The notes under the pieces: generated by a model
Told to the model about the DNA's origin: nothing
The model's input: the letters and a program-made list of their open reading frames with translations, nothing else
Databases searched by the model: none
From: Lonicera japonica
Taxonomy: Eukaryota; Streptophyta; Magnoliopsida; Dipsacales; Caprifoliaceae
Length of the DNA stretch: 64,000 nucleotides
Direction: 5' to 3'
NCBI GenBank assembly: GCA_021464415.1
Contig: CM038465.1
Coordinates: 79,952,919-80,016,918, forward strand
Shown here: positions 1-64,000 of the stretch, piece after piece
Numbering within the stretch: the first letter of the stretch is position 1
Layout of the letters: each line of letters begins with the position of its first letter
Program-made: the position numbers and the translations under genes

Positions 1-395
1 TTACCTCATTTTACTATGACGAAGGTGATGGTATTGATATGAGCTAGCAAGAGATGTTTAATTATGGTGAATGTGATGTTCCTCGGTGAGAATGAACTCC
101 GTTTCTACCAAATCTTCGAGTGAGACTTAATAATGCAAAACTAGATAACCCAATTCCGATCACCATGCTACCGGAATCACAATCCCAATTGCAGTGTTGC
201 CAGATTTGATAGAGAACTGAACCCTATAATTTTGCTAAAAAAGCAAGTTGGCCGATCGGAAGTTGAGAGAAAGAGGGGTTGAACTAAAATTTAAGGGTTT
301 GTTTGGCAAAAAAAGTGTAACATTTTTCACTAAAAAATTGGAATTAAGGTAGGTAAAAAGAATAATTTGGTGTGTTTATTTAAGATTAGCCTATA
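1..395. other. AT-rich non-coding start of window
   Basis: No supportable gene, RNA or repeat was seen in this stretch. Confidence 0.5.
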
Positions 396-794
396 AGGTC
401 ATCTCTAATTGTTATTTTTATCCATACAAATTTTTACGATAGAAAAAGAAAATAGAAAAAAAATATGCTCCAATGAGGTTTTCTACAACCATTTTTATGT
501 GAAGTGGAAGTAGAGTTACATAGGGAATTTATATCATGTAAAAATTGTGACAAAAATTTTCAATGTGACATGGCACATTTTTATTGGATATAAGAAATCT
601 ACTAATTATTTTCCATTCTTAAATAAATGCAAGTAAGATAGAAAAGTAAAATATAAATAGTATCATTGGAGAAACTTTATTTGAGATTTTTTTATCTTCA
701 TAATTATATTGTCAAATAGATATAAAAATATATTAAAAACACTATAACATATAGAATATAAATAAATTTATAAAAAATACTATTGGGATGGCCT
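396..794. mobile_element. MITE-like element with imperfect terminal inverted repeats
   Basis: The left end (AGGTCATCTCTAATTGTTAT) reads as an imperfect inverted copy of the right end, whose reverse complement begins AGGCCATCCCAATAGTAT. The interior is AT-rich and non-coding. The superfamily is not determined. Similar 'catctccaat' ends occur at 13827-14221 and 14301-14706. Confidence 0.5.
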
Positions 795-1323
795 AATAAT
801 AATGGGATACTTTGGAAAAAAAAAATCAGTCTTGCTCTTCCTTCTTTCGATCACTGTGACGTTACTGTGCAATAGCCACGTGTTGTTATTTGTTTGGTCT
901 TATTTCAGAGGATTTTTGTGAGAAAACGAAGGTGAATATATGAGGCTGGAACAAGGTCTAATCTTGAATTTATAGTCCCCAAATTCATTCATTTTTTGAT
1001 ACGGTCTCTCATTTTAATTCCCAAAACTGTTAATAAGCCTATTTTTCAACCATTGAAGTTCTTTTACGGTCATTTTACTCGTTTTTAATAAAATTTTACG
1101 AAGATATTATACTTATCATAATTATTGAAATTTATTAAACAATAAATTATTCATTTACTTGTCCCAATCTTTTTCAAAAGAGAGCTAATTGTACAATTTT
1201 TAAGTGACTCATATATCGTTCCATAAGCTTGTTTGCTTTAAAAGAATAATAATTGGCCTCATGTAGGGAGTTCTGCATAAGCATTGTCTTTAAGACTTTT
1301 TGCTAAAGTTACAATTTAATATA
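795..1323. other. Non-coding, AT-rich
   Basis: No gene or clear repeat was recognised here. Confidence 0.5.
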
Positions 1324-1758
1324 ATGTGACCAAAATTTTGGGACGGTGTTATTTACATCTATCATTTCTGTCACAAACACCCCACTTGTCACAAACACTC
1401 TTCAAAGGTAAATTTCTAATCACTAACACTCTCCTAAGACTCGTCTAATGAGAGATGAGTACATATGCACTCACTCGTTCTATTTGGGGAGAGTTTGTTT
1501 GTAATAACTCGCCTAACATCAAGCAATGGATTACTGGAATGTTTTTCAAATAAGGCCCGCCTAATGAGAGGTGAGTGCACTTACATAAACTTGTCTTACA
1601 TGAGAAACGTGTGTTGCTAAACATTCACATAATATCAGACAATGGAGGGGGTGTTTATAACAAATAAAGTGGTGGTAAAATGTGGTTTTAGTTAAATTTT
1701 ATAGGGTGTTTGTGATAGATTTAAGGGGTGTAAATAACACCACCCAAATTTTGTCACC
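1324..1758. mobile_element. Non-autonomous TIR transposon
   Basis: The left end (GTGACCAAAATTTTGGGACG, then GTGTTATTTACATC) is inverted at the right end, which reads GTAAATAACACCACCC followed by AAATTTTGTCACC. TAATATA lies on both sides (1317-1323 and 1759-1765), a probable target duplication. The interior is non-coding, with repeated 'cacaaacac' and 'cctaatgagag' words. The superfamily is uncertain; a Mutator-like derivative is possible. Confidence 0.6.
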
Positions 1759-1773
1759 TAATATACACATTTA

Positions 1774-2064
1774 GGATCCGTTTGATAATAATATGGAAAA
1801 GAAAAAGAAAAACAATTGATTTTTGTGAGAAGTTGGAAAATAAGTTGAAAATGTGGTAAGATGTTTTATTACTTTGTGACTTTTTTTACGGAGAAATTTT
1901 GTTTGGTGGTTGAGGAAGAAAAAAAATTTACAAAAAATTATGAAAGACATCTTTTTATAAAATGAGCATGAAATTTGGAGTATTTTATCACATGCTTAAG
2001 CTTATTTTTCAACTTTTTACTAAATGAAGTGATTTTTTTTTCTATATCGTTATCAAATGGAGTT
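1774..2064. mobile_element. Tourist-like MITE, family A, copy 1
   Basis: This 291-bp element begins GGATCCGTTTGATAATA and ends with the inverted form ATCAAATGGAGTT. It is flanked by TTA on both sides (1771-1773 and 2065-2067). TTA/TAA duplications and this TIR style fit PIF/Harbinger (Tourist) MITEs. Copies 2 and 3 lie at 3691-3997 and 6907-7215. Confidence 0.7.
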
Positions 2065-2067
2065 TTA

Positions 2068-3687
2068 GTAGTGAAATATTTACGACAAAAGTCTCAAAAT
2101 TATAGTGATACAAAACATAATAAGTGACTACAACGTTTTCCGACAAAAAGTGTATTTTGCCACTCTAGATTTTTATTGATGCAATTTTAATGATCACTTT
2201 GTGACAAACACTTTTATAGCTAGCCAAGTTTATTTGTGACGAAAAAATATCACCGAAGATTTATATTTGTTGGGTAGTTTTAATCAAAGAATATTCACAT
2301 CAAAGATTAAAGAGTAAGAAGCCCAACAAACTAATTGAAGAATGAAATTTATCAAATAAACTTCCTAAGTGCAGGACAATATTTAGTTAGGTTTGAAATC
2401 GAAATGTACGTAGTGAAACTGCGTCATTAATTAAACCTGAGAATATATTATTTCTGCATTTCAAGTGGGCAAATTCTTATTATTTTACAAGAATTTAATT
2501 TTCATTAAAAAAAACATTTGTGACCAAGCAACAACCAATTTCTTTAACTGGAAATTGATCTAATTCTAATACGAGTATAGAGATACTTCGTGCATAAGGG
2601 AGAAAAAAATAAGTTATACTACATATTAATTGTCAGTATTTTTTATTCAAACATTGATGTCTGGAAAAATATGTTATACAACATATTAATTGTCAGTATT
2701 TTTTATTTAATGTCTGGAATTTGATTGATTATAATATTTCCAAACCGCAAATTAAATATATAAATGATCAGGGCAAAGGGAGGTCGGGCCTAGTGGGAGC
2801 TTCTCCCACTTTCTTTTTTTTGGTTAGAAGCTCCCACTTGGATTTGAAAAAAAATTAAGTTGTGATATTTTGTATTTTTATAAGGACCTTTGTGTGATCT
2901 TTTAAACTATGAGGTTGAATTTGTAAAGTATTCAAAACTTTAGAACATGACCTGTAACTTTTATTTAAACAAGGAAAAGAAAATGAGTTATTTGAGGGTT
3001 GCCCCCTTAAATTACAAAGAAACTAATCTTGATCTTCGAAAAATCACATATTGTAGGTTTGACCTTCAATATTAGATGTTTTCCATCCATTGACCAATTT
3101 TAACATTTAAACAAACAATTAGAATGTCTAAACTACTCTCTAATTTTATATTAAAAAAACACATATACTCATATTGTATTTTGAAATATTACTATCTTCT
3201 GTCATCCTTCTTTCTCTCTCCAAGTTGATGAATTCACTGTAAATTCATATGGGAGCAAGCATTTTTCTCTATTTTAAACATTTTCTATTATTTTTACACT
3301 TAAATTGGTATTTATTTATATTTATTTTTTTGCCAACGCATTTAATTAAAGTGGTAAGATCTTTAATAAGAATAATACTTTTGAACTGGTGACTAAAAAT
3401 TAACTTGATTATTGAATCAAAATTTATCAAGTCTAACTTAGGCAAAGAAATAGGTTTTATACTTCATAATAATTGTAGAGAAATACACGTATTTTCTAGG
3501 ATAATGTATGAGTTATCTAAAAAAAATTATGAGCTTTCTGGAGAAAAAGGTTATAAAACTATATATATAGAAATGTTTGAATTGTCGAAAAAATCTCTTC
3601 ACAATGAGAAATACATATTAAAAATTATTGAAAATGAAAATATCTTTCAACGTTTTCAAGATACAAAAGACTGATCTCATTATGTAC
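2068..3687. other. Non-coding with a short direct duplication
   Basis: A roughly 60-bp segment (catattaattgtcagtatt and flanks) is directly repeated at about 2613-2718. An open frame of 89 codons at 3405-3674 lacks an ATG start and matches no family I recognise. Nothing else was seen. Confidence 0.45.
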
Positions 3688-3690
3688 TAA

Positions 3691-3997
3691 GGATCCGTTT
3701 GATAGCAACATGAAAAATGAAAAAAAAAATAACTAATTTAGGCGAGAAGATGAAAATAAGTTGAGGAATGTGGTGAGATTAACTCTTGCCTTTTACTTTT
3801 TTCCATAACAAAATTTTCTTTGGGTGATGGTGGAGCAAATTTTTCCACAAAATATTAAAAGATGATGGATGACATATACTCACAAAAATGAGTATGAGAT
3901 GGAGAATATCTCACCATATGTCTCAACTTATTTTCCATCTTCTTACCCAAATTAGTTGTTTTTATTTTCATTTTTCATGTTACTATCAAACGGAGCC
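3691..3997. mobile_element. Tourist-like MITE, family A, copy 2
   Basis: This 307-bp element starts GGATCCGTTTGATAGCAACA and ends TGTTACTATCAAACGGAGCC. TAA flanks both sides (3688-3690 and 3998-4000). The long subterminal inverted repeats (about 90 bp each) would fold into a near-complete hairpin. It belongs to the same family as 1774-2064 and 6907-7215. Confidence 0.78.
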
Positions 3998-4000
3998 TAA

Positions 4001-5488
4001 ATGTTTAATTTTTTATATAAATTTTTTTTCGAGTTATTATTATTTGCAATTAAAAATATTTACTTAATATTAATCAAACCCTTCACTAAATTGAAATCCT
4101 GAATCCACCACGATAAATGATGAAATAATTAATTTAATGTACATGGGGAGCATATGTAAAGAAGAAGATAGACTGATGAATTCTATAAATTTGTTTGATG
4201 GGAGACAAAAATAAGACTGAAATCTGCGAATCAGTGGCAGAGTAGCAGAGTTGAACAGAGGGGGACAAGTTAGCAATTACAATCAAAATAAAATGGCTAA
4301 ATTATAATACAGGTCTTTCAGTTCAACAACTAAATGTTTGTTCTTATTATTAAATTTACTTAAAATAAATACAAACTAGATCCTATATTTAAAATTTAAA
4401 AAATTCTGAAATACTTGTTACTATTATATACTAGTTAGCAACCCATGCATTGCACGAGAGCCTAACAAACTTCATTCAAACAATGTGCAGATAATTTATA
4501 ATTATTTGTAAATATAAATAATCATTTATATCAAATTATTCTAGTATCCCAATAATATACAATATATTGTTCTACAAACTTGAAAAAAAAAAATTAGTGT
4601 TCGAGCAAACTAATCGTCATCAATATATCACAATCTTTTGAATATTCAAGAAACCTTTTTTCAATATTTAAATTAATGTTCAAATAAGAGGTGGATATAG
4701 AGAATGTGAAATAACAATTAATTAAGCTGAGCTTCAACAATTCACAAACAACATGCACCCAAATTTGGTTCAGAAAACACTCAGCTACACTAAAGGTCTA
4801 AATTCATTAAGTCTTGAAACTATGAGTTGGGCTATGGCACAATGTTTAGTTCCTTGGGTGTTGGACCTGGTCCATTTTGTATTTGGGTGTTGGCTTCTCC
4901 TTGGGTGTTATACAAATAGCTGGGCATGAATGTTCATCTGCTATAAATCTGGACTACCGAATTAAACCATCAAACCAACTAAAGGTAAGCATATATAAAC
5001 AACTTTTCTTCTCCCTGTTCATAATGACATAATATAAAAAGAAAAATATTAATAGTCATTGATAAAAAAAAAAAAAAAAAAAAAAAAAGAAGAAGGAAAA
5101 ACCTAAGAACCTTTTGATCTTCAAGCCTAATCCAATTAGCACAACCCTAAGTTCCATTGGTAACTGATTGGAAATGGGCCGGTAGTAGAACTCTGAAATA
5201 TAAATAAATAAGAAGCATATATACTGACTGTGATTATGAATTAATAGCATCACAAAAAATTTGATATGAAAACAATATGAGTTCTTAAATTCGTAAAAGA
5301 ATGAATGGATAGTAATAATCACCTCTGGCATGTGATTTTATTTATTCTTCATAGAATCAATTGGTTAGTATATATGGAGAATGTCGATCCTGTGAGAGCA
5401 TGTGAAAAACACAAAATTGGTTGTCAAACTGTATTGCAAACAGATACAATGAAACAAACAACCATATATATAGTTGGTTTTGGAAAGT
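4001..5488. other. Non-coding; possible Helitron 3' end near 4433; A-tract
   Basis: On the minus strand, a GC-containing hairpin (CTCGTGCAATGCATGGG, about 4444-4462) is followed within a few bases by CTAGT, as at Helitron 3' ends. The 5' end was not found, so the call is weak. An A-tract lies at 5065-5088. No gene was seen. Confidence 0.35.
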
Positions 5489-5496
5489 ATTGCAAT

Positions 5497-6072
5497 AAGT
5501 GGCTGACGGAAGGGGGACCAGGGGGCCCAGATCCTCCTAAGATATTTCAAACCTCCATTAGTATTAGTATTTTTTTTATATAAATATAGTTGTTGGCACC
5601 TTTTAAATAAAATTATGTATTTTTTATTTTGTTATAAATTTTTTTATCTCTAAAAATTATTTTATAGTGTTAAATTTTTTTTATGGAAAGTCAATAGTTA
5701 TACCTATTATTATTTATATTATAAATATATAATAAATTTAAGTGTATGTGGAAAATGATTATCTTGCAAATTACTTGATCACATATATTGAGAAAGAAAT
5801 TTCTCGGTGCTTCGACATTAATACAATCATAGATGAATTTTGGGGGATGAAGAATCGTCGAGCGCAATTGATGATGCCTAAGTTTAGTAGTTAAATCAAG
5901 ATTGTCTAATCACTTTTGTACTTACTGTAAATTCATGCGAAAAGCATACTTTTTGTACTACAAAAATATATGTAAAGAACTTTTAATTAAAATATATTTT
6001 TTTGAAACTTCTTGTCATATTTTTTATGTTGTGTTTTGGCTCCTTGTATTCCAAATCCTAAATCCGCCACTA
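5497..6072. mobile_element. Short hAT-like derivative
   Basis: The ends are AAGTGGCTGACGG and, inverted, TAGTGGCGGATTTAGG. The flanks ATTGCAAT (5489-5496) and ATTGTAAT (6073-6080) agree at 7 of 8 bases, as expected for an aged hAT 8-bp duplication. The left end contains 'gggggaccagggggcccagatcc', a style I associate with plant hAT ends. The interior is non-coding. A related fragment in the opposite orientation lies at 20166-20455. Confidence 0.6.
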
Positions 6073-6080
6073 ATTGTAAT

Positions 6081-6903
6081 GAGCAAACAATCAATGTTAG
6101 ATTTAACCCATTTAATTCAAAAATTTTGCTACCGAAATTAAAACCTCAGCCATTATTTGGAGTGGATAGTAAAAGTTATTTTAATCAAATGTACCGCCTC
6201 GAAAATGATTATGTAACTCGATAGTTGATTTAAAACTGAAAGTTATTGGGATTATAATTATTTTGTGGAGTAGTAGTTTCTTACTTTTATAATTCTTGGG
6301 AGAGACAGTTTGTACGTGTTTATTGAGGACGCAATGATGTTCATATGTGCCTGGCTCATAATGAGGACGCACTCTTTTATTTTTCAGGTACTTTGACTAT
6401 AAAAAAAAAGAAAAACAAAACCTGCATGTGAATCTAGCCCCGGCTAATATCTAACAACTATTAAAAGAAAAGTCCAAACTAACCACTATTGGCCTTTATC
6501 AAAAGAACATGGTGTATTCACTTACATTTCTCAAAGCCAAAACAAAAATTTAGGAACATAGTAATTTCTATGCAACCATATGATATTGCCCTAAATATTG
6601 TATGTCAGATAATAAGCATATTTGCATTTATTACAAAACATTTGAATTGCTCAAGTGTCAATCTAATTTTTGCAAAAAAATCAAAATCAAGAAGAGAGGA
6701 CAAAGACAAACGCATGATATTGTGGTGAGATCGAGGAAGATAGTTAATTGTCGTGGTTCATGGAAGTCGAAGAACTAAGTTCCTTTATGAATGAACCAAA
6801 TCTAAACAACAAAAATAATAAATTGGTCAGTTCTACTATTGTAGGAAAGCCAAATATAAGATTAAAAGGAGGAATTACTATGTATTTGTAAACAATATAT
6901 ATC
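6081..6903. other. Non-coding
   Basis: No gene or clear repeat was recognised. Confidence 0.5.
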
Positions 6904-6906
6904 TTA

Positions 6907-7215
6907 GACTCTGTTTGATAGTAACAATGGAAGTGAAAATAAAAACAATTAATTTAAGTGAAAAGATGAAAAATAAGTTGAAGCATGTGATGAGATGCTC
7001 TCCATCTCATAGTCATTTTTACGAGTATATGTCATCTATCATTCTTCATATTTTATAGACTAATTTTCTTCATCACCACCACCCAAGGAAAAAAATTTCA
7101 TGGAAAAAGTCAAAAGTAAGATTTAATATCACTCCATCCCTCAACTTATTTTCTATTTTTTCATTTAAATTAGTTATTATTCTTTTCATTTTTTATATTA
7201 TTATCAACCAGAACT
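6907..7215. mobile_element. Tourist-like MITE, family A, copy 3
   Basis: This 309-bp element starts GACTCTGTTTGATAGTAACA and ends TTATTATCAACCAGAACT. TTA flanks both sides (6904-6906 and 7216-7218). The internal inverted arms match those of the copies at 1774 and 3691 but are more diverged. Confidence 0.7.
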
Positions 7216-7218
7216 TTA

Positions 7219-8203
7219 ATTAAATGAAAGTTTTTCCTCTGAATCTCAAATCTCATCCTTCAATTTGTTGCGCACTAAGAAGCCATTATATTGAGATCTT
7301 ACATCAAATGTGAGAAGCCATTTTAAGAATATTGAGATATAGAAGTCCTAATAAAAAAAAACATAACAAATCTATTACGATATATCTCCTTCTAATCCTC
7401 TTCAACTGAAATAAGAAACCCCAAAGCCATAGGAGAACGAGAGAGTTGGAAATCGAACGTTTGAGGGAATAAAACCAATGAAAAAAAATGTATAGAAAGA
7501 AAATAGGAAACACATAGTTAAAACAGAGAGAGAAAGACCCAATGTGGAAATGGAAAAGGGATAGAAACGGAGGAAAGATAATGAAAGACATTTGGTAATA
7601 CACGAGAATTAATGAGGACATGCGTTAATCAACGGGAAGCACAGGCATTAATGAGGCCTTACTTCATCCGTTTTACTATATAAAAAAAATAATATATATA
7701 TATATATATATAGTATATAGATAGCCAGAATTTAAGCATCCATCTGATGACCCCAAACGACCACCCTTGCCCATGGGCTTCTCTTTCTGAGAGCATGCCC
7801 TCGTTGAAGGTTAATAAACAAAATTAGGATTAATAGTTATTAGTAATAGATCTAGAGAAAGAGATTAGGCATCCCTGTACATTTAAGAAGTATTATTGCT
7901 TTAAAAAATTATACTGCATGATATACATTACTTTGATAATAGAAATAATTATTTTAAAATGAAAATTAATTAATCAACAGTCCTTGCGTGGACTATAATA
8001 ACTCCGTACTTACATTTGCTTATGAAATTAATTTCTTCAATGGGAATCTAAGCAACTTGATAATCAAATTGATGTACGGAAATAAAATGGTTACGTACTC
8101 ATTCTAATTAACTATGTTTAATTGAACTAGTAGCTATATATATAGCCAAGTTTGAAAAGTTTGCCAATCTTACATATATATATATATATATGGAAAATTT
8201 CAA
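7219..8203. other. Non-coding with TA repeats
   Basis: TA microsatellites occur at about 7692-7712 and 8175-8190. No supportable gene was seen. Confidence 0.5.
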
Positions 8204-8329
8204 GTAAGGATCAGACTTTACGGATTTGTCCTTTTTACGACGCTTTTGCATCGTAAAAACACACCCCCAAGTGTTTTTACAACACAAAAGTGTCGTAAAA
8301 AGCCCCAATACGTAAGGTCTGGACCTTAC
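8204..8329. mobile_element. Small hairpin MITE
   Basis: GTAAGGATCAGACTTTACGG at the left pairs with CGTAAGGTCTGGACCTTAC at the right. The two 'tttttacgacgcttttg' type arms meet near the middle, so the whole 126 bp folds into one hairpin. Confidence 0.65.
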
Positions 8330-8587
8330 CAGAAATGCTCTGTATATATATATATATGGTAATACATGTATTTAGATATGGAGTGTTGTTCATATGTGAA
8401 CGGGAAAAAGATAAATTAGATCATGAAGTTTGGGTCTAGATTAAATTTCTCTCTTGATGTTTTCAAAATCCTTAATGTTTCCCCTAACGTTACATAATTG
8501 GTTTAATTGAGACCCTGACTCTAACTTCTTCAGTGCCAATCCTGAGTTTTAATGGGAGCCCTAAGGCGACCTTATTTACGGATTTGT
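8330..8587. other. Non-coding spacer between two hairpins
   Basis: TA repeats and AT-rich sequence only. Confidence 0.4.
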
Positions 8588-8747
8588 GGCACGCTTCCCG
8601 GGATGCTTCATCGTAGAACATCTCCACCAAATTTCGTTTTGGGTATATTGAAAAATATTTTAGATATATAAAATATATTTTTCAATCATATAGTTAACCT
8701 ATGAAACTGGAGATGTTCTACACACGATGAAGCATCCAAAGCGTGCC
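8588..8747. mobile_element. Small inverted-repeat element
   Basis: GGCACGCTTCCCGGGATGCT at the left pairs with 'agcatccaaagcgtgcc' at the right, and both arms share GATGCTTCATCGT and AGAACATCTCC. It is a short non-coding foldback. Confidence 0.6.
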
Positions 8748-9964
8748 AAAAAAATAAATATATAGTATATATATAGCATAATACAATGACATTTGAAAAA
8801 TTATAAAAAGAGTAATTAATTTTTTTCAATCATATAGAATTTAATCAAAACAACCGCTAAAAGATAGAGTTATATATCTATAAAACCAACCTCAAATCAA
8901 CTAATTATAGAGAGAAATCATTGCGAACCAAATGAAAATAAAAAGTGTCGTGTATTGTGAATACAGAACGATGTGTTAAAGAATATGAAGACTTTATTAA
9001 AAAAATGAATTAGATGAAGACCTCGTTTAAGAAAGCTAATAAATGATTTTATTTTGGGGCTCTTTCATATTTTTGTATATTCTTGTAATATATAGAATTT
9101 TCGGGAAGTGATCTCAAATAATTAACTGAGAAAATTCCTCCTGTGTTGGATGGATTTCTCTACTGAAAAAGTGTTAAGATCAATTCAAATCAAAAGGATG
9201 AAGATATAATATATATATATATATATATAATGTTAAAGATGGTCCATAATTTTATTTTGTCATGAATTTTTAAAACTAATTTAACTTGAAGAGAAAGAAA
9301 GATGAGGTGTTCAAAGAGAGTTTTGGAATATTTTTTTTCTAGATTAATTTTTTTTAAGGTGGTTTAACTTAAAGAGCAGGGTTAGTGGAATATTTCTATG
9401 AGTGTGAACAAAAACACCTTAAATTTTTAGTCAAAACAAAAACTAAAAAATATATCTTTTGTTCAAAAAAAAACAAAAAAACAAACTTAAAACAAAAATT
9501 GAAAGTCATTACTTTTGTTCAAAAAAAAAAAAACTTCGATTTAATAACCATTTAAAAGGGAAAAAAAAGTAAACAAATTTCTTTAAGTGCCATTTAAAAG
9601 AAAAGAAAAAAGTAGTCAAAACAAAAACAATTTAAAAGGCATATAAAAGAGTAAAAAAATTACCATCCACTGCTTGAACAAATGACCCACGCCTCGAATT
9701 CATTTCTTGCATATTGACATAATCCTGCTGGGCCATTTGGGCATTCTTTTTATTTATGTTCAACGTCTAATAACTTGAATGTTATACAAACATATATATA
9801 TATATAAGGTCCAAAAAATTCAGGGGATCCTGATACGGCGGGGGCCCTAGGCGGGTAGCTTTAGCCGCCTATGCCCAAGGCTGATGTTGAACTTTGTTAA
9901 CAATTTCGTCCAAATATTTTATACTTAACCCCCTAAAATTTTAAAAATGACACTAAACCCTTTT
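8748..9964. other. Non-coding, A-rich
   Basis: A-rich simple sequence occurs around 9440-9660, with TA tracts at about 9209-9228 and 9793-9806. No gene was seen. Confidence 0.5.
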
Positions 9965-10987
9965 AATTTATATTTTTTTAACTTTTAAATCCACCATTGA
10001 TATATACATACACACACATCCCCCTTTCGACCACCTTCACCGCCGCAACACCACCACCATTTCCACCTATTTCTGTTTTTAAACCAATTCACCCCATGGC
10101 CTCCAATAACCTCCCCACCGCCATTGCGTTTCTCCCTATATATATATATATATCTCCATCAACACGCAAACCAATCCTCCCCACCTCCAACAACCTCCTC
10201 GCCATCGCTTCATTCTCTCTTTCCTACCACCCTTAGCTCACCAACAACTTACGAAAATTCCCCTACTTCACCAACAGGCTATGTTTCAAAACTAACAAAA
10301 TCCCAAAGCTTAGCAGAATCGATCTCGTGCAACCTACTGTTCTTCACAGCGACATGTCTCATAAGTATCGTTTGTTGCAGCAAATTATCTCTAAATAGAT
10401 GGAGATGAAGTTGAGACTTAAGATGGCAATTCATTTGATGCTTCACTTTATGAAGTTTGAAGAAGGATGTGTCAATTACAAAAGATATATATATCTCAAG
10501 CCCATAATCTCATTTTTCACCATAAGATTGTTACTATACTTCATCTATGTACGACTTCTAGTTCGAAGGAAGCTATAGAAAATAAAAAAGAGCATCGTAA
10601 TCTAGTGGGTTTTTTATTAGTTACTATTTCTAAAATTCCTAAAATAAATATTTTAGGCAAGCTCATCAGGTTTTAGGATAGTTTAGAAAAATACATGCAT
10701 ATACAATAGCCATTAACTTACTCAATGAGAAGAACAGTAATAAAATACTATAAAATCAATATTAGACATAGTGTGTATATATATATATATATATATAGAG
10801 ATAGAGATAGAGATAGAGATAGATAAAACACAATAGCGGTGGGGAGGTTGTTGGAAGGGTGAGTTGGTTTAGAAAGAGAAAGATGCGGAAATGGTGGCAG
10901 TGTTGCGGCGGTGAAAGTGGTCGAAAAAGGTTATGTGTATATATATAAATATCAATAGTGAATTTAAGAGTTAAAAAAATATAAATT
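9965..10987. mobile_element. Element with about 170-bp terminal inverted repeats
   Basis: The left arm (about 9965-10130, containing 'tcgaccaccttcaccgccgc' and 'aacctccccaccgcca') reappears inverted at about 10833-10987 (containing 'gcggcggtgaaagtggtcga' and 'ggtggggaggttgttgg'). The central 700 bp has no recognised coding capacity. Long TIRs suggest a MULE-type or foldback element. No clean target duplication was found. A (GAGATA)n tract lies at 10797-10824. Confidence 0.6.
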
Positions 10988-11081
10988 ATGTAACATTGTG
11001 AGAGACGTTGAGGATTTTGAAACTTCAGAGAGAGAAATTGAACTTAGATCCAAATTTCAGAGTCTAATTTGTCTTTTTTTT

Positions 11082-11912
11082 ATGCGAACTCAATAAAATG
11101 AGTTTGAGTGAATTCTCACTTTTTTGCAGGATCCACCGTAGACTTTTTCAATTTTACTCCCACACAAAGCGCGTGCTCTCTCTCTCTCTGAATTTAACAA
11201 ATAAAGCCAAAAAAAAACATTTTCTCTTTCCCTTGCCCACGAGACATCCCCCCTCTTTCTCTCTTAAAAGCCAAAAACTCCATTTCTCTTTTTCTTCTTC
11301 TTCTCTCTTTTTTCTCTCATAAATTCATTCAAGCCACACTATATTTTACCAAAAACAAGAATAATTTCTATAAATCTCATGAGAGTGCCATGAATTCTCT
11401 CCTCCCTTTAGATTTCAAAATAGTTTTTTTTTCGAGAATTGATTATTTGATTCCGATTCGTACTCGGAATTCAATTTCCTTGGAATTGTATTTTTTTTTC
11501 TAGATTTTGATTTGAATGCTTTGTTTCACTTCTTTTCTTTTCCAATATTTGAATATTGATCTAGAAAACAAAACTCATTTTGAAATCTAAAGAGAGATGA
11601 GAGAATTCATGGCACTTACATAAGATTTATGGAAATGATTCTTGTTTCTGGCATGATATAGTGTGGCTTGAGTTAATTTGTGAGAGAAAAATGAGAGAAG
11701 AAGAAGAGAAATGGAGTTTTTGACTTTTAAGAGAGAGAGAGAAAGAGATGTCTCGTGGGTAAGGGAGAGAGATAAAAAATGTTTTTTTTTTGGCTTTATT
11801 TGTTAAATTCTAAGAGAGAGAAGGGCTTTGTGTTGGAGTAAAATTAAAAAGTTTGTGGTGGGTCCCACGAAAAAGTTAGAATCTGCGTGAACTTATTTTA
11901 TTGAGTTCGCAT
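11082..11912. mobile_element. 831-bp foldback with arms of about 340 bp
   Basis: ATGCGAACTCAATAAAAT at the left end is exactly inverted at the right end (ATTTTATTGAGTTCGCAT). Similarity continues inward for about 340 bp per arm, leaving a loop of roughly 150 bp (about 11425-11578). Shared arm words include 'aaagccaaaaaaaaacat', 'cccacgagacat', 'ccaaaaactccatttctc' and 'gtgccatgaattctctc'. A transcript would form a long, slightly mismatched double-stranded RNA. No transposase is encoded. Confidence 0.75.
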
Positions 11913-13257
11913 ACGAACGGCACTCGATAAATGTATATATATATATATATTTAGCTGGACTTCGAAAATTACTATAGATTATTGATCGATCTACAAGACC
12001 TTGACCATGTCTATTAATGATTTTTATTATCTTTTGACGGAAATGCCTTGGCAAGTGTGCGTTCCATGCATTAAGAAAATGGTGCCGGTGGTAATTAACT
12101 AGCTAGCTTCAGCTCATGATCACCTTCACACAACAATTCAACACAAATATCAAGTAATTAAAGCACATGAACGCATATAAGTTGTTCTGCGTGGTGTTTC
12201 ATTTTCAATAAACTTATGACACATATTTAATTAGATAATTTCGGTATACACCGGATTAAAATCAATGATGAGAAACTTGTGTGATTATATAAAATAATTG
12301 GTTACAAACCCGTGCAATACACATGACAATATTCAAATTGTTATTACAAAAATTAATAACAAAACAAAAATATATTAAATAATATAATATTAATACAAAG
12401 TTATGTAAAATAGCCCTAATTATACAATGAAATACACAATTAATTAATCTAAATAATAAAAACATTGAATACCCAAAATACCCCTTATAAGCTGATACAT
12501 TTTTGCCAAAAATAAAAAATGATGTATTTTGTGCTTAAAAAAATTATTTGAAAAAATAAAATAAAAATAAAAAATAAACATTACATAGTCCAATAAATAG
12601 GGCTACTTCTTGTTTCTTCTTTCATGATACTAATATATATATATATATATATATTAAGTATAAATATAAATATGAAAATGAAAGAGTTAAAAAAGAAGTA
12701 AATAAAGGCTTGATAATAAAAAACATTTATTACTATAATTATTACAATTTTTTTTGTTACTATTATAATAATAAATGATATTATTAATGGAGTAGTAAGT
12801 ATATAATAGATAATAAATAATGTCATTAATGAAGATACTTCTTCCATTTTATTATTATAGTATATAGATAGTATAGATATAGATGGGCACCGCATTTGAA
12901 TTCGAGGCAATGAACAAGTATTTAATTTCTTTTTAATTTTTATGTATTAACACGTGCAAAAGATTAAGGTATGGATGAGATGCATCCCGAGTAGGCAACA
13001 ATTTTTAGAATTAATAAATGGGGAACGGGGCATATATATATATATATATATATATTCAAATATCGAGTCTAGGGGAGCAATGTAAATGGGTAGAGATATT
13101 ACTACATATAAAAATACTTGATAATACGCATACTTTCATTCGGTTATTTACAACCAAGTAAGGTATATGTTACTCAGTTTTTGAATTCCGAGTATATAAG
13201 CCTATATATTTGATCATTGACAATGACCAAACAAAAAGTATGAGTGTTTTCAAGAGA
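11913..13257. other. Non-coding, very AT-rich
   Basis: TA tracts lie at about 11935-11951, 12632-12652 and 13034-13055. At 12299-12330 'gttacaaacccgtgcaatac' resembles a common plant transposon end. No supportable gene was seen. Confidence 0.5.
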
Positions 13258-13826
13258 TATTTTGCGATTGCACTTCACATTTGGGGGGTATTCTTCACTC
13301 GCACTCCACATTTTAAATCTTTTGCACTTGCACCCACCCCACCATTAGCAACTTCTATTAAGTGGTGATATATATTTCACAAATGGACAATTATGCCTCC
13401 TTGTGAGTCAAAAGTGTGTTCAAGCATTGAAGGCTCAAAGAAAAAAAAAGAAATAGAAATGTTAGTACAAAATCACTAGAAAAAATGTAACTTAGATAAA
13501 TTTTGTGCTTCAATATTAATTTTATATTTTAAAATTGATTGAAATAATTGTCATCAAGAAAGATAATTAAGTAGAAGAAATATCCTTAAAATGTTGAAGG
13601 GTATTAAGCAATAGAAATGGTAATAATGAGTGTGAAGAAATAAATTTAATGCAAGTTAAAACAATCAAAGTATTAATTAGTTGAGTTCTAATGAGTGACC
13701 GCAATAATTTTCCTAATCTACTAATAGAACACAATGACAGTGAAAACGAGATTATGTGGATAATGATGTATAAAACTATATCCGATGTAACTATGAATTG
13801 GAGTATTTTTACCTATAAACATGTAA

Positions 13827-14221
13827 GAGCATCTCCAATAGTCTTTTATATTTTTGTTTTGTGTAAAATTTACACAATTTGTACATTTTTTTTTTGTCTC
13901 CAGCAGCCTTTTAAAATACACGTTTGTGTAAAATACACTCTCATTTTACAATGCCACGTCATTTTTCTCTATCTTCGTTTTTTAAATAAAATTTAAAAAT
14001 ATAATAACTTCAAGTGTAAAATATAGATTTTAATAAAAACTATATATTTGAAATATGCTCATCAATAACTACAAATCAAGATCCATTGTCACTATAAATT
14101 ATTTATAAAAAAATTCAAGAAAAAATAATAATAAATTACTTAAATAAATAGTTAACAAATGTTAGAATCTTATTGGTTATTTTAAAATTTACACAAAACT
14201 TTATAAAAGTACTATTGGAGT
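13827..14221. mobile_element. Nested MITE 1
   Basis: GAGCATCTCCAATAGTCTTT at the left pairs with 'aaaagtactattggag' at the right. The subterminal 'ttgtgtaaaatttacaca' also recurs inverted. It is inserted inside the 13258-15126 element. Confidence 0.55.
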
Positions 14222-14300
14222 ATATTTTTTTTAGTATTCAATGTGTATGATCATGTTTCCTACAAGGCATATAAGTTTTCTTATCAAGCAAGTTCAAAAA

Positions 14301-14706
14301 AAGCTCATCTTCAATGGTAGTGTTGATAAAGGTCTCTCTCATCTTAGCCACTAATTTTTATTTTGTAAATACATTAATTTGAATATGAATTTTATTTGAT
14401 AGCTTTGGCCAAATACATTTCAATAACATAACTTTCATAGTTAATAGAATTTTTAAATTAAAGATAAAATGTTGTTAAATTTAATAAAGAGGTTTGGAAT
14501 AATAAAAAAAGCTGACATGGCAAACTTGATATTGTTTTGCATGTAGAAGGTGGTCTCCTTCACAATATTTTTTTTTCCTTGCCACATCAGATTCACATTT
14601 AGTTTTTACAATTGCATTGAAAACAAATTTCTATGCTCATATATAGTCTATGATTCCTACATAACACATCATTTTTTCCCAATTCATATTTGCATTGGAG
14701 ATGCTC
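14301..14706. mobile_element. Nested MITE 2
   Basis: 'agctcatcttcaatggtag' at the left pairs with 'tttgcattggagatgctct' at the right. It is non-coding, 80 bp from nested MITE 1, and probably of a related family. Confidence 0.45.
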
Positions 14707-15126
14707 TAATTAAGTATGTCATTAGTTTAGGATATACGTAAATAAATATTGTAAATCGTAGTGTCCACATGCACGTACATGTAATAGATTTTTAAATTAT
14801 AGTTATGTTAGTTTTAAAATTGAAATATATGAGCTAATTTATGTAATAATTTATAAATAAAAAGGTTATTGGATCAAATTATAAATAAAAAGTTGCAAAA
14901 AAAATTATAAATAAAAAGTTGTCATAATATTTTTATTTATTTAATTTTACGTTGAGCCACTAATGATTTCCACACTTTTGGCTCACATGGAGACATAATT
15001 GTCCATTCGTAAATATTTGACACCGCTTACCAAAAATTGTTAACGGTGGGATGTAAGTGCAAATGATTTAAAATATAAAGTGCAAGTGCAAAACACCCCC
15101 AAAATGGAAATACAATTGCAAAATAA

Positions 15127-15828
15127 CTCAAATATTAAGGGTGCCCAAGCAAAATATCCCAACTCCCCAGTGCCAAATGTTTGTTGTCCACAAAACCTCA
15201 AACCTCTGCCCAGGAATCTCTCCGGATAAAACTAAACTTATTATTTATCCCCTCGAATTTCGATTGTATATTGACTGAGATTTGCAAACTCCAACATATT
15301 ATAAATTAATCTCGTCTCACATAGATCGATAAATTATATACTTAGCCAAGAAATCTGGTCAAGGTACGTGCATGATATATGATGCAGAGATTACAAGATA
15401 TCGATCATGTACGAATATATACTATCGGGACCATAATAATTTTGGATCAACTCATCAACATGTATTATATTATATTAATTATATTTGATTTTAGTTATTA
15501 CTGGTCAACAATTTCGCACTTCTTGTGATTCTTTGCCTGGTCCCTACCTCCTGTCCTCCTAGTACACGTAGAAATTGAAGACCAAACTTAATTACGCTAC
15601 TTAAAATAACTCGTTTACAACCTTTTCATTTGTTATAATTTACTACTTAATATATTTAACCGTCTGAGTAGATAACTTTTATACTATATGCCAAATATAT
15701 ATTAAATTAATCAAAAGTATATATATATATATATATATATCCGGAAAGTCAGTCATCCTAGCTATCACGCTTTAAATTAAATATTATGTTCCTTTTATAC
15801 ATTTAGCAATAATCATTGGCATATATTG
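15127..15828. other. Non-coding
   Basis: A TA tract lies at about 15719-15740. No gene was recognised. Confidence 0.5.
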
Positions 15829-17206
15829 TCGGAATATTTTAATAAAAATCATAATTATTATTTAAATGTTGTGAGTTACAAATTTAATAAATATTATTGT
15901 AATGGATGTAAATAAAAGAGTTATATAGTTTTATTATATTCATAATTATTGGAGTTATATAACATTATTATATTATAATTATTTGATTTAATTTCCCTAT
16001 TAATTATTTTCAGAACTCCTCTATTCTTTCATCTATATAAAGGAGTGAAAATCATTATATTCTATAGACTTAATATATATAGATATATTCATTGAGTTTC
16101 TCTCCAAAAAAATCTCCATTGTATCTTTCTTAAATACATATATATTTTTGTATATATATAATTTCGAGTTGGGCAATATGATTAGATTGGTTCACTTGTC
16201 TAGCCTTATGGGTTTTATCTTAGAAACGTTATCGACTGTCAATAACTACACGTAAGGAGGCAATAACGTCTTTAAGACAGCGACTTGCGACTCTCAAAAG
16301 CCAGCTTTCTTTATTTTTACTATTTTCTATTGATGGTATTGTGGGAGCATAAAATTGGAACCTCTATTTGGGCCAATTAGTCAAGGGCAGTCCCAAACCG
16401 AATAAAGTCAGCTCAGAAGAAAGGGTTAAGCCACAGCAGGCAAGCACAGACGTGACAACCGGCCGAATATTCCATCGAACATAATAGACAGACCGACAAT
16501 AATGAAGACGCCGAGATGGGCACACCAACCAATACAAAAGAGACACCTGTGTTCACAAGCACGTTCAGTACTCACTGCCGAGATGGCGCTTGGACGAATG
16601 ACAATGAGACACCTATAAAGTACAAAGTTAGTTATGGATAAGAACAGACTTCCCACATGAAATGTGCTAGATTGAGGAGCAAGTCATATCTTTTATGGTC
16701 ATTTTACTCTTAACCTAAAACCATTGTAACCCTTATTTTATACATACAAATAGAAGGGGATAGCTAAGAGGTCGAGAAGGGATCAACTTTTAATAGAAAT
16801 ACACTCACTCCCACACACGGACATTCTTCTCGAGAATAACCACAACTATTGTAAACACCAGTGAAAGGCCATTAGAGCCAAGTAAAGAACACAGCCACAC
16901 ACCAAGGGATAACGTACTACCGGTGGGTATAAAAGCCACCGGAGGAACCTACCCCACAACCAAAAATCCAGTCTTTCTTACTTGCAGAATTGTTGTTCAT
17001 TCACCACCTTTACAATCTGTTTACCGATTCCACCATTTCTGGGCCGATTCCGTCCTATTCAATATCATTTTGGGCTTTGTCAGATTTTTACCACCCACAA
17101 GTGTTTTAAGTATTTTCACATATTTGTGTTATTAATTTTAAATAAACTTAAGAAATTATTTCTTGTAAAATATTAATATACAAGTTAAAGCTATATTTTC
17201 CAACAT
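15829..17206. mobile_element. LTR-like sequence, possibly two solo LTR fragments
   Basis: TGTCGGAATATTTTAATAAA at 15829 with a TATA-like 'ctatataaagg' near 16033 looks like one LTR. TGTGGGAGCATAAAATTGG at 16339 to TTTTCCAACA at 17206 looks like another, with a TATA box (TATAAAAG, about 16927) and 'aataaa' near 17141. The TATA box sits inside a small palindrome (ACCGGTGG...CCACCGG). No partner LTR, primer site or target duplication was found, so the boundaries are tentative. Confidence 0.3.
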
Positions 17207-18946
17207 ATATAGCAATTGTGATGGAATGTTTACAAATATCTACTTGAAATGTAATAAAAATATCTTACCTATTGCGCGATTTGGTGAATTATAAAGATGA
17301 GAAAATAGTATTTTTAGTATATATTTAATAAAATCTTTGGGTGGATTATTTTCCCCTCTTTGAATTGAAACACAAAAAATAAGTTAAAGAAAAAAATTAT
17401 CCCCAAGTTTTTTTCACTCTATTTATATGAAATTAATAGTTTTACTCCGATAAATTTTAAGTTAGCAGCAGTTTCATTGTAATTAATAATAAAGTTTGAT
17501 AGATTTACTATGTTCAAGAAGAGTATGAAACATCTGGTATTCGGCCTAGCGGCCTTGAGAGGAATTAGAAGGCAAGGAAATGATGTTCTCAAGGCTTGAA
17601 TCACTGTGAAATACCTAAGTAATTAAATTATAAACCAACCTTCTTGTCAACTTGCGAGTAAAATAACATGAGAATAAACATACAGCTGAAAGAATTTGTG
17701 AAAGAGAGGAGCTGAGTACCAGTTAACTATGTTTTTTTTACCCTTTTTATCAATATCTTTTCGCATTCAAACTACTATATATATATAATATAATATAATA
17801 TAATATTGAGATGCAAACTACGAACCTGAAGAGCTTAGTCATTCAATGATCAACATATATATATATAAATAATTATATAAGTAATTAAGCTAGATCACAT
17901 CAACCATTTTCATGTGATAATACAGATTCCAAGCTAATCTTGTTTGTATGCTGATAATTTTTTATTATTTTTTTAATATACTTATGTTTCTGTATTGTAG
18001 TAGTTATTTAAATCAAATGATCGAGAAAGGGATATATAAATAATAAACCTAAAGATAACATGGGCTTGCGTGCTGAGACTGACACAAGAGGCCCGCAAAG
18101 CTGGGTGATCGATAAACAAGCACGTTTTTCTTAACCCCACTTCAAACTCTAACCTCCGGCCAATCGCTCGACCTACAGTATGGTGTATCTCTCTCCCCCT
18201 ATGATTAATTCATTGATTTAATTAAATGCATGCCCCTCTTAATTTATCTCTCTAGCTAGTACACTTTTGGTGTATCATGTGTGTCACATAATACTCTTGC
18301 GCTCGATGATCATGATCGAAACTACTATGATAAGAAAACATATCATGGAGCTAGCCATCCCAGCTATACTAGTATATGGAGTGTAGACATAAATAAATCA
18401 CGCATATAACATAAAAGAAAAATCATTAATAGATAGAGAACAGAGATACTAGGAGTTGAATTTGGGACCTCTTAAACAATTAACTCGCCTCTAATATTAG
18501 AGAGAAAATCACTAGTTATGCACCATAATTTTTTTTTTTTGTATACTACACCATATTTTATCATCTCTAGCTAGTTACTTCAAACTTGTATTTAAAAACA
18601 AGTGTGCTGCCCACTGATTATCCCATGCACTTGTCTTCTTCACCTCTAAACACAAGTCTCTCTCTCTATCTCTCATATTTTCTTCGATCTCTTAATGTCT
18701 ACCTTATCTATCTCTCCATAACTTGTCTCAAGCGGTACTTTAACTACTCACTCTACTTTTTTATGTGTATATGTATATACACGCCCACTTACCTCTTTAC
18801 ATCCACACCCACCTAGCTTCAAGATAAACATTTTAGCTCAATTCTCTGACAAACACTCCCCATAACCATTTGCCTCTCTCAGTTACAATATTTCTCTTTC
18901 TATTCTATTTATCTTATCTGGATATCTCCAATATTAGTTTCTGACA
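17207..18946. other. Intergenic and promoter/5' leader of the PRE-like gene
   Basis: No gene was seen before the ATG at 18947. The last 300 bp are pyrimidine-rich ('ctctctctctatctctcat', about 18658-18676), typical of plant leaders. No TATA box can be assigned with confidence. TA repeats lie near 17765-17800 and 17853-17867. Confidence 0.45.
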
Positions 18947-19601
18947 ATGTCTAGCGGAAGATCTCCTTCTACTCAGTCTGGTGTTTCCAGGATAACTGAT
19001 GATCAAATTGCCGATCTTGTCACCAAGTTACATCAACTTATTCCTGAGATCCGCAATAGACGTCCCAACAAGGTACCATACTATATATTATATCTATTAA
19101 TTTATACCCATCAACTCTTCATTTTAAATTTTCTGTGGGTTTGTTTTTTACACCAATCGACTAGCTTTTTAGTTCATCGCTAGCTAAATGTATTGATTGA
19201 GGACTTCTTTTTACTTTTTTTTGTTCAACGACAATACATTTAGCATCCCTAAAATCTGGTCAGCAGATGGACAGATATGTATATCCATTCGTAACCTTGG
19301 TTGTATAATTAATATAAATACTGCATTTACTTTGACAAATGCATATGATATATAGTTTTAGAACTTACGTGTTGATCGATATGATAATTAATTGATGTTA
19401 GTTAGTTAGTTAGTTATATTAATTAACGTACGTGTTATATATGAGTAGGTATCAGCTTCAAGGGTGCTGCAGGATACCTGTAACTATATTCGAAGCTTAA
19501 ACAGAGAGGTAGATGACCTGAGCGATCGATTATCGGAGCTTTTGGAAAATACGGATAGTAACAGTGCTCAAGCAGCCGTTATTAGGAGCTTGCTCATGTA
19601 A
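18947..19601 (+). CDS. PRE-like: PRE/ILI-type atypical HLH protein (92 aa, two exons)
   Basis: The exons are 18947-19072 and 19449-19601; the phase-0 intron has a GT donor (AAG|GTACC) and AG acceptor (GAGTAG|GTATC). The protein is 92 residues, the usual length for PACLOBUTRAZOL RESISTANCE/ILI/KIDARI-type proteins. It starts [20 protein letters not shown]. Helix 1 is about residues 17-32 ([18 protein letters not shown]), followed by the loop [12 protein letters not shown] and helix 2 at about 45-70 ([19 protein letters not shown]). The His-Glu-Arg DNA-contact residues of canonical bHLH proteins are absent. The family is known to act as nuclear dimerisation partners that titrate inhibitory bHLH proteins and promote cell elongation under gibberellin, brassinosteroid and light control. 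The reading frame is clean and the splice sites consensus, so the gene appears functional. Which paralogue it is cannot be decided here. Confidence 0.95.
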
Positions 19602-20165
19602 TACCTAGCGCCATCTTAATTAATTAATTTTAGTTTCATGATTGCGTCTTTAATTTTTTCTTACTGTAATCCTATCCTATGTATCTAGCCTTCTGCCTTT
19701 GAACGGTAATTAAGATATCTTAGTTATTTTTTTTTTGAACAGCGATATCTTAGTCAGTTTATGCGCGTGCTAGATTAGGTTTAAGTTCTTTACTAGTTTG
19801 ATGAAAGCTGGGTAGATTCACAAAATATTGTTTGTAGTCTGATCATAAAAAATTGGCATGTGAGAAATTGAGACTATGCATTGTTTAGGATTTCATCGTC
19901 ACTAAGCCAAGATTTATATAGTGATTAAGTTGTTGACTTTAATGCTAGTTGGTGTGGTATATTTTATAATTGCCCTCTTTTTGTATTTTAAATTAAGCGT
20001 TGTGTTTTTTGGAACTTTTTGAATTTTGGAATCCAAGTTTAAAATAAATATATCTAATTCTCAATATCTTAATAATTTATATTTATATACAATTGAAGCA
20101 TAAATACACTCTGTTATTCTATCGTAAGAAAGTGGAGAAGGAAAATGGGATTACGTGATTCTAGT
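19602..20165. other. 3' flank of the PRE-like gene
   Basis: No canonical AATAAA was found close to the stop. No gene was recognised. Confidence 0.5.
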
Positions 20166-20455
20166 GAACAGGGGGGGGGCAAAACACAATATAAAAAATA
20201 TAATACTCTATAAATTTACTAAGAAGAACCATAGCCACTTAAATTTATCGAATACTTATAATATAAATAATAATGGGTATAACTATTGACACTCCATAAA
20301 AAAAATTAACACTCTAAAATAATTTTTAGAGATAAAAAAATTTATAACAAAATAAAAATGCATAATTTTATTTAAAGAGTGCCAACAATTATATTTATTA
20401 AAAAAAATACTAATACCCCCCACCCCACCCCCGGGTCCCCCCTACATCTGCCACT
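20166..20455 (-). mobile_element. hAT-like fragment related to 5497-6072
   Basis: Read on the minus strand it begins at AGTGGCAGATGTAGGGGGGA and continues with 'ttggcactctttaaataaa' and 'agtgtcaatagttataccc'. These match the left half of the 5497-6072 element in the opposite orientation. The distal end is not clear, so this is a truncated copy. Confidence 0.55.
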
Positions 20456-21137
20456 GAGGGGAGACCTTCAAGCACGGAAGGTAGCCCACTGCCGAAGCCG
20501 AATTGACTAGTCTATTTAAGCAAGTAATCTTATATATATGATTTGGGGAGAAAAAGACTATTCAGCGATAATTTTTAATATGTATGGATCTAGACAATAA
20601 GGATATGATGCAAATATTTTCGACCAAAACCCATTTTCTTACCAATTCACATTATTATAGACAAAAATGTCCATTTACAATATTTTTAATTTTCAAAATT
20701 TAAAATCTAATAAAGTAACATTTATTGCACACTCGTTTAATAAAGAAACTTACCTAGCTAGAATATTTTCAATATATATATAGAATATAAATCAAGAAAC
20801 AATTGACTACAATATTTTTAACATATTCATATTTTTGCAATTAAATTCATAATTTGATATATTCATATTGTAAATTTCACTACAATGTTTTTGAAAAAAC
20901 TTGTAGTGAACTTTTAAATTTTGACATAATTTTTCTTCTTTGCAAATTTGTAGTGGGGTTTGTAAAATTTTAACGTACATTTTTCTTGTAATTAAACGTA
21001 TAGTTAAACTTGTAAATTTAACTTAAAATTTTGTAACTAAGTTCTTAAAAAAAAGAACATAATGATATAGATAAATTTGTTGTTCCTAATGAATTTAATA
21101 AAAATAAATAGAATAATTTGCAAATTAAGAAACAAGT
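20456..21137. other. Non-coding, AT-rich
   Basis: No gene or clear repeat was recognised. Confidence 0.5.
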
Positions 21138-21484
21138 TGTTTGGTTGATGTTTTAAGTTGAGATTTTGAGTTAAGTTTTTCTGAAAAAACGTAAAAGTAA
21201 GTTAAAAAGTGAATTTAGTTTTGTTGAAGTTTTTTTCAACCAATTCAAAAAAATTCATAAAAAAACTCAAAAAATAGTCACAGTGGATCTTATTTTATAG
21301 ATCTCGATAAATAGGTTTCAAATATATATTTTTTATCTAATTCCAATTTTTGGATTTAAAGTTATGGTATTTTAAAAATTTTATGAGAGAGAAAGTAAAA
21401 TGAAATAAATTTTGAAAAGTGTGAAATAAAGTTGATTTTTGATTAGAAAACTAAAAACATGAATTCTAAAACATAAACCAAACA
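21138..21484. mobile_element. MITE family B, copy 1
   Basis: TGTTTGGTTGATGTTTTA at the left pairs with 'taaaacataaaccaaaca' at the right. The interior (for example 'ttttttcaaccaattcaaaa' and 'ggatcttattttatagatct') is shared with 22770-23133. It is non-coding. Confidence 0.65.
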
Positions 21485-22769
21485 CTACAATCTACCATAT
21501 ATATGTTATAATATATATTGATAAGGGGTATATGTCAAATCTCATATAATTAATTATAGTTTTGTCCCTTTCCTTAATTATGGTAATAAAAAGTGTAGTA
21601 TTGTATTACAATATATGTTAGATCTATGGGATTCCAAAGCCCCCCCCCCCCCCCCCCCCCCCACCAAAAAAAAATTGTACAGTGGTCAACGGAGCAATGG
21701 TGAAGTCTTGGCACTCTGGTAATAACAACCGGAACTTTATATGTCCTTTATTTTAGAATGAAAATATAAATTGTCATTATATTAAATATAATTATAAAAA
21801 ACATATTTTTAACTCATTCCCTCCAATTTGATCCTATGAAACAATATAATATAGAATAGTAAAGGAGAGACGGTTTTGGCTTAAGAGTTTAACGATTCAA
21901 GTGAAAGTCATAATAAGTTATTATTATTATTTTATTTTATTTTTGAACAAGTCGTAATAAGTTATTGTCATATTCATTAGTAAAATTAAATAACTTGACT
22001 TTATATATTAAATTGATGGACGGAGCCTCAAAATTGCGTTGGTAGTCAGACAAAAAACCTACTTAATATAATAATCCTTCTTATGGTTGGTCACAACTCA
22101 GAAGCTCAAATTTCTTGTATTTTCGTCATTTTTTAAAGTTTAAGTATTGCAACAAATCACATGGTTGGGATAGACATTTATTACTCTTGTCATTATAATT
22201 CACGATGAAATAGAGAATGAAAAATGATACATATAAAAAGATTAAATGTCTGCTTGTTAAACACTGTGATTTACTGACATCCAAAATACAGAATTAATTC
22301 ACATGTTAGATTGGCCCCTAGTAAGATCCAAAACTAAATTTCCGGCATTTTTTTTCAGATTGGTCAATTTTTTATTTTTATTTTTTGCTTAAGACGGTTC
22401 TATCTAGGCGTTAGACAATAATCTACCACTTAGCCTAATTAAACGGTTTTTTAGTCTAGCATGATAACGAATTGGCAGGACTAATATAATTTTTCACACC
22501 TTTTTGTTTTAAATAATATAATTTTTATATTTAAATTATGAAAAACGTTCATTTAACAAGTATTTAATATCCTTTCTTAAAAGTAAAATTAGAATGTTGA
22601 TATATTTTATATATTTTTTAACATATAAATAAATAAACAGAATTTGCCACCTACCTTTCACGTTAGTTCAATATAATAGCTTTAGACTCTGGGAGTCTAG
22701 GTGCTCAATGGCCACCTTGGTCGCTTAGTGCCTTTAAAAATATGGGTTCTTTTATTTGATTCGAAAGTT
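21485..22769. other. Non-coding with a 23-base C tract
   Basis: The C run is 21640-21662, followed by an A-rich stretch. No gene was seen. Confidence 0.5.
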
Positions 22770-23133
22770 AAGTGATTATTTGGTTGAGATTTTAAAATAT
22801 ATTTTTTAGATAAATTTTTGAAAAGTGTGAAAATAAGTTGGAAAATGAATTTAATTTTTGTTGAAATTTTTTTCAACCAATTCAAAAAAATTCATGAAAA
22901 AATTCAAAAAATAGTTACAATGGATCTTATTTTATAGATCTCGATGAGTAGTTTTCAAATATATTTTTTTTATCTAATTCTAATTTTTGAATTTAAAGTT
23001 ATGGTGTTTTAAAAAATTATAAGAGAGAAAGTAAAGTAAAATGAAGTAAATTTAGAGAAGTGTGAAGTAAAGTTAACTTTTTGGTAAAAATTTTAAAATT
23101 TTGATTTTAAAATCTCAACCAAATACCACCTTA
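22770..23133. mobile_element. MITE family B, copy 2
   Basis: AAGTGATTATTTGGTTGAG at the left pairs with CTCAACCAAATACCACCTT at the right. The internal sequence is collinear with 21138-21484, in the same orientation and about 1.6 kb away. Confidence 0.68.
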
Positions 23134-24349
23134 GTTTTTTTCATGTGTGTATAAGAACGTATTTCTAAATTTATTGATCTAAAATAAAGCTAAGTTTTTG
23201 CCATAGTACTATCATATTATTGGTATATCATCTAAAATAAAGTTTCACAAAAAAAATGTTTTTTTTAATAAAACGGGATATTGAAAAATAGGGTTTATTT
23301 GAAAAGGTTTTTTTGTAAAAGAATCAGGGAATAATATTTTTATAAATTAAGAGCCTATATTTAACCAAACTCCAAAAGGAGTACAAAGTTAACTTTACAG
23401 TAGATTTTCAAATTGTATTTTTTTATGAAATCATGCAAAATTAAGTTTACACTATATGTTTTTTAGTATATTATTATAAATAAGTGTTTAATTGACATCA
23501 CTTTAGAATAATTTTAACAAATTACATATTCTAAACCTATTTATTAATAAAATTAACATAATAATTTTTTTGGAGCTATGCAAAGTTAAGTTTGCACTCC
23601 TTATTTTCTAAAATATTACTATGAATTTGTGTTTGTTTAACGTTGTTTTAAAGTTTTATGAATGTAACATAAAAGTATACTTGTTAAAAAATATAAACAC
23701 ATCATGCAAAATAAATTTACTTTAAATTTTTTTATTGCGAAGTTAAGTTTACATTCAGTCAAAGCCCTTATTTTAAAACATAATTGATAAACAAGCTCTT
23801 ATTTCTAAAAAAAAATATTCGTTGATTTTTTTTTATGAAAAAGCATTGTTACGCAAGACCTTTGACCTCATTTCCAGTTAATAAAAACTCAATTAATTAT
23901 AAAATAAGATTACTCTAACTAATCAACGAATTTGAATTGATATATCTTTGGGGGGGGGGGGGGGGGGAATTGTGATCTTAAATGCACCCACATAATTATT
24001 CCTTTCAACCTTTAACCAAAAACACATATTTTATCCAAACAATTCTTTAACCTCTTCATCACTTTTAACTCTATCCTCTTTTGATCTGGAAAACTAAACT
24101 CGAACCACCAACATTTTGTAAAAAGAAAAAAAATCTCCTCATCATCGCCATGGGCGAAGATCGAATCAATTGAAGAGATAAGACGAGAATGAGTGAAAGT
24201 ATTCAGAGAATTGTATAAATCTTAAATGAATACTCTTACTCAACTAATTCTAAGCCCTAAAAATGTATCTTCATAATTATGATCAAGCATGTAAAAATTT
24301 CTGATAAATCTGGAATGAATACTTTATTCTATATGAAGATGAACATTTT
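23134..24349. other. Non-coding with an 18-base G tract
   Basis: The G run is 23950-23967. No supportable gene was seen. Confidence 0.5.
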
Positions 24350-24577
24350 TTAAGGGAAAATTGCATACTTTATGTTCAGAGGTTCACATATTGAATCGTC
24401 CTCATCGGCAATTGCCTTCACAAGTCCTTTTAACTCTGATGCTTTCATCATGGTCGAATCGGTCTCGAAAACCCCAGCATTTGCCATGCGTTGATTAATG
24501 ATCGAATCAAGGATATTTTTACTCTCTCTACTAGAAGAGAGATAATCCAATCGTGTTGTGTTTTCTTGAATCACCAA
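24350..24577 (-). pseudogene. Possible coding fragment of unknown identity
   Basis: An open frame of 75 codons with a non-ATG start on the minus strand encodes a hydrophilic, acidic peptide ending ...KASELKGLVKAIADEDDSIC. Its composition (many Glu, Asp and Ser, an internal Met-Met) is more protein-like than neighbouring random frames. I recognise no family and see no splice context. It may be an exon remnant or chance. Confidence 0.2.
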
Positions 24578-25163
24578 ACAAAGTGTGCAAGTGCTTTATT
24601 TCATTTTTTTTACTCTATTTCTCTACATTTTGATTCATTTATGTCCCTCTTTGTGAGAATTTCAATCAAATCATAGAGAGATTGTATTTATCAAACCCAA
24701 TCCTAAGTCTTCTATTTTCTATTTTATTTTTCTTGGGTTTTAACTGTGTATGTAACACAAGTGTGTTATTAGAGCCTTAGATCTGGATCAGAGGTGGAAC
24801 GGTAGAAATTAAAAAAAGCTTGGCAAGAGTAATTCATGGAAGATTCTATAATTGGTGATAAGAAATTATTCCATAGAGTTTGCATCGGGGTGGCAGTGAT
24901 AAGAAGGTATTGTTTAGAGTATAGCCGGCAGTGTTGCCAGATTAACAGTCGTTTGAAATAACTTTTAGAAATGAGGAGAAAAAAGCTTTAATCTAAGTAC
25001 TTGTTTGATTATTGAAATTAAGGTGGGATGAGTTTATTAGATTGATAAACATTAAGTGGGGTGAGTTGAATAAAAGGTAAAAATAATATTTTTGTGGGTG
25101 TATTCTAGAATTTTCAAAAAAGAATCAGGGTTCTCTTTCCTTTTTTCGTGAACAAAGTATAGG
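24578..25163. other. Non-coding
   Basis: No gene was recognised up to the copia LTR. Confidence 0.45.
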
Positions 25164-26772
25164 TGTAGAGAGAAATATGAGAATATAAATTGTATTTTTA
25201 ATGATTCTGAATTGATATAGGAGGACCCTATCTATAGGATTATGCATAAGGGAAAAATAAATAAACATAATACAATAAGGAAGCCTAATTAATTATGTTG
25301 GTCGAAAATCAACCCTAAAGGGGGTGAATAGGGTTTACAAAACTAAATGTGGATTTAAATTTTTTTCGAAAATGTTTAAGTAATTTAACTAGCTAAACAA
25401 CTATATCAAATAAAATAAGCAATTCAACCATGCAATCAATAAATATAGCAAGTAAATAAAGAACTTGAGTTAGAAAGATTAAACCAATTGAAAACCAAGA
25501 CGTTTTGTCCACACAGTTCGGTTTGTTAGACCATACGTCCGCGCTCGGTTAGTCCCCCAAGAATTTTCATTAAAATCAATCTTCTTCTGGGTAAAGATCA
25601 AACATTAATTTACAAGTGTTGTTATCTCACACACTCTTATAAATATTGCTTTTCCACAATATTCACACAAGATATACTTCTTGCTAATTTGTGAGATTTA
25701 CCTCTCATAATTACTAAACAAGAATTAACCTTCTTGTTATTCTATGAGATTAACCTCTCACAAATGTATATTCTAATTGTTTGGTGATACACACTAATGA
25801 ACAATAACTCTAAAGTGTTTAAGAGATACAATTGAAGCTCACACTAGAGTTACTTGTTTGATCAAGATTTATAGCTCAAATAAAGAAGGATTGATTAAAA
25901 CAATTCTTGAATTTTTGAATGATGAAGATAAATGAAAAATTAGTTTGTATAAGTGTTCAAGCATACCAAAATGTGTCTTAGATAGTGTATATATAGTCCT
26001 GAAAGTGATATTGCCGTTGTTGAAGTTTAATAGAAGTTTGGTACAAAAAATAGTAAAAATTTATAAATCCAACAGCTATATTCTGGGCCATCAGTTGACT
26101 GAGCACAAGCTATCAGTCGACTGATGGACCCTGCTATCCATCAAGCCATAAGGCCAAAAATTCTAATTTTTGCACTTTTGCGTATAAGCTCCAAAATCAA
26201 TTCTAATCATTTGGGGATCTGAAAAATAAGTTCATAAGACACATATTTTCAGAAAAACTCAAAATATGAGCATTTGAATTTAATATGAATTTATTTCAAA
26301 ACCGGTTTTTACACGAATGATGTTTTGAAATGCTTTTGATTCAAACTTAGTTCTGATCAATCTAAAAATGTTATAATAATGTATGTGAGCTATAATAATC
26401 GTCAAATAAAAAACTTTACAAATAATCCTAAGCACTCGCTCAAATGTCGAATAGACGAGTCTTTGAATGCTTCGATTTATTTCTTCAATTTGATCTTCAC
26501 TTGGAGTTCTTGCCATGAAACTTTTGCATATGATCCTTGATCTTGATCTTCATGAATAACATTTTGATAAGATTGATCTTCCTTGATTTGTCTAAAGTTT
26601 GTAGAGGAATGATCTCGGTTTGGATTGATTGGTTTTAGTCCACGTATGATGATCATTGAAATGTGGCTATAATTACTTCAACACACGTGTTAAAATACAC
26701 AAGATTGATTTATTGTTATTATTAAAATAAGATAAGACCTTTAAGGTCAATAAATTATAATATATTATAACA
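25164..26772 (-). repeat. Left (3') LTR of the copia remnant, split by an insertion
   Basis: The outer part, TGTAGAG... from 25164, matches the right LTR (28951-29095) through 'cctaattaattat'. The inner end 'attataatatattataaca' resumes near 26754. The roughly 1.46 kb between (25296-26753) is foreign. Just inside the LTR, 'ctctccctcaag' read on the minus strand is a polypurine tract (CTTGAGGGAGAG). Confidence 0.7.
25296..26753. mobile_element. Insertion inside the copia LTR, LTR-like
   Basis: It begins TGTTGGTCGAAAATCAACCC and continues with 'aaagggggtgaatagggttt', a start I associate with plant LTR retrotransposon LTRs. It could be a solo LTR of about 1.4 kb. The right boundary and target duplication are not clean. 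No gene was recognised; a minus-strand frame at 26280-26516 is short and unsupported. Confidence 0.45.
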
Positions 26773-28950
26773 CTCTCCCTCAAGTAGGTACATAGATATC
26801 GAGCATGCTCAACTTGCTGATCAACCTAAAAAATATCCTATTAGAAACAACCTTAGTGAGTACATCGGCCAATTGATCTTTCAAGCGTATATGAGGCACT
26901 GCAACTATGTTTTCCTCCAATTTATCGTTAACAAAAAATCTATTAACTTCTACAGCTTTGTTCTATCATGTTGAACCGAATTTTGAATAATATCACATTT
27001 TACCTTATTATCACAGTATAACATTATAGGTTCTCTCGGTAGATAACTTATATCAGTCAATAATAACTTTAGCTACAATAATTCCTAGATTCCCATTGCC
27101 ATTCCTCAACATTTCGCTTTGGTGTTCGAACGAGAAACGACATTTTATTTCTTGCTTCGCTATATGACGAGATTCTCACAAACGAATGTGAAATATCCTG
27201 ATGTAAAACATATGTCGCCAAAATTTCCAGCCTAATCATCATCAATGTACTCTTCAATTTTCAAGAAATCATCGTTCTTTGTAAATAAAATCCCTTTTTT
27301 AAAAGCTGCCTTCAAATAACTAAGAATCTTTATCATAACCCGCATATGCTTCTCTCTAGGATTATGTATGAACTGGCTAACTATATTCAATGCATAGGAA
27401 ATATCGGGCCTAATATTTACTAAGTACATCAGCATTCCTACCAATCTCTAATAATACCATTCTATCAATAGGCACTTGATTGACTTTAACTTTCAATTTC
27501 AATAATTCTTCCATGGGAATATTTGATAGCTGGCAGGTAAACATTCCCGTTTCACTTAGTAAATTCAATGCATACTTTCGCTGAGAGATAAAGATGCCCT
27601 TTGAAGATCTATACACCTCAATCCCCAAAAAGTACTTTAGCTCGCCAAGATCTTTCATCTCAAACTCCTGAGATAAATATTTTTTCAGTGTTTCTCGTTC
27701 ACGTGGGTCATCCCCAGTAACAAACATATCTCAACATAAAAAATAAGAGCTGTGATCTTCCCATAGCACTTCTTCAAAAGTAACGTATGATCAGAATTAT
27801 TATGTTTGTACCTGAATTCCTCATTGATCTGGTAAATCTTCCAAACCAAACTCTCGGAGACTGTTTCAAGCCATACAAAGATTTTCTCAATCTACATGCT
27901 TTGTTTATGTGTTCCATAGGAACATCGTAACCTGGTGGAATCTCCATGTATACCTCATCCTTTAAATCCCTATACAAAAATGCATTGTTCACATCAAATT
28001 ATTGCAATGGCCAATCCAAATTTACCGTTAAAGAAAATAAGACACACACAGTATTAATTTTTACCATTGGTACAAATGTCTCCATATAAGCGATTCCATG
28101 TGTCTGGGTATAGCCTTTTGCTATAAGTCTTACTTTGAATCTTTCGATGGTTCCGTATGCCTTATATTTCACCGTGTAAACCCATTTACAACCAACACGC
28201 TTTTTATCCACTGGTAACTCAACTATATCCTATGTACCATTCTTCATTAGAGATTTCATATTTTCGTCAATTACTACTTTCCATGTTGGATCGCCCAAGA
28301 TTTCCTGCACACTATTATGAATAAATACAGAGGATAACTTACAAATCACTTATTCGATTTAAATAACTTATTATAAGACACATAATTGCTCATGGGGTGT
28401 TTATCTTTACTAGTAAGATTAGATTCATATGTAAGTTTAGGTACGCCTCTATTAATTCGGTTAGGAAGTTGTTATTTTTTTAGGTTCATGAGAAAATACC
28501 TGAGGATCAGGATAAAGTACTTGATATTCAAATGTGTTAGAAGGAAACAAGTAGTTATTCATACCAAGCAATATAAAGCTTAAATATTGTGGCGAATTTA
28601 GTGGTGAACTCGGGAGCTTGATTCTGGTGAATTCGGCAATAAACTTAGTGGATTTGGTAGTCGGGAGGTTAACTGTGGAGGTACCTTAAATTGAATTATG
28701 TTATCCTCGTCCTTAGTAACAAAATCAAACACGTGAACTTTACTATAAAATACCCCTGAAGTTCAACTTGATGAAAATACATATTTTCTTCATGAAAAAC
28801 AACTTCCATGGTCATGTATAATTTTCGAGTGTAAGGATGATAACACCTATACCCTTTATAAGAAGATGAGTAATCCACAAAAACGCATTTGAGAGAAAGG
28901 GATTCTAAGATTTTTAGATGATTTAACCTTGCTCTAATACAGTATTAACG
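26773..28950 (-). pseudogene. Ty1/copia pol remnant: integrase C-terminus, RT, RNase H
   Basis: The element reads right to left. 28878-28750 encodes the integrase C-terminal region (YSSSYKGYRCYHP...VVFHE). 28211-27999 is the start of reverse transcriptase (VGCKWVYTVKYKAYGTIERF). 27992-27774 continues RT (AFLYRDLKDEVYMEIPPGY, YGLKQSPRVWF). 27727-27410 is the post-catalytic part (DLGELKYFLGIEV), and 27444-27232 the RNase H side (RPDISYALNIVSQF). The catalytic YVDD region at about 27727-27740 is disrupted by a small deletion and frame change. Gag, protease and most of integrase are missing: only about 70 bp separate the integrase tail from the primer site. It is a dead, internally deleted copia element. 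Confidence 0.88.
28931..28948 (-). other. Degenerate copia primer binding site
   Basis: On the minus strand TTAATACTGTATTAGAGC resembles the usual initiator-methionine tRNA site (TGGTATCAGAGC) with several changes. It lies two bases inside the right LTR, where a 5' LTR primer site belongs. Confidence 0.6.
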
Positions 28951-29095
28951 TGTAGAGAAATATGATAATATGAATTGTATTTCTAACGATTCTGAATTGA
29001 TACATGATGATCCTACTTATAGGGTTATTCATAAGGGAACAATAAAGAAATATAATGCAATAAGAAAACCTAATTAATTATAATATATTCTAACA
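28951..29095 (-). repeat. Right (5') LTR of the copia remnant
   Basis: This 145-bp LTR runs from TGTAGAGAAATATG to ATATTCTAACA and matches the two halves of the left LTR. The TG...CA ends are correct on both strands. Confidence 0.72.
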
Positions 29096-29582
29096 CAAGG
29101 GAACATTTACATTGGCCTTAATCCACTTTAAAGTCAAAATGTTTCTTAATTGGACGTGGTGGGCCCACGGATATATAGGACTCGGAGTGGTTGACTATAA
29201 GACCCTTCCATGTTGCTGCAATATACCAATACCAGCAAGAAATCCATTAGCCTATGTAGGTTATTACTTTTTTTCCGTTTTTTAGCATTCAAAAAAAGGT
29301 TTACGACTTTTATCCATGAAATAGTCCCTCCTTCAGCACAATATCTACGACCTGAGTGGACGCTAGGGGTGTTATGACTAATCTAATATTGACTGAATAA
29401 ATTAAATTATTTTTAATTATTTTAATAAAAATTGAATTGGAAAAATTTCAAAATTGAAATGACAAAATTGAACTGAAATTGAATAGATTTAAGTTGGGTT
29501 ACCATTTTTGCAAACTGAATCAAACCGAATTAATATTCTTTACTAAGTTCCTATTATATATTTATATATCTATTTATGATTG

Positions 29583-31133
29583 TGTGAGAATCCGCAAATG
29601 CGATCCCCGAGTCTCGTCTCCGTTCGGTTGGGCGTCTAAAACGTCGGAACAGATTCCGTCGTTCCATTTGCTGGAGCATTTTGATAATTCATATCACATG
29701 TCCTTATGTTCTATTTCTAGATGCAAAGGGGTTCATTCAAAGTCGCCAGTACGTTTTACGAGAAAACGGACAAAAAGGGTCGTGTAAGAGGAAAGGCTAT
29801 AGACAAGCCTTTCTTTACACGTTTGTCTACGAAACCAAGATTCTATAGGGTTCGGAAACTATATTACGGTTTGGGAAGGTGTTAAGCATCCATTCCTCCC
29901 TTTCGGTCTCTAGTGGTCTTTTATATGTTTATTCTATGTTGAAAAACTTGGATGCTTTTACTGACAGTCTACTACTTTCTAAGTGAAAATCCTAATTTTG
30001 GGAAAACGGGGAAAGGGATGAAAACCTCTGTGTTCCGAGATCCAATGTTTAGTTTTGAGAAATACAAATACAAGTGTCAAGAGTTTGTTTTTAGAGGGAG
30101 TTTTACCGTGTTATTTCTCAGATAACGACGATTTTTCTCGGATTTTTGATTTATTTGGAAAAAGTGTTGGATCTTGTATCGGAATTAATTCAATATGGAA
30201 TTGGAACTCTTGAGGGGAGTTCTACCAGACATATCACAATCTATGAAACAGATGGGATATACCGGATTTTTAATTCATAAGTAAGTTTTATCGGTTCGGG
30301 TTTTGAAAATAGAATTTTATCCGGATGATAATATACTTACTCTTTTGGTTTTGAAAATGGTTTTATCAGGGTCTTTTGTTTTGAAAATGGTAGACTATTT
30401 GTAACCTGACAATAAGTTTATTCAAATAAAACGTGGACAAAACAACAGAAGTAAAACAAGTACACATATATCTAATTTAAATACTAGAAGGGACTTTCTT
30501 TACCTTCCCGACGAGAATAATAATAAGAAAGAAAATATGATACAGAGGAGAGATTTTCGGCGATGATAATCTTTTCCTTCTTTAGATATTTTCGAGAATT
30601 CAATTCCAGAGACGGGACACGTCGAGTGTCGAGAATAAATTCGATAATTCTTCAGAAATAAGACGAGAATCGAGAATGCTTAATGAAAGACTAAAAAATC
30701 CGATATAAGCCAATAATTCTTCAATCCCCAAATTGCTGCCTTGAACCCTTGGGGGGTGTTGGCATATTTATACTGCTCGGGGAAGATTGTCGCACGACAC
30801 TTCTCCAAAAGGGGCATATGTCGCGCGACAATGTGATATGTCGTGCGACAAACGGCTAAAGTGATGTTTCTGACAGACTAATGTGTTAGAGAGTGGATGG
30901 TCTGGTGTCAGGAGGGATTGTCGCGCGACATAGTGGGATTGTCGCGCGACATATCAGTGATTGTCGCACGACAATGTGATATGTCGTGCGACAATCTCTC
31001 TTAAATGTAGGTTTGTTGGCCAACAAACCCTTTTGGGGTAGTTTTGGGTACTCGGGTGAGTCTCGGACCCAAAAATAGTAGTTCTCAAAGGTCGTTAGGG
31101 TTCTTGCAGGGGTCACGGATCGGGGTGTCTACA
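29583..31133 (-). repeat. 3' LTR of the gypsy element
   Basis: This 1551-bp LTR runs (plus strand) from TGTGAGAATCCGCAAATGCG to CGGGGTGTCTACA. A minus-strand TATA box lies at 30765-30772 (TATAAATA). Seven copies or near copies of TGTCGCGCGACA lie at 30788-30993, upstream of that TATA box in the element's sense. Confidence 0.93.
30788..30993 (-). promoter_or_regulatory. Palindrome cluster in the 3' LTR (7 sites)
   Basis: Sites start at 30788, 30819, 30839, 30919, 30940, 30962 and 30982. Three are exact TGTCGCGCGACA; two read TGTCGCACGACA and two TGTCGTGCGACA, that is, C-to-T type changes on one strand or the other at a CpG. Successive spacings are 31, 20, 80, 21, 22 and 20 bp. Confidence 0.75.
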
Positions 31134-31377
31134 GACACTCTCGACTCAAGCTCATTGCTTACAAGAAATTGAGGCGACTGGAAGAGACCATGATCCATGG
31201 CTTCCGCAAGGACTCTAAGGAAATGTGTGTTATGCAAAAAGTGTTCGTGAGTGCCTCCGGAGAGGGCTTGTGTTTGGTTTTGCCTCCGGAGAGGGCTTTT
31301 GTTACCTCATTGCCTCTTTCGAGGGCTTTTATTTGCTCTACTCGCCTCAGATGGGAGGACTACCATTGTTCCATTGA
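31134..31377. other. Junction next to the 3' LTR; no polypurine tract seen
   Basis: In element orientation the sequence just before the 3' LTR is GAGTCGAGAGTGTC, not a run of purines. On the plus strand a frame starting near 31142 reads ...LKLIAYKKLRRLEETMIHGF and runs into the tandem repeat. It may be a captured coding fragment, but I recognise no family. Confidence 0.35.
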
Positions 31378-31700
31378 GCCTCTCTGGGAGGGCTTCGCCT
31401 TAGGTGGGAAGACTACCATTGCTACACTGTGCCTCTCTGGGAGGGCTTCGCCTCTGGTGGGAGGACTACCATTGCTCCACTGTGCCTCTCTGGGAGGGCT
31501 TCGCCTCAGGTGGGAGGATTATCCTTGCTCCACTGTGCCTCTCTGGGAGGGCTTCGCCTCAGGTGGTAGGACTACCATTGCTACACTGTGCCTCTCTGGG
31601 AGGGCTTCGCTCTTCTTGCCTCAGGTGGGAGGACTACCATCGCTACATTGTGCCTCTCTGGGAGAGCTTTTGATCTGTAAGAAGAAAGAAAATTGCCTCT
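31378..31700. repeat. 53-bp tandem repeat, about six units
   Basis: Units beginning GCCTCTCTGGGAGGGCTTCG start at 31378, 31431, 31484, 31537, 31590 and 31652 (the last spacing is 62 because of a 9-bp insertion). Variants such as 'gcctccggagagggctt' extend it on both sides (31254-31735). It lies between the antisense genes and the 3' LTR, where Tat-lineage elements often grow tandem arrays. Confidence 0.8.
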
Positions 31701-31739
31701 GGGAGGGCTTTCATGAGTAATTTTGCCTCTAACGAGGGC

Positions 31740-32579
31740 TTGTGTTGTACTCTGGTGAATTTGTTTGTTGTCTCTCTTAGACTGCTAGAGTGAGAGAGAG
31801 AAATTTTTTTGAGGGTGAAAAGAGCTCATCGAGGTCTAATCTGTTATCTAGATGTCCGTTTTCCTGTATTCTTTCTGAACTTTACTCTCATGTTTTCCTC
31901 GAGTGAGGATACTTCTCTCAGAAGGCAATTTTCGGAATTTCTCTTGCTCTCCGCAGAGTGATGTTTCGAGGATTTCCAAACCATCTCATATGTATCGTGC
32001 TGAAAAGAAAATTTGTTTGAAAGTTCAATCTCTGATCTCTGTTCTTATTTTTCTCTTTTGGTGGGCCCACATCGTATTCTGTTTTTCGATGCCCTTATTT
32101 CTCCCTCTTTTTGGGAAAGACTTTTCCTGGCCTTCTCTGTTTTTGACCAGGAGTCTTTTTATCACTTTCTTGCGATCAGGAGCCTTACTCACCCAAAACG
32201 AAGCCCTGAGCTGGTTTTGGCCTAGCTGTCACTTTTGGTGTGGCTCTCCCTGTCACTCTGGATTTCTGTTTCTCTCGCTCGCTTTGGGCGCTCATGCGGG
32301 TTCTTCCTATTTTCTACTCTTTCAATTTTTTCTATTCCCGTCTCATCTTGATATTTTGTTTTTTCTCATTGATGGTCTCGGTCTTTCTAGGAGATCAGAG
32401 ACTACTTTAACTATTTGTATTTTGTTCTCGCTTTTTCGGAGAGATGATTTTGGAAGTCCTCCTGGAATTTTCATCCTGGGTGTGCGGTTTTTAGCAATTT
32501 TTTCGAAAACCGATTCTCTGGAGTACCCCCTGCAAGAGATAAAATGAGACAAGGGTCAAAAAATCAGAGGAGGGGGGAT
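31740..32579. other. Non-coding spacer in the gypsy element, pyrimidine-rich
   Basis: Open frames here (for example 31903-32547 plus) are rich in Phe, Ser and Leu because of the T/C-rich composition, and match no family I know. It leads into the antisense gene 1 promoter. Confidence 0.4.
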
Positions 32580-32663
32580 TATCGCGCGACACTTCGGTGT
32601 ATGGCTCTTTGTCGCGCGACAATGTGGCCATTTGTCGCGCGACAATCCTCTTCACTATATAAG
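32580..32663 (+). promoter_or_regulatory. Promoter of antisense gene 1: three palindromes and a TATA box
   Basis: TATCGCGCGACA (32580-32591, one change) is followed by two exact TGTCGCGCGACA sites (32610-32621 and 32633-32644), then a TATA box TATATAAG at 32656-32663. The spacings are 30 and 23 bp. The predicted leader to the ATG at 32801 is CT-rich. Confidence 0.7.
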
Positions 32664-32800
32664 TCCCTTGCTGAGCTCATTCCACCTCATTCTCTCCCTT
32701 CTCTTTCTCTTTCTAGCCCTCCTTCTCTCTTCTCCCAAGCGCAGAAGCCCTGCCGCTTTTCTGACTTTTTTGATTTTTCTCACATATTCCATATACACGG

Positions 32801-35800
32801 ATGGACCATGCACATCCTGATAGACTGGAGGGTGACCAGGAGGAGGTCACTTTTACTGACGCTCAGGGCGTTCTTCGCTGTAGCCCTCACCACGACGACT
32901 GGGCGAACCTCGATTGGTACGGTGAGGATGGGGTAGACCGCGGTCGGGCGGTGGTCTACCGAGACGTTACCCGGGCTGCTCCGGTCCCGGACGTTTCGTG
33001 GCTCTTAATGGAGCCTGTTTCTCACGAGATTCGTTGTCGATCTCTGGTATGTCTTCTTTTTTATTCGTTCATTTATTTCTGTCGTTTCCTGCATGTTATT
33101 TAAACAAATGTTAATATGCATGTCTGCCTAGAAATAACATCCGATTTTAGTGAACACATACTTTTATTTGTGATACCCCTTTATGCTTTAAAAAATTACA
33201 TAATTTACCCCTATAACCCTATATCTCTCATAATTACACCAAAGTACCCTCAGGTTTTGGAAAATTACATAATTTACCCTTATAACCCTATATATCTCAT
33301 AATTACACCAAAGTACCCTCAGGTTTGGAAAATTACATAATTTACCCTTATAACCCAATATCTCTCATAATTACACCAAAGTACCCTCAGGTTTGGAAAA
33401 TTACATAATTTACCCTTATAACCCAATATCTCTCATAATTACACCAAAGTACCCTCAGGTTTGGAAAATTACATAATTTACCCTTATAACCCTATATCTC
33501 TCATAATTACACCAAAGTACCCTCAGGTTTGGAAAATTACATAATTTACCCTTATAATCCTATATCTCTCATAATTACACCAAAGTACCCTAAGGTTTTA
33601 GAAAATTTCATAATTTACCCTTATAACCCTATATCTCTCATAATTACACCAAAGTACCCTCAGGTTTGGAAAATTACATAATTTACCCTTATAACCTTAT
33701 ATCTCTCATAATTACACCAAAGTACCCTCAGGTTTTGGAAAATTACATAATTTACCCCTATAACCCTATATCTCTCATAATTACACCAAAGTACCCTCAA
33801 ATTTTGGAAAATTACATAATTTACCCCTATAACCCCATATCTCTCATAATTACACCAAAGTCCCCTTAGGTTTGGAAAATTACATAATTTACCCCTATAA
33901 CCCTATATCTCTCATAATTACACCAAAGTACCCTCAGGTTTGGAAAATTACATAATTTACCCTTATAACCCTATATCTCATAATTACACCAAAGTACCCT
34001 CATAATCCTGTACTCGTTCTTTTTGTCTGTAGTGGGTTGGCCGTGGTTGGGGTTGTCCCAACACCATTTTCTTAGAGTGACGACAGGCACCGGCTCCTGT
34101 CCAGGAGTTGCTCTTTGCGACTCCTTTTGGTTCTTTGTTCGATGCCCTCCCGGAGCGGGTGTCTAGAGCAACTGTGTTGGTGTCGGCTCTAGCCTGTCAC
34201 TGGTGGGACACCAGTCATACTTTTCACTGGAGCTGGGGGGAGATAACGATGACCCCCCTCGACTTATTTGCTTTGATCGAGATTCCTTCAGGGGGTCCCT
34301 TTACAGATCGATGTCCCCTTGCGTCTGACAGCAGAGGGCATTGTTGGTGCACTAGGATGGTTCCCGAAGCGACGGAGTTCCAGTGATACGATTCCTCGGG
34401 CTGTCTTGGTTACGCGGCTAGCCACAGAGAGAGCTTGATTAGTTGCTTCAGGAGTGCCGATGACCCGTCAGGAAGCGCGCCAGTATGCCCGCGTCCTTCT
34501 TTTACTGACGCTCCATGATCTGTTTGAGGCCCGTGGGGGGGACACGGCCCATCTTTGGTGGATGCCTTATCTCCGGGATTTCAGCATCATGTTCGACTAT
34601 GATTGGGGCGGTTTTATTCTTGCCGTCCTCTATGATGCTATGGACCAGGTTTCTCGCCACTTAGCCCTGAACCTTAAGGGCTTTTCTTTGCTGTGGGAGG
34701 TATATACTTTTGTTCCCTTATCTTTGTTCCAGTCCTTTACTTTTTATTTGTTGATTGTTGCTGATATTCTTTATGTTTCTTCTTCAGAGTTGGTTTGTGG
34801 CATATACTCGTTTGGGTCGCGCCCAGGTAGATCTCCTCGTTGAGAACGAGGATCAGTTCCCTTCCTCCGTTAATTCATTGCGGGAAACTGCAGGGCTCCT
34901 TATGTATACCGGACTCGGGAGACCGGAGCTGCTGCCGTCCATGACCTGCTGGAGGAGCAGGTAAATATCTTAGTATTCTTTCTTTTTAATAAATAAATTA
35001 TAAATACAATATAAATAACTGAAATAAATTTTTGTTCTTTTTTGTAGATTGAGTGGGCCCCCTGGGGTGATCTGGGTCTCCATTTCGGATATGGCCGTGC
35101 TCTGACCGCCTAGACGACCAGGCGGCTGATTAGGGATGAGTACGGCATTCTTTTCTACTTGGGCGAGAGAGTTATTCGCCAGCATACACCGGCCCAGTGG
35201 CCCCGAGTTCCACTATTTCCACCGGTTCTGATGAGGCGGATGGGTGAGATTAACCCGGTGAAGGTGCAGGCCTTGGTTGACGGGCTTGGCTTTCAGACGT
35301 TCACTGAGGAGGGAGACTATGTTGCTTTCGTCGCTTATTATTTGATGAGGGAGCCGAAGGGGACTCGGGGACGGGTCTTTTATGAGAGATATCGGGCGTT
35401 GAGAGGCGATCCCCATTATATACGAGGACAGACCCACCTAGCTAGGATGGTTCCGGGTCACTTGCCACCTGTCCCCAATCAGAGGGACAATATTTTGAAT
35501 TCCGAGGATAAGGACCCCGAGGGGGAGAGGGACATTCCTGCTGCTGCCGAGGGTGGTGATAGATCAGGGGGTGAGGGAGGTGATACGACGGTAGCTCCGG
35601 AGCAGCCGCCTCAGACGACACCCATGGAGGAGGAGCGCGCTGAGGGATTTGAGTTTCCTACCGGCCCTTCTGTGTCTCCGGAGGTCCTTTTCGATGCTGC
35701 CGAGGCTGCTGAGGGAAGAGCAGGATTTTTCGAGCCGTCCTGGGAGCCTGCGGACCTTGGGGCAGATTATGAGCAGTTTGGGCGGACCCCTCCTGCTGCG

Positions 35801-36611
35801 GCGACTACTCCTTCTAGTGGGGTCCCGCCTTTGAGAGCGATAGCTATGGTGGATCCTCCAGGTGTCTGTACCTACGCTACACTGACCCCTCTTTCGTCGA
35901 CTGCTATGGGCCCTCCAGCCCGATCATCAGGTCTCGGCGGCTTATCTTCTCGCCCTCTTTTGTTCCCTATTCGCGAGGAGGGATGGTCCACTTCCGCTGA
36001 TGTTCCGGCGGGGTCGTCCATTCCTTGGGTAGATCTACCCCTACTTCCCAGAGATATCTCTTATGTCGGCGCCGATTTACGTCGATACACTGTCCCGGAG
36101 TATCCTCTTTTTGAGGATGTTTTTGACTACTTGGGTGGTCGCCCTGGTGATGAGGTACTTACTTTAACTTCTCTTGATACTTTTATATCTATATTTATTT
36201 ATCTTGACTGTGCTGATTCTCTTATCTTATGTTTTTTATAGCGGGTGAGTGTACATGTGGCGAATCTGCGGGCTTGGCACGCCCAGTATCTCTACAGCTG
36301 GAACCTGCTCCAGTACGTCGGTCGAGACCCTCCAGCATACATGCGTGACTATCATAGGGCTATTGACATTTTTTTACGGCCGGACGGCCCCCTAACTTCT
36401 TCTCATGCTCGGACAGAGTCTCGGAGGAGTAGTAGTCGGACCTCCAGGCGTTCTCGGTCCTCGGATGATCCGTCCTACGGCTCCTATCCAGTCGACGGGG
36501 CCCTTCCAGACGACAGTTCCTCCTACTCAAGGCGTCTCAATAGTTGACCTTACTCCCGAGGAGGGCTCGGGTGATAGTGGGAGAGTGTCAAAACGCGCTC
36601 GAATAGATTAG
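32801..36611 (+). pseudogene. Antisense gene 1: plant mobile domain (PMD)-like, five exons
   Basis: Proposed exons are 32801-33046, 34033-34699, 34788-34960, 35048-36154 and 36242-36547 (or to 36611 in another frame), all with GT-AG junctions (for example CTG|GTATGT, TGTAG|TGG, GAG|GTATAT). Exon 2 carries the PMD-like core ALACHWWDTSHTFHWSWGEI then MTPLDLFALIEIP, similar to the 'THTFHLPWGEMT-TL-D' signature of PMD (aminotransferase-like) proteins, the family of Arabidopsis MAIN and MAIL1. Later parts read RQEARQYARVLLLLTLHDLF and WAPWGDLGLHFGYGRAL. The tail is acidic and Ser-rich, with a basic end (VSKRARID) that could be a nuclear signal. Breaks: in-frame stops at 34078-34080, 34436-34438 and 35111-35113, a frameshift near 34386, and possibly more in exons 3 and 5. 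It lies antisense to gag-pol, between pol and the 3' LTR. Antisense extra ORFs are known in Tat-lineage elements; PMD capture by transposons is also known. The role here is unknown. Confidence 0.72.
33188..34005. repeat. 68-bp minisatellite, about 12 units, in intron 1 of antisense gene 1
   Basis: Units such as 'aaaattacataatttaccc' + 'ttataaccctatatctctca' + 'taattacaccaaagtaccctc' + 'aggtttgg' repeat with a 68-bp period (starts near 33261, 33329, 33397, 33465, 33533 and onward). Units differ by only a few bases, implying recent expansion or homogenisation. The array fills nearly the whole 986-bp intron (33047-34032). Confidence 0.9.
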
Positions 36612-36945
36612 CTTTTTCTTTTCTGCACTTTTGTTAGTTTGGAACAGATATGTAGTTTTTATTTTTATAGACTTGTTTTTAGACAGAAATTTAGTTTTGA
36701 AAACTGTTTTTTCATTGGATTTATGAAAATCTTTATTCGTGTCTGATGATATACTATTATTCTCTGTTTGTGGAAGATACATATATATATGAGTCAGTGT
36801 TTTTAGGAGTCATACCTTGTAGCGTAGTGACACATAGGATTCCTGCGAAAAAACAAAGTGAGAACAAGAAAGCATCCAGAAGTGATTCTTTTGACAAGAA
36901 TGACTCTTGTGTGTAAAGAAAACAAAAATAGGGTAACCCTAAATA
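36612..36945. other. Spacer between the antisense genes
   Basis: This T-rich 3' flank of gene 1 is followed by an undistinguished spacer. No gene was seen. Confidence 0.4.
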
Positions 36946-37027
36946 GGATTGTCGCGCGACAATCCCTCCTGGGTATGGGTTTGTCGCGCGAAAAACAGGC
37001 ACATGACCCTCTTTTTTACTATAAATA
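36946..37027 (+). promoter_or_regulatory. Promoter of antisense gene 2: two palindromes and a TATA box
   Basis: The first site is a perfect 20-bp palindrome, GGATTGTCGCGCGACAATCC (36946-36965). The second is TGTCGCGCGAAA (36982-36993), 32 bp further on. A TATA box, TATAAATA, follows at 37020-37027, and an ATG at 37067 suits a leader of about 15 bases. Confidence 0.68.
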
Positions 37028-37066
37028 CACCCATCTTCCTTCTTTCATCCCCACACCTTCAAAAAA

Positions 37067-38312
37067 ATGTCTTCTTATCGCATAAATCTGATTTCTCTTA
37101 TGTTAAAGCCCGAGATGCTCTGATATCTTCTGAAAATGGCTTGAATTTTAGTGCATTTAGTCCTTTAGCGGGTTGGTGCCATCGTCCTGTATATATTTCT
37201 TTTTTGTTAGGCGCTTTGTATTTCTGGAGCCCTGTGGATCATCTCTTCCGTTTTGGGCTTAATGAGCTTTGTCCGACCTATGAGGAGTTTTTCTGGCTAT
37301 CACGTTCTGACGTTCGTCTCCCGATGACAATTTTCATAAAAGAAATCGGTCCCCGAGACATGCTGATTGCTCTGTTAGCCATTTCCCAGGCGGCCTGTGA
37401 TGGTTTTATTACCGACGGGCTCCTTGACCTCCATAAAATGGTGAGGTTTTTTCATCATTATGAAGAGAGAGTTTCTTATAGTGTGGGGCGTACTGCGGCG
37501 GCCTTGATCTATCTTGTTTCTGATATGTTACTGGTGACGGGTTCTTCCCGTGTTGATCCGACTATTCTGAGTTTGATCTACCATACTAGAAATGGGGAGT
37601 CCATAGTGCCCATTGTTCTTGCCGAGACTCTGAATAGTCTTGACGATATTCAAAGGGGGGCTTCGCCCTTCTTTAGGGGGAGTTCGCACTTGCTATACAT
37701 GTGGTTGTTGGAGCGTTTCTGATCAGTGGGTTTCAACGGGGTTCGGCTCGATAATCCGACGCATTTCTTCCATCGTCCTCTCTTTGGTGCTTTGACCATG
37801 TCTTCCTCTGATTGGACAGTGTGGTTTTCGGAGAATTTTCGGGCTATCCGGTGGAAGCTGAGGGCGATGGTGCTTAGTACAGGGGGTCAGAACTACGTTC
37901 GGCTCCGCGGGCTCTGGTTTACCTCCTTTTATCTCCCAGGACGTCTTTTTCGTCAGTTCAACGTTCCTCAAGACATTCCCCTTGGTCTGAACAACTTCTT
38001 TTCTCTTCTGAGTCCAAATTTGTGACCCCGCATGTCTCTTTATCGGTAGAGAAGATGTGGCGTGCCCGACTAACTCGTCAGTTCAACTATGCTCGCTTTG
38101 GTATTACCAGGCCTCTCCGGGCTGACATTATTCGCTCTTGCTGGCAATCTCTGGAAGGAAAGCTAATTGATGACCCCTTTTAAATGTAGTGGTTCCGATT
38201 CATGGATGCCGGGGCTACTGATGATAACATTGTCTTTGCGTATCAGATCCTGGACGAGGCTCATATTGAATTGGCCACTGAGGACCCGGTGTGGCCAACC
38301 CATAGGGATTAG
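37067..38312 (+). pseudogene. Antisense gene 2: DUF7745-like protein, decayed
   Basis: The main frame is 37082-38025 (SDFSYVKARDALISSENGL...). It includes FWSPVDHLFRFGLNELCPTY followed by EEFFWLS, resembling 'FWDP...F.FG..EL.PT.EEY', and IVLAETLNSLDDI...FFRGSSHLLYMWLLERF, resembling 'P.ILAET..SL......F.GC.QLL..W'. These are features I associate with plant proteins annotated DUF7745. The ATG at 37067 is one frame away from the body, so a frameshift has hit codons 4-5. Further breaks: a TGA at 37720-37722, a frameshift near 38017 into ...VEKMWRARLTRQFNYARFG, stops at 38181 and 38187, then a tail WFRFMDAGATDD...PVWPTHRD ending at 38312. A poly(A) signal AATAAA follows at 38398-38403, leaving 135 bp to the convergent end of pol. 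The molecular role is unknown. Confidence 0.62.
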
Positions 38313-38397
38313 TTTCTTCTGTATGCTATATCTCCTTTGTAACTTTCGGTGTTCTGAACCACCCTTTAATAATTATACGAAGGGACTGTTTATGGAA

Positions 38398-38403
38398 AAT
38401 AAA
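38398..38403 (+). terminator. Poly(A) signal of antisense gene 2
   Basis: An exact AATAAA lies 85 bp after the stop and before the convergent pol 3' end. Confidence 0.5.
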
Positions 38404-38538
38404 TTTCTTTACAAAGTTTAAACCGGGCCTGAAACCACTTCTCAGGTTGCCTACGTTCCCCCTTTTTTGATTTTTCAAAAACACAATTTGAGTTGGGGCT
38501 CAGGTTTACGTAGTTCTTATCTATACATTTTATGCCTA

Positions 38539-39905
38539 TTAATAATACTTCTTCAGTCGGTCTATGTTGACTGGTGAATGCAGTAACTGTCCGTCTAAGT
38601 CAGCGAGTATAGCGGCACCCCCTGTATCAATCTCTTTGACGATATATGGCCCTGTCCACTTCTGCCCGAACTTATCCCTTGGGTCTCTGGCTGGCTCTCG
38701 AATTTCTTTCAATACGATGTCGTTCTCATTAATACCCCGAGTCTTCACTTTCTGGTTAAATGCTCGAGCAATTCTCTTCTGATACCCTTGGTGGTGGTAT
38801 ACGGCTTTCAATCTCTTTCCCATCCAGTAGGGCTAGCTCGTTATAACGTGCCTGGACCCACTCCAGTTCATTGACTTATTTTTTTAGCATTACTCTGAAA
38901 GAGGGGACCTCTAACTCAACAGGGAGGACGGCTTCCATCCCGTATGTAAGAAAAAACGGGGTTGCCCCGGTGGAGACCCTCTCGGTGGTGCGGTATCCCC
39001 ACAATGCATATGGTAATTTCTTTGGCCAGTCCCGGCAGGTGTCGGTCATTTTGCTTAGGATATTTTTCAGATTCTTGTTGGCGGCCTCAACTGCCCCATT
39101 GGTTTATGGTCTATATGGCGACGATCTGTGTCGGGTAATACCATATTCCTCCATGACGGAATTAGCCTCTCCTTTAAAGTGAGTGCCGTTGTCCGAGATG
39201 ATCTCGTGTGGGACCCCATACCGACAGATGATATTTCGTCTGATGAATCGGGCAACTTTTCTGGCGTCAAGGGTTTGGAAAGACTCGACTTCCACCCATT
39301 TGGTAAAGTAGTCAATGGCCACTAGTATGAATTCATGGCCGTTGCTGGCTTTGGGTGAAATCTTTCCGATGATGTCAATTCCCCAAGTCGCGAAAGGCCA
39401 GGGAGCAGTCATGTTGTACAGCTCTTTTGGTGGAAGTTTATGAGATTTAGCATAGATTTGGCACTTGTGGCAACGGTGTACGTGATTAACGCAGTCGTTC
39501 TGCATGGTAGACCAGTAATAACCTTGTTTGATGATTTTGCAAGCAAGTGTGTGGCCGCTCATGTGAGGTCCACAATCGCCCCCATGTATCTGATCCATCA
39601 CTTTGACAGACTCTTCTTCAGTGAGACATTGGAGATGGGTCCCGTCGTAGTTCCTCTTATATAGCCTGCCGGCATAAAGTATGAACCCTGATGCTAATCT
39701 CCTGAGTGTGACCCGCGTTCTCTTATCTGTTTGCTCGGGATATAGGTGATTTTTCAACATGTTCCAGATATCATAAAACCAAGTGGTTGAGTCCCCTTCC
39801 TCTTCATTCTCTACCTCAAGGGCCATGCAGTGTGCTGGTCCAGATTTCTTTTGCACTGTAAGAGTTATTTCTTCCATCCCCTCCGGGATATCGATCATAG
39901 ATGCC
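38539..39905 (-). pseudogene. Gypsy integrase
   Basis: In element order there is an HHCC zinc-binding region (IHGGDCGPHMSGH, then CHKCQ, about 39580-39460), a catalytic core with the first Asp in GIDIIGKI and the second in IISDNGTHF (about 39380-39190), then a stop at about 39104-39106. The sequence carries on in frame beyond the stop (TNGAVEAANKNL, holding the Glu) and ends with a basic C-terminus (38823-38539: KRLKAVYHHQGYQKRIA...KWTGPYIVKEI). A second stop lies near 38880. The domains are collinear and otherwise well kept. Confidence 0.9.
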
Positions 39906-40941
39906 AGAGTTGCCAGTACGTCAGCAAAACTGTTCTGTGACCTGGGGACATAGTAAAACTTCGCATGCTCAAACCTTCCTCCGACATCCTCCAGTCGGGC
40001 GAGGTAAGGGACTAATATCTCATCTCTGATCTTCCATTCCTTCAGAACTTGGTGGACCACTAGTGCTGAATCTCCGTATACCTGTATTCTTTTTATACCC
40101 CTTTGGAATGCGATCTCTAACCTGATTATGCAGGCTTTATATTGGGCCATGTTGTTGGTGCAGAAGAAATCTAGACGATACGATACCGGGGAGTGAGTTT
40201 GGTCTGGAGAGACTAACAGGATGCCTATCCCGTTTTGTTTCGGTTGGCAGCCCCGCTAAAGTATAATTTCCAGTCTTCATCAATCTCGACATTCATGATA
40301 GTTTTATCTGGAAATTCGGCTTCTTCTAGCATGTCCCTCAATATCGGATTGTGGACCAGGTAATCAGCTATAATCTTGCCTTTGATTGCCTTCTGGGTCA
40401 TGTAGGTGATGTCGAATTCGGAGAGCAAAAATAACCATTTTGCCATACGGTTCGAGATAGCTGGTTTGTCGAAGAGGTATTTCAACGGATCAATTCGTGA
40501 TGCCAGGATGACCAGAAAAACTAGCATGTAGTGCCATAATTTCTGTGTTACCCAGACGAGAGCGGTGCACGATTTTTCCAATGGCGTGTAGTTTATCTCG
40601 AATGGGGACAGTTTCTTGCTAATGTAATAGATGGCCTGTTCTTTTCGTGTATCGGTCAGATGTTGGGCTAGCATGGCTCCTGCAGCTGAATCAATGACGG
40701 CCAGGTATAGAATTAGTGGTAGTCCGGTTTGTGGCGGGGCTAACACTGAGGGTTTGGAGAGGTAGTTTTTTATTCTGTCAAAAGCTTCCTGGTACTGATC
40801 GTCCCATTCTCCTGGTGATGACTTCCTCAGGAGTTTGAAGATGGGTTCGCAAGTTTGAGTGAGCTGAGAGATGAACCTGCTGATGTACTGCAGATTACCC
40901 AAAAATCTCCGGACTTCTTTCTTGGTACGAGGCTCAGGCAT
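39905..40941 (-). pseudogene. Gypsy RNase H (two domains)
   Basis: 40941-40225 contains the RT connection and the first RNase H (LILYLAVIDSAAGAMLAQ, YYISKKLSPFEINYTPLE). A second RNase H begins WKLYFSGAANRNKTG, is cut by a stop near 40225, and resumes at 40150 (QYKACIIRLEIAF, VYGDSALVVHQV, NSFADVLATLAS). Two RNase H domains mark the Tat lineage. In the second domain the first catalytic Asp (normally in YFDGA) is Ser and the Glu-bearing segment reads AQYKA, so it would be inactive. Confidence 0.82.
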
Positions 40942-40953
40942 GTCTCGGATAGC

Positions 40954-41667
40954 TCAAATTTTGGTAGGATCTACCTCGATTCCCTTCTTACTGACGACAT
41001 AGCACATGAGTTTTCCCTTGGTTACCCCGAACACACATTTCTGTGGATTGAGTCTCATCTGGTACTGGCGGAGGTGGTCAAAGAAGGCTCGCAAGGCTAG
41101 TACATGGCCTTCCCTCTCTTTTGACTTGATTATCATGTCGTTTACATACACCTCTACTTCTTTGTGAATCATGTCGTGGAAGATAGCTGTGGCTGCCCTC
41201 TTATATGTTGCTCCGGCATTCTTCAGCCCGAACGGCATAACGGTGTAGCAATATGTTCCTCACGGTGTGATGAACGCTGTTTTTTCTTGGTAATTCGGGT
41301 GCATTTTGATCTGGTTATACCCGGCAAAACCGTCCACTAATGATTTTAAGGCATGGTTAGCGGTATTATCTACTATTAGATCAATGTTGGGTAATGGGAA
41401 ATCGTCTTTTGGGCAAACTTTATTGAGATCTCGGTAATTTACACACATGCGGACCTTTTCATTTGCCTTTGGAACGGGCACAATATTGGCTAACCATGAA
41501 GGGTACTCGATCACCCGCAAGAACCCTACACTCAGTTGTTTCATCACTTCATCTTTTACTTTCAGGGACCATTCTGGCGTAAGTTTTTTCAACTTTTGCT
41601 TGACGGGCCTAAATTTCGGCTTGGTGTGTATCTCATGCATGACTATCTGGCTGTTCAACCCTGGCAT
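40954..41667 (-). pseudogene. Gypsy reverse transcriptase
   Basis: 41667-41260 carries the fingers/palm start (VKQKLKKLTPEWSLKVKDEV, SWLANIVPVPKANEKVRMCV, YRDLNKVCPKDDFPLPNIDL). A stop at about 41257-41259 interrupts just before MPFGLKNAGATYKRA (41238-40954). The catalytic motif reads YVNDM instead of YVDDM, losing one metal-binding Asp. Further reading frame breaks occur near 40948. Confidence 0.92.
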
Positions 41668-41829
41668 ATCTGCATAAGACTAGGCGAAGACGTCTACGTA
41701 CTCTTTCAGAGTTTGTGTGAATTCCTCTCTTTCTGTCTCACTTAGACTTACCCCAATGCGGACCTCTTTTCTTTCCTCTTTTGTCCCGAGGTTAATCACT
41801 AAAGTGTCTCCCTCCTCGCTCTGTATACG

Positions 41830-42378
41830 TTACTCCTCTCGTTCAGGGTGTTCGTTTAATCTTTCCAATTTCATATAAGCAATTACAGAATTAAAATTAA
41901 CAGGATAACGCAAAACAGAGTCTTCTCCATTGATAATGGTGTTTACAGGTACAAGTTTAAAAAGTAAATCTAGGAGTGACTCTTCTCTAGCCTTTTCCTC
42001 ACTCTTACCTCTCACCCTTACAATTTCACTCTTTCCCCTCTTTCTTGGTAATGCGGATCAGTGTGTATCAAGTGTATAGGGTCGTCTCTTGGCTCGTCAT
42101 CCCCCATAGCCATGATGTCGAAGAGATCTCCGATCATTTTTTCTTCTTCATCTTTCTCGTCTTCATTTTCTTTCTTCGACTCAATTGTCAACTTGGTAGA
42201 GAAGCTGTGTATGACGTTTTCCTTAATATAAAAGTCCTCTTCATAGAAGATTTCCCATCCTGGAAGGTTCTCTCCGTCGCTGTTTCTCCAAGGCTTTTGA
42301 AAGCCGCAAAAGGGGAAGTCATCTTCTTCTTTGACGAAAAACCCATTCAGAGAGTTAAAACTCGGATACTGATGCCCT
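41830..42378 (-). pseudogene. Gypsy protease-RT linker, degraded
   Basis: Short open pieces such as 42015-41830 (LLFKLVPVNTIINGEDSVLR) lie in the region linking protease to RT. There are many stops and no recognisable domain. Confidence 0.45.
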
Positions 42379-42683
42379 CAGCTTTTTCTCTCTTGGTCGT
42401 TTTCTTCGGTGTGTTGGTACCCCAACCCTTCTTTTTCGAGCCACGTCATTGGTTCTAGGGCTTGGAGTAACCCTGGCTGCCCCATTCCTAGACTGGCTCT
42501 AGGTAAATATTTCATCATTCTCAGCATATTTGTGATCTTGGTGCTGAGACCGGGAATATTGTCAGGGGGTAGATACTCAATTCTCTGGGTGGTGAGAGCT
42601 TGTACTTGAGGCTCGTAAGAAAAGCCTCCCAACTGTATGCTTTGGCTCCCGATGCCCAAAACAGGTAATTTCAGATATGCCAA
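42378..42683 (-). pseudogene. Gypsy post-protease segment with G-patch-like motif
   Basis: It reads MMKYLPRASLGMGQPGLLQA...LEKEGLGYQ. Paired 'M-Y-P-LG-GQG' and 'GLGY-PTE' motifs like this follow the protease in many plant Tat/gypsy polyproteins and resemble a degenerate G-patch. It begins with 'YLKLPVLGIGSQSIQLGGF', which follows the protease. Confidence 0.6.
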
Positions 42684-42743
42684 GGTCCTCTCAGGATCTC
42701 CTTGGATGGTGATTATATTCCCTTCGAACGATATCTTGATCTT

Positions 42744-43040
42744 CTAGTGTAAAGAGGAGGGGAGTGCTCCTATGTCGTGTAGCCATGCTCTTTCCAACAG
42801 GAGGTTAAAACTGGAGGGAATGTTTATGATTTGAAAGTCGGCCGAAAAGTTTCCAGGACCGACCATGAGATCTAGCTTTAGGGAACCCTGAACGGCCCTT
42901 CTGGTGTTGTCATAGGCTTTAACGGTCACAGCTGACGGGGAAAGTTCTGAGTCTAAGATACCCAGACATCTAGCGGTCTTCAAGGGGCAGACGTTTAGGG
43001 AACCCAGAACGGCCCTTCTGGTGTTGTCATAGGACTTGTG
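42744..43040 (-). pseudogene. Gypsy aspartic protease, active site missing
   Basis: The body is recognisable: LNVCPLKTARCLGILDSEL, AYDNTRRAVQGSLKLDLMVG, FSADFQIINIPSSFNLLLER. The expected Asp-Thr/Ser-Gly motif should lie just before 'SLNVCP' (about 43000-43035). There the sequence is instead a near copy of the downstream 'YDNTRRAV-GSL' segment (40 bp, one mismatch with 42876-42915). The LLLGR motif reads LLLER. Confidence 0.72.
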
Positions 43041-43137
43041 GCAGGATTTTCCCTCGGGTCCGGACAGTGATATGGAGGGTTAGGCTGTGTTTTCTTTCAA
43101 TTGGAGATAAGTCTTCATCTGAAAATGACAGACTTCT

Positions 43138-43692
43138 TTAGACTGTAAGTGACCCGATCATGTTTGGCAGTTGCTCTGGTGTGAAATCTGGTGATATGAC
43201 GACCTCGTCTAGAAGTTTGATGAAGGCGGTCCTGTGAGGTTTGGAGGCAACCAAGAGGCCCCAAATGGTGATGTGTGCCTGAGTTTTCTTCAACTGTTCA
43301 AGTACTCGATCTTCTCCTATTTTCTTAGGAGGTGGTGATTTCTCGGCATCCATTGGGGGTGGCTGGTATACCCTCCCTGAACGGGTAATTTGTTGTATCC
43401 AAAGTGATGTTGGGTCTGATCCTTATGGAGTTTTTGCTGACTCTGGCTCTGCCGACCAACTGAAAGTCCCGGGAGAGGTTTCTGTCATACAGATTATCTC
43501 CTTAGGGGGGCCTCGGGGTTTCCACGGCTGTTTTTTCTTCTCCTGGGTCCACCTTATCCCAGATTTTTTGGGATTGGTTTTGATTGTAAGTGGCTGTGAG
43601 ATCTCCTGATTTGCCTTTCCTAAACCCTTCCCGGGTAGGAAGTTCATTTTAGCCATCCATTGGTCGATTATTAGATTGAGGCCTGGCGCCAC
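43138..43692 (-). pseudogene. Gypsy gag-protease region
   Basis: 43692-43423 reads LIIDQWMAKMNFLPGKGLGK...NPKKSGIRW, a G-patch-like motif. 43353-43138 reads VLEQLKKTQAHITIWGLLVA...ALIKLLDEV-type sequence (here AFIKLLDEVVISPDFTPEQL), the segment that usually precedes the protease. The frames are separated by stops. Confidence 0.65.
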
Positions 43693-43767
43693 TTGAGCCT
43701 TTGCTGACAGTACAACGGGTGCTTTGCAGGCTGGGCCATCTCGAATGAGTCCTAAGGGATCAAAGCC

Positions 43768-44016
43768 TTATTCGTCAGTGGTCAAGGCGTTAATTCCCGC
43801 AGGTGGAGCGTGGTTAGGAAGGGGATTGTTGGTAACATTGGGCCCGCCGGGTGCGGGGATGGTTCCGGCTTCAATGAGGTCTTGGATACGATGGCGAAGA
43901 GCCAAGCAGCGTTTCGTGTCATGGCCCACTGCTTGATGGTATGCACAGTTCTCATTCATTCTCCATGTGCTGAGAATAGGGTTTGGTGGGGGGCGCGGGT
44001 TCAGTGGAGTGATCAT
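43768..44016 (-). pseudogene. Gypsy gag C-terminus, zinc-knuckle-like
   Basis: CAYHQAVGHDTKRCLALRHR has the Cys/His pattern of the short zinc knuckle found in Tat gag proteins. The frame differs from the main gag frame, so there is a frameshift between 44121 and 44016. Confidence 0.7.
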
Positions 44017-44120
44017 TCGGCCTTTTGGAGTAGTTCCAGGCTTTTGACCAGGGTAGTGGAGAGGGTGCAGAAGTTTCTCCTTCTCTTGGCCTCGGTGCTC
44101 TAAGGGTCTCCTTGTGCGGG

Positions 44121-45422
44121 CTAACTCATCTGAGGGGCTAGTTGTGACTGTTGAAAAGGATTTTGTTGGTAGAGGTATGAGCTTAGTTGGTTTACGGCTG
44201 GAGTGGCTGTCTTCCTCCCGGTGTACGAGGCTTTCTTGGTATCAGTCTCTGCTTTCTTGGCTAATTCTTCCTCTACTTGCAACCCCATACTTAACAGGGC
44301 TCTGAAGTGTGGGAATACATGTTTTCTCATGCAACTCAGTACAGCTGGAGTGAAATTCTTCTGTATGATCTCCAGCTGTTCTTCTTCATCGGGTCGTTTG
44401 GACATTTGGGAGACCATCTCTCTCCAGCGTGTGACGAAATCGCTGAAGCTTTCTTTCTCGCCTTGTTTGGCCATTTTCAGGTGTTTACTGGTAATTTCCA
44501 AATCCTCGTTGGACCCGTATTTGGTCATGAACTCCTTGACGACATCTCCCCAAGTTTTTGTGTGGTGTCTCTCTAAATCGAAAAACCATCTCAGGGCGGC
44601 CCCCGTGAGAGTCATATGAAAGGTCTGAGCCAGCTCCGGCTCTCCACAGTCGGACACTTGCATGGATCTGATGTAGGATTGAAGATGGGTTTTGGGGGGT
44701 GTGGTCCCTGTAAATTTGGTGATGGAAGGGAGTTTGAATTCCTGGGGCAATATTGCTTCTGGGTAGAGGGAAAAGGCATTCATATCTGTAATCTCGTCTG
44801 CCCTTTTTATCAGAGAAATCCCTCTTTGCAGAACCTTCATCTGCTCTTTCAGTTTCTTCATTTCTTCGCTCTCTCTTGACACCTGTTCCCGAGCTATAAC
44901 CGATTCTGCATACACTGCCCGAAGTCGGTTGATGTCTGTGTACTCATTAGGAGGGGCTACCGGGGCCGGTGGTGGGATAGGTCTGGCGGGGACTTGTGGC
45001 CATGGCTGGTATTGGGGGTCAGGGCCTTGCTGAGGTTGTGGCCAAATGATGGGTGGCTCTTGTTGTTGGTAAGTGGGGCCTGAATCCGAGGCCCATTGAT
45101 TTTGGTTCTTGGGATCGGTCTGAACGGGACCGGGTGGGATGGGACTTATTTGGGGTAGATTGGTTCTTTGAACTGGGGGAAGCACTTGTGAAGACTGCCC
45201 TTGATCTCAATTCGGTGGTAGCCGTTCAAATCCCGGTGGTGCAGCCCGTCCGGCTGACAACTCTTCTACTCGAACTCTGGTATTCTGTTGCTCGTTCGTG
45301 AGACTTGCTAGATTCATGCTGACGGTCATCAGTAAACGATGCATCTCGGCTAGAGTTGGCTGCGGTGCAGACGCCTCGCCTAGGCTTTGATCTGTCTCTT
45401 GATTCTCGTGTCCATCGACCAT
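44121..45422 (-). pseudogene. Gypsy gag (capsid) protein
   Basis: It starts at an ATG at 45422 (MVDGHENQETDQ), hits one in-frame TGA at 45207-45209, then stays open from 45206 to a stop at 44121-44123. After a Pro/Gln-rich stretch it has a coiled-coil segment (SEEMKKLKEQMKVLQRGISL). A retrotransposon gag domain follows at about residues 210-310 of the joined frame (YIRSMQVSDCGEPELAQTFH, LTGAALRWFFDLERHHTKTW, FVTRWREMVSQM). It is the best-kept frame of the element. Confidence 0.88.
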
Positions 45423-46156
45423 TTCAGGTGTGCATGGTCTTACTAGTCTTTCGGTATGATCTCGACCGGCCCAACCTTTTAGTCTGTCGTCGTATTACGG
45501 CTGTAGAGGAAATCACGTGGCGAAGATGAATGAAGACTACGATGCGACTCGATTTTTGTCAAAAGAACCACTAAAAATCGCCAAGAAAAGACTCGGGTTT
45601 CAAAAAGGTGTTATAAAGTAAGCCGCAGGGTGGTACATCCCTTACGGCTGTTTAACAAGTGTTTTAGCCGACTCGATCTTATATGCAGCGCAGGTATACA
45701 AACGGTTTAAGGCTTCAGACTCCTTTCTATTTGGCAAGACCTTGCGATATACCCCAGGGCCGGGTACGTGCAAGAGCCTTTTGATATACTTCCCGGGTAC
45801 GTGAGTGTTCTCGTCACTCGATATACCTCGGGGGCGTACTTGGCCAAGGAAAGTGGAAGTAAATGCTTTCGGTTTATGTTGGCCCAAGCAAGCCAACTCC
45901 CTACTCACTTATAATACTTCCGAGGGTTTGGGGTAAATTCACACTCGTAGAACCAATGCATGATTTGTGAAAGTGCGTGTAAAGTTCGAAAGGTTGATTT
46001 CACGGATATCATTATCTTTATTAGGCATTTTTGAAAAACTCCCATTTTTAGAAAAAAGTTTCTTCTCAATCAATTAACATCAGTAGGGAAAGAGGTAAAA
46101 GCAAGTATTCAACAGATAAACAAAAGTCCACATATAAGAGTCTAGTTTTCTAACAG
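45423..46156 (-). other. Gypsy 5' leader
   Basis: This stretch between the primer site and gag has a short direct repeat 'cgggtacgtg' (about 45762-45807). A minus-strand frame at 45908-45642 is open but unrecognised. Confidence 0.5.
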
Positions 46157-46174
46157 TCCCCAGCAGAGTCGCCA
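46157..46174 (-). other. Gypsy primer binding site
   Basis: On the minus strand TGGCGACTCTGCTGGGGA starts one base inside the 5' LTR. It begins with TGG (complement of tRNA CCA) and resembles sites reported for Ogre/Tat elements, where tRNA-Arg is the proposed primer; the tRNA identity is from memory and unverified. Confidence 0.75.
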
Positions 46175-46175
46175 C

Positions 46176-47727
46176 TGTGAGAATCCGCAAATGCGACCCC
46201 CGGGTCTCGTCCCCGTTCGGTTGGGCGTCTGAAACGTCGGAACGGATTCCGTCGTTCTATTTGCTGGAGTATTTTGATAATTCATATTACATGCCTCTAT
46301 GTTCTATTTCTAGATGCAAAGGGGTTCATTCAGAGTCGCCAGTACGTTTTATGAGAAAGCGGACAAAAAGGGTCGTGTAAGAGGAAAGGCTATAGACAAG
46401 CCTTTCTTTACACGTTTGTCTACGAAACTAGGATTCTATAGGGTTCGGAAACTATATTACGGTTTGGGAAGGTGTTAAGCACCCATTCCGCCCTTTCGGT
46501 CTCTAGTGGTCTTTTATATGTTTATTCTATGTTGAAAAACTTGGATGCTTTTACTGACAGTCTACTACTTTCTAAGCGAAAACCCTAATTTTGGGAAAAT
46601 GGGGAAAGGAATGAAAACCTCTGTGTTCCGAGATCCAATGTTTAGTTTTGAGAAATACAAATACAAGTGTCAAGAGTTTGTTTTTAGAGGGAGTTTTACC
46701 GTGTTATTTCTCAGATAACGACGATTTTTCTCGGATTTTTGATTTATTTGGAAAAAGTGTTGGATCTTGTATCAGAATTAATTCAATATGGAATTGGAAC
46801 TCTTGAGGGGAGTTTTACCAGACATATCGCAATCTATGAAACAGATGGGATATACCGGGTTTTTAATTCCTAAGTAAGTTTTATCGGTCTGGGTTTTGAA
46901 AATAGAATTTTATCCGGATGATAATATACTTACTCTTTTGGTTTTGAAAATTGTTTTATCAAGGTCTTTTGTTTTGAAAACGGTAGACTATTTGTAACCT
47001 GACAATAAGTTTATTCAAATAAAACGTAAACAAAACAACAGAAATAAAACAAGTACACATATATCTAATTTAAATACTAGAAGGGACTTTCTTTACCTTC
47101 CCGACGAGAATAATAATAAGAAAGAAAATATGATACGGCGGAGAGATTTCCAGCGATAATAATCTTTTCTTTCTTTAGATATTTTTGAGAATTCGATTCT
47201 AAAAACGGGACACGTTGAGTGTCGAGAATAGATTCGATAATTCTTCAGAAAGAAAATAAGAATCGAGAATGCTTAATGAAAGACTAGAAAATCCGATATA
47301 AGCCAATAATTCTTCAATCCCCAAATTGCTGCCTTGAACCCTTGGGGGGTGTTGGCCAATTTATACTGCTCGGGAAAGATTGTCGCGCGACACTTCTCCA
47401 AAAAGGGCATATGTCACGCGACAATGTGATATGTCGTGCGACAAACGGCTGAAGTGATGTTTCTGATAGACTGATGTGTCAGAGAGTGGATGGTTTGGTG
47501 TCAGGAGGGATTGTCGCGCGACATAGTGGGATTGTCGCGCGACATATCAGTGATTGTCGCGCAACAATGTGATATGTCGTGCGACAATCTCTCTTAAATG
47601 TAGGTTTGTTGGCTAACAAACCCTTTCGGGGTAGTTTCGGGTACTCGGTTGGGTCCCTGGACCCAAAAATAGTAGTTCTCGAAGGTCGTTAAGGTTTTTA
47701 CGGGAGTCACGGATCGGGGTGTCTACA
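46176..47727 (-). repeat. 5' LTR of the gypsy element
   Basis: This 1552-bp LTR has the same ends as the 3' LTR. A minus-strand TATA box (TATAAAT) lies at 47359-47365. Its distal side (47381-47586) carries seven TGTCGCGCGACA-type palindromes. Confidence 0.93.
47381..47586 (-). promoter_or_regulatory. Palindrome cluster in the 5' LTR (7 sites)
   Basis: Sites start at 47381, 47412, 47432, 47512, 47533, 47555 and 47575; three are exact (47381, 47512 and 47533). The nearest site ends-to-TATA gap is 15 bp. The spacing pattern (31, 20, 80, 21, 22, 20) is identical to that of the 3' LTR. Confidence 0.78.
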
Positions 47728-48385
47728 GATTGTGTTTTGTGTTTGCATAATTTATACATGTTCTTAAGTATATATATGTTTATTTATGATTATATTTATG
47801 CATGCAATAAAAGTAAATGCAAGGCTAAAAATGAATTCGAGAGTGGCTGAAGAAGATTGAGATATTGTTTTATTATTAAATTTAATTATTTAATTAAGCA
47901 ACTATTCTTCTTGTTTAATTGTCGTTATACTGTAATTTTATACGTAGAAATACTCTCACTTAAAATTGTGGCACTATAATATATATGCATTCTTCTAATA
48001 TATCATTGTCAGTATGGTCACCCACTCACACCAATACGGCAATACCTATACATAAATACAATACTATTACCAAACTTTTTAGGACTTTTATAAGGTAGTT
48101 TTTATGAATTGTTTTTAGGCAATTTTTGTAGATTGTTTTGAACTAATTTTGGAACAGGTTTGTAAATGTTTAATGTTGCTTTATTATGTTAAACTTATTG
48201 TATTTTAAAAAGAATACACCTAAAAATTGAATAAAATCAAACCGAAATCGAATTGAAAAGTTTGAGTTGGGTTTGAGTTTCGAAGATTTAAAAACTAAAA
48301 TCAAACCAAACTTTTAAATTCGAGTTGAGTTTGTGTTTTTTTAATTCCCACCCCAATTAAAACCGAAAATACCCCTAGTGGGGGC

Positions 48386-48891
48386 TTCATTCCAAAACAA
48401 AGTATATATCAGTATTAGGATCTAAACTATATCCTAATTTAGTTAAAGCATCGGTGCATATATTCGAGCATCATGCATGTTAGAAATACAATAATATATT
48501 TATAATTATTTAAAATTCGTGTTAATAAGGCAGTGACCAAAAGTATATATTATTTTGCTAATTCGTTTTTGTGTATGCGCGTACAATTCTATAAGTTATA
48601 ATTGAGTGAGCTATTGTTTATCAATATTTTTTGCAGTGACATATTATTTGAATATCAGTGACACTTCAGCAATGATAATACACAAAATCAGTAATACATA
48701 ATTGAAAAATGCAAAATAATTAATACAGTGTTAAATAGTTCGTGCTATACAAATAAATTAACAAAATTTGTAGCGTTCAGAATAATTATACTGTTTGAGA
48801 TAAAAGACTTATGATACACCCCCTTCTTGGTGACGATAATCAACCTTAATGCATATGCATATGCAATTTAAGTTCTAGCAGGAAGTTTTAG
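48386..48891. other. Non-coding, AT-rich
   Basis: No gene was seen. Confidence 0.5.
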
Positions 48892-49263
48892 AGGTCGTTT
48901 TGAAAACTTTAAGTTTTTAGATTTAAATGGTTTTAAAGTTATTTATTTGTCAAAAAAATTAAGTAGTTTGTCACTTAAAATTATAAATTTAAAACAAAAA
49001 TTTTAAGTAGCAAATTTGTCACTTAAATATGAAAACTTAAAATATCTTATTGTAAAATACATATTTTACCCTCTTTATTTTTTATTTTACATGTTATTTA
49101 AATAAATTATTAAATGTAAAATTGTCATATTAAACAAAATTTCGTTTTCAGTTGTGTTATATTTAAATAAATAATATTTTGTTACATACAATTTTTCAAT
49201 TTTAATTATTAATTATTTTATCAAATGGAACACTTTAATTATTTAAAACTTTCAAAACAGCCT
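48892..49263. mobile_element. MITE-like inverted-repeat element
   Basis: AGGTCGTTTTGAAAACTTTAA at the left pairs (17 of 21) with the reverse complement of the right end, AGGCTGTTTTGAAAGTTTTAA. The interior is AT-rich and non-coding. Confidence 0.5.
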
Positions 49264-49975
49264 GCTTGAATGCATCGATTACACATTATTTAATTTTAAC
49301 TTATATTTTATTTATTTTGTCGTGACGAATTCAGATATATATTTTAAGTATACAAAACATATGCATGATTGTGTGAATGAGAATCGAGTAAAGAGGGTAA
49401 AAGATGAGTTCAGGGTCGATGAGCGTGACGTACAAGAATCTGGAGCAGGGAATGGGAATTGACGGGGGTCGAAGAAGCTCACCGTGTAGATAAATCTAGG
49501 GTTTCGAATGGGAACTTGTCAAATTCAAATATGCCTCCTCCAGAATCTTCTTCTTGGTCTCATCTTCCATCACCCCCTTGCAGTTTATTTACGTTGGTGT
49601 TGAGTTGTACGATTGCCGCCGGTGTCCACCAACTCTCGTTTCGCACCCCTTACATTCAGGCACTTTATTGTTCATCTTTCTCTACACACCACCTCATACA
49701 CCTGTATTTATTTCTTTAAATGATTTTATTTTCGTCAATTTCATGAAAAATGGTCATACATTCCTGTAATTTCATTTGAGAATATTTCCTCTCTTTTACG
49801 CAACGTGGCATACAATTTTGAGAATTTTTGCTCTCTTTTTTACGCTGTCATCGCAATTGTGCATAAAAAGAATTGATTAGGTTCGTTGTGCGTAATACCG
49901 GCCTGGTTTACAGTCGCACACTTACATTTTACATATTTGTAATGTAATTCAAATTCAAATTCATAGATGGTCCCC

Positions 49976-50008
49976 CACCGCAACCGCAACCGCAACCGCA
50001 ACCGCAAC
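49976..50008. repeat. (CAACCG)n microsatellite in pseudogene intron 1
   Basis: About five perfect hexamer units. Confidence 0.8.
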
Positions 50009-53000
50009 ATGGAGAAGTGAGGTTTGTAGTTGGTAAGGTTGCCTATGTAGAACTACTGGTCATTAGTCACATATTATGAACCGAGTATCCAAACTATTTT
50101 TGAGTTATGCATGACTAAAACCCAACAAGTTCGCATGTCACAGACGTAGTTGAATGCAAGGAAATAGTAAGCTTCTTGTCAGCAGTGGTTCCAATATCAC
50201 AGAGCTGTGGTTCATCACCTTTTTATGAACATGGCTCATTGGACATTTTCTGATGGGATTCTCCATGGTTTCCTACAGAGAACTGAATGGATAGTTACTT
50301 TATAAGTTAAGCTATGATTTTTGACTTGACTGTAAGACTCTCAATTTGCATTACCATCCAGCTAGATTATAGGTTGAGGAATATGAAAATGTGGTCTTCG
50401 ACGTTTTGTTACCTTGAATCATATGACCAATTTAGAAAGGAAATCTATATTTTTTTAGTATCTATCTCCCATGGTGATTGGAAATGTTCATTAGATACCC
50501 TCATAACCCTTGCAATCTTGTCATTACTTTTGATGCGAGTATATTTTATTTCACCAGTTTGCTACTAATGTTTCTAATATGTTATTGTACGCTAGTTCTT
50601 TCCTTTGTTATTGTGCTCCTCCTGTATTTCATGCAGACACTTGGAGTAAGGCAGGCCTTCTATTCATTCATCTGGCTTCACGGTCCTATTACCAGCCTTG
50701 TGATAGGTGACGACTAGAACTTCCCTTACAAATTTCAGATTATCGCCCAAAATTGCTAGGTCACACTACATGTGAAAAAAAAAATGGTGAGATGGCCATT
50801 TCTGGTTTGGTATAGTTTACCTCATTATCTTTTTTATTTCCTACTTCCCTTTGATATTAAATTATTCCCGTGGAGAATGCTTTTGTTTTGCATTAGGACA
50901 TTTTGCAGCCGGGACTTTCATCTGGTTCTGTTAGTTTTTACAAGGATTTTTCACTTTTGGTTACTTAAGTGTTATGTCCCTGTTTCTCTTTCAGGTTCAA
51001 CCGTGTGTTGGTATTTGGAGTGATAAATGCTCTTCAAAGTGTGGAAGAAGACAGCCATTTCTTTTAGTTGGATTCCTCATGATTTTGATTGCTGTGAGCA
51101 TTTCCGAATCTCATTTTGCATTTCAGTATCTGTTAGTTGCTGTGCTTCATATCTGCTAAGCTAAATCTTTTTAATTTAGGTGATAATAATTGGATTTTCT
51201 GCAGACATTGGATGCGTTCTAGGGGATTCAGAGGGACATTGCTTGCTGCCTTTTCTTTGTTTTATTCTGTGTGTTTGTGTTCTATTTAACAAGAAACCTA
51301 AATTATCCAAATCATGCAAATGCAGAACATTCAAAGGAACTCGCACTAGAGCAGCAATTGTCTTCATCATAGGATTTTGGATGCTAGATCTTGCTAATAA
51401 CAATGTACAGGTAAGTTCTTAAAGTTAATTTTCTCCAGTACAAGTGGAAAAGTCTGAATTTGTCCATATCTAACAGAAACTTTCATTTTGCATGCAGGGC
51501 CCTGCTTGAGCTCTTCTGGCAGGCCTAGCAGGTCACAATCCTTTCCCTTCTTCTTTCTTGTTAATGTGCCAGTTTTCCATTAATATCTTTACTCTGAATA
51601 ATAATGCAATGCAACATGTTTGTTTCTTTGTACGACTGTTAAGGTGACATATTACTGAATGATAGGCCCTGCTCAAAGTACTTCGGCAAATGCTATATAT
51701 TGCTCATGAATGGCTGACAGAAACATTCAAGGGTTTTCTTCCGGTGCTTGTGGGAATTGGAACAAGTATCTCATTGCAGTATGCCAGTATTGTGGTAACA
51801 TATTATGATATTTTTCTATAATGCACAGAATGGAGAATAGTTATCTTAATCCAATCCCTTTAAGATTTTCAGTTCCACTTAAAATTTCCAGTGGATTAAT
51901 TCATCATAATATTCATTTTTGAACAAATGGTTTCCTTTCTTGATGAGTAGATCTTGTTGTGAAGCCTGTGGAAATCTTAAGGCAGCATTTCTTGTTGCAG
52001 TGGTGAGTCATGGAATTATTATTATTTTTGGTTTTCTTACCATGGTGAGAGGCATTTTTCTGTTGTTCCTGAATAATTGTTTTGCTTTTTATTTGAGTTG
52101 GAAAAATTTCAATTAACTTCCGAAGCATTCCATTATTTACTTTAATATATTTCATAAATTTCTGTGCATTTAAATTTTTGCCATCTAGATAATCTTGGTT
52201 TGTAGCTAGCATGTGTGTTGTTTGCTCTGTACGCAATTCTAAAAACTGTCAGGTGTGTACAGGTCTTCTTGAATTTATGTTCGTTGGTGACACTGACCTT
52301 TGCAAAGGAGGTTCCATTGACGCCAATGCAGCCTCGCCATTTGTCTGATTCTGCTCCTCTCTGGATGATGCTCAACAGATTATTTTTGACCTTTCAAAAC
52401 CAAAATGTGATATTCATTCGGTTGATAACAAGTCCGACAATGGGTGGGCACGAGTTGGATAGGCATATAAAGAACAAAAACCAAAAAGTTGAGGAAGATG
52501 ATGTTCAAAGTTTCAGCGATACAGATCCATGGCTCTGACCTGGGTAAGTTCTACGGTATTCTGCATTATCAATATCCTCTGACAATTATTTCAGTACTAT
52601 AAAATAATAAGGTACAGCCATGGCGTAATAAAGATCCTTGAAGAAACAGGATTAATTAGCCATAGTAAGTTTGCATCTTCATTCACTATATTACTGTTTG
52701 AGCTTTTATTTTCATCCTTCTCAAGGTTCACAGCAAACTCTTCTGTGTGCAGTTATACTGGTTTCGCTTCTTCCTTTTTGATACGGATCGGATGGGCAGA
52801 GAAGTTTATCGTGGGACCCATGCAGGGACATCATTGAAGTTCAAGCTTATGATGAAGGTGTCAGAGAAAGTGCATTTGATTTGCTATTGAATTCAGTGAG
52901 AACTCAAAATTAAGCATCATGAATTTAATTTCTCATAGATATATCTATCATAAGTTGCTGAACTTTTTGATATGAAGATAATATGTTGTACAATTAATAC

Positions 53001-54380
53001 TAGGGATTTATATAGTTGCGCACATGAAAAAAACTTTTGAGATGGTGGTCTGTTTTGCTGTGTTGATACTTTAGTAATTGTATAGAAAAATTCTAATCTC
53101 GTGCTCTCTGGGAGCATGTTGTTCAAGGAATTAGCTGTTTCCTCATTGAACTAACGTGTAGCTGGAAGGGTGTGAGATTAGTTTGGGCAATGAGCAATTT
53201 TATTGTGTTTGGATGCATAGTGGGCACTGCGGTGATTAGCTTAGTTTCCGGCAGAGAGTATTTAAAAGGGGTTGGACATGTTATTGGAGAGCATGAAAGG
53301 ATCAAGACTGCATCCTTGGTTATTTTTTCTGTTCTTGGTCTCCCTTTTTCTGTAAGTATGCATGTTCATCTGCAATTCCACTACATTTCGGGTGTGGAAA
53401 AGGACTAGAAAAGATGACTTCTAGGCAAGTGAATTGCTAGTGACTGGATTTAATGGAAATCGTCATTTGAAGTTGTTTGGTTGGCCTGATTTTCAACCTG
53501 GAAAATAATGTGCGTTCCATCTTTTGGTGCCAACCAAACCACCAAAAACAGAAAGTAAAGATTTTGTTAAAAGCACCTTTGCCTCGAGATATATGCAATG
53601 TTTTCCATGGAATTCAGAGTCTTTGTGGGAGGTGAGAATTGAAATTCTCAATTTTCTGGGAACTGGATTTGTTGTATGGTCATTGCAAGTAATTTGTTTC
53701 CATGGAAAATGGTGGCTGCCCAATACCAAAAAAGATGGTAAGTAGGTGAGAAATGTTCCTTTTCCATGGAAAAAGTGGTCTATTACGTACCCTTAATTTC
53801 TCACACTCCACATGTATTTATAAGTTGTTCTTGTATTCTCAACTGGTAGTTCTAATTATGTTTCCCATCTCCAATCCTCCCTGTTATGCACCTTCTAAAG
53901 TTTGTTTTGTTGCATGGAGTAACTGTGCATGTATTTCAGATTACTGATGGTGTCCCGTTCTCGGTACGGCAGAGTTGAGTGCTGATACAGTAGGTGACCA
54001 AGGGTTGTGTTAGTTCTGTCATATTTTTCTACCTCTTCTTGTTATGTGGGAAGGTGCTTAGTTAGTTTTGACTGAAGATATGTACATTTTTGCAGGATTA
54101 GCAACAGGAGTTTCGAATCTTGCAATCGTTATACCTCAGGTAATTCTGTCACTTCTTCAGCAATCTACTGCTCTTTTATATATATATATATATATATGTA
54201 TGAATTTCACTATGTTTTCCTCCAATGATTGAATTCCTCTTAATGGGCTTTAGAGTTTAAACAGACCCACAAGTTTACTAAACTGAACTGCCCCAACATT
54301 TCCAAAAGTACACTCAACTCCATCAGCCTTTCGTCTCCCGAAAACCGTAATCCTATTTGCCACCTTCTCGTGATGCGCTA

Positions 54381-54381
<1 letters not shown>

Positions 54382-54426
<45 letters not shown>
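54382..54426. repeat. (CT)n microsatellite in the pseudogene
   Basis: About 22 CT units lie between the last two exons. Confidence 0.85.
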
Positions 54427-54430
<4 letters not shown>

Positions 54431-54545
54431 ATGGTACTGTTTTTGTGTTTAGATAATTGTATCCCTGGGCGCGGGACAGTGGGATGCATTATATGGTGGA
54501 GTGAACATACCAGTATTTGCAGTTGCTTCGTTGAGCACTTGCTGA

Positions 54546-56258
54546 CTCTATTATTGCTTTTCTTACTCTGCTTACTCTCCCCAGTAATTCCTCCTACAAG
54601 TCTACTGGTTTTATTTTGGTTGACTTCCTTTTCCTCTACCTTTGTAAATGATAGATAGGATGCACCGCACCATTTACAAGACGGCTCCCAAGCATACACT
54701 TGTATTTGTTCTCGCAAGAACTTATTCAAATTAATCGGATATTCCCCAATTTTTGGGATCTTTGCTGCATTTAGAACGAAAAATGTTAGAATTCTTATTG
54801 AAAAGCATGTACTTATGATGGTAGTTCGAGGTATTGCATATTCTTATTATGGATAATCTAATTAGTGTTTTTTATGGTAGATATTATCCTTCTGTCAAGC
54901 ACACTTGATGCCCTACTCCCCTCTTTGGCAATCTCATTAGAACCCAAACCTTTCTCCACCTAGAAACTTCGAAGTCGGACTAAAATGAATAGAGATGAAA
55001 ATTCTAAAGATCTATCTAAGATTAGAAGTGTGCCATTAATTTTTAATTAAAAGAAGGTGCCACACAATTGGGAAGTTACAAGACAAGAATTAAAGACATA
55101 TTCATCACAATAGGCATATAGGCCATAGGAAAAGATGAAAGAACTATTGGTGAAACTTAAGAAAGGAGATATCATTATGAACCACAATTCTTAATTTATC
55201 ACCATTTTCTTCTTCATCTATTGCGAAAGATACCCATCAAAGTTCAGTTTTTTAACATGCGTTAACAATTAACTATGAGTCTAGAGCCGAGGGTTTTGGC
55301 CGGTGTAGGTCACATGTTCAATTCTTATCCTTTCCCCCCTTCTCCTTCACCTCATGCATATCTGATTATCCTACAAAAATAAAAAAGACGCCGAACCTCT
55401 TTAATTTGTTGGTGAAATGTATGGAAGTACAAGAACTAACGGTAATTTTTGTAAATCATAAAAGAAAAACTATCTTATACCTTCTTCATACGTGAAATAA
55501 GATATATGAGGTTAATGTATAAAATAAAATCATGTCAACAATAAAAATCAAACTTGGACGCAATCTTTGTGTCTAAAATACATATTTTCACGGAAGGTTA
55601 GTTTCCTTTCTGCATACGCACAAGAAAAACACCTGGGTTGTCACAAAAGTTAACCAATGTTCTTTTCTTTTCTTATGTGAAACGAAATTTCATCTAATAT
55701 AATTATCAACCAGTGGAAGATTAGGGTTCGGGATGTATATTCTTTCTGGATAATTAATGAAGCACTGTCTTTTCAGGAACAAGTTAAAAATGGATAGTAT
55801 AATTTTCAATTATTTGTTTGAGAGAGAGAGAGAGAGATTTATTAGTGTATATCCTGCCAAATATACAGTAGTGATGAATAATACAAAATAGCAAGAAATT
55901 ATTCAAAAAAGAAAAAGAAAGGGAAGGGGCGGGGGCGGGGGCGGCATAACAAGTGGTTGAGGAATCACTATCAAAATAGGAGCAGTGTATGTGTGTGTGT
56001 GTGACGTCAAGCAAGAAAAGCACATGGGGTCTGAACACACCAGAAACATGATGGCATGTGGAGCAACAAGATTCACACCTTTTTCTTTATTTTTCCTTCT
56101 TTTAAATATTATATTATATCATCTATTTTTATTTTTCATTCTCAATATGCCAACCACTTTTGTCTCCTGTAGCGTACTCTTTATTTTTATAATAAAGTAT
56201 TTATAGATTTAATTCATATATATAAATGTAATATCAACCTTTATTTAATAGTAACGGT
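54546..56258. other. Intergenic
   Basis: A GA tract (about 55821-55838) and a 'ggggcgggggcgggggcgg' run (55926-55944) were noted. No supportable gene was seen. Confidence 0.5.
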
Positions 56259-56266
56259 CTTCAAAG

Positions 56267-56743
56267 TAGGGCTGGAAAAATAGAACCGGGAATCGAAGAA
56301 CCGATCCAAACCGAGTCAATAAAAACTGGTTCGATTCGCTTCTTCAAAATTTGTTAATTATTTTTAACGGTTCGGTTCTTGTCATTTGTTAACGGTTCTT
56401 AATATAATTTTTTTCTAATAACAGTTAAGGAATCGTTATCGAACTTTTCCTTCTAGACTCTATTCCAATACTTAAGAACTGAACCGTTAGAACCGTTATT
56501 TCTTTAACGGTTTGTTGTTAACGGTTAACCAATAAACCGAAATAATTGAATAACAGTTAATATTTTAGTTTTTCTTTTGTTAACGGTTAATCGATAAACT
56601 GGAAGAACCAAACCGTTAGAATCGGTTCGGTTCTTAAACGGTTCTTCACTTTTTTTATACTTAGAACCGAATCGTTATAATTTAATGGTTCGGTTAACGA
56701 TTCTTCGAAAATTAACTAGGAATCGAACCAGTCCCAGCCCTAC
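56267..56743. mobile_element. hAT MITE with perfect 8-bp target duplication
   Basis: The TIRs are TAGGGCTGG and CCAGCCCTA. CTTCAAAG is duplicated exactly at 56259-56266 and 56744-56751. The 477-bp interior is non-coding and full of 'aacggttc', 'gaaccg' and 'ttaacggtt' words. Confidence 0.85.
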
Positions 56744-56751
56744 TTCAAAGT

Positions 56752-58090
56752 CCCTTTCCTCGTCCCTATAAAAGTAAAACTAAGATATTACTTGTATAAA
56801 ATAAAAAAAAATTAAAAATCCCATGATTTTCATTTATAAGTACAATCTCAAATTAATAAAACAAAAAATTTAAATTAAATCCCGGCTCGAGGTAAAGGTT
56901 GGTTTTCATTTGTAAATATAATTTCAAATAAAAAAAAATTCCGTCTCAATATAATGGTTGATTTTCATTTATAAGCACAATTTGAGATGAAGGGATTCAG
57001 TTTAAAAGAAAGATCATATACAAATGTTGCTTCATCATTTTTTAATATACTATAATTTCAAACTAGGACTTTTATTATACTTTTATAGTTATTTAGCGTG
57101 ACCAATCTTTTTGGTATCTCTATTTAATTACTTAAATGTCTTAATATAATGCTTTCTTTTTTTGTTCTTTAAAGTATAATTATGTAAATTGCTGGTTATT
57201 TCGCTAAAAAATGTTAATTAGTAGGGCTTGAACATATCATGTGAAGTATGAAGACATTGTGTCATTATTATTTGGGTAAATACAATCACATGTGGTAGAT
57301 TCAAAAGAGTTGTTTGATATAATATTACACATGTATAGAGTGTGCCACAAATTTATAGTATAATGACAAATGCTTTAGCTACATCAATATTCATGCAACA
57401 CCAATCTCCCATAGAATGTAAATTAGCTTATGAGGTTCATTTACCAGAAAAAAGATATTTAAAGCATAAGTTCGAATTGTCATCACTGAGAGCTTCTGTA
57501 GTAAGTATGGTAAATTGATTAATTTACTACATCCTTAGTCACAGTGGATACAACTTGATGGACAAACTTACCGTGGTATGGTAGAAGGAGAGAACAAACT
57601 TACGATATACCTAACTTTTACTCATATGGATGAGATATATTCGCATAAAAAAACAAATAAAAACAAAAATAAATAGGTGTTGCACACTTGTATGAGTCAT
57701 ACGAGTTAACCACACTCGTATGAAGCCCCTTTTTTAAGAAAATATCTCATATAGATTTGGTACACTTGAATGCCAACTTTTTATACTATACTTAGTGTAA
57801 CTTTTTAAAAGACTTAGTACCATATTTATAAATTTGTTAGTAAATTTTACTTGATACGCTATAGATATTCTTAGGATAAAACAAGCAAGCAACCTCACTT
57901 ATGTTTCCCTCTCCGAGTAAATCCTCAATCTATTTAATTATTACAAATAATTTGTTGATGGTATGAATAGTCCATAACAGCTCAATATTTACAACGTGAA
58001 TACATAAACATTGTATATATATTTCATTAATAAATAGTACAACCGTATACGTGTATATATATATATTCTAGTAACACATATTGTATATGG

Positions 58091-58122
<32 letters not shown>

Positions 58123-59836
58123 ACATTTGTATTAACACGTACGTACAAGAAGTGGAGGGGGCAACATGCATGGATGGATCCACCCCATTCCAATGGTGCA
58201 AGTGTTTGCGCCCAACTAATGAACTAATGAAGTCATGTGCATAGTGAGAGTAGTAGCCTTTGTCTTCGGCCCATTATAAAATCACATCAACTCCTCCATT
58301 ATCACCATAAAATAAAGATCGGTGGGTCCTATTTAATCTTTTAAGATACTAACTATATATATATATAATATAGAATTATATACATACATCAGTGGGAGGG
58401 GGTTAGCTTCTGCTTGACAATCAAGAATTCATGCAGAACAAAATAATTTTTTAAAATAATATCACAAATTTATTTTAAAAATGAAGTCAAATGAAACTTT
58501 TTGTGTGACATCTAAAGGCTCTTTTAAACATTCTCCCCTGCCTTAATTGTGCAGGACATTAATTTCAACATAATCTATAATTGAGAATATTATTTATTTG
58601 ATATTATAAGATTTAATACGCATATTGATTATGTTTTAAAAAATAATAATAAGAATCTTTTGACTTGGGACGGATAGAGTCGTAAGTTTTAAAATTTGAA
58701 AAATGGGTGTTGAATTGAAGTTTGTCTAATATGATTTTATTTTCTATTTATGTTAGTGCCTTTTGAAAAGTGATCGCCAGATTTCTCTTGTTGGATTTTT
58801 ATCCTCAGAGATATGTTTGGTCTTAATTATTATCGTTTCAATTGTCAAATCAAAAATAGGTTAGATGGATGGTCAATCAATTTGATTTAGTAACGAATTT
58901 TTTGGCCATAAATGTTGTGTGGCTAATTTAGGCACGAACTGTGGGCAATTTGTTGGATCAATATATCTGCATGGGTCCTACGTTACATTGTTTTCTCTGT
59001 TATGACATAATAAATTTGGTCAATATATAACCAATAAAATCAAAACAAGCATATATATATATATAGTTCATAAATACTTACTATAATATGCGCGTGTAGG
59101 AACTCGGTGTACGTACCAAAGATTTGTGAATCATGCTATGTACATATTAACTTGTAAACAATGTACGATATATATATATATATTAGCGCATTTGCAATGC
59201 ATATATATTAATATTACAAATTAAATGGACAACAATACGCAATATTTCAAGTATGGAGAAAAATTGAACTTTATATGATTGTCTCATTGTAGCTTTGATG
59301 AACGTTGATTGTTCCTTATGGGACGAGTGATCGAGGTGTCCTCATTCTATTTGAGGTGAGTCACTTTTATTTGCTTGAGTAAAACTTAGTTTAATAATAA
59401 GCTTATAGTTTTGATTAAAATATTGTTGATTAAATTATACATACGCGCCGAAGATGCTCTTATTTTGTAATATTTGACAAATCTTTTTGCTGGCCGACGT
59501 AGACCCTCTGCCCTTCTTGATTGTAAGAGTACACCTCTCTCTCTCTCTCTCTCTCTCTTATATTTTTGTAAATTGATACTGCTTGCGTGCACACAGTTAC
59601 CAGCTCAAAGAAATCAAGTTAGTCAATAATGAGGTCACAATTTCTTTTTTCATACACTTTGCATGCCCAATGCAATACGTTTGTGCCAAATTTCTCTTGC
59701 TTGTAAAGTGATTTTCATGCACTCGCAAACATAAACTGCTGATATTGACATACATTCAGTTCAAAATAATGGAGGAAAAGTAAAGCTTTAATAAATTTTT
59801 ATATTAACGTACGCTAAAATTACACTTCGGGTAGCT
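56752..59836. other. Intergenic, AT-rich
   Basis: TA/TATG repeats lie at about 58049-58062 and 58090-58121; a CT tract lies at about 59535-59560. No supportable gene was seen in either strand; open frames are short and low-complexity. Confidence 0.5.
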
Positions 59837-59849
59837 AAGTACTGTGCCA

Positions 59850-59994
59850 GAGGAGAGGGGTTGGCCCAGTGGTAGGCAACCTCCACCCTTGCCTTGAGGT
59901 CAAGGGTTCGACTCATGGGGTGGGAGGGGAGGGTTTTTCTTTATTTGTAGGATTAAGGGAGAGACTTAGACCTCCCTTAATTTTAAAAAAAAAA
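59850..59994 (+). mobile_element. tRNA-derived SINE
   Basis: The 145-bp element has a pol III A box (TTGGCCCAGTGG, 59861-59872), a B box (GGTTCGACTC, 59905-59914) and an A-rich tail. It is flanked by a perfect 13-bp duplication, AAGTACTGTGCCA (59837-59849 and 59995-60007). Confidence 0.88.
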
Positions 59995-60007
59995 AAGTAC
60001 TGTGCCA

Positions 60008-61684
60008 TGGCCATTAAATATATAGTCCACACGAGAGATAGAAAAAACCAACAATTTAATTTGGTCAAGATTTACTTTACAAATAGTGCGTTAATATTTA
60101 ATGTATAAAAAAATACAATCAATTTATTGTCACGATGAATACCGTATGGTTGTTTCGGTTGCGTAAACGTGTATATATAGCTAGATTTTTTTATTGTTTT
60201 GAAAAAATGTGTAGCTAGATTCTTAAATCCAATAAAACTTAAATTGACCCGCTAGGTGATAATTTTGTACTAATAAATATCGTTTTATCGTATTGTATGA
60301 ATAAGATGATGACAGGGAGAGACAGGAGGATAGGGGATGTCATAGGCCCATTGATGGTGTGGGAGTAGAGGGAGAGAGAGAGAGAGAGAGAAATGGACAT
60401 AATTTAAGGGAGGGGGTGCACATTGACAAAAAAGTTACCATCTTGGTAGGGTTAAGAGAGAAGGTGGTTTGGACTTTTTCCAAAACTCCGAATCTCTCTC
60501 TCTCACACACACGCATTGCTGAATACACACACAGCACAGGGAGAGAGAGAGAGAGAGAGAGTAAATGGATGGATGGATGGGAAAGGGTTTAGTCCTGGTG
60601 CATGATACCCTGTTTGTTGGTTAGGTGGCAACCACTGCCCCCCCTTTTCTCTCTTCAATCCTTAGATTCCTCCCCCTATATACCTAAGAGACTATTATTA
60701 TTATTATTAATTAATAACAAAACCCAAATGTAAACATATCCAATTCTGTTTTTCCAAGTCACCCGCCCAAATTCATTCTATCCTTTAAATTAAATTAAGC
60801 TGTACGTACGTACACAAAATTAACCTTTTGTTTTTTAAATTAATTATAAATTTGTAAATCACAATTTCTTTTCTCCATCTTTTTTCTTCAAAGCTAGTGA
60901 TCTCATCATATCCAGTACTTAATTCTCACTTTTAAGGACCTATTATATTATATCAACAACAGCACGTACATTAATTTTCTTTCTTTTAGTGTAAAAATCA
61001 CCGCAAGCTACTCTCTTAATCTTGGGTTTAATTTCTTGAAGATTAATATATATATATATATATATATTCTAAGGACAACTGTCCATTTAGAAAGTAAAGG
61101 TCACTGCTTTCACAATTATATATGCTTTTAAATGATTGTGACTTTTACATGCAAGCAAAACATCACATTCAATTCGTTCATAGTAGCTCACTCTTTCTTT
61201 AACTACAGAATATATATATATATATATATATTTTCACTGGTTTAGCATTGAGAGTACGAACGTATTGTGAATTTATTTCATTTAGAAAGGGGCCGGGAAG
61301 AACAGTGAAGGAATGAAAGAAATAAAATCTCAACTAATTGTAGGTTAATTAACAAATATATTGTGTTTGTTTATATGCCAAACTTAAAATATGATTTTTA
61401 ATTTGAGACGGATATAATATTATATACTATAGTTTTGAATGTGTGAAAACAATATATATATATATGTGTGTGTAATTAATGAAAACAAAGGTGAAACATA
61501 TCTAAAAACCTCACTATCACAACAAACAGAAAGGAGAAAGAGACCCACCCTCTCCCTCTCCCTCTCCCTCTCCCTCTATCTCTCCCCCCGAATGCGTATA
61601 TAAAATAAAATAAACAATTGTTGGAGGTGATAAGGTATATAAGCTACATATCACAACAAACACAGTTGGGAATAGGTCTAGGCC
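60008..61684. promoter_or_regulatory. Upstream region of the HD-Zip gene
   Basis: It contains GA tracts (about 60370-60390 and 60540-60562), TA tracts (about 61050-61067 and 61212-61231) and a CCCTCT tract (61549-61577). TATA-like sequences are TATATAAA at 61597-61604 (88 bp before the ATG, the better candidate) and TATATAAG at 61636-61643. No conserved upstream ORF was recognised. Confidence 0.45.
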
Positions 61685-61799
61685 ATGACTTGCACTGAAA
61701 TGGCCTTCTTCCCCGCAAATTTCATGCTCCAAACTTCTCATGAAGATGAACCTCAACCCCCATCCTCTCTCGTTCATATGCTACCTCAAGACTTCCATG

Positions 61800-61836
<37 letters not shown>

Positions 61837-63428
61837 CACACATATCTAGCTAGTGAAAGAATTTTGAATGCATGGGTGGCTCTATTCTATTGCCAGAGCA
61901 AAGCAGATACGACCGTTGTCAGAGCAATAATATTGTACAATTGTGAAAGTATATTGTATAATTTTCATAGCAGTAGTACTACATATGATACTCTTGCAAA
62001 TTAAAGCAGCAATTGCTCTGGCAATAGGCCGGGCGTAATTACTTTGAATATATATATATATATATACACATATGTTGATAAATGAATTGGGTGCAGGGGT
62101 GGGTTCATTTCCAGGGAAGAGATCAATGTCATTTACAGGTGTAAATGATGTTTATCATGAAGAAACAAATAACAACGGGGAAGAAGAATTATCAGAGGAC
62201 GAAGGGTCACAAGCAGGGGAAAAGAAGAGAAGGCTTAACATGGAACAAGTGAGGACACTTGAGAAGAACTTTGAGTTGGGGAACAAGCTTGAGCCTGAGA
62301 GGAAAATGCAGCTTGCTAGGGCCCTTGGCCTACAACCCAGGCAGATTGCTATTTGGTTCCAAAACAGGAGAGCTAGATGGAAGACAAAACAATTGGAAAA
62401 AGACTATGATGTCCTCAAGAGACAATTTGATGCCATCAAAGCTGAAAATGAAGCACTCCATTCTCACAACCAAAAACTTCAATCCCAGGTATATACATAT
62501 ACATGTTCCTTCATTCTTTAATTTCTTTCTTTTATTACCTTCAAATGCTAGATTACAAGTTCAAATTCAACATTGTATTAATTCAGTATATGATGATATT
62601 CTTCTGTTTTCAATGCTTAATTTTAATTCCCCCAGAAAATATCAAAGCTAGCTTTCCTTCAGTATTAATTAGAATTCAGAGATACAAAACATATTACATG
62701 CATATATATATATGTATCTTATCAGTTATCACCATCAACTTAATTTCTTTTACTTGTATCGTTCAATTGACTTTGCGACCTGTTTGGATCTTCCTGGGAC
62801 AATTTGAATGATCTTATTAATTCTAGCTCGTCGCTGCAATTTAATACTACTGAAACCTTGATCACTTGTAAACATCGATCAGTTTTAAAAATCTTGAAAT
62901 TTGGAATGGTTCCAATTTATGATGACGAGAAATTTACAATAATTTGCAAATGGGGACCATTGATATTCAATGGACAAAGAATGTTTTATTACTTGTCCAT
63001 CAATTAATGTAATGTTAGTTTGATGTTGATTTGTGTTAATTTGAATATTGGGGGTGCAGATAACGGCACTGAAAAACAGGGAGCCAACAGAGTCGACATT
63101 CAACCTCAACGTAAAAGAAACAGAGGGGTCTAGCAGTAATAGAAGTGAAAACAGCTCAGATATAAAGCTTGATATCTCAATGACACCGCCACCAATTGAC
63201 AGCCCTTCTCTCTCAACCCATCACCACCACCACCAAACCACCACCACCAGCAGACCCTTCTTTCCACCCTCAACTAGGCCTACTACTGGTGCTGCCGTGG
63301 CTCATCTCTTCCACAATTCTTCAAGAACTGATCAAACTGTTAAAGAAGAGAGCCTCTGCAACATGTTCTGTGGCATCGACGATCAAACAGCGTTTTGGCC
63401 ATGGTTGGACCAACCACAATTCAACTGA
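61685..63428 (+). CDS. HB13-like: HD-Zip class I transcription factor, ATHB13-like (291 aa, three exons)
   Basis: The exons are 61685-61799, 62097-62488 and 63060-63428, with GT-AG introns (CATG|GTACC...TGCAG|GGGTG; CCCAG|GTATA...TGCAG|ATAAC). The N-terminus [20 protein letters not shown] is characteristic of the ATHB13/23/3/20 clade. The homeodomain is about residues 81-137, with the helix-3 signature [18 protein letters not shown] leucine zipper follows (Leu138, Leu145, Ile152, Leu159, Leu166, Leu173). The C-terminus has a His/Thr/Pro-rich stretch and ends [11 protein letters not shown], the clade's aromatic tail. Members are nuclear, bind the pseudopalindrome CAATNATTG as dimers, and act in cotyledon/leaf development, sugar response and cold or drought tolerance. 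The length is close to the family norm of about 290 residues. All frames are open, so the gene is presumably functional. Confidence 0.97.
61887..62027. mobile_element. Small inverted-repeat element in intron 1 of the HD-Zip gene
   Basis: CTATTGCCAGAGCAA at the left pairs with TTGCTCTGGCAATAG at the right, exactly over 15 bp. Internal 'gacaacgg' and 'gtactactgc' words do not extend the pairing. It occupies half of the 297-bp intron, which also starts with a CT tract (61804-61831). Confidence 0.6.
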
Positions 63429-64000
63429 AACATGAATTTCAGCTCAAATGGCCTAATTGAATTTTAGCATGCCCCATATCGTCGCGTGAGTTAAATTAGG
63501 TTTTTAAGTTAATGTTTTGGTGCTTAAATTATATGGTGTTTGGTGGACGTATAAGGTGGCAAAATTATTCCAGGTGGGAATTTTGCAAGATCTTGATTGG
63601 GAGGAATAATAAAGAGGAAGCGGTGGAGGGTGGGGGGGGGGGGGGGGGGGGGTGGTATGTGTAGTTTGCATTTATATGCCATGCATGTTTGTTCAAAATT
63701 AGAGAGGAAGTTTGTTAGATAACCGGGTTGTGCCTTTGATCATGTTTCTATATATATATATATATTTTTTCTTATCTTGCCTTTTTTTCTTTCACACCAG
63801 CAATGACTTTCACACCAGCTTATGGCCCAAGAGTAAGTGCAAACTTCTAGAGCATAAATGAAAGAAGAGTAGACGACGTACTCCTCATTTTAATATAACC
63901 TTCCGTGTTCATTTTTTTCTTCTTAAACAAGATATATAGTCTTTTAGTTAATTTTCATTTACCACTTAAGATTTCTTCAGATAAATTCGAAATCTTTTAC
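63429..64000 (+). other. 3' flank of the HD-Zip gene with poly(A) signal and G tract
   Basis: AATAAA at 63608-63613 is a plausible poly(A) signal, 180 bp after the stop. A run of 21 G lies at 63632-63652. A TA tract lies at about 63749-63765. No further gene was seen. Confidence 0.55.

Follow-up and report, generated by a model that had tools for sequence, protein, structure and literature searches.

Family-specific palindromes at three promoters of a Lonicera Tat-lineage retrotransposon, putative operators of gag-pol and two antisense genes

The element and its antisense genes

The window, that is the whole stretch of DNA analysed (64 kb), contains a Lonicera LTR retrotransposon which, as placed by its features, is a member of the Tat lineage of Ty3/gypsy and carries two antisense genes of the PMD and DUF7745 types. 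Its components are the following.

29583..47727, minus strand: LTR retrotransposon with minus-strand gag-pol and a target-site duplication, GATTG
29583..31133, minus strand: left LTR, the 3' LTR of gag-pol
32801..36611, plus strand: antisense gene 1, coding for a plant mobile domain (PMD), apparently intron-bearing, limits judged by eye from the open reading frames
37067..38082 (3' end provisional), plus strand: antisense gene 2, DUF7745-like, relatives P0001-P0007
39107..41679, minus strand: pol in several frames, with RT, RNase H, second RNase H (RVT_3) and integrase core
44124..45206, minus strand: gag (Retrotrans_gag, E 4.8e-11)
46157..46174, minus strand: primer-binding-site-like stretch, TGGCGACTCTGCTGGGGA, read directly and adjoining the right LTR
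46176..47727, minus strand: right LTR, the 5' LTR of gag-pol

The 5-bp direct repeat GATTG was found on both sides of the element (29583-47727), and the two LTRs differ from each other by 5.0%. Besides the LTRs with a 5-bp target duplication, the features of Tat (Ogre-like) elements recognised here were gag, an RT-RNase H-integrase region with a second RNase H, and an extra open reading frame with a PMD (PF10536, below its gathering score). Among the pol profiles RT_RNaseH and RVT_3 were present, RVT_1 (RT) falling just under its cut-off; a dual RNase H is given as a Tat mark in the available portion of PMC9289625.

Two pieces of antisense gene 1 matched PF10536 with E 6e-6 and 8e-5, each below the gathering score, and the C-terminal part showed 67-82% identity to the Lonicera macranthoides proteins P0008-P0010. 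A 68-bp tandem array lies inside the presumed first intron of this gene. In the window copy of gene 2 the start codon stands in a different frame from the remainder. Its relative P0002 matched DUF7745 with E 1.7e-4, below the gathering score, and the predicted structure of a gene-2 relative had a pLDDT of 62.5. The search of the PDB by sequence gave 0 matches, and no relatives were found in the viral contigs searched. The primer-binding-site string recovered one stretch from the bacterial and viral collections, which had no similarity to the element proteins, and the LTR reading frame used as a protein query gave no candidate.

Palindromes next to the TATA boxes

A 12-letter palindrome recurs upstream of the TATA boxes of gag-pol and of both antisense genes, at the following places.

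30766..30772, minus strand: TATA box of the left LTR, gap 15 bp
30788..30993, no strand: seven palindromes in U3 of the left LTR
32580..32644, no strand: three palindromes upstream of the PMD-like gene, starting at 32580, 32610 and 32633
32656..32662, plus strand: TATA box of the PMD-like gene, gap 11 bp
36950..36993, no strand: two palindromes upstream of gene 2, starting at 36950 and 36982
37020..37026, plus strand: TATA box of gene 2, gap 26 bp
47359..47365, minus strand: TATA box of the LTR promoter (right LTR), 15 bp to the first palindrome
47381..47586, no strand: seven palindromes in U3 of the right LTR, starting at 47381, 47412, 47432, 47512, 47533, 47555 and 47575

At up to two mismatches 19 sites were counted in the 64 kb, against 0.33 expected (100 shuffles, maximum 2), and they are distributed as 7+7+3+2 over the two LTRs, the PMD-like gene and gene 2, with none elsewhere. 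The numbers of sites, their position just upstream of TATA boxes at gaps of 15, 11 and 26 bp (15, 15, 11 and 26 with both LTRs) and the lack of further copies in the window agree with the initial annotation, which had also assumed one and the same palindrome at every site; this is correct for places and counts, but 9 sites are exact and about half (10/19) have one mismatch, the imperfect sites mostly having a YR centre.

The TATA boxes counted were TATAWAW strings facing outward from the cluster, and the chance of such a box lying within 30 bp of a random interval is 3.0% in the element and 13.1% in the whole AT-rich window. When the 300 bp preceding each of the three TATA boxes were compared, eight 8-mers proved common to all, every one of them within or overlapping the palindrome, whereas 5,000 random triples from the internal region of the element had at most six in common, and 4,707 of them had none.

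The 12 palindrome columns are nearly invariant and the conservation of the flanks drops quickly. Between the paralogous LTR and PMD modules, in an alignment anchored on the sites, 3/36 site columns differ as compared to 16/39 spacer columns. The site sets of the left and right LTRs differ at 4/84 positions, all CpG transitions, and with 74/1467 differences elsewhere in the LTRs a protection of the sites after insertion was not seen.

Related copies and a second family

In the 886-Mb genome 29,561 exact palindromes were found, compared to one for the letter-reversed control. The check proposed in the initial annotation, whether the motif is kept at the three promoters of related copies, had a positive outcome in family 1, to which the window element belongs. 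Both gene-2 sites were kept in 29/29 other copies with gene 2 at 85-88% DNA identity, counted at up to three mismatches (28/29 at up to two) and found with a query in which about 31 residues came from translated promoter sequence; a promoter-free query gave two gene-2 promoters, both carrying the family-1 motif. The three PMD-promoter sites were kept in 4/4 copies and 4-9 sites were present in 13/13 LTRs, the window's two included, these PMD copies and LTRs having been located via the palindrome itself and some of the LTRs being the pair of one element. The gap to the LTR TATA box is 15 bp in 12 of the 13 and 16 bp in one. The number of sites differs between copies, from 4 to 9 in the LTRs, with 15 in one LTR, and is sometimes three at gene 2. 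Conservation is high throughout the family-1 promoters, and the palindromes therefore exceed their surroundings only slightly, with values of 0.98 and 0.96 compared to 0.94-0.95 in the vicinity and 0.86 at a greater distance upstream.

A second family in the same genome showed protein identities to family 1 of 67-69% in pol (RT/RNase H/integrase), 44-60% in PMD and 40-47% in gene 2, the accessory proteins thus diverging more than RT, RNase H and integrase. The family-1 palindrome was found at 0/20 of the family's gene-2 promoters that were read (up to three mismatches), and a different palindrome, AACCGYRCGGTT, at 20/20, with 2-4 sites each at up to two mismatches (64 sites against 0.4 expected from single-letter shuffles). 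Two copies were read further, and both have AACCGYRCGGTT at the LTR, PMD and gene-2 promoters, the LTR being recognised from a TATA box on the minus strand and from two matches of short length. The initial annotation would have counted a related element lacking the motif against its reading; family 2 is literally such an element, but the motif is replaced at all three places and not lost. The palindromes have the form TGTCG-YR-CGACA in family 1 and AACCG-YR-CGGTT in family 2, with a common CG-YR-CG core and the shared frame G-N5-CG-YR-CG-N5-C. What was observed directly comprises the sites and their positions, their retention in those related copies that were read, and the joint difference in motif that separates the two families.

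Two families in all came to light. No further one emerged with the gene-2 relative P0005 as query, from which 141 candidates out of 3163 were scored: many of these coincide with gene-2 places matched before, and the two upstream stretches that were read carry the family-1 motif. Palindrome pairs recovered 8, 0 and 9 stretches from the bacterial and viral collections, with only short palindrome-like DNA matches and without similarity to the element proteins; in the literature listing, the 12-mer string matched one paper, on a chicken protein. The family-1 spacings in the window, 20-23 and 30-32 bp, fit two or three helical turns (naive phase-0 p of 0.0006, or 0.008 when five spacings are used), and helical phasing was rejected as a feature because the spacing in family 2 is mostly 19-20 bp (41/44 spacings).

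Candidate factors and comparable systems

The palindromes are very probably shared operators of one factor, that is, candidate sites of one homodimeric DNA-binding protein. Lying just upstream of the TATA boxes, they would allow gag-pol, the PMD-like and the DUF7745-like genes to be switched together, each family having its own operator at all three places. We infer protein binding, a dimer, activation and encoding by the element; the factor would be the PMD-like or the DUF7745-like protein, acting in trans on copies of its own family as an activator or anti-silencer. To our knowledge neither PMD nor DUF7745 is a demonstrated DNA-binding domain, and we regard an element-encoded factor as about evenly balanced with its contrary, ahead of any single host factor. 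On the whole it appears slightly more probable than not that family-specific operators of one dimeric factor run gag-pol and both antisense genes, with encoding by the element slightly favoured. A fuller proposal is offered tentatively and seems to us nearly, though not quite, an even proposition: the lineage may encode its own palindrome-reading regulator (PMD- or DUF7745-like), which would activate or unsilence the LTR and both antisense promoters, the families having split by a joint change of operator and protein with the CG-YR-CG frame kept. The initial annotation had suggested that a single dimeric factor controls the three promoters, a reading partly supported here by a motif that is kept at all three in the related copies examined and differs as a set in family 2; the factor is predicted from sequence, and its source may be host or element.

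A host transcription factor binding the palindromes is possible rather than probable. Each family would have captured another factor and spread its site to three promoters, which would place the expression of gag-pol and of the antisense genes in the same cells. The plant LTR enhancers that are known depend for the most part on host factors, six sites in the LTRs whose centre is CA or TG contain the BZR-type core CGTGYG, and the family-2 half-site CGGTTG fits a MYB core. The E2F consensus TTTSSCGC is present at one palindrome, but at only that one of the 19, and the CAMTA consensus VCGCGB at 0/19, and both were rejected as targets. The TGTC half-site had been read as a core of auxin response factors (ARF), a suggestion that is not upheld, as the AuxRE strings TGTCGG and TGTCTC are found at 0/19 palindromes and the half-site TGTCGC stands without a spacer, whereas the ARF preference in the accessible part of PMC10690724 is for TGTCGG pairs spaced as IR7/IR8, TGTCGC being also an element tested there in reporters. 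A host factor moreover requires a concerted switch at three promoters and alone leaves the shared CG-YR-CG frame unexplained.

A reading of the clusters as a minisatellite, a mobile repeat module that was multiplied inside the element and has no regulatory role, is improbable. LTR cluster B is indeed a 21-bp tandem array that has 22/22 letters in common with the gene-2 module in opposite orientation, and the LTR and PMD modules have spacer letters in common, but the spacers differ while the sites stay, the clusters adjoin outward TATA boxes, the two further tandem arrays of the element (31342-31669 and 33192-34002) have no palindrome site, and in family 2 these three places are occupied by another motif. 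An action in RNA, where the sites would fold into hairpins or form pairing loops used in dimerisation or packaging, is still less credible: the sites are self-complementary and would be carried by the full-length sense transcript, but they are tied to TATA boxes of both strands and single mismatches are common (10/19), though C-to-T still permits a G-U pair. Rfam gave 0 matches.

The preferred reading, an operator recognised by a factor of the element, may be compared with known systems. The VANDAL elements of Arabidopsis are MULE DNA transposons coding for VANC, whereas the present element is an LTR retrotransposon. The parallel with VANC had been raised in the initial annotation; a short family-specific motif of variable number was found here in two families and its concerted difference in family 2 is the pattern expected under that parallel, the binding role being predicted. 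In the available excerpts of PMC5735166 and PMC10398659 the VANDAL motifs are likewise short, family-specific and repeated in noncoding regions, their number varying by tandem duplication, and the motif in VANC21 targets is not that in VANC6 targets; these motifs are arrayed in one orientation, introns included, whereas here palindromes form TATA-proximal clusters. VANC are anti-silencing proteins, and a demethylating counterpart encoded by the present element would be a putative one.

In foamy viruses one element-encoded protein, Tas, serves the LTR and an internal promoter (excerpts of PMC4929722 and PMC8670036); unlike these, the internal promoters here are antisense and drive PMD/DUF7745-like genes, and the transactivator is a predicted one. 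Retand, too, has antisense genes between pol and the 3' LTR, and the accessible text of PMC11963269 proposes a regulatory role for TRP28 and asks for further analyses. A PMD is reported in 57% of Ogre elements (available part of PMC6317226), but neither text, in the parts available, mentions a shared promoter motif or family-specific operators. The host PMD proteins MAIN and MAIL1 are required for the expression of genes with a common promoter motif, direct binding being left open in the portions available of PMC7156037 and PMC9899485. The site of this DOWN motif given for MORC1, CATGCAGTTT, had no exact match in the window.

In this class of element we know of no self-contained switch that evolves by lock-and-key change. 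The presence of two distinct operators, one per family, at the same trio of promoters permits a direct test in which proteins and operators are crossed. If the factor is element-encoded, the plant genome would contain sites by the thousand for a DNA-binding protein specific to one family, which would bear on retrotransposon bursts, on silencing and on the host genes near LTRs.

Palindrome sites at three promoters

The LTR retrotransposon in the window bears clusters of the palindrome TGTCG-YR-CGACA at the promoters of gag-pol (in the LTR), of a gene resembling the plant mobile domain (PMD) and of a second, DUF7745-like gene (gene 2).

29583-47727: LTR retrotransposon in which both LTRs are present; gag-pol minus-strand; direct repeat GATTG on either side
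31342-31669: tandem array, six copies of a 53-bp unit, adjoining the left LTR; palindrome absent
33192-34002: tandem array, about 12 copies of a 68-bp unit, in what is presumed to be intron 1 of the PMD-like gene; palindrome absent
37067-37160: gene 2, start codon out of frame with the remainder of the gene in the window copy
62048-63425: HD-Zip class I homeobox gene, seen as open frames (homeodomain and leucine zipper identified by eye), so that a host gene is present in the window

The gag-pol reading frames are interrupted; gag, two RNase H domains and the integrase core were recognised by Pfam, the reverse transcriptase (RT) falling just under the cut-off. The two plus-strand genes lie between pol and the left LTR. 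The first matched PMD in two pieces (E 6e-6 and 8e-5), below the gathering score, and five proteins named Lonicera macranthoides share 60-82% identity with its C-terminal part; the host is accordingly probably a honeysuckle or a close relative. Gene 2 itself gave no confident Pfam match; its relatives P0002 and P0005 matched DUF7745 below the cut-off (E 1.7e-4 and 1.7e-3) and, weakly, PMD. A matching N-terminus is present in the relative P0001, and the predicted model of a gene-2 relative is mostly helical, at low confidence (pLDDT 62.5). Of 1551 sites compared between the two LTRs, 78 differ; under two assumed rates this suggests an age of about 2-4 million years. Intronic tandem repeats are likewise described for VANDAL elements (PMC10398659).

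The count made in the initial annotation was reproduced: seven sites in each LTR, three before the PMD-like gene and two before gene 2, giving 19 in 64 kb at up to two mismatches versus 0.33 expected. Each cluster does stand beside an outward TATA box, as had been claimed, with measured gaps of 15, 15, 11 and 26 bp; random intervals adjoin such a box in 3.0% of cases within the element and 13.1% across the whole window. Nine of the 19 sites are exact, the central dinucleotide is YR and not strictly CG, and the 8-mers that these promoters have in common come from the palindrome or its edges. Because spacer letters are common to the LTR and PMD modules, these are probably of one origin; in an alignment anchored on the sites, 3 of 36 site positions differ between them versus 16 of 39 spacer positions. 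Within the palindromes (30788-30993 and 47381-47586) the two LTRs show four differences, all CpG transitions, as expected if the sites were germ-line methylated.

Family 1 across the genome

The genome searched (886 Mb, 967 contigs) contains 29,561 exact copies of the palindrome and a single copy of the letter-reversed control. Eleven stretches, the first palindrome places listed and all on contig C1, were sampled, and all hold LTR sequence akin to that of the window (68-90% identity, matched pieces >100 bp). Thirteen LTRs, including the window's two and some pairs from one element, contain 4-9 sites each at up to two mismatches; the gap to the TATA box is 15 bp in 12 of them and 16 bp in the other. 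In the sampled loci three sites precede the PMD-like gene (4/4) and two, at up to two mismatches, precede gene 2 (3/3); these copies, being sampled via the palindrome itself, inform on arrangement and not on frequency.

In a gene-2 search 147 of 4472 candidates were scored and 30 loci cut, one being the window; in the other 29 gene 2 is 85-88% identical. Retention in related copies, proposed earlier as a check, was borne out at the gene-2 promoter, both sites being found in 29/29 (28 at up to two mismatches, the remaining locus with its second site at three), for a query whose roughly 31 promoter-translated residues could favour promoter-bearing copies. The promoter-free query P0005 gave two more copies, with two and three sites respectively. 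In the 29 copies the sites stand about 117-121 and 85-89 bp upstream of the start, with a spacing of 32 bp, and TATAAATA stands 47-50 bp upstream; two copies have a third site 32 bp farther upstream. Majority-letter agreement over the 30 promoters was 0.98 and 0.96 in the sites, 0.94-0.95 in nearby DNA and 0.86 farther upstream, so that the contrast within the family is modest, although the sites contain much mutable CpG.

A related family with a different palindrome

P0002 and the window gene 2 share 43% identity across 81% of the query. In the search with P0002, 150 of 3310 candidates were scored, with 70-73% identity to that protein, and upstream DNA was examined for 20 chosen from these. 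The family-1 palindrome at up to three mismatches was found in 0/20 gene-2 promoters, and AACCGYRCGGTT at up to two mismatches in 20/20, in two to four copies (64 sites versus 0.4 from single-letter shuffles). The site-to-TATA distance was 17 bp in 14, 16 in three, 32 in one and 36 in one, with no TATA match in one. The three-promoter reading comes from two copies: in L095 the motif has seven LTR, four PMD-promoter and four gene-2-promoter sites, and in L096 five, four and four, one LTR per copy being read and assigned as such from a minus-strand TATA box and two short stretches matching the window LTR. The expectation that related elements keep the motif thus holds for the family-1 copies examined and fails for family 2, where a different palindrome occupies the same promoters.

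At up to one mismatch the family-2 site is absent from the window; two sites at two mismatches lie outside the element. Among loci L034-L074, at up to two mismatches, L058 has one, L065 two and all others none. A family-1 LTR with 15 sites (L096:367-2126) adjoins the family-2 element, an array thus being able to reach twice the window's site number. Among the matches listed, at least 24 family-1 rows share one score (475.1 bits, gene-2 search) and at least 26 family-2 rows another (385.1 bits, P0002 search), perhaps a sign that nearly identical copies arose in recent bursts in both families.

Between the families the RT-RNase H piece is 69% and the RNase H-integrase piece 67% identical, PMD pieces 44-60% and gene-2 pieces 40-47%. 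Symmetric counts gave the consensus G-WT-TGTCG-YR-CGACA-AW-C for family 1 (159 sites) and G-CC-ARCCG-YR-CGGYT-GG-C for family 2 (79 sites); the families agree in the CG-YR-CG core and in a G at -2 (0.73 and 0.63) with its mirror C, and differ in the outer letters. This frame looks like that of related proteins with changed specificity, though only two motifs are compared and CG-rich frames may coincide by chance. Family-2 LTR sites with a family-1 right half (CGTGCGACA; three in L095, 2417-2613, and two in L096) may be remnants of an ancestral operator common to both families.

Candidate readers of the palindrome

Since the motif differs jointly at all three promoters between the families, this concerted difference would be most simply explained by a reader encoded in the element itself, operator and protein changing as a pair. 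It is possible that a separate host factor, perhaps an unlisted one, reads the palindrome of each family; the family-2 half-site resembles a MYB core, but known consensus strings match the family-1 palindrome poorly. Host PMD proteins have been linked to a promoter motif, their binding to it not being demonstrated in the accessible parts of these reports (PMC7156037, PMC9899485). The family-1 palindrome was not found in print, by a literature search with the exact 12-mer and in the available text of the cited papers.

An element-encoded reader would have parallels in known systems, as far as the available text of the sources describes them. In foamy viruses an element protein acts at the LTR as well as at an internal promoter, as proposed here. 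For VANC, the anti-silencing proteins encoded by VANDAL transposons, the operator changes together with the protein (PMC5735166, PMC10398659). In the Lonicera elements, most probably, one dimer would bind the palindrome arrays, driving or opening the three promoters together.
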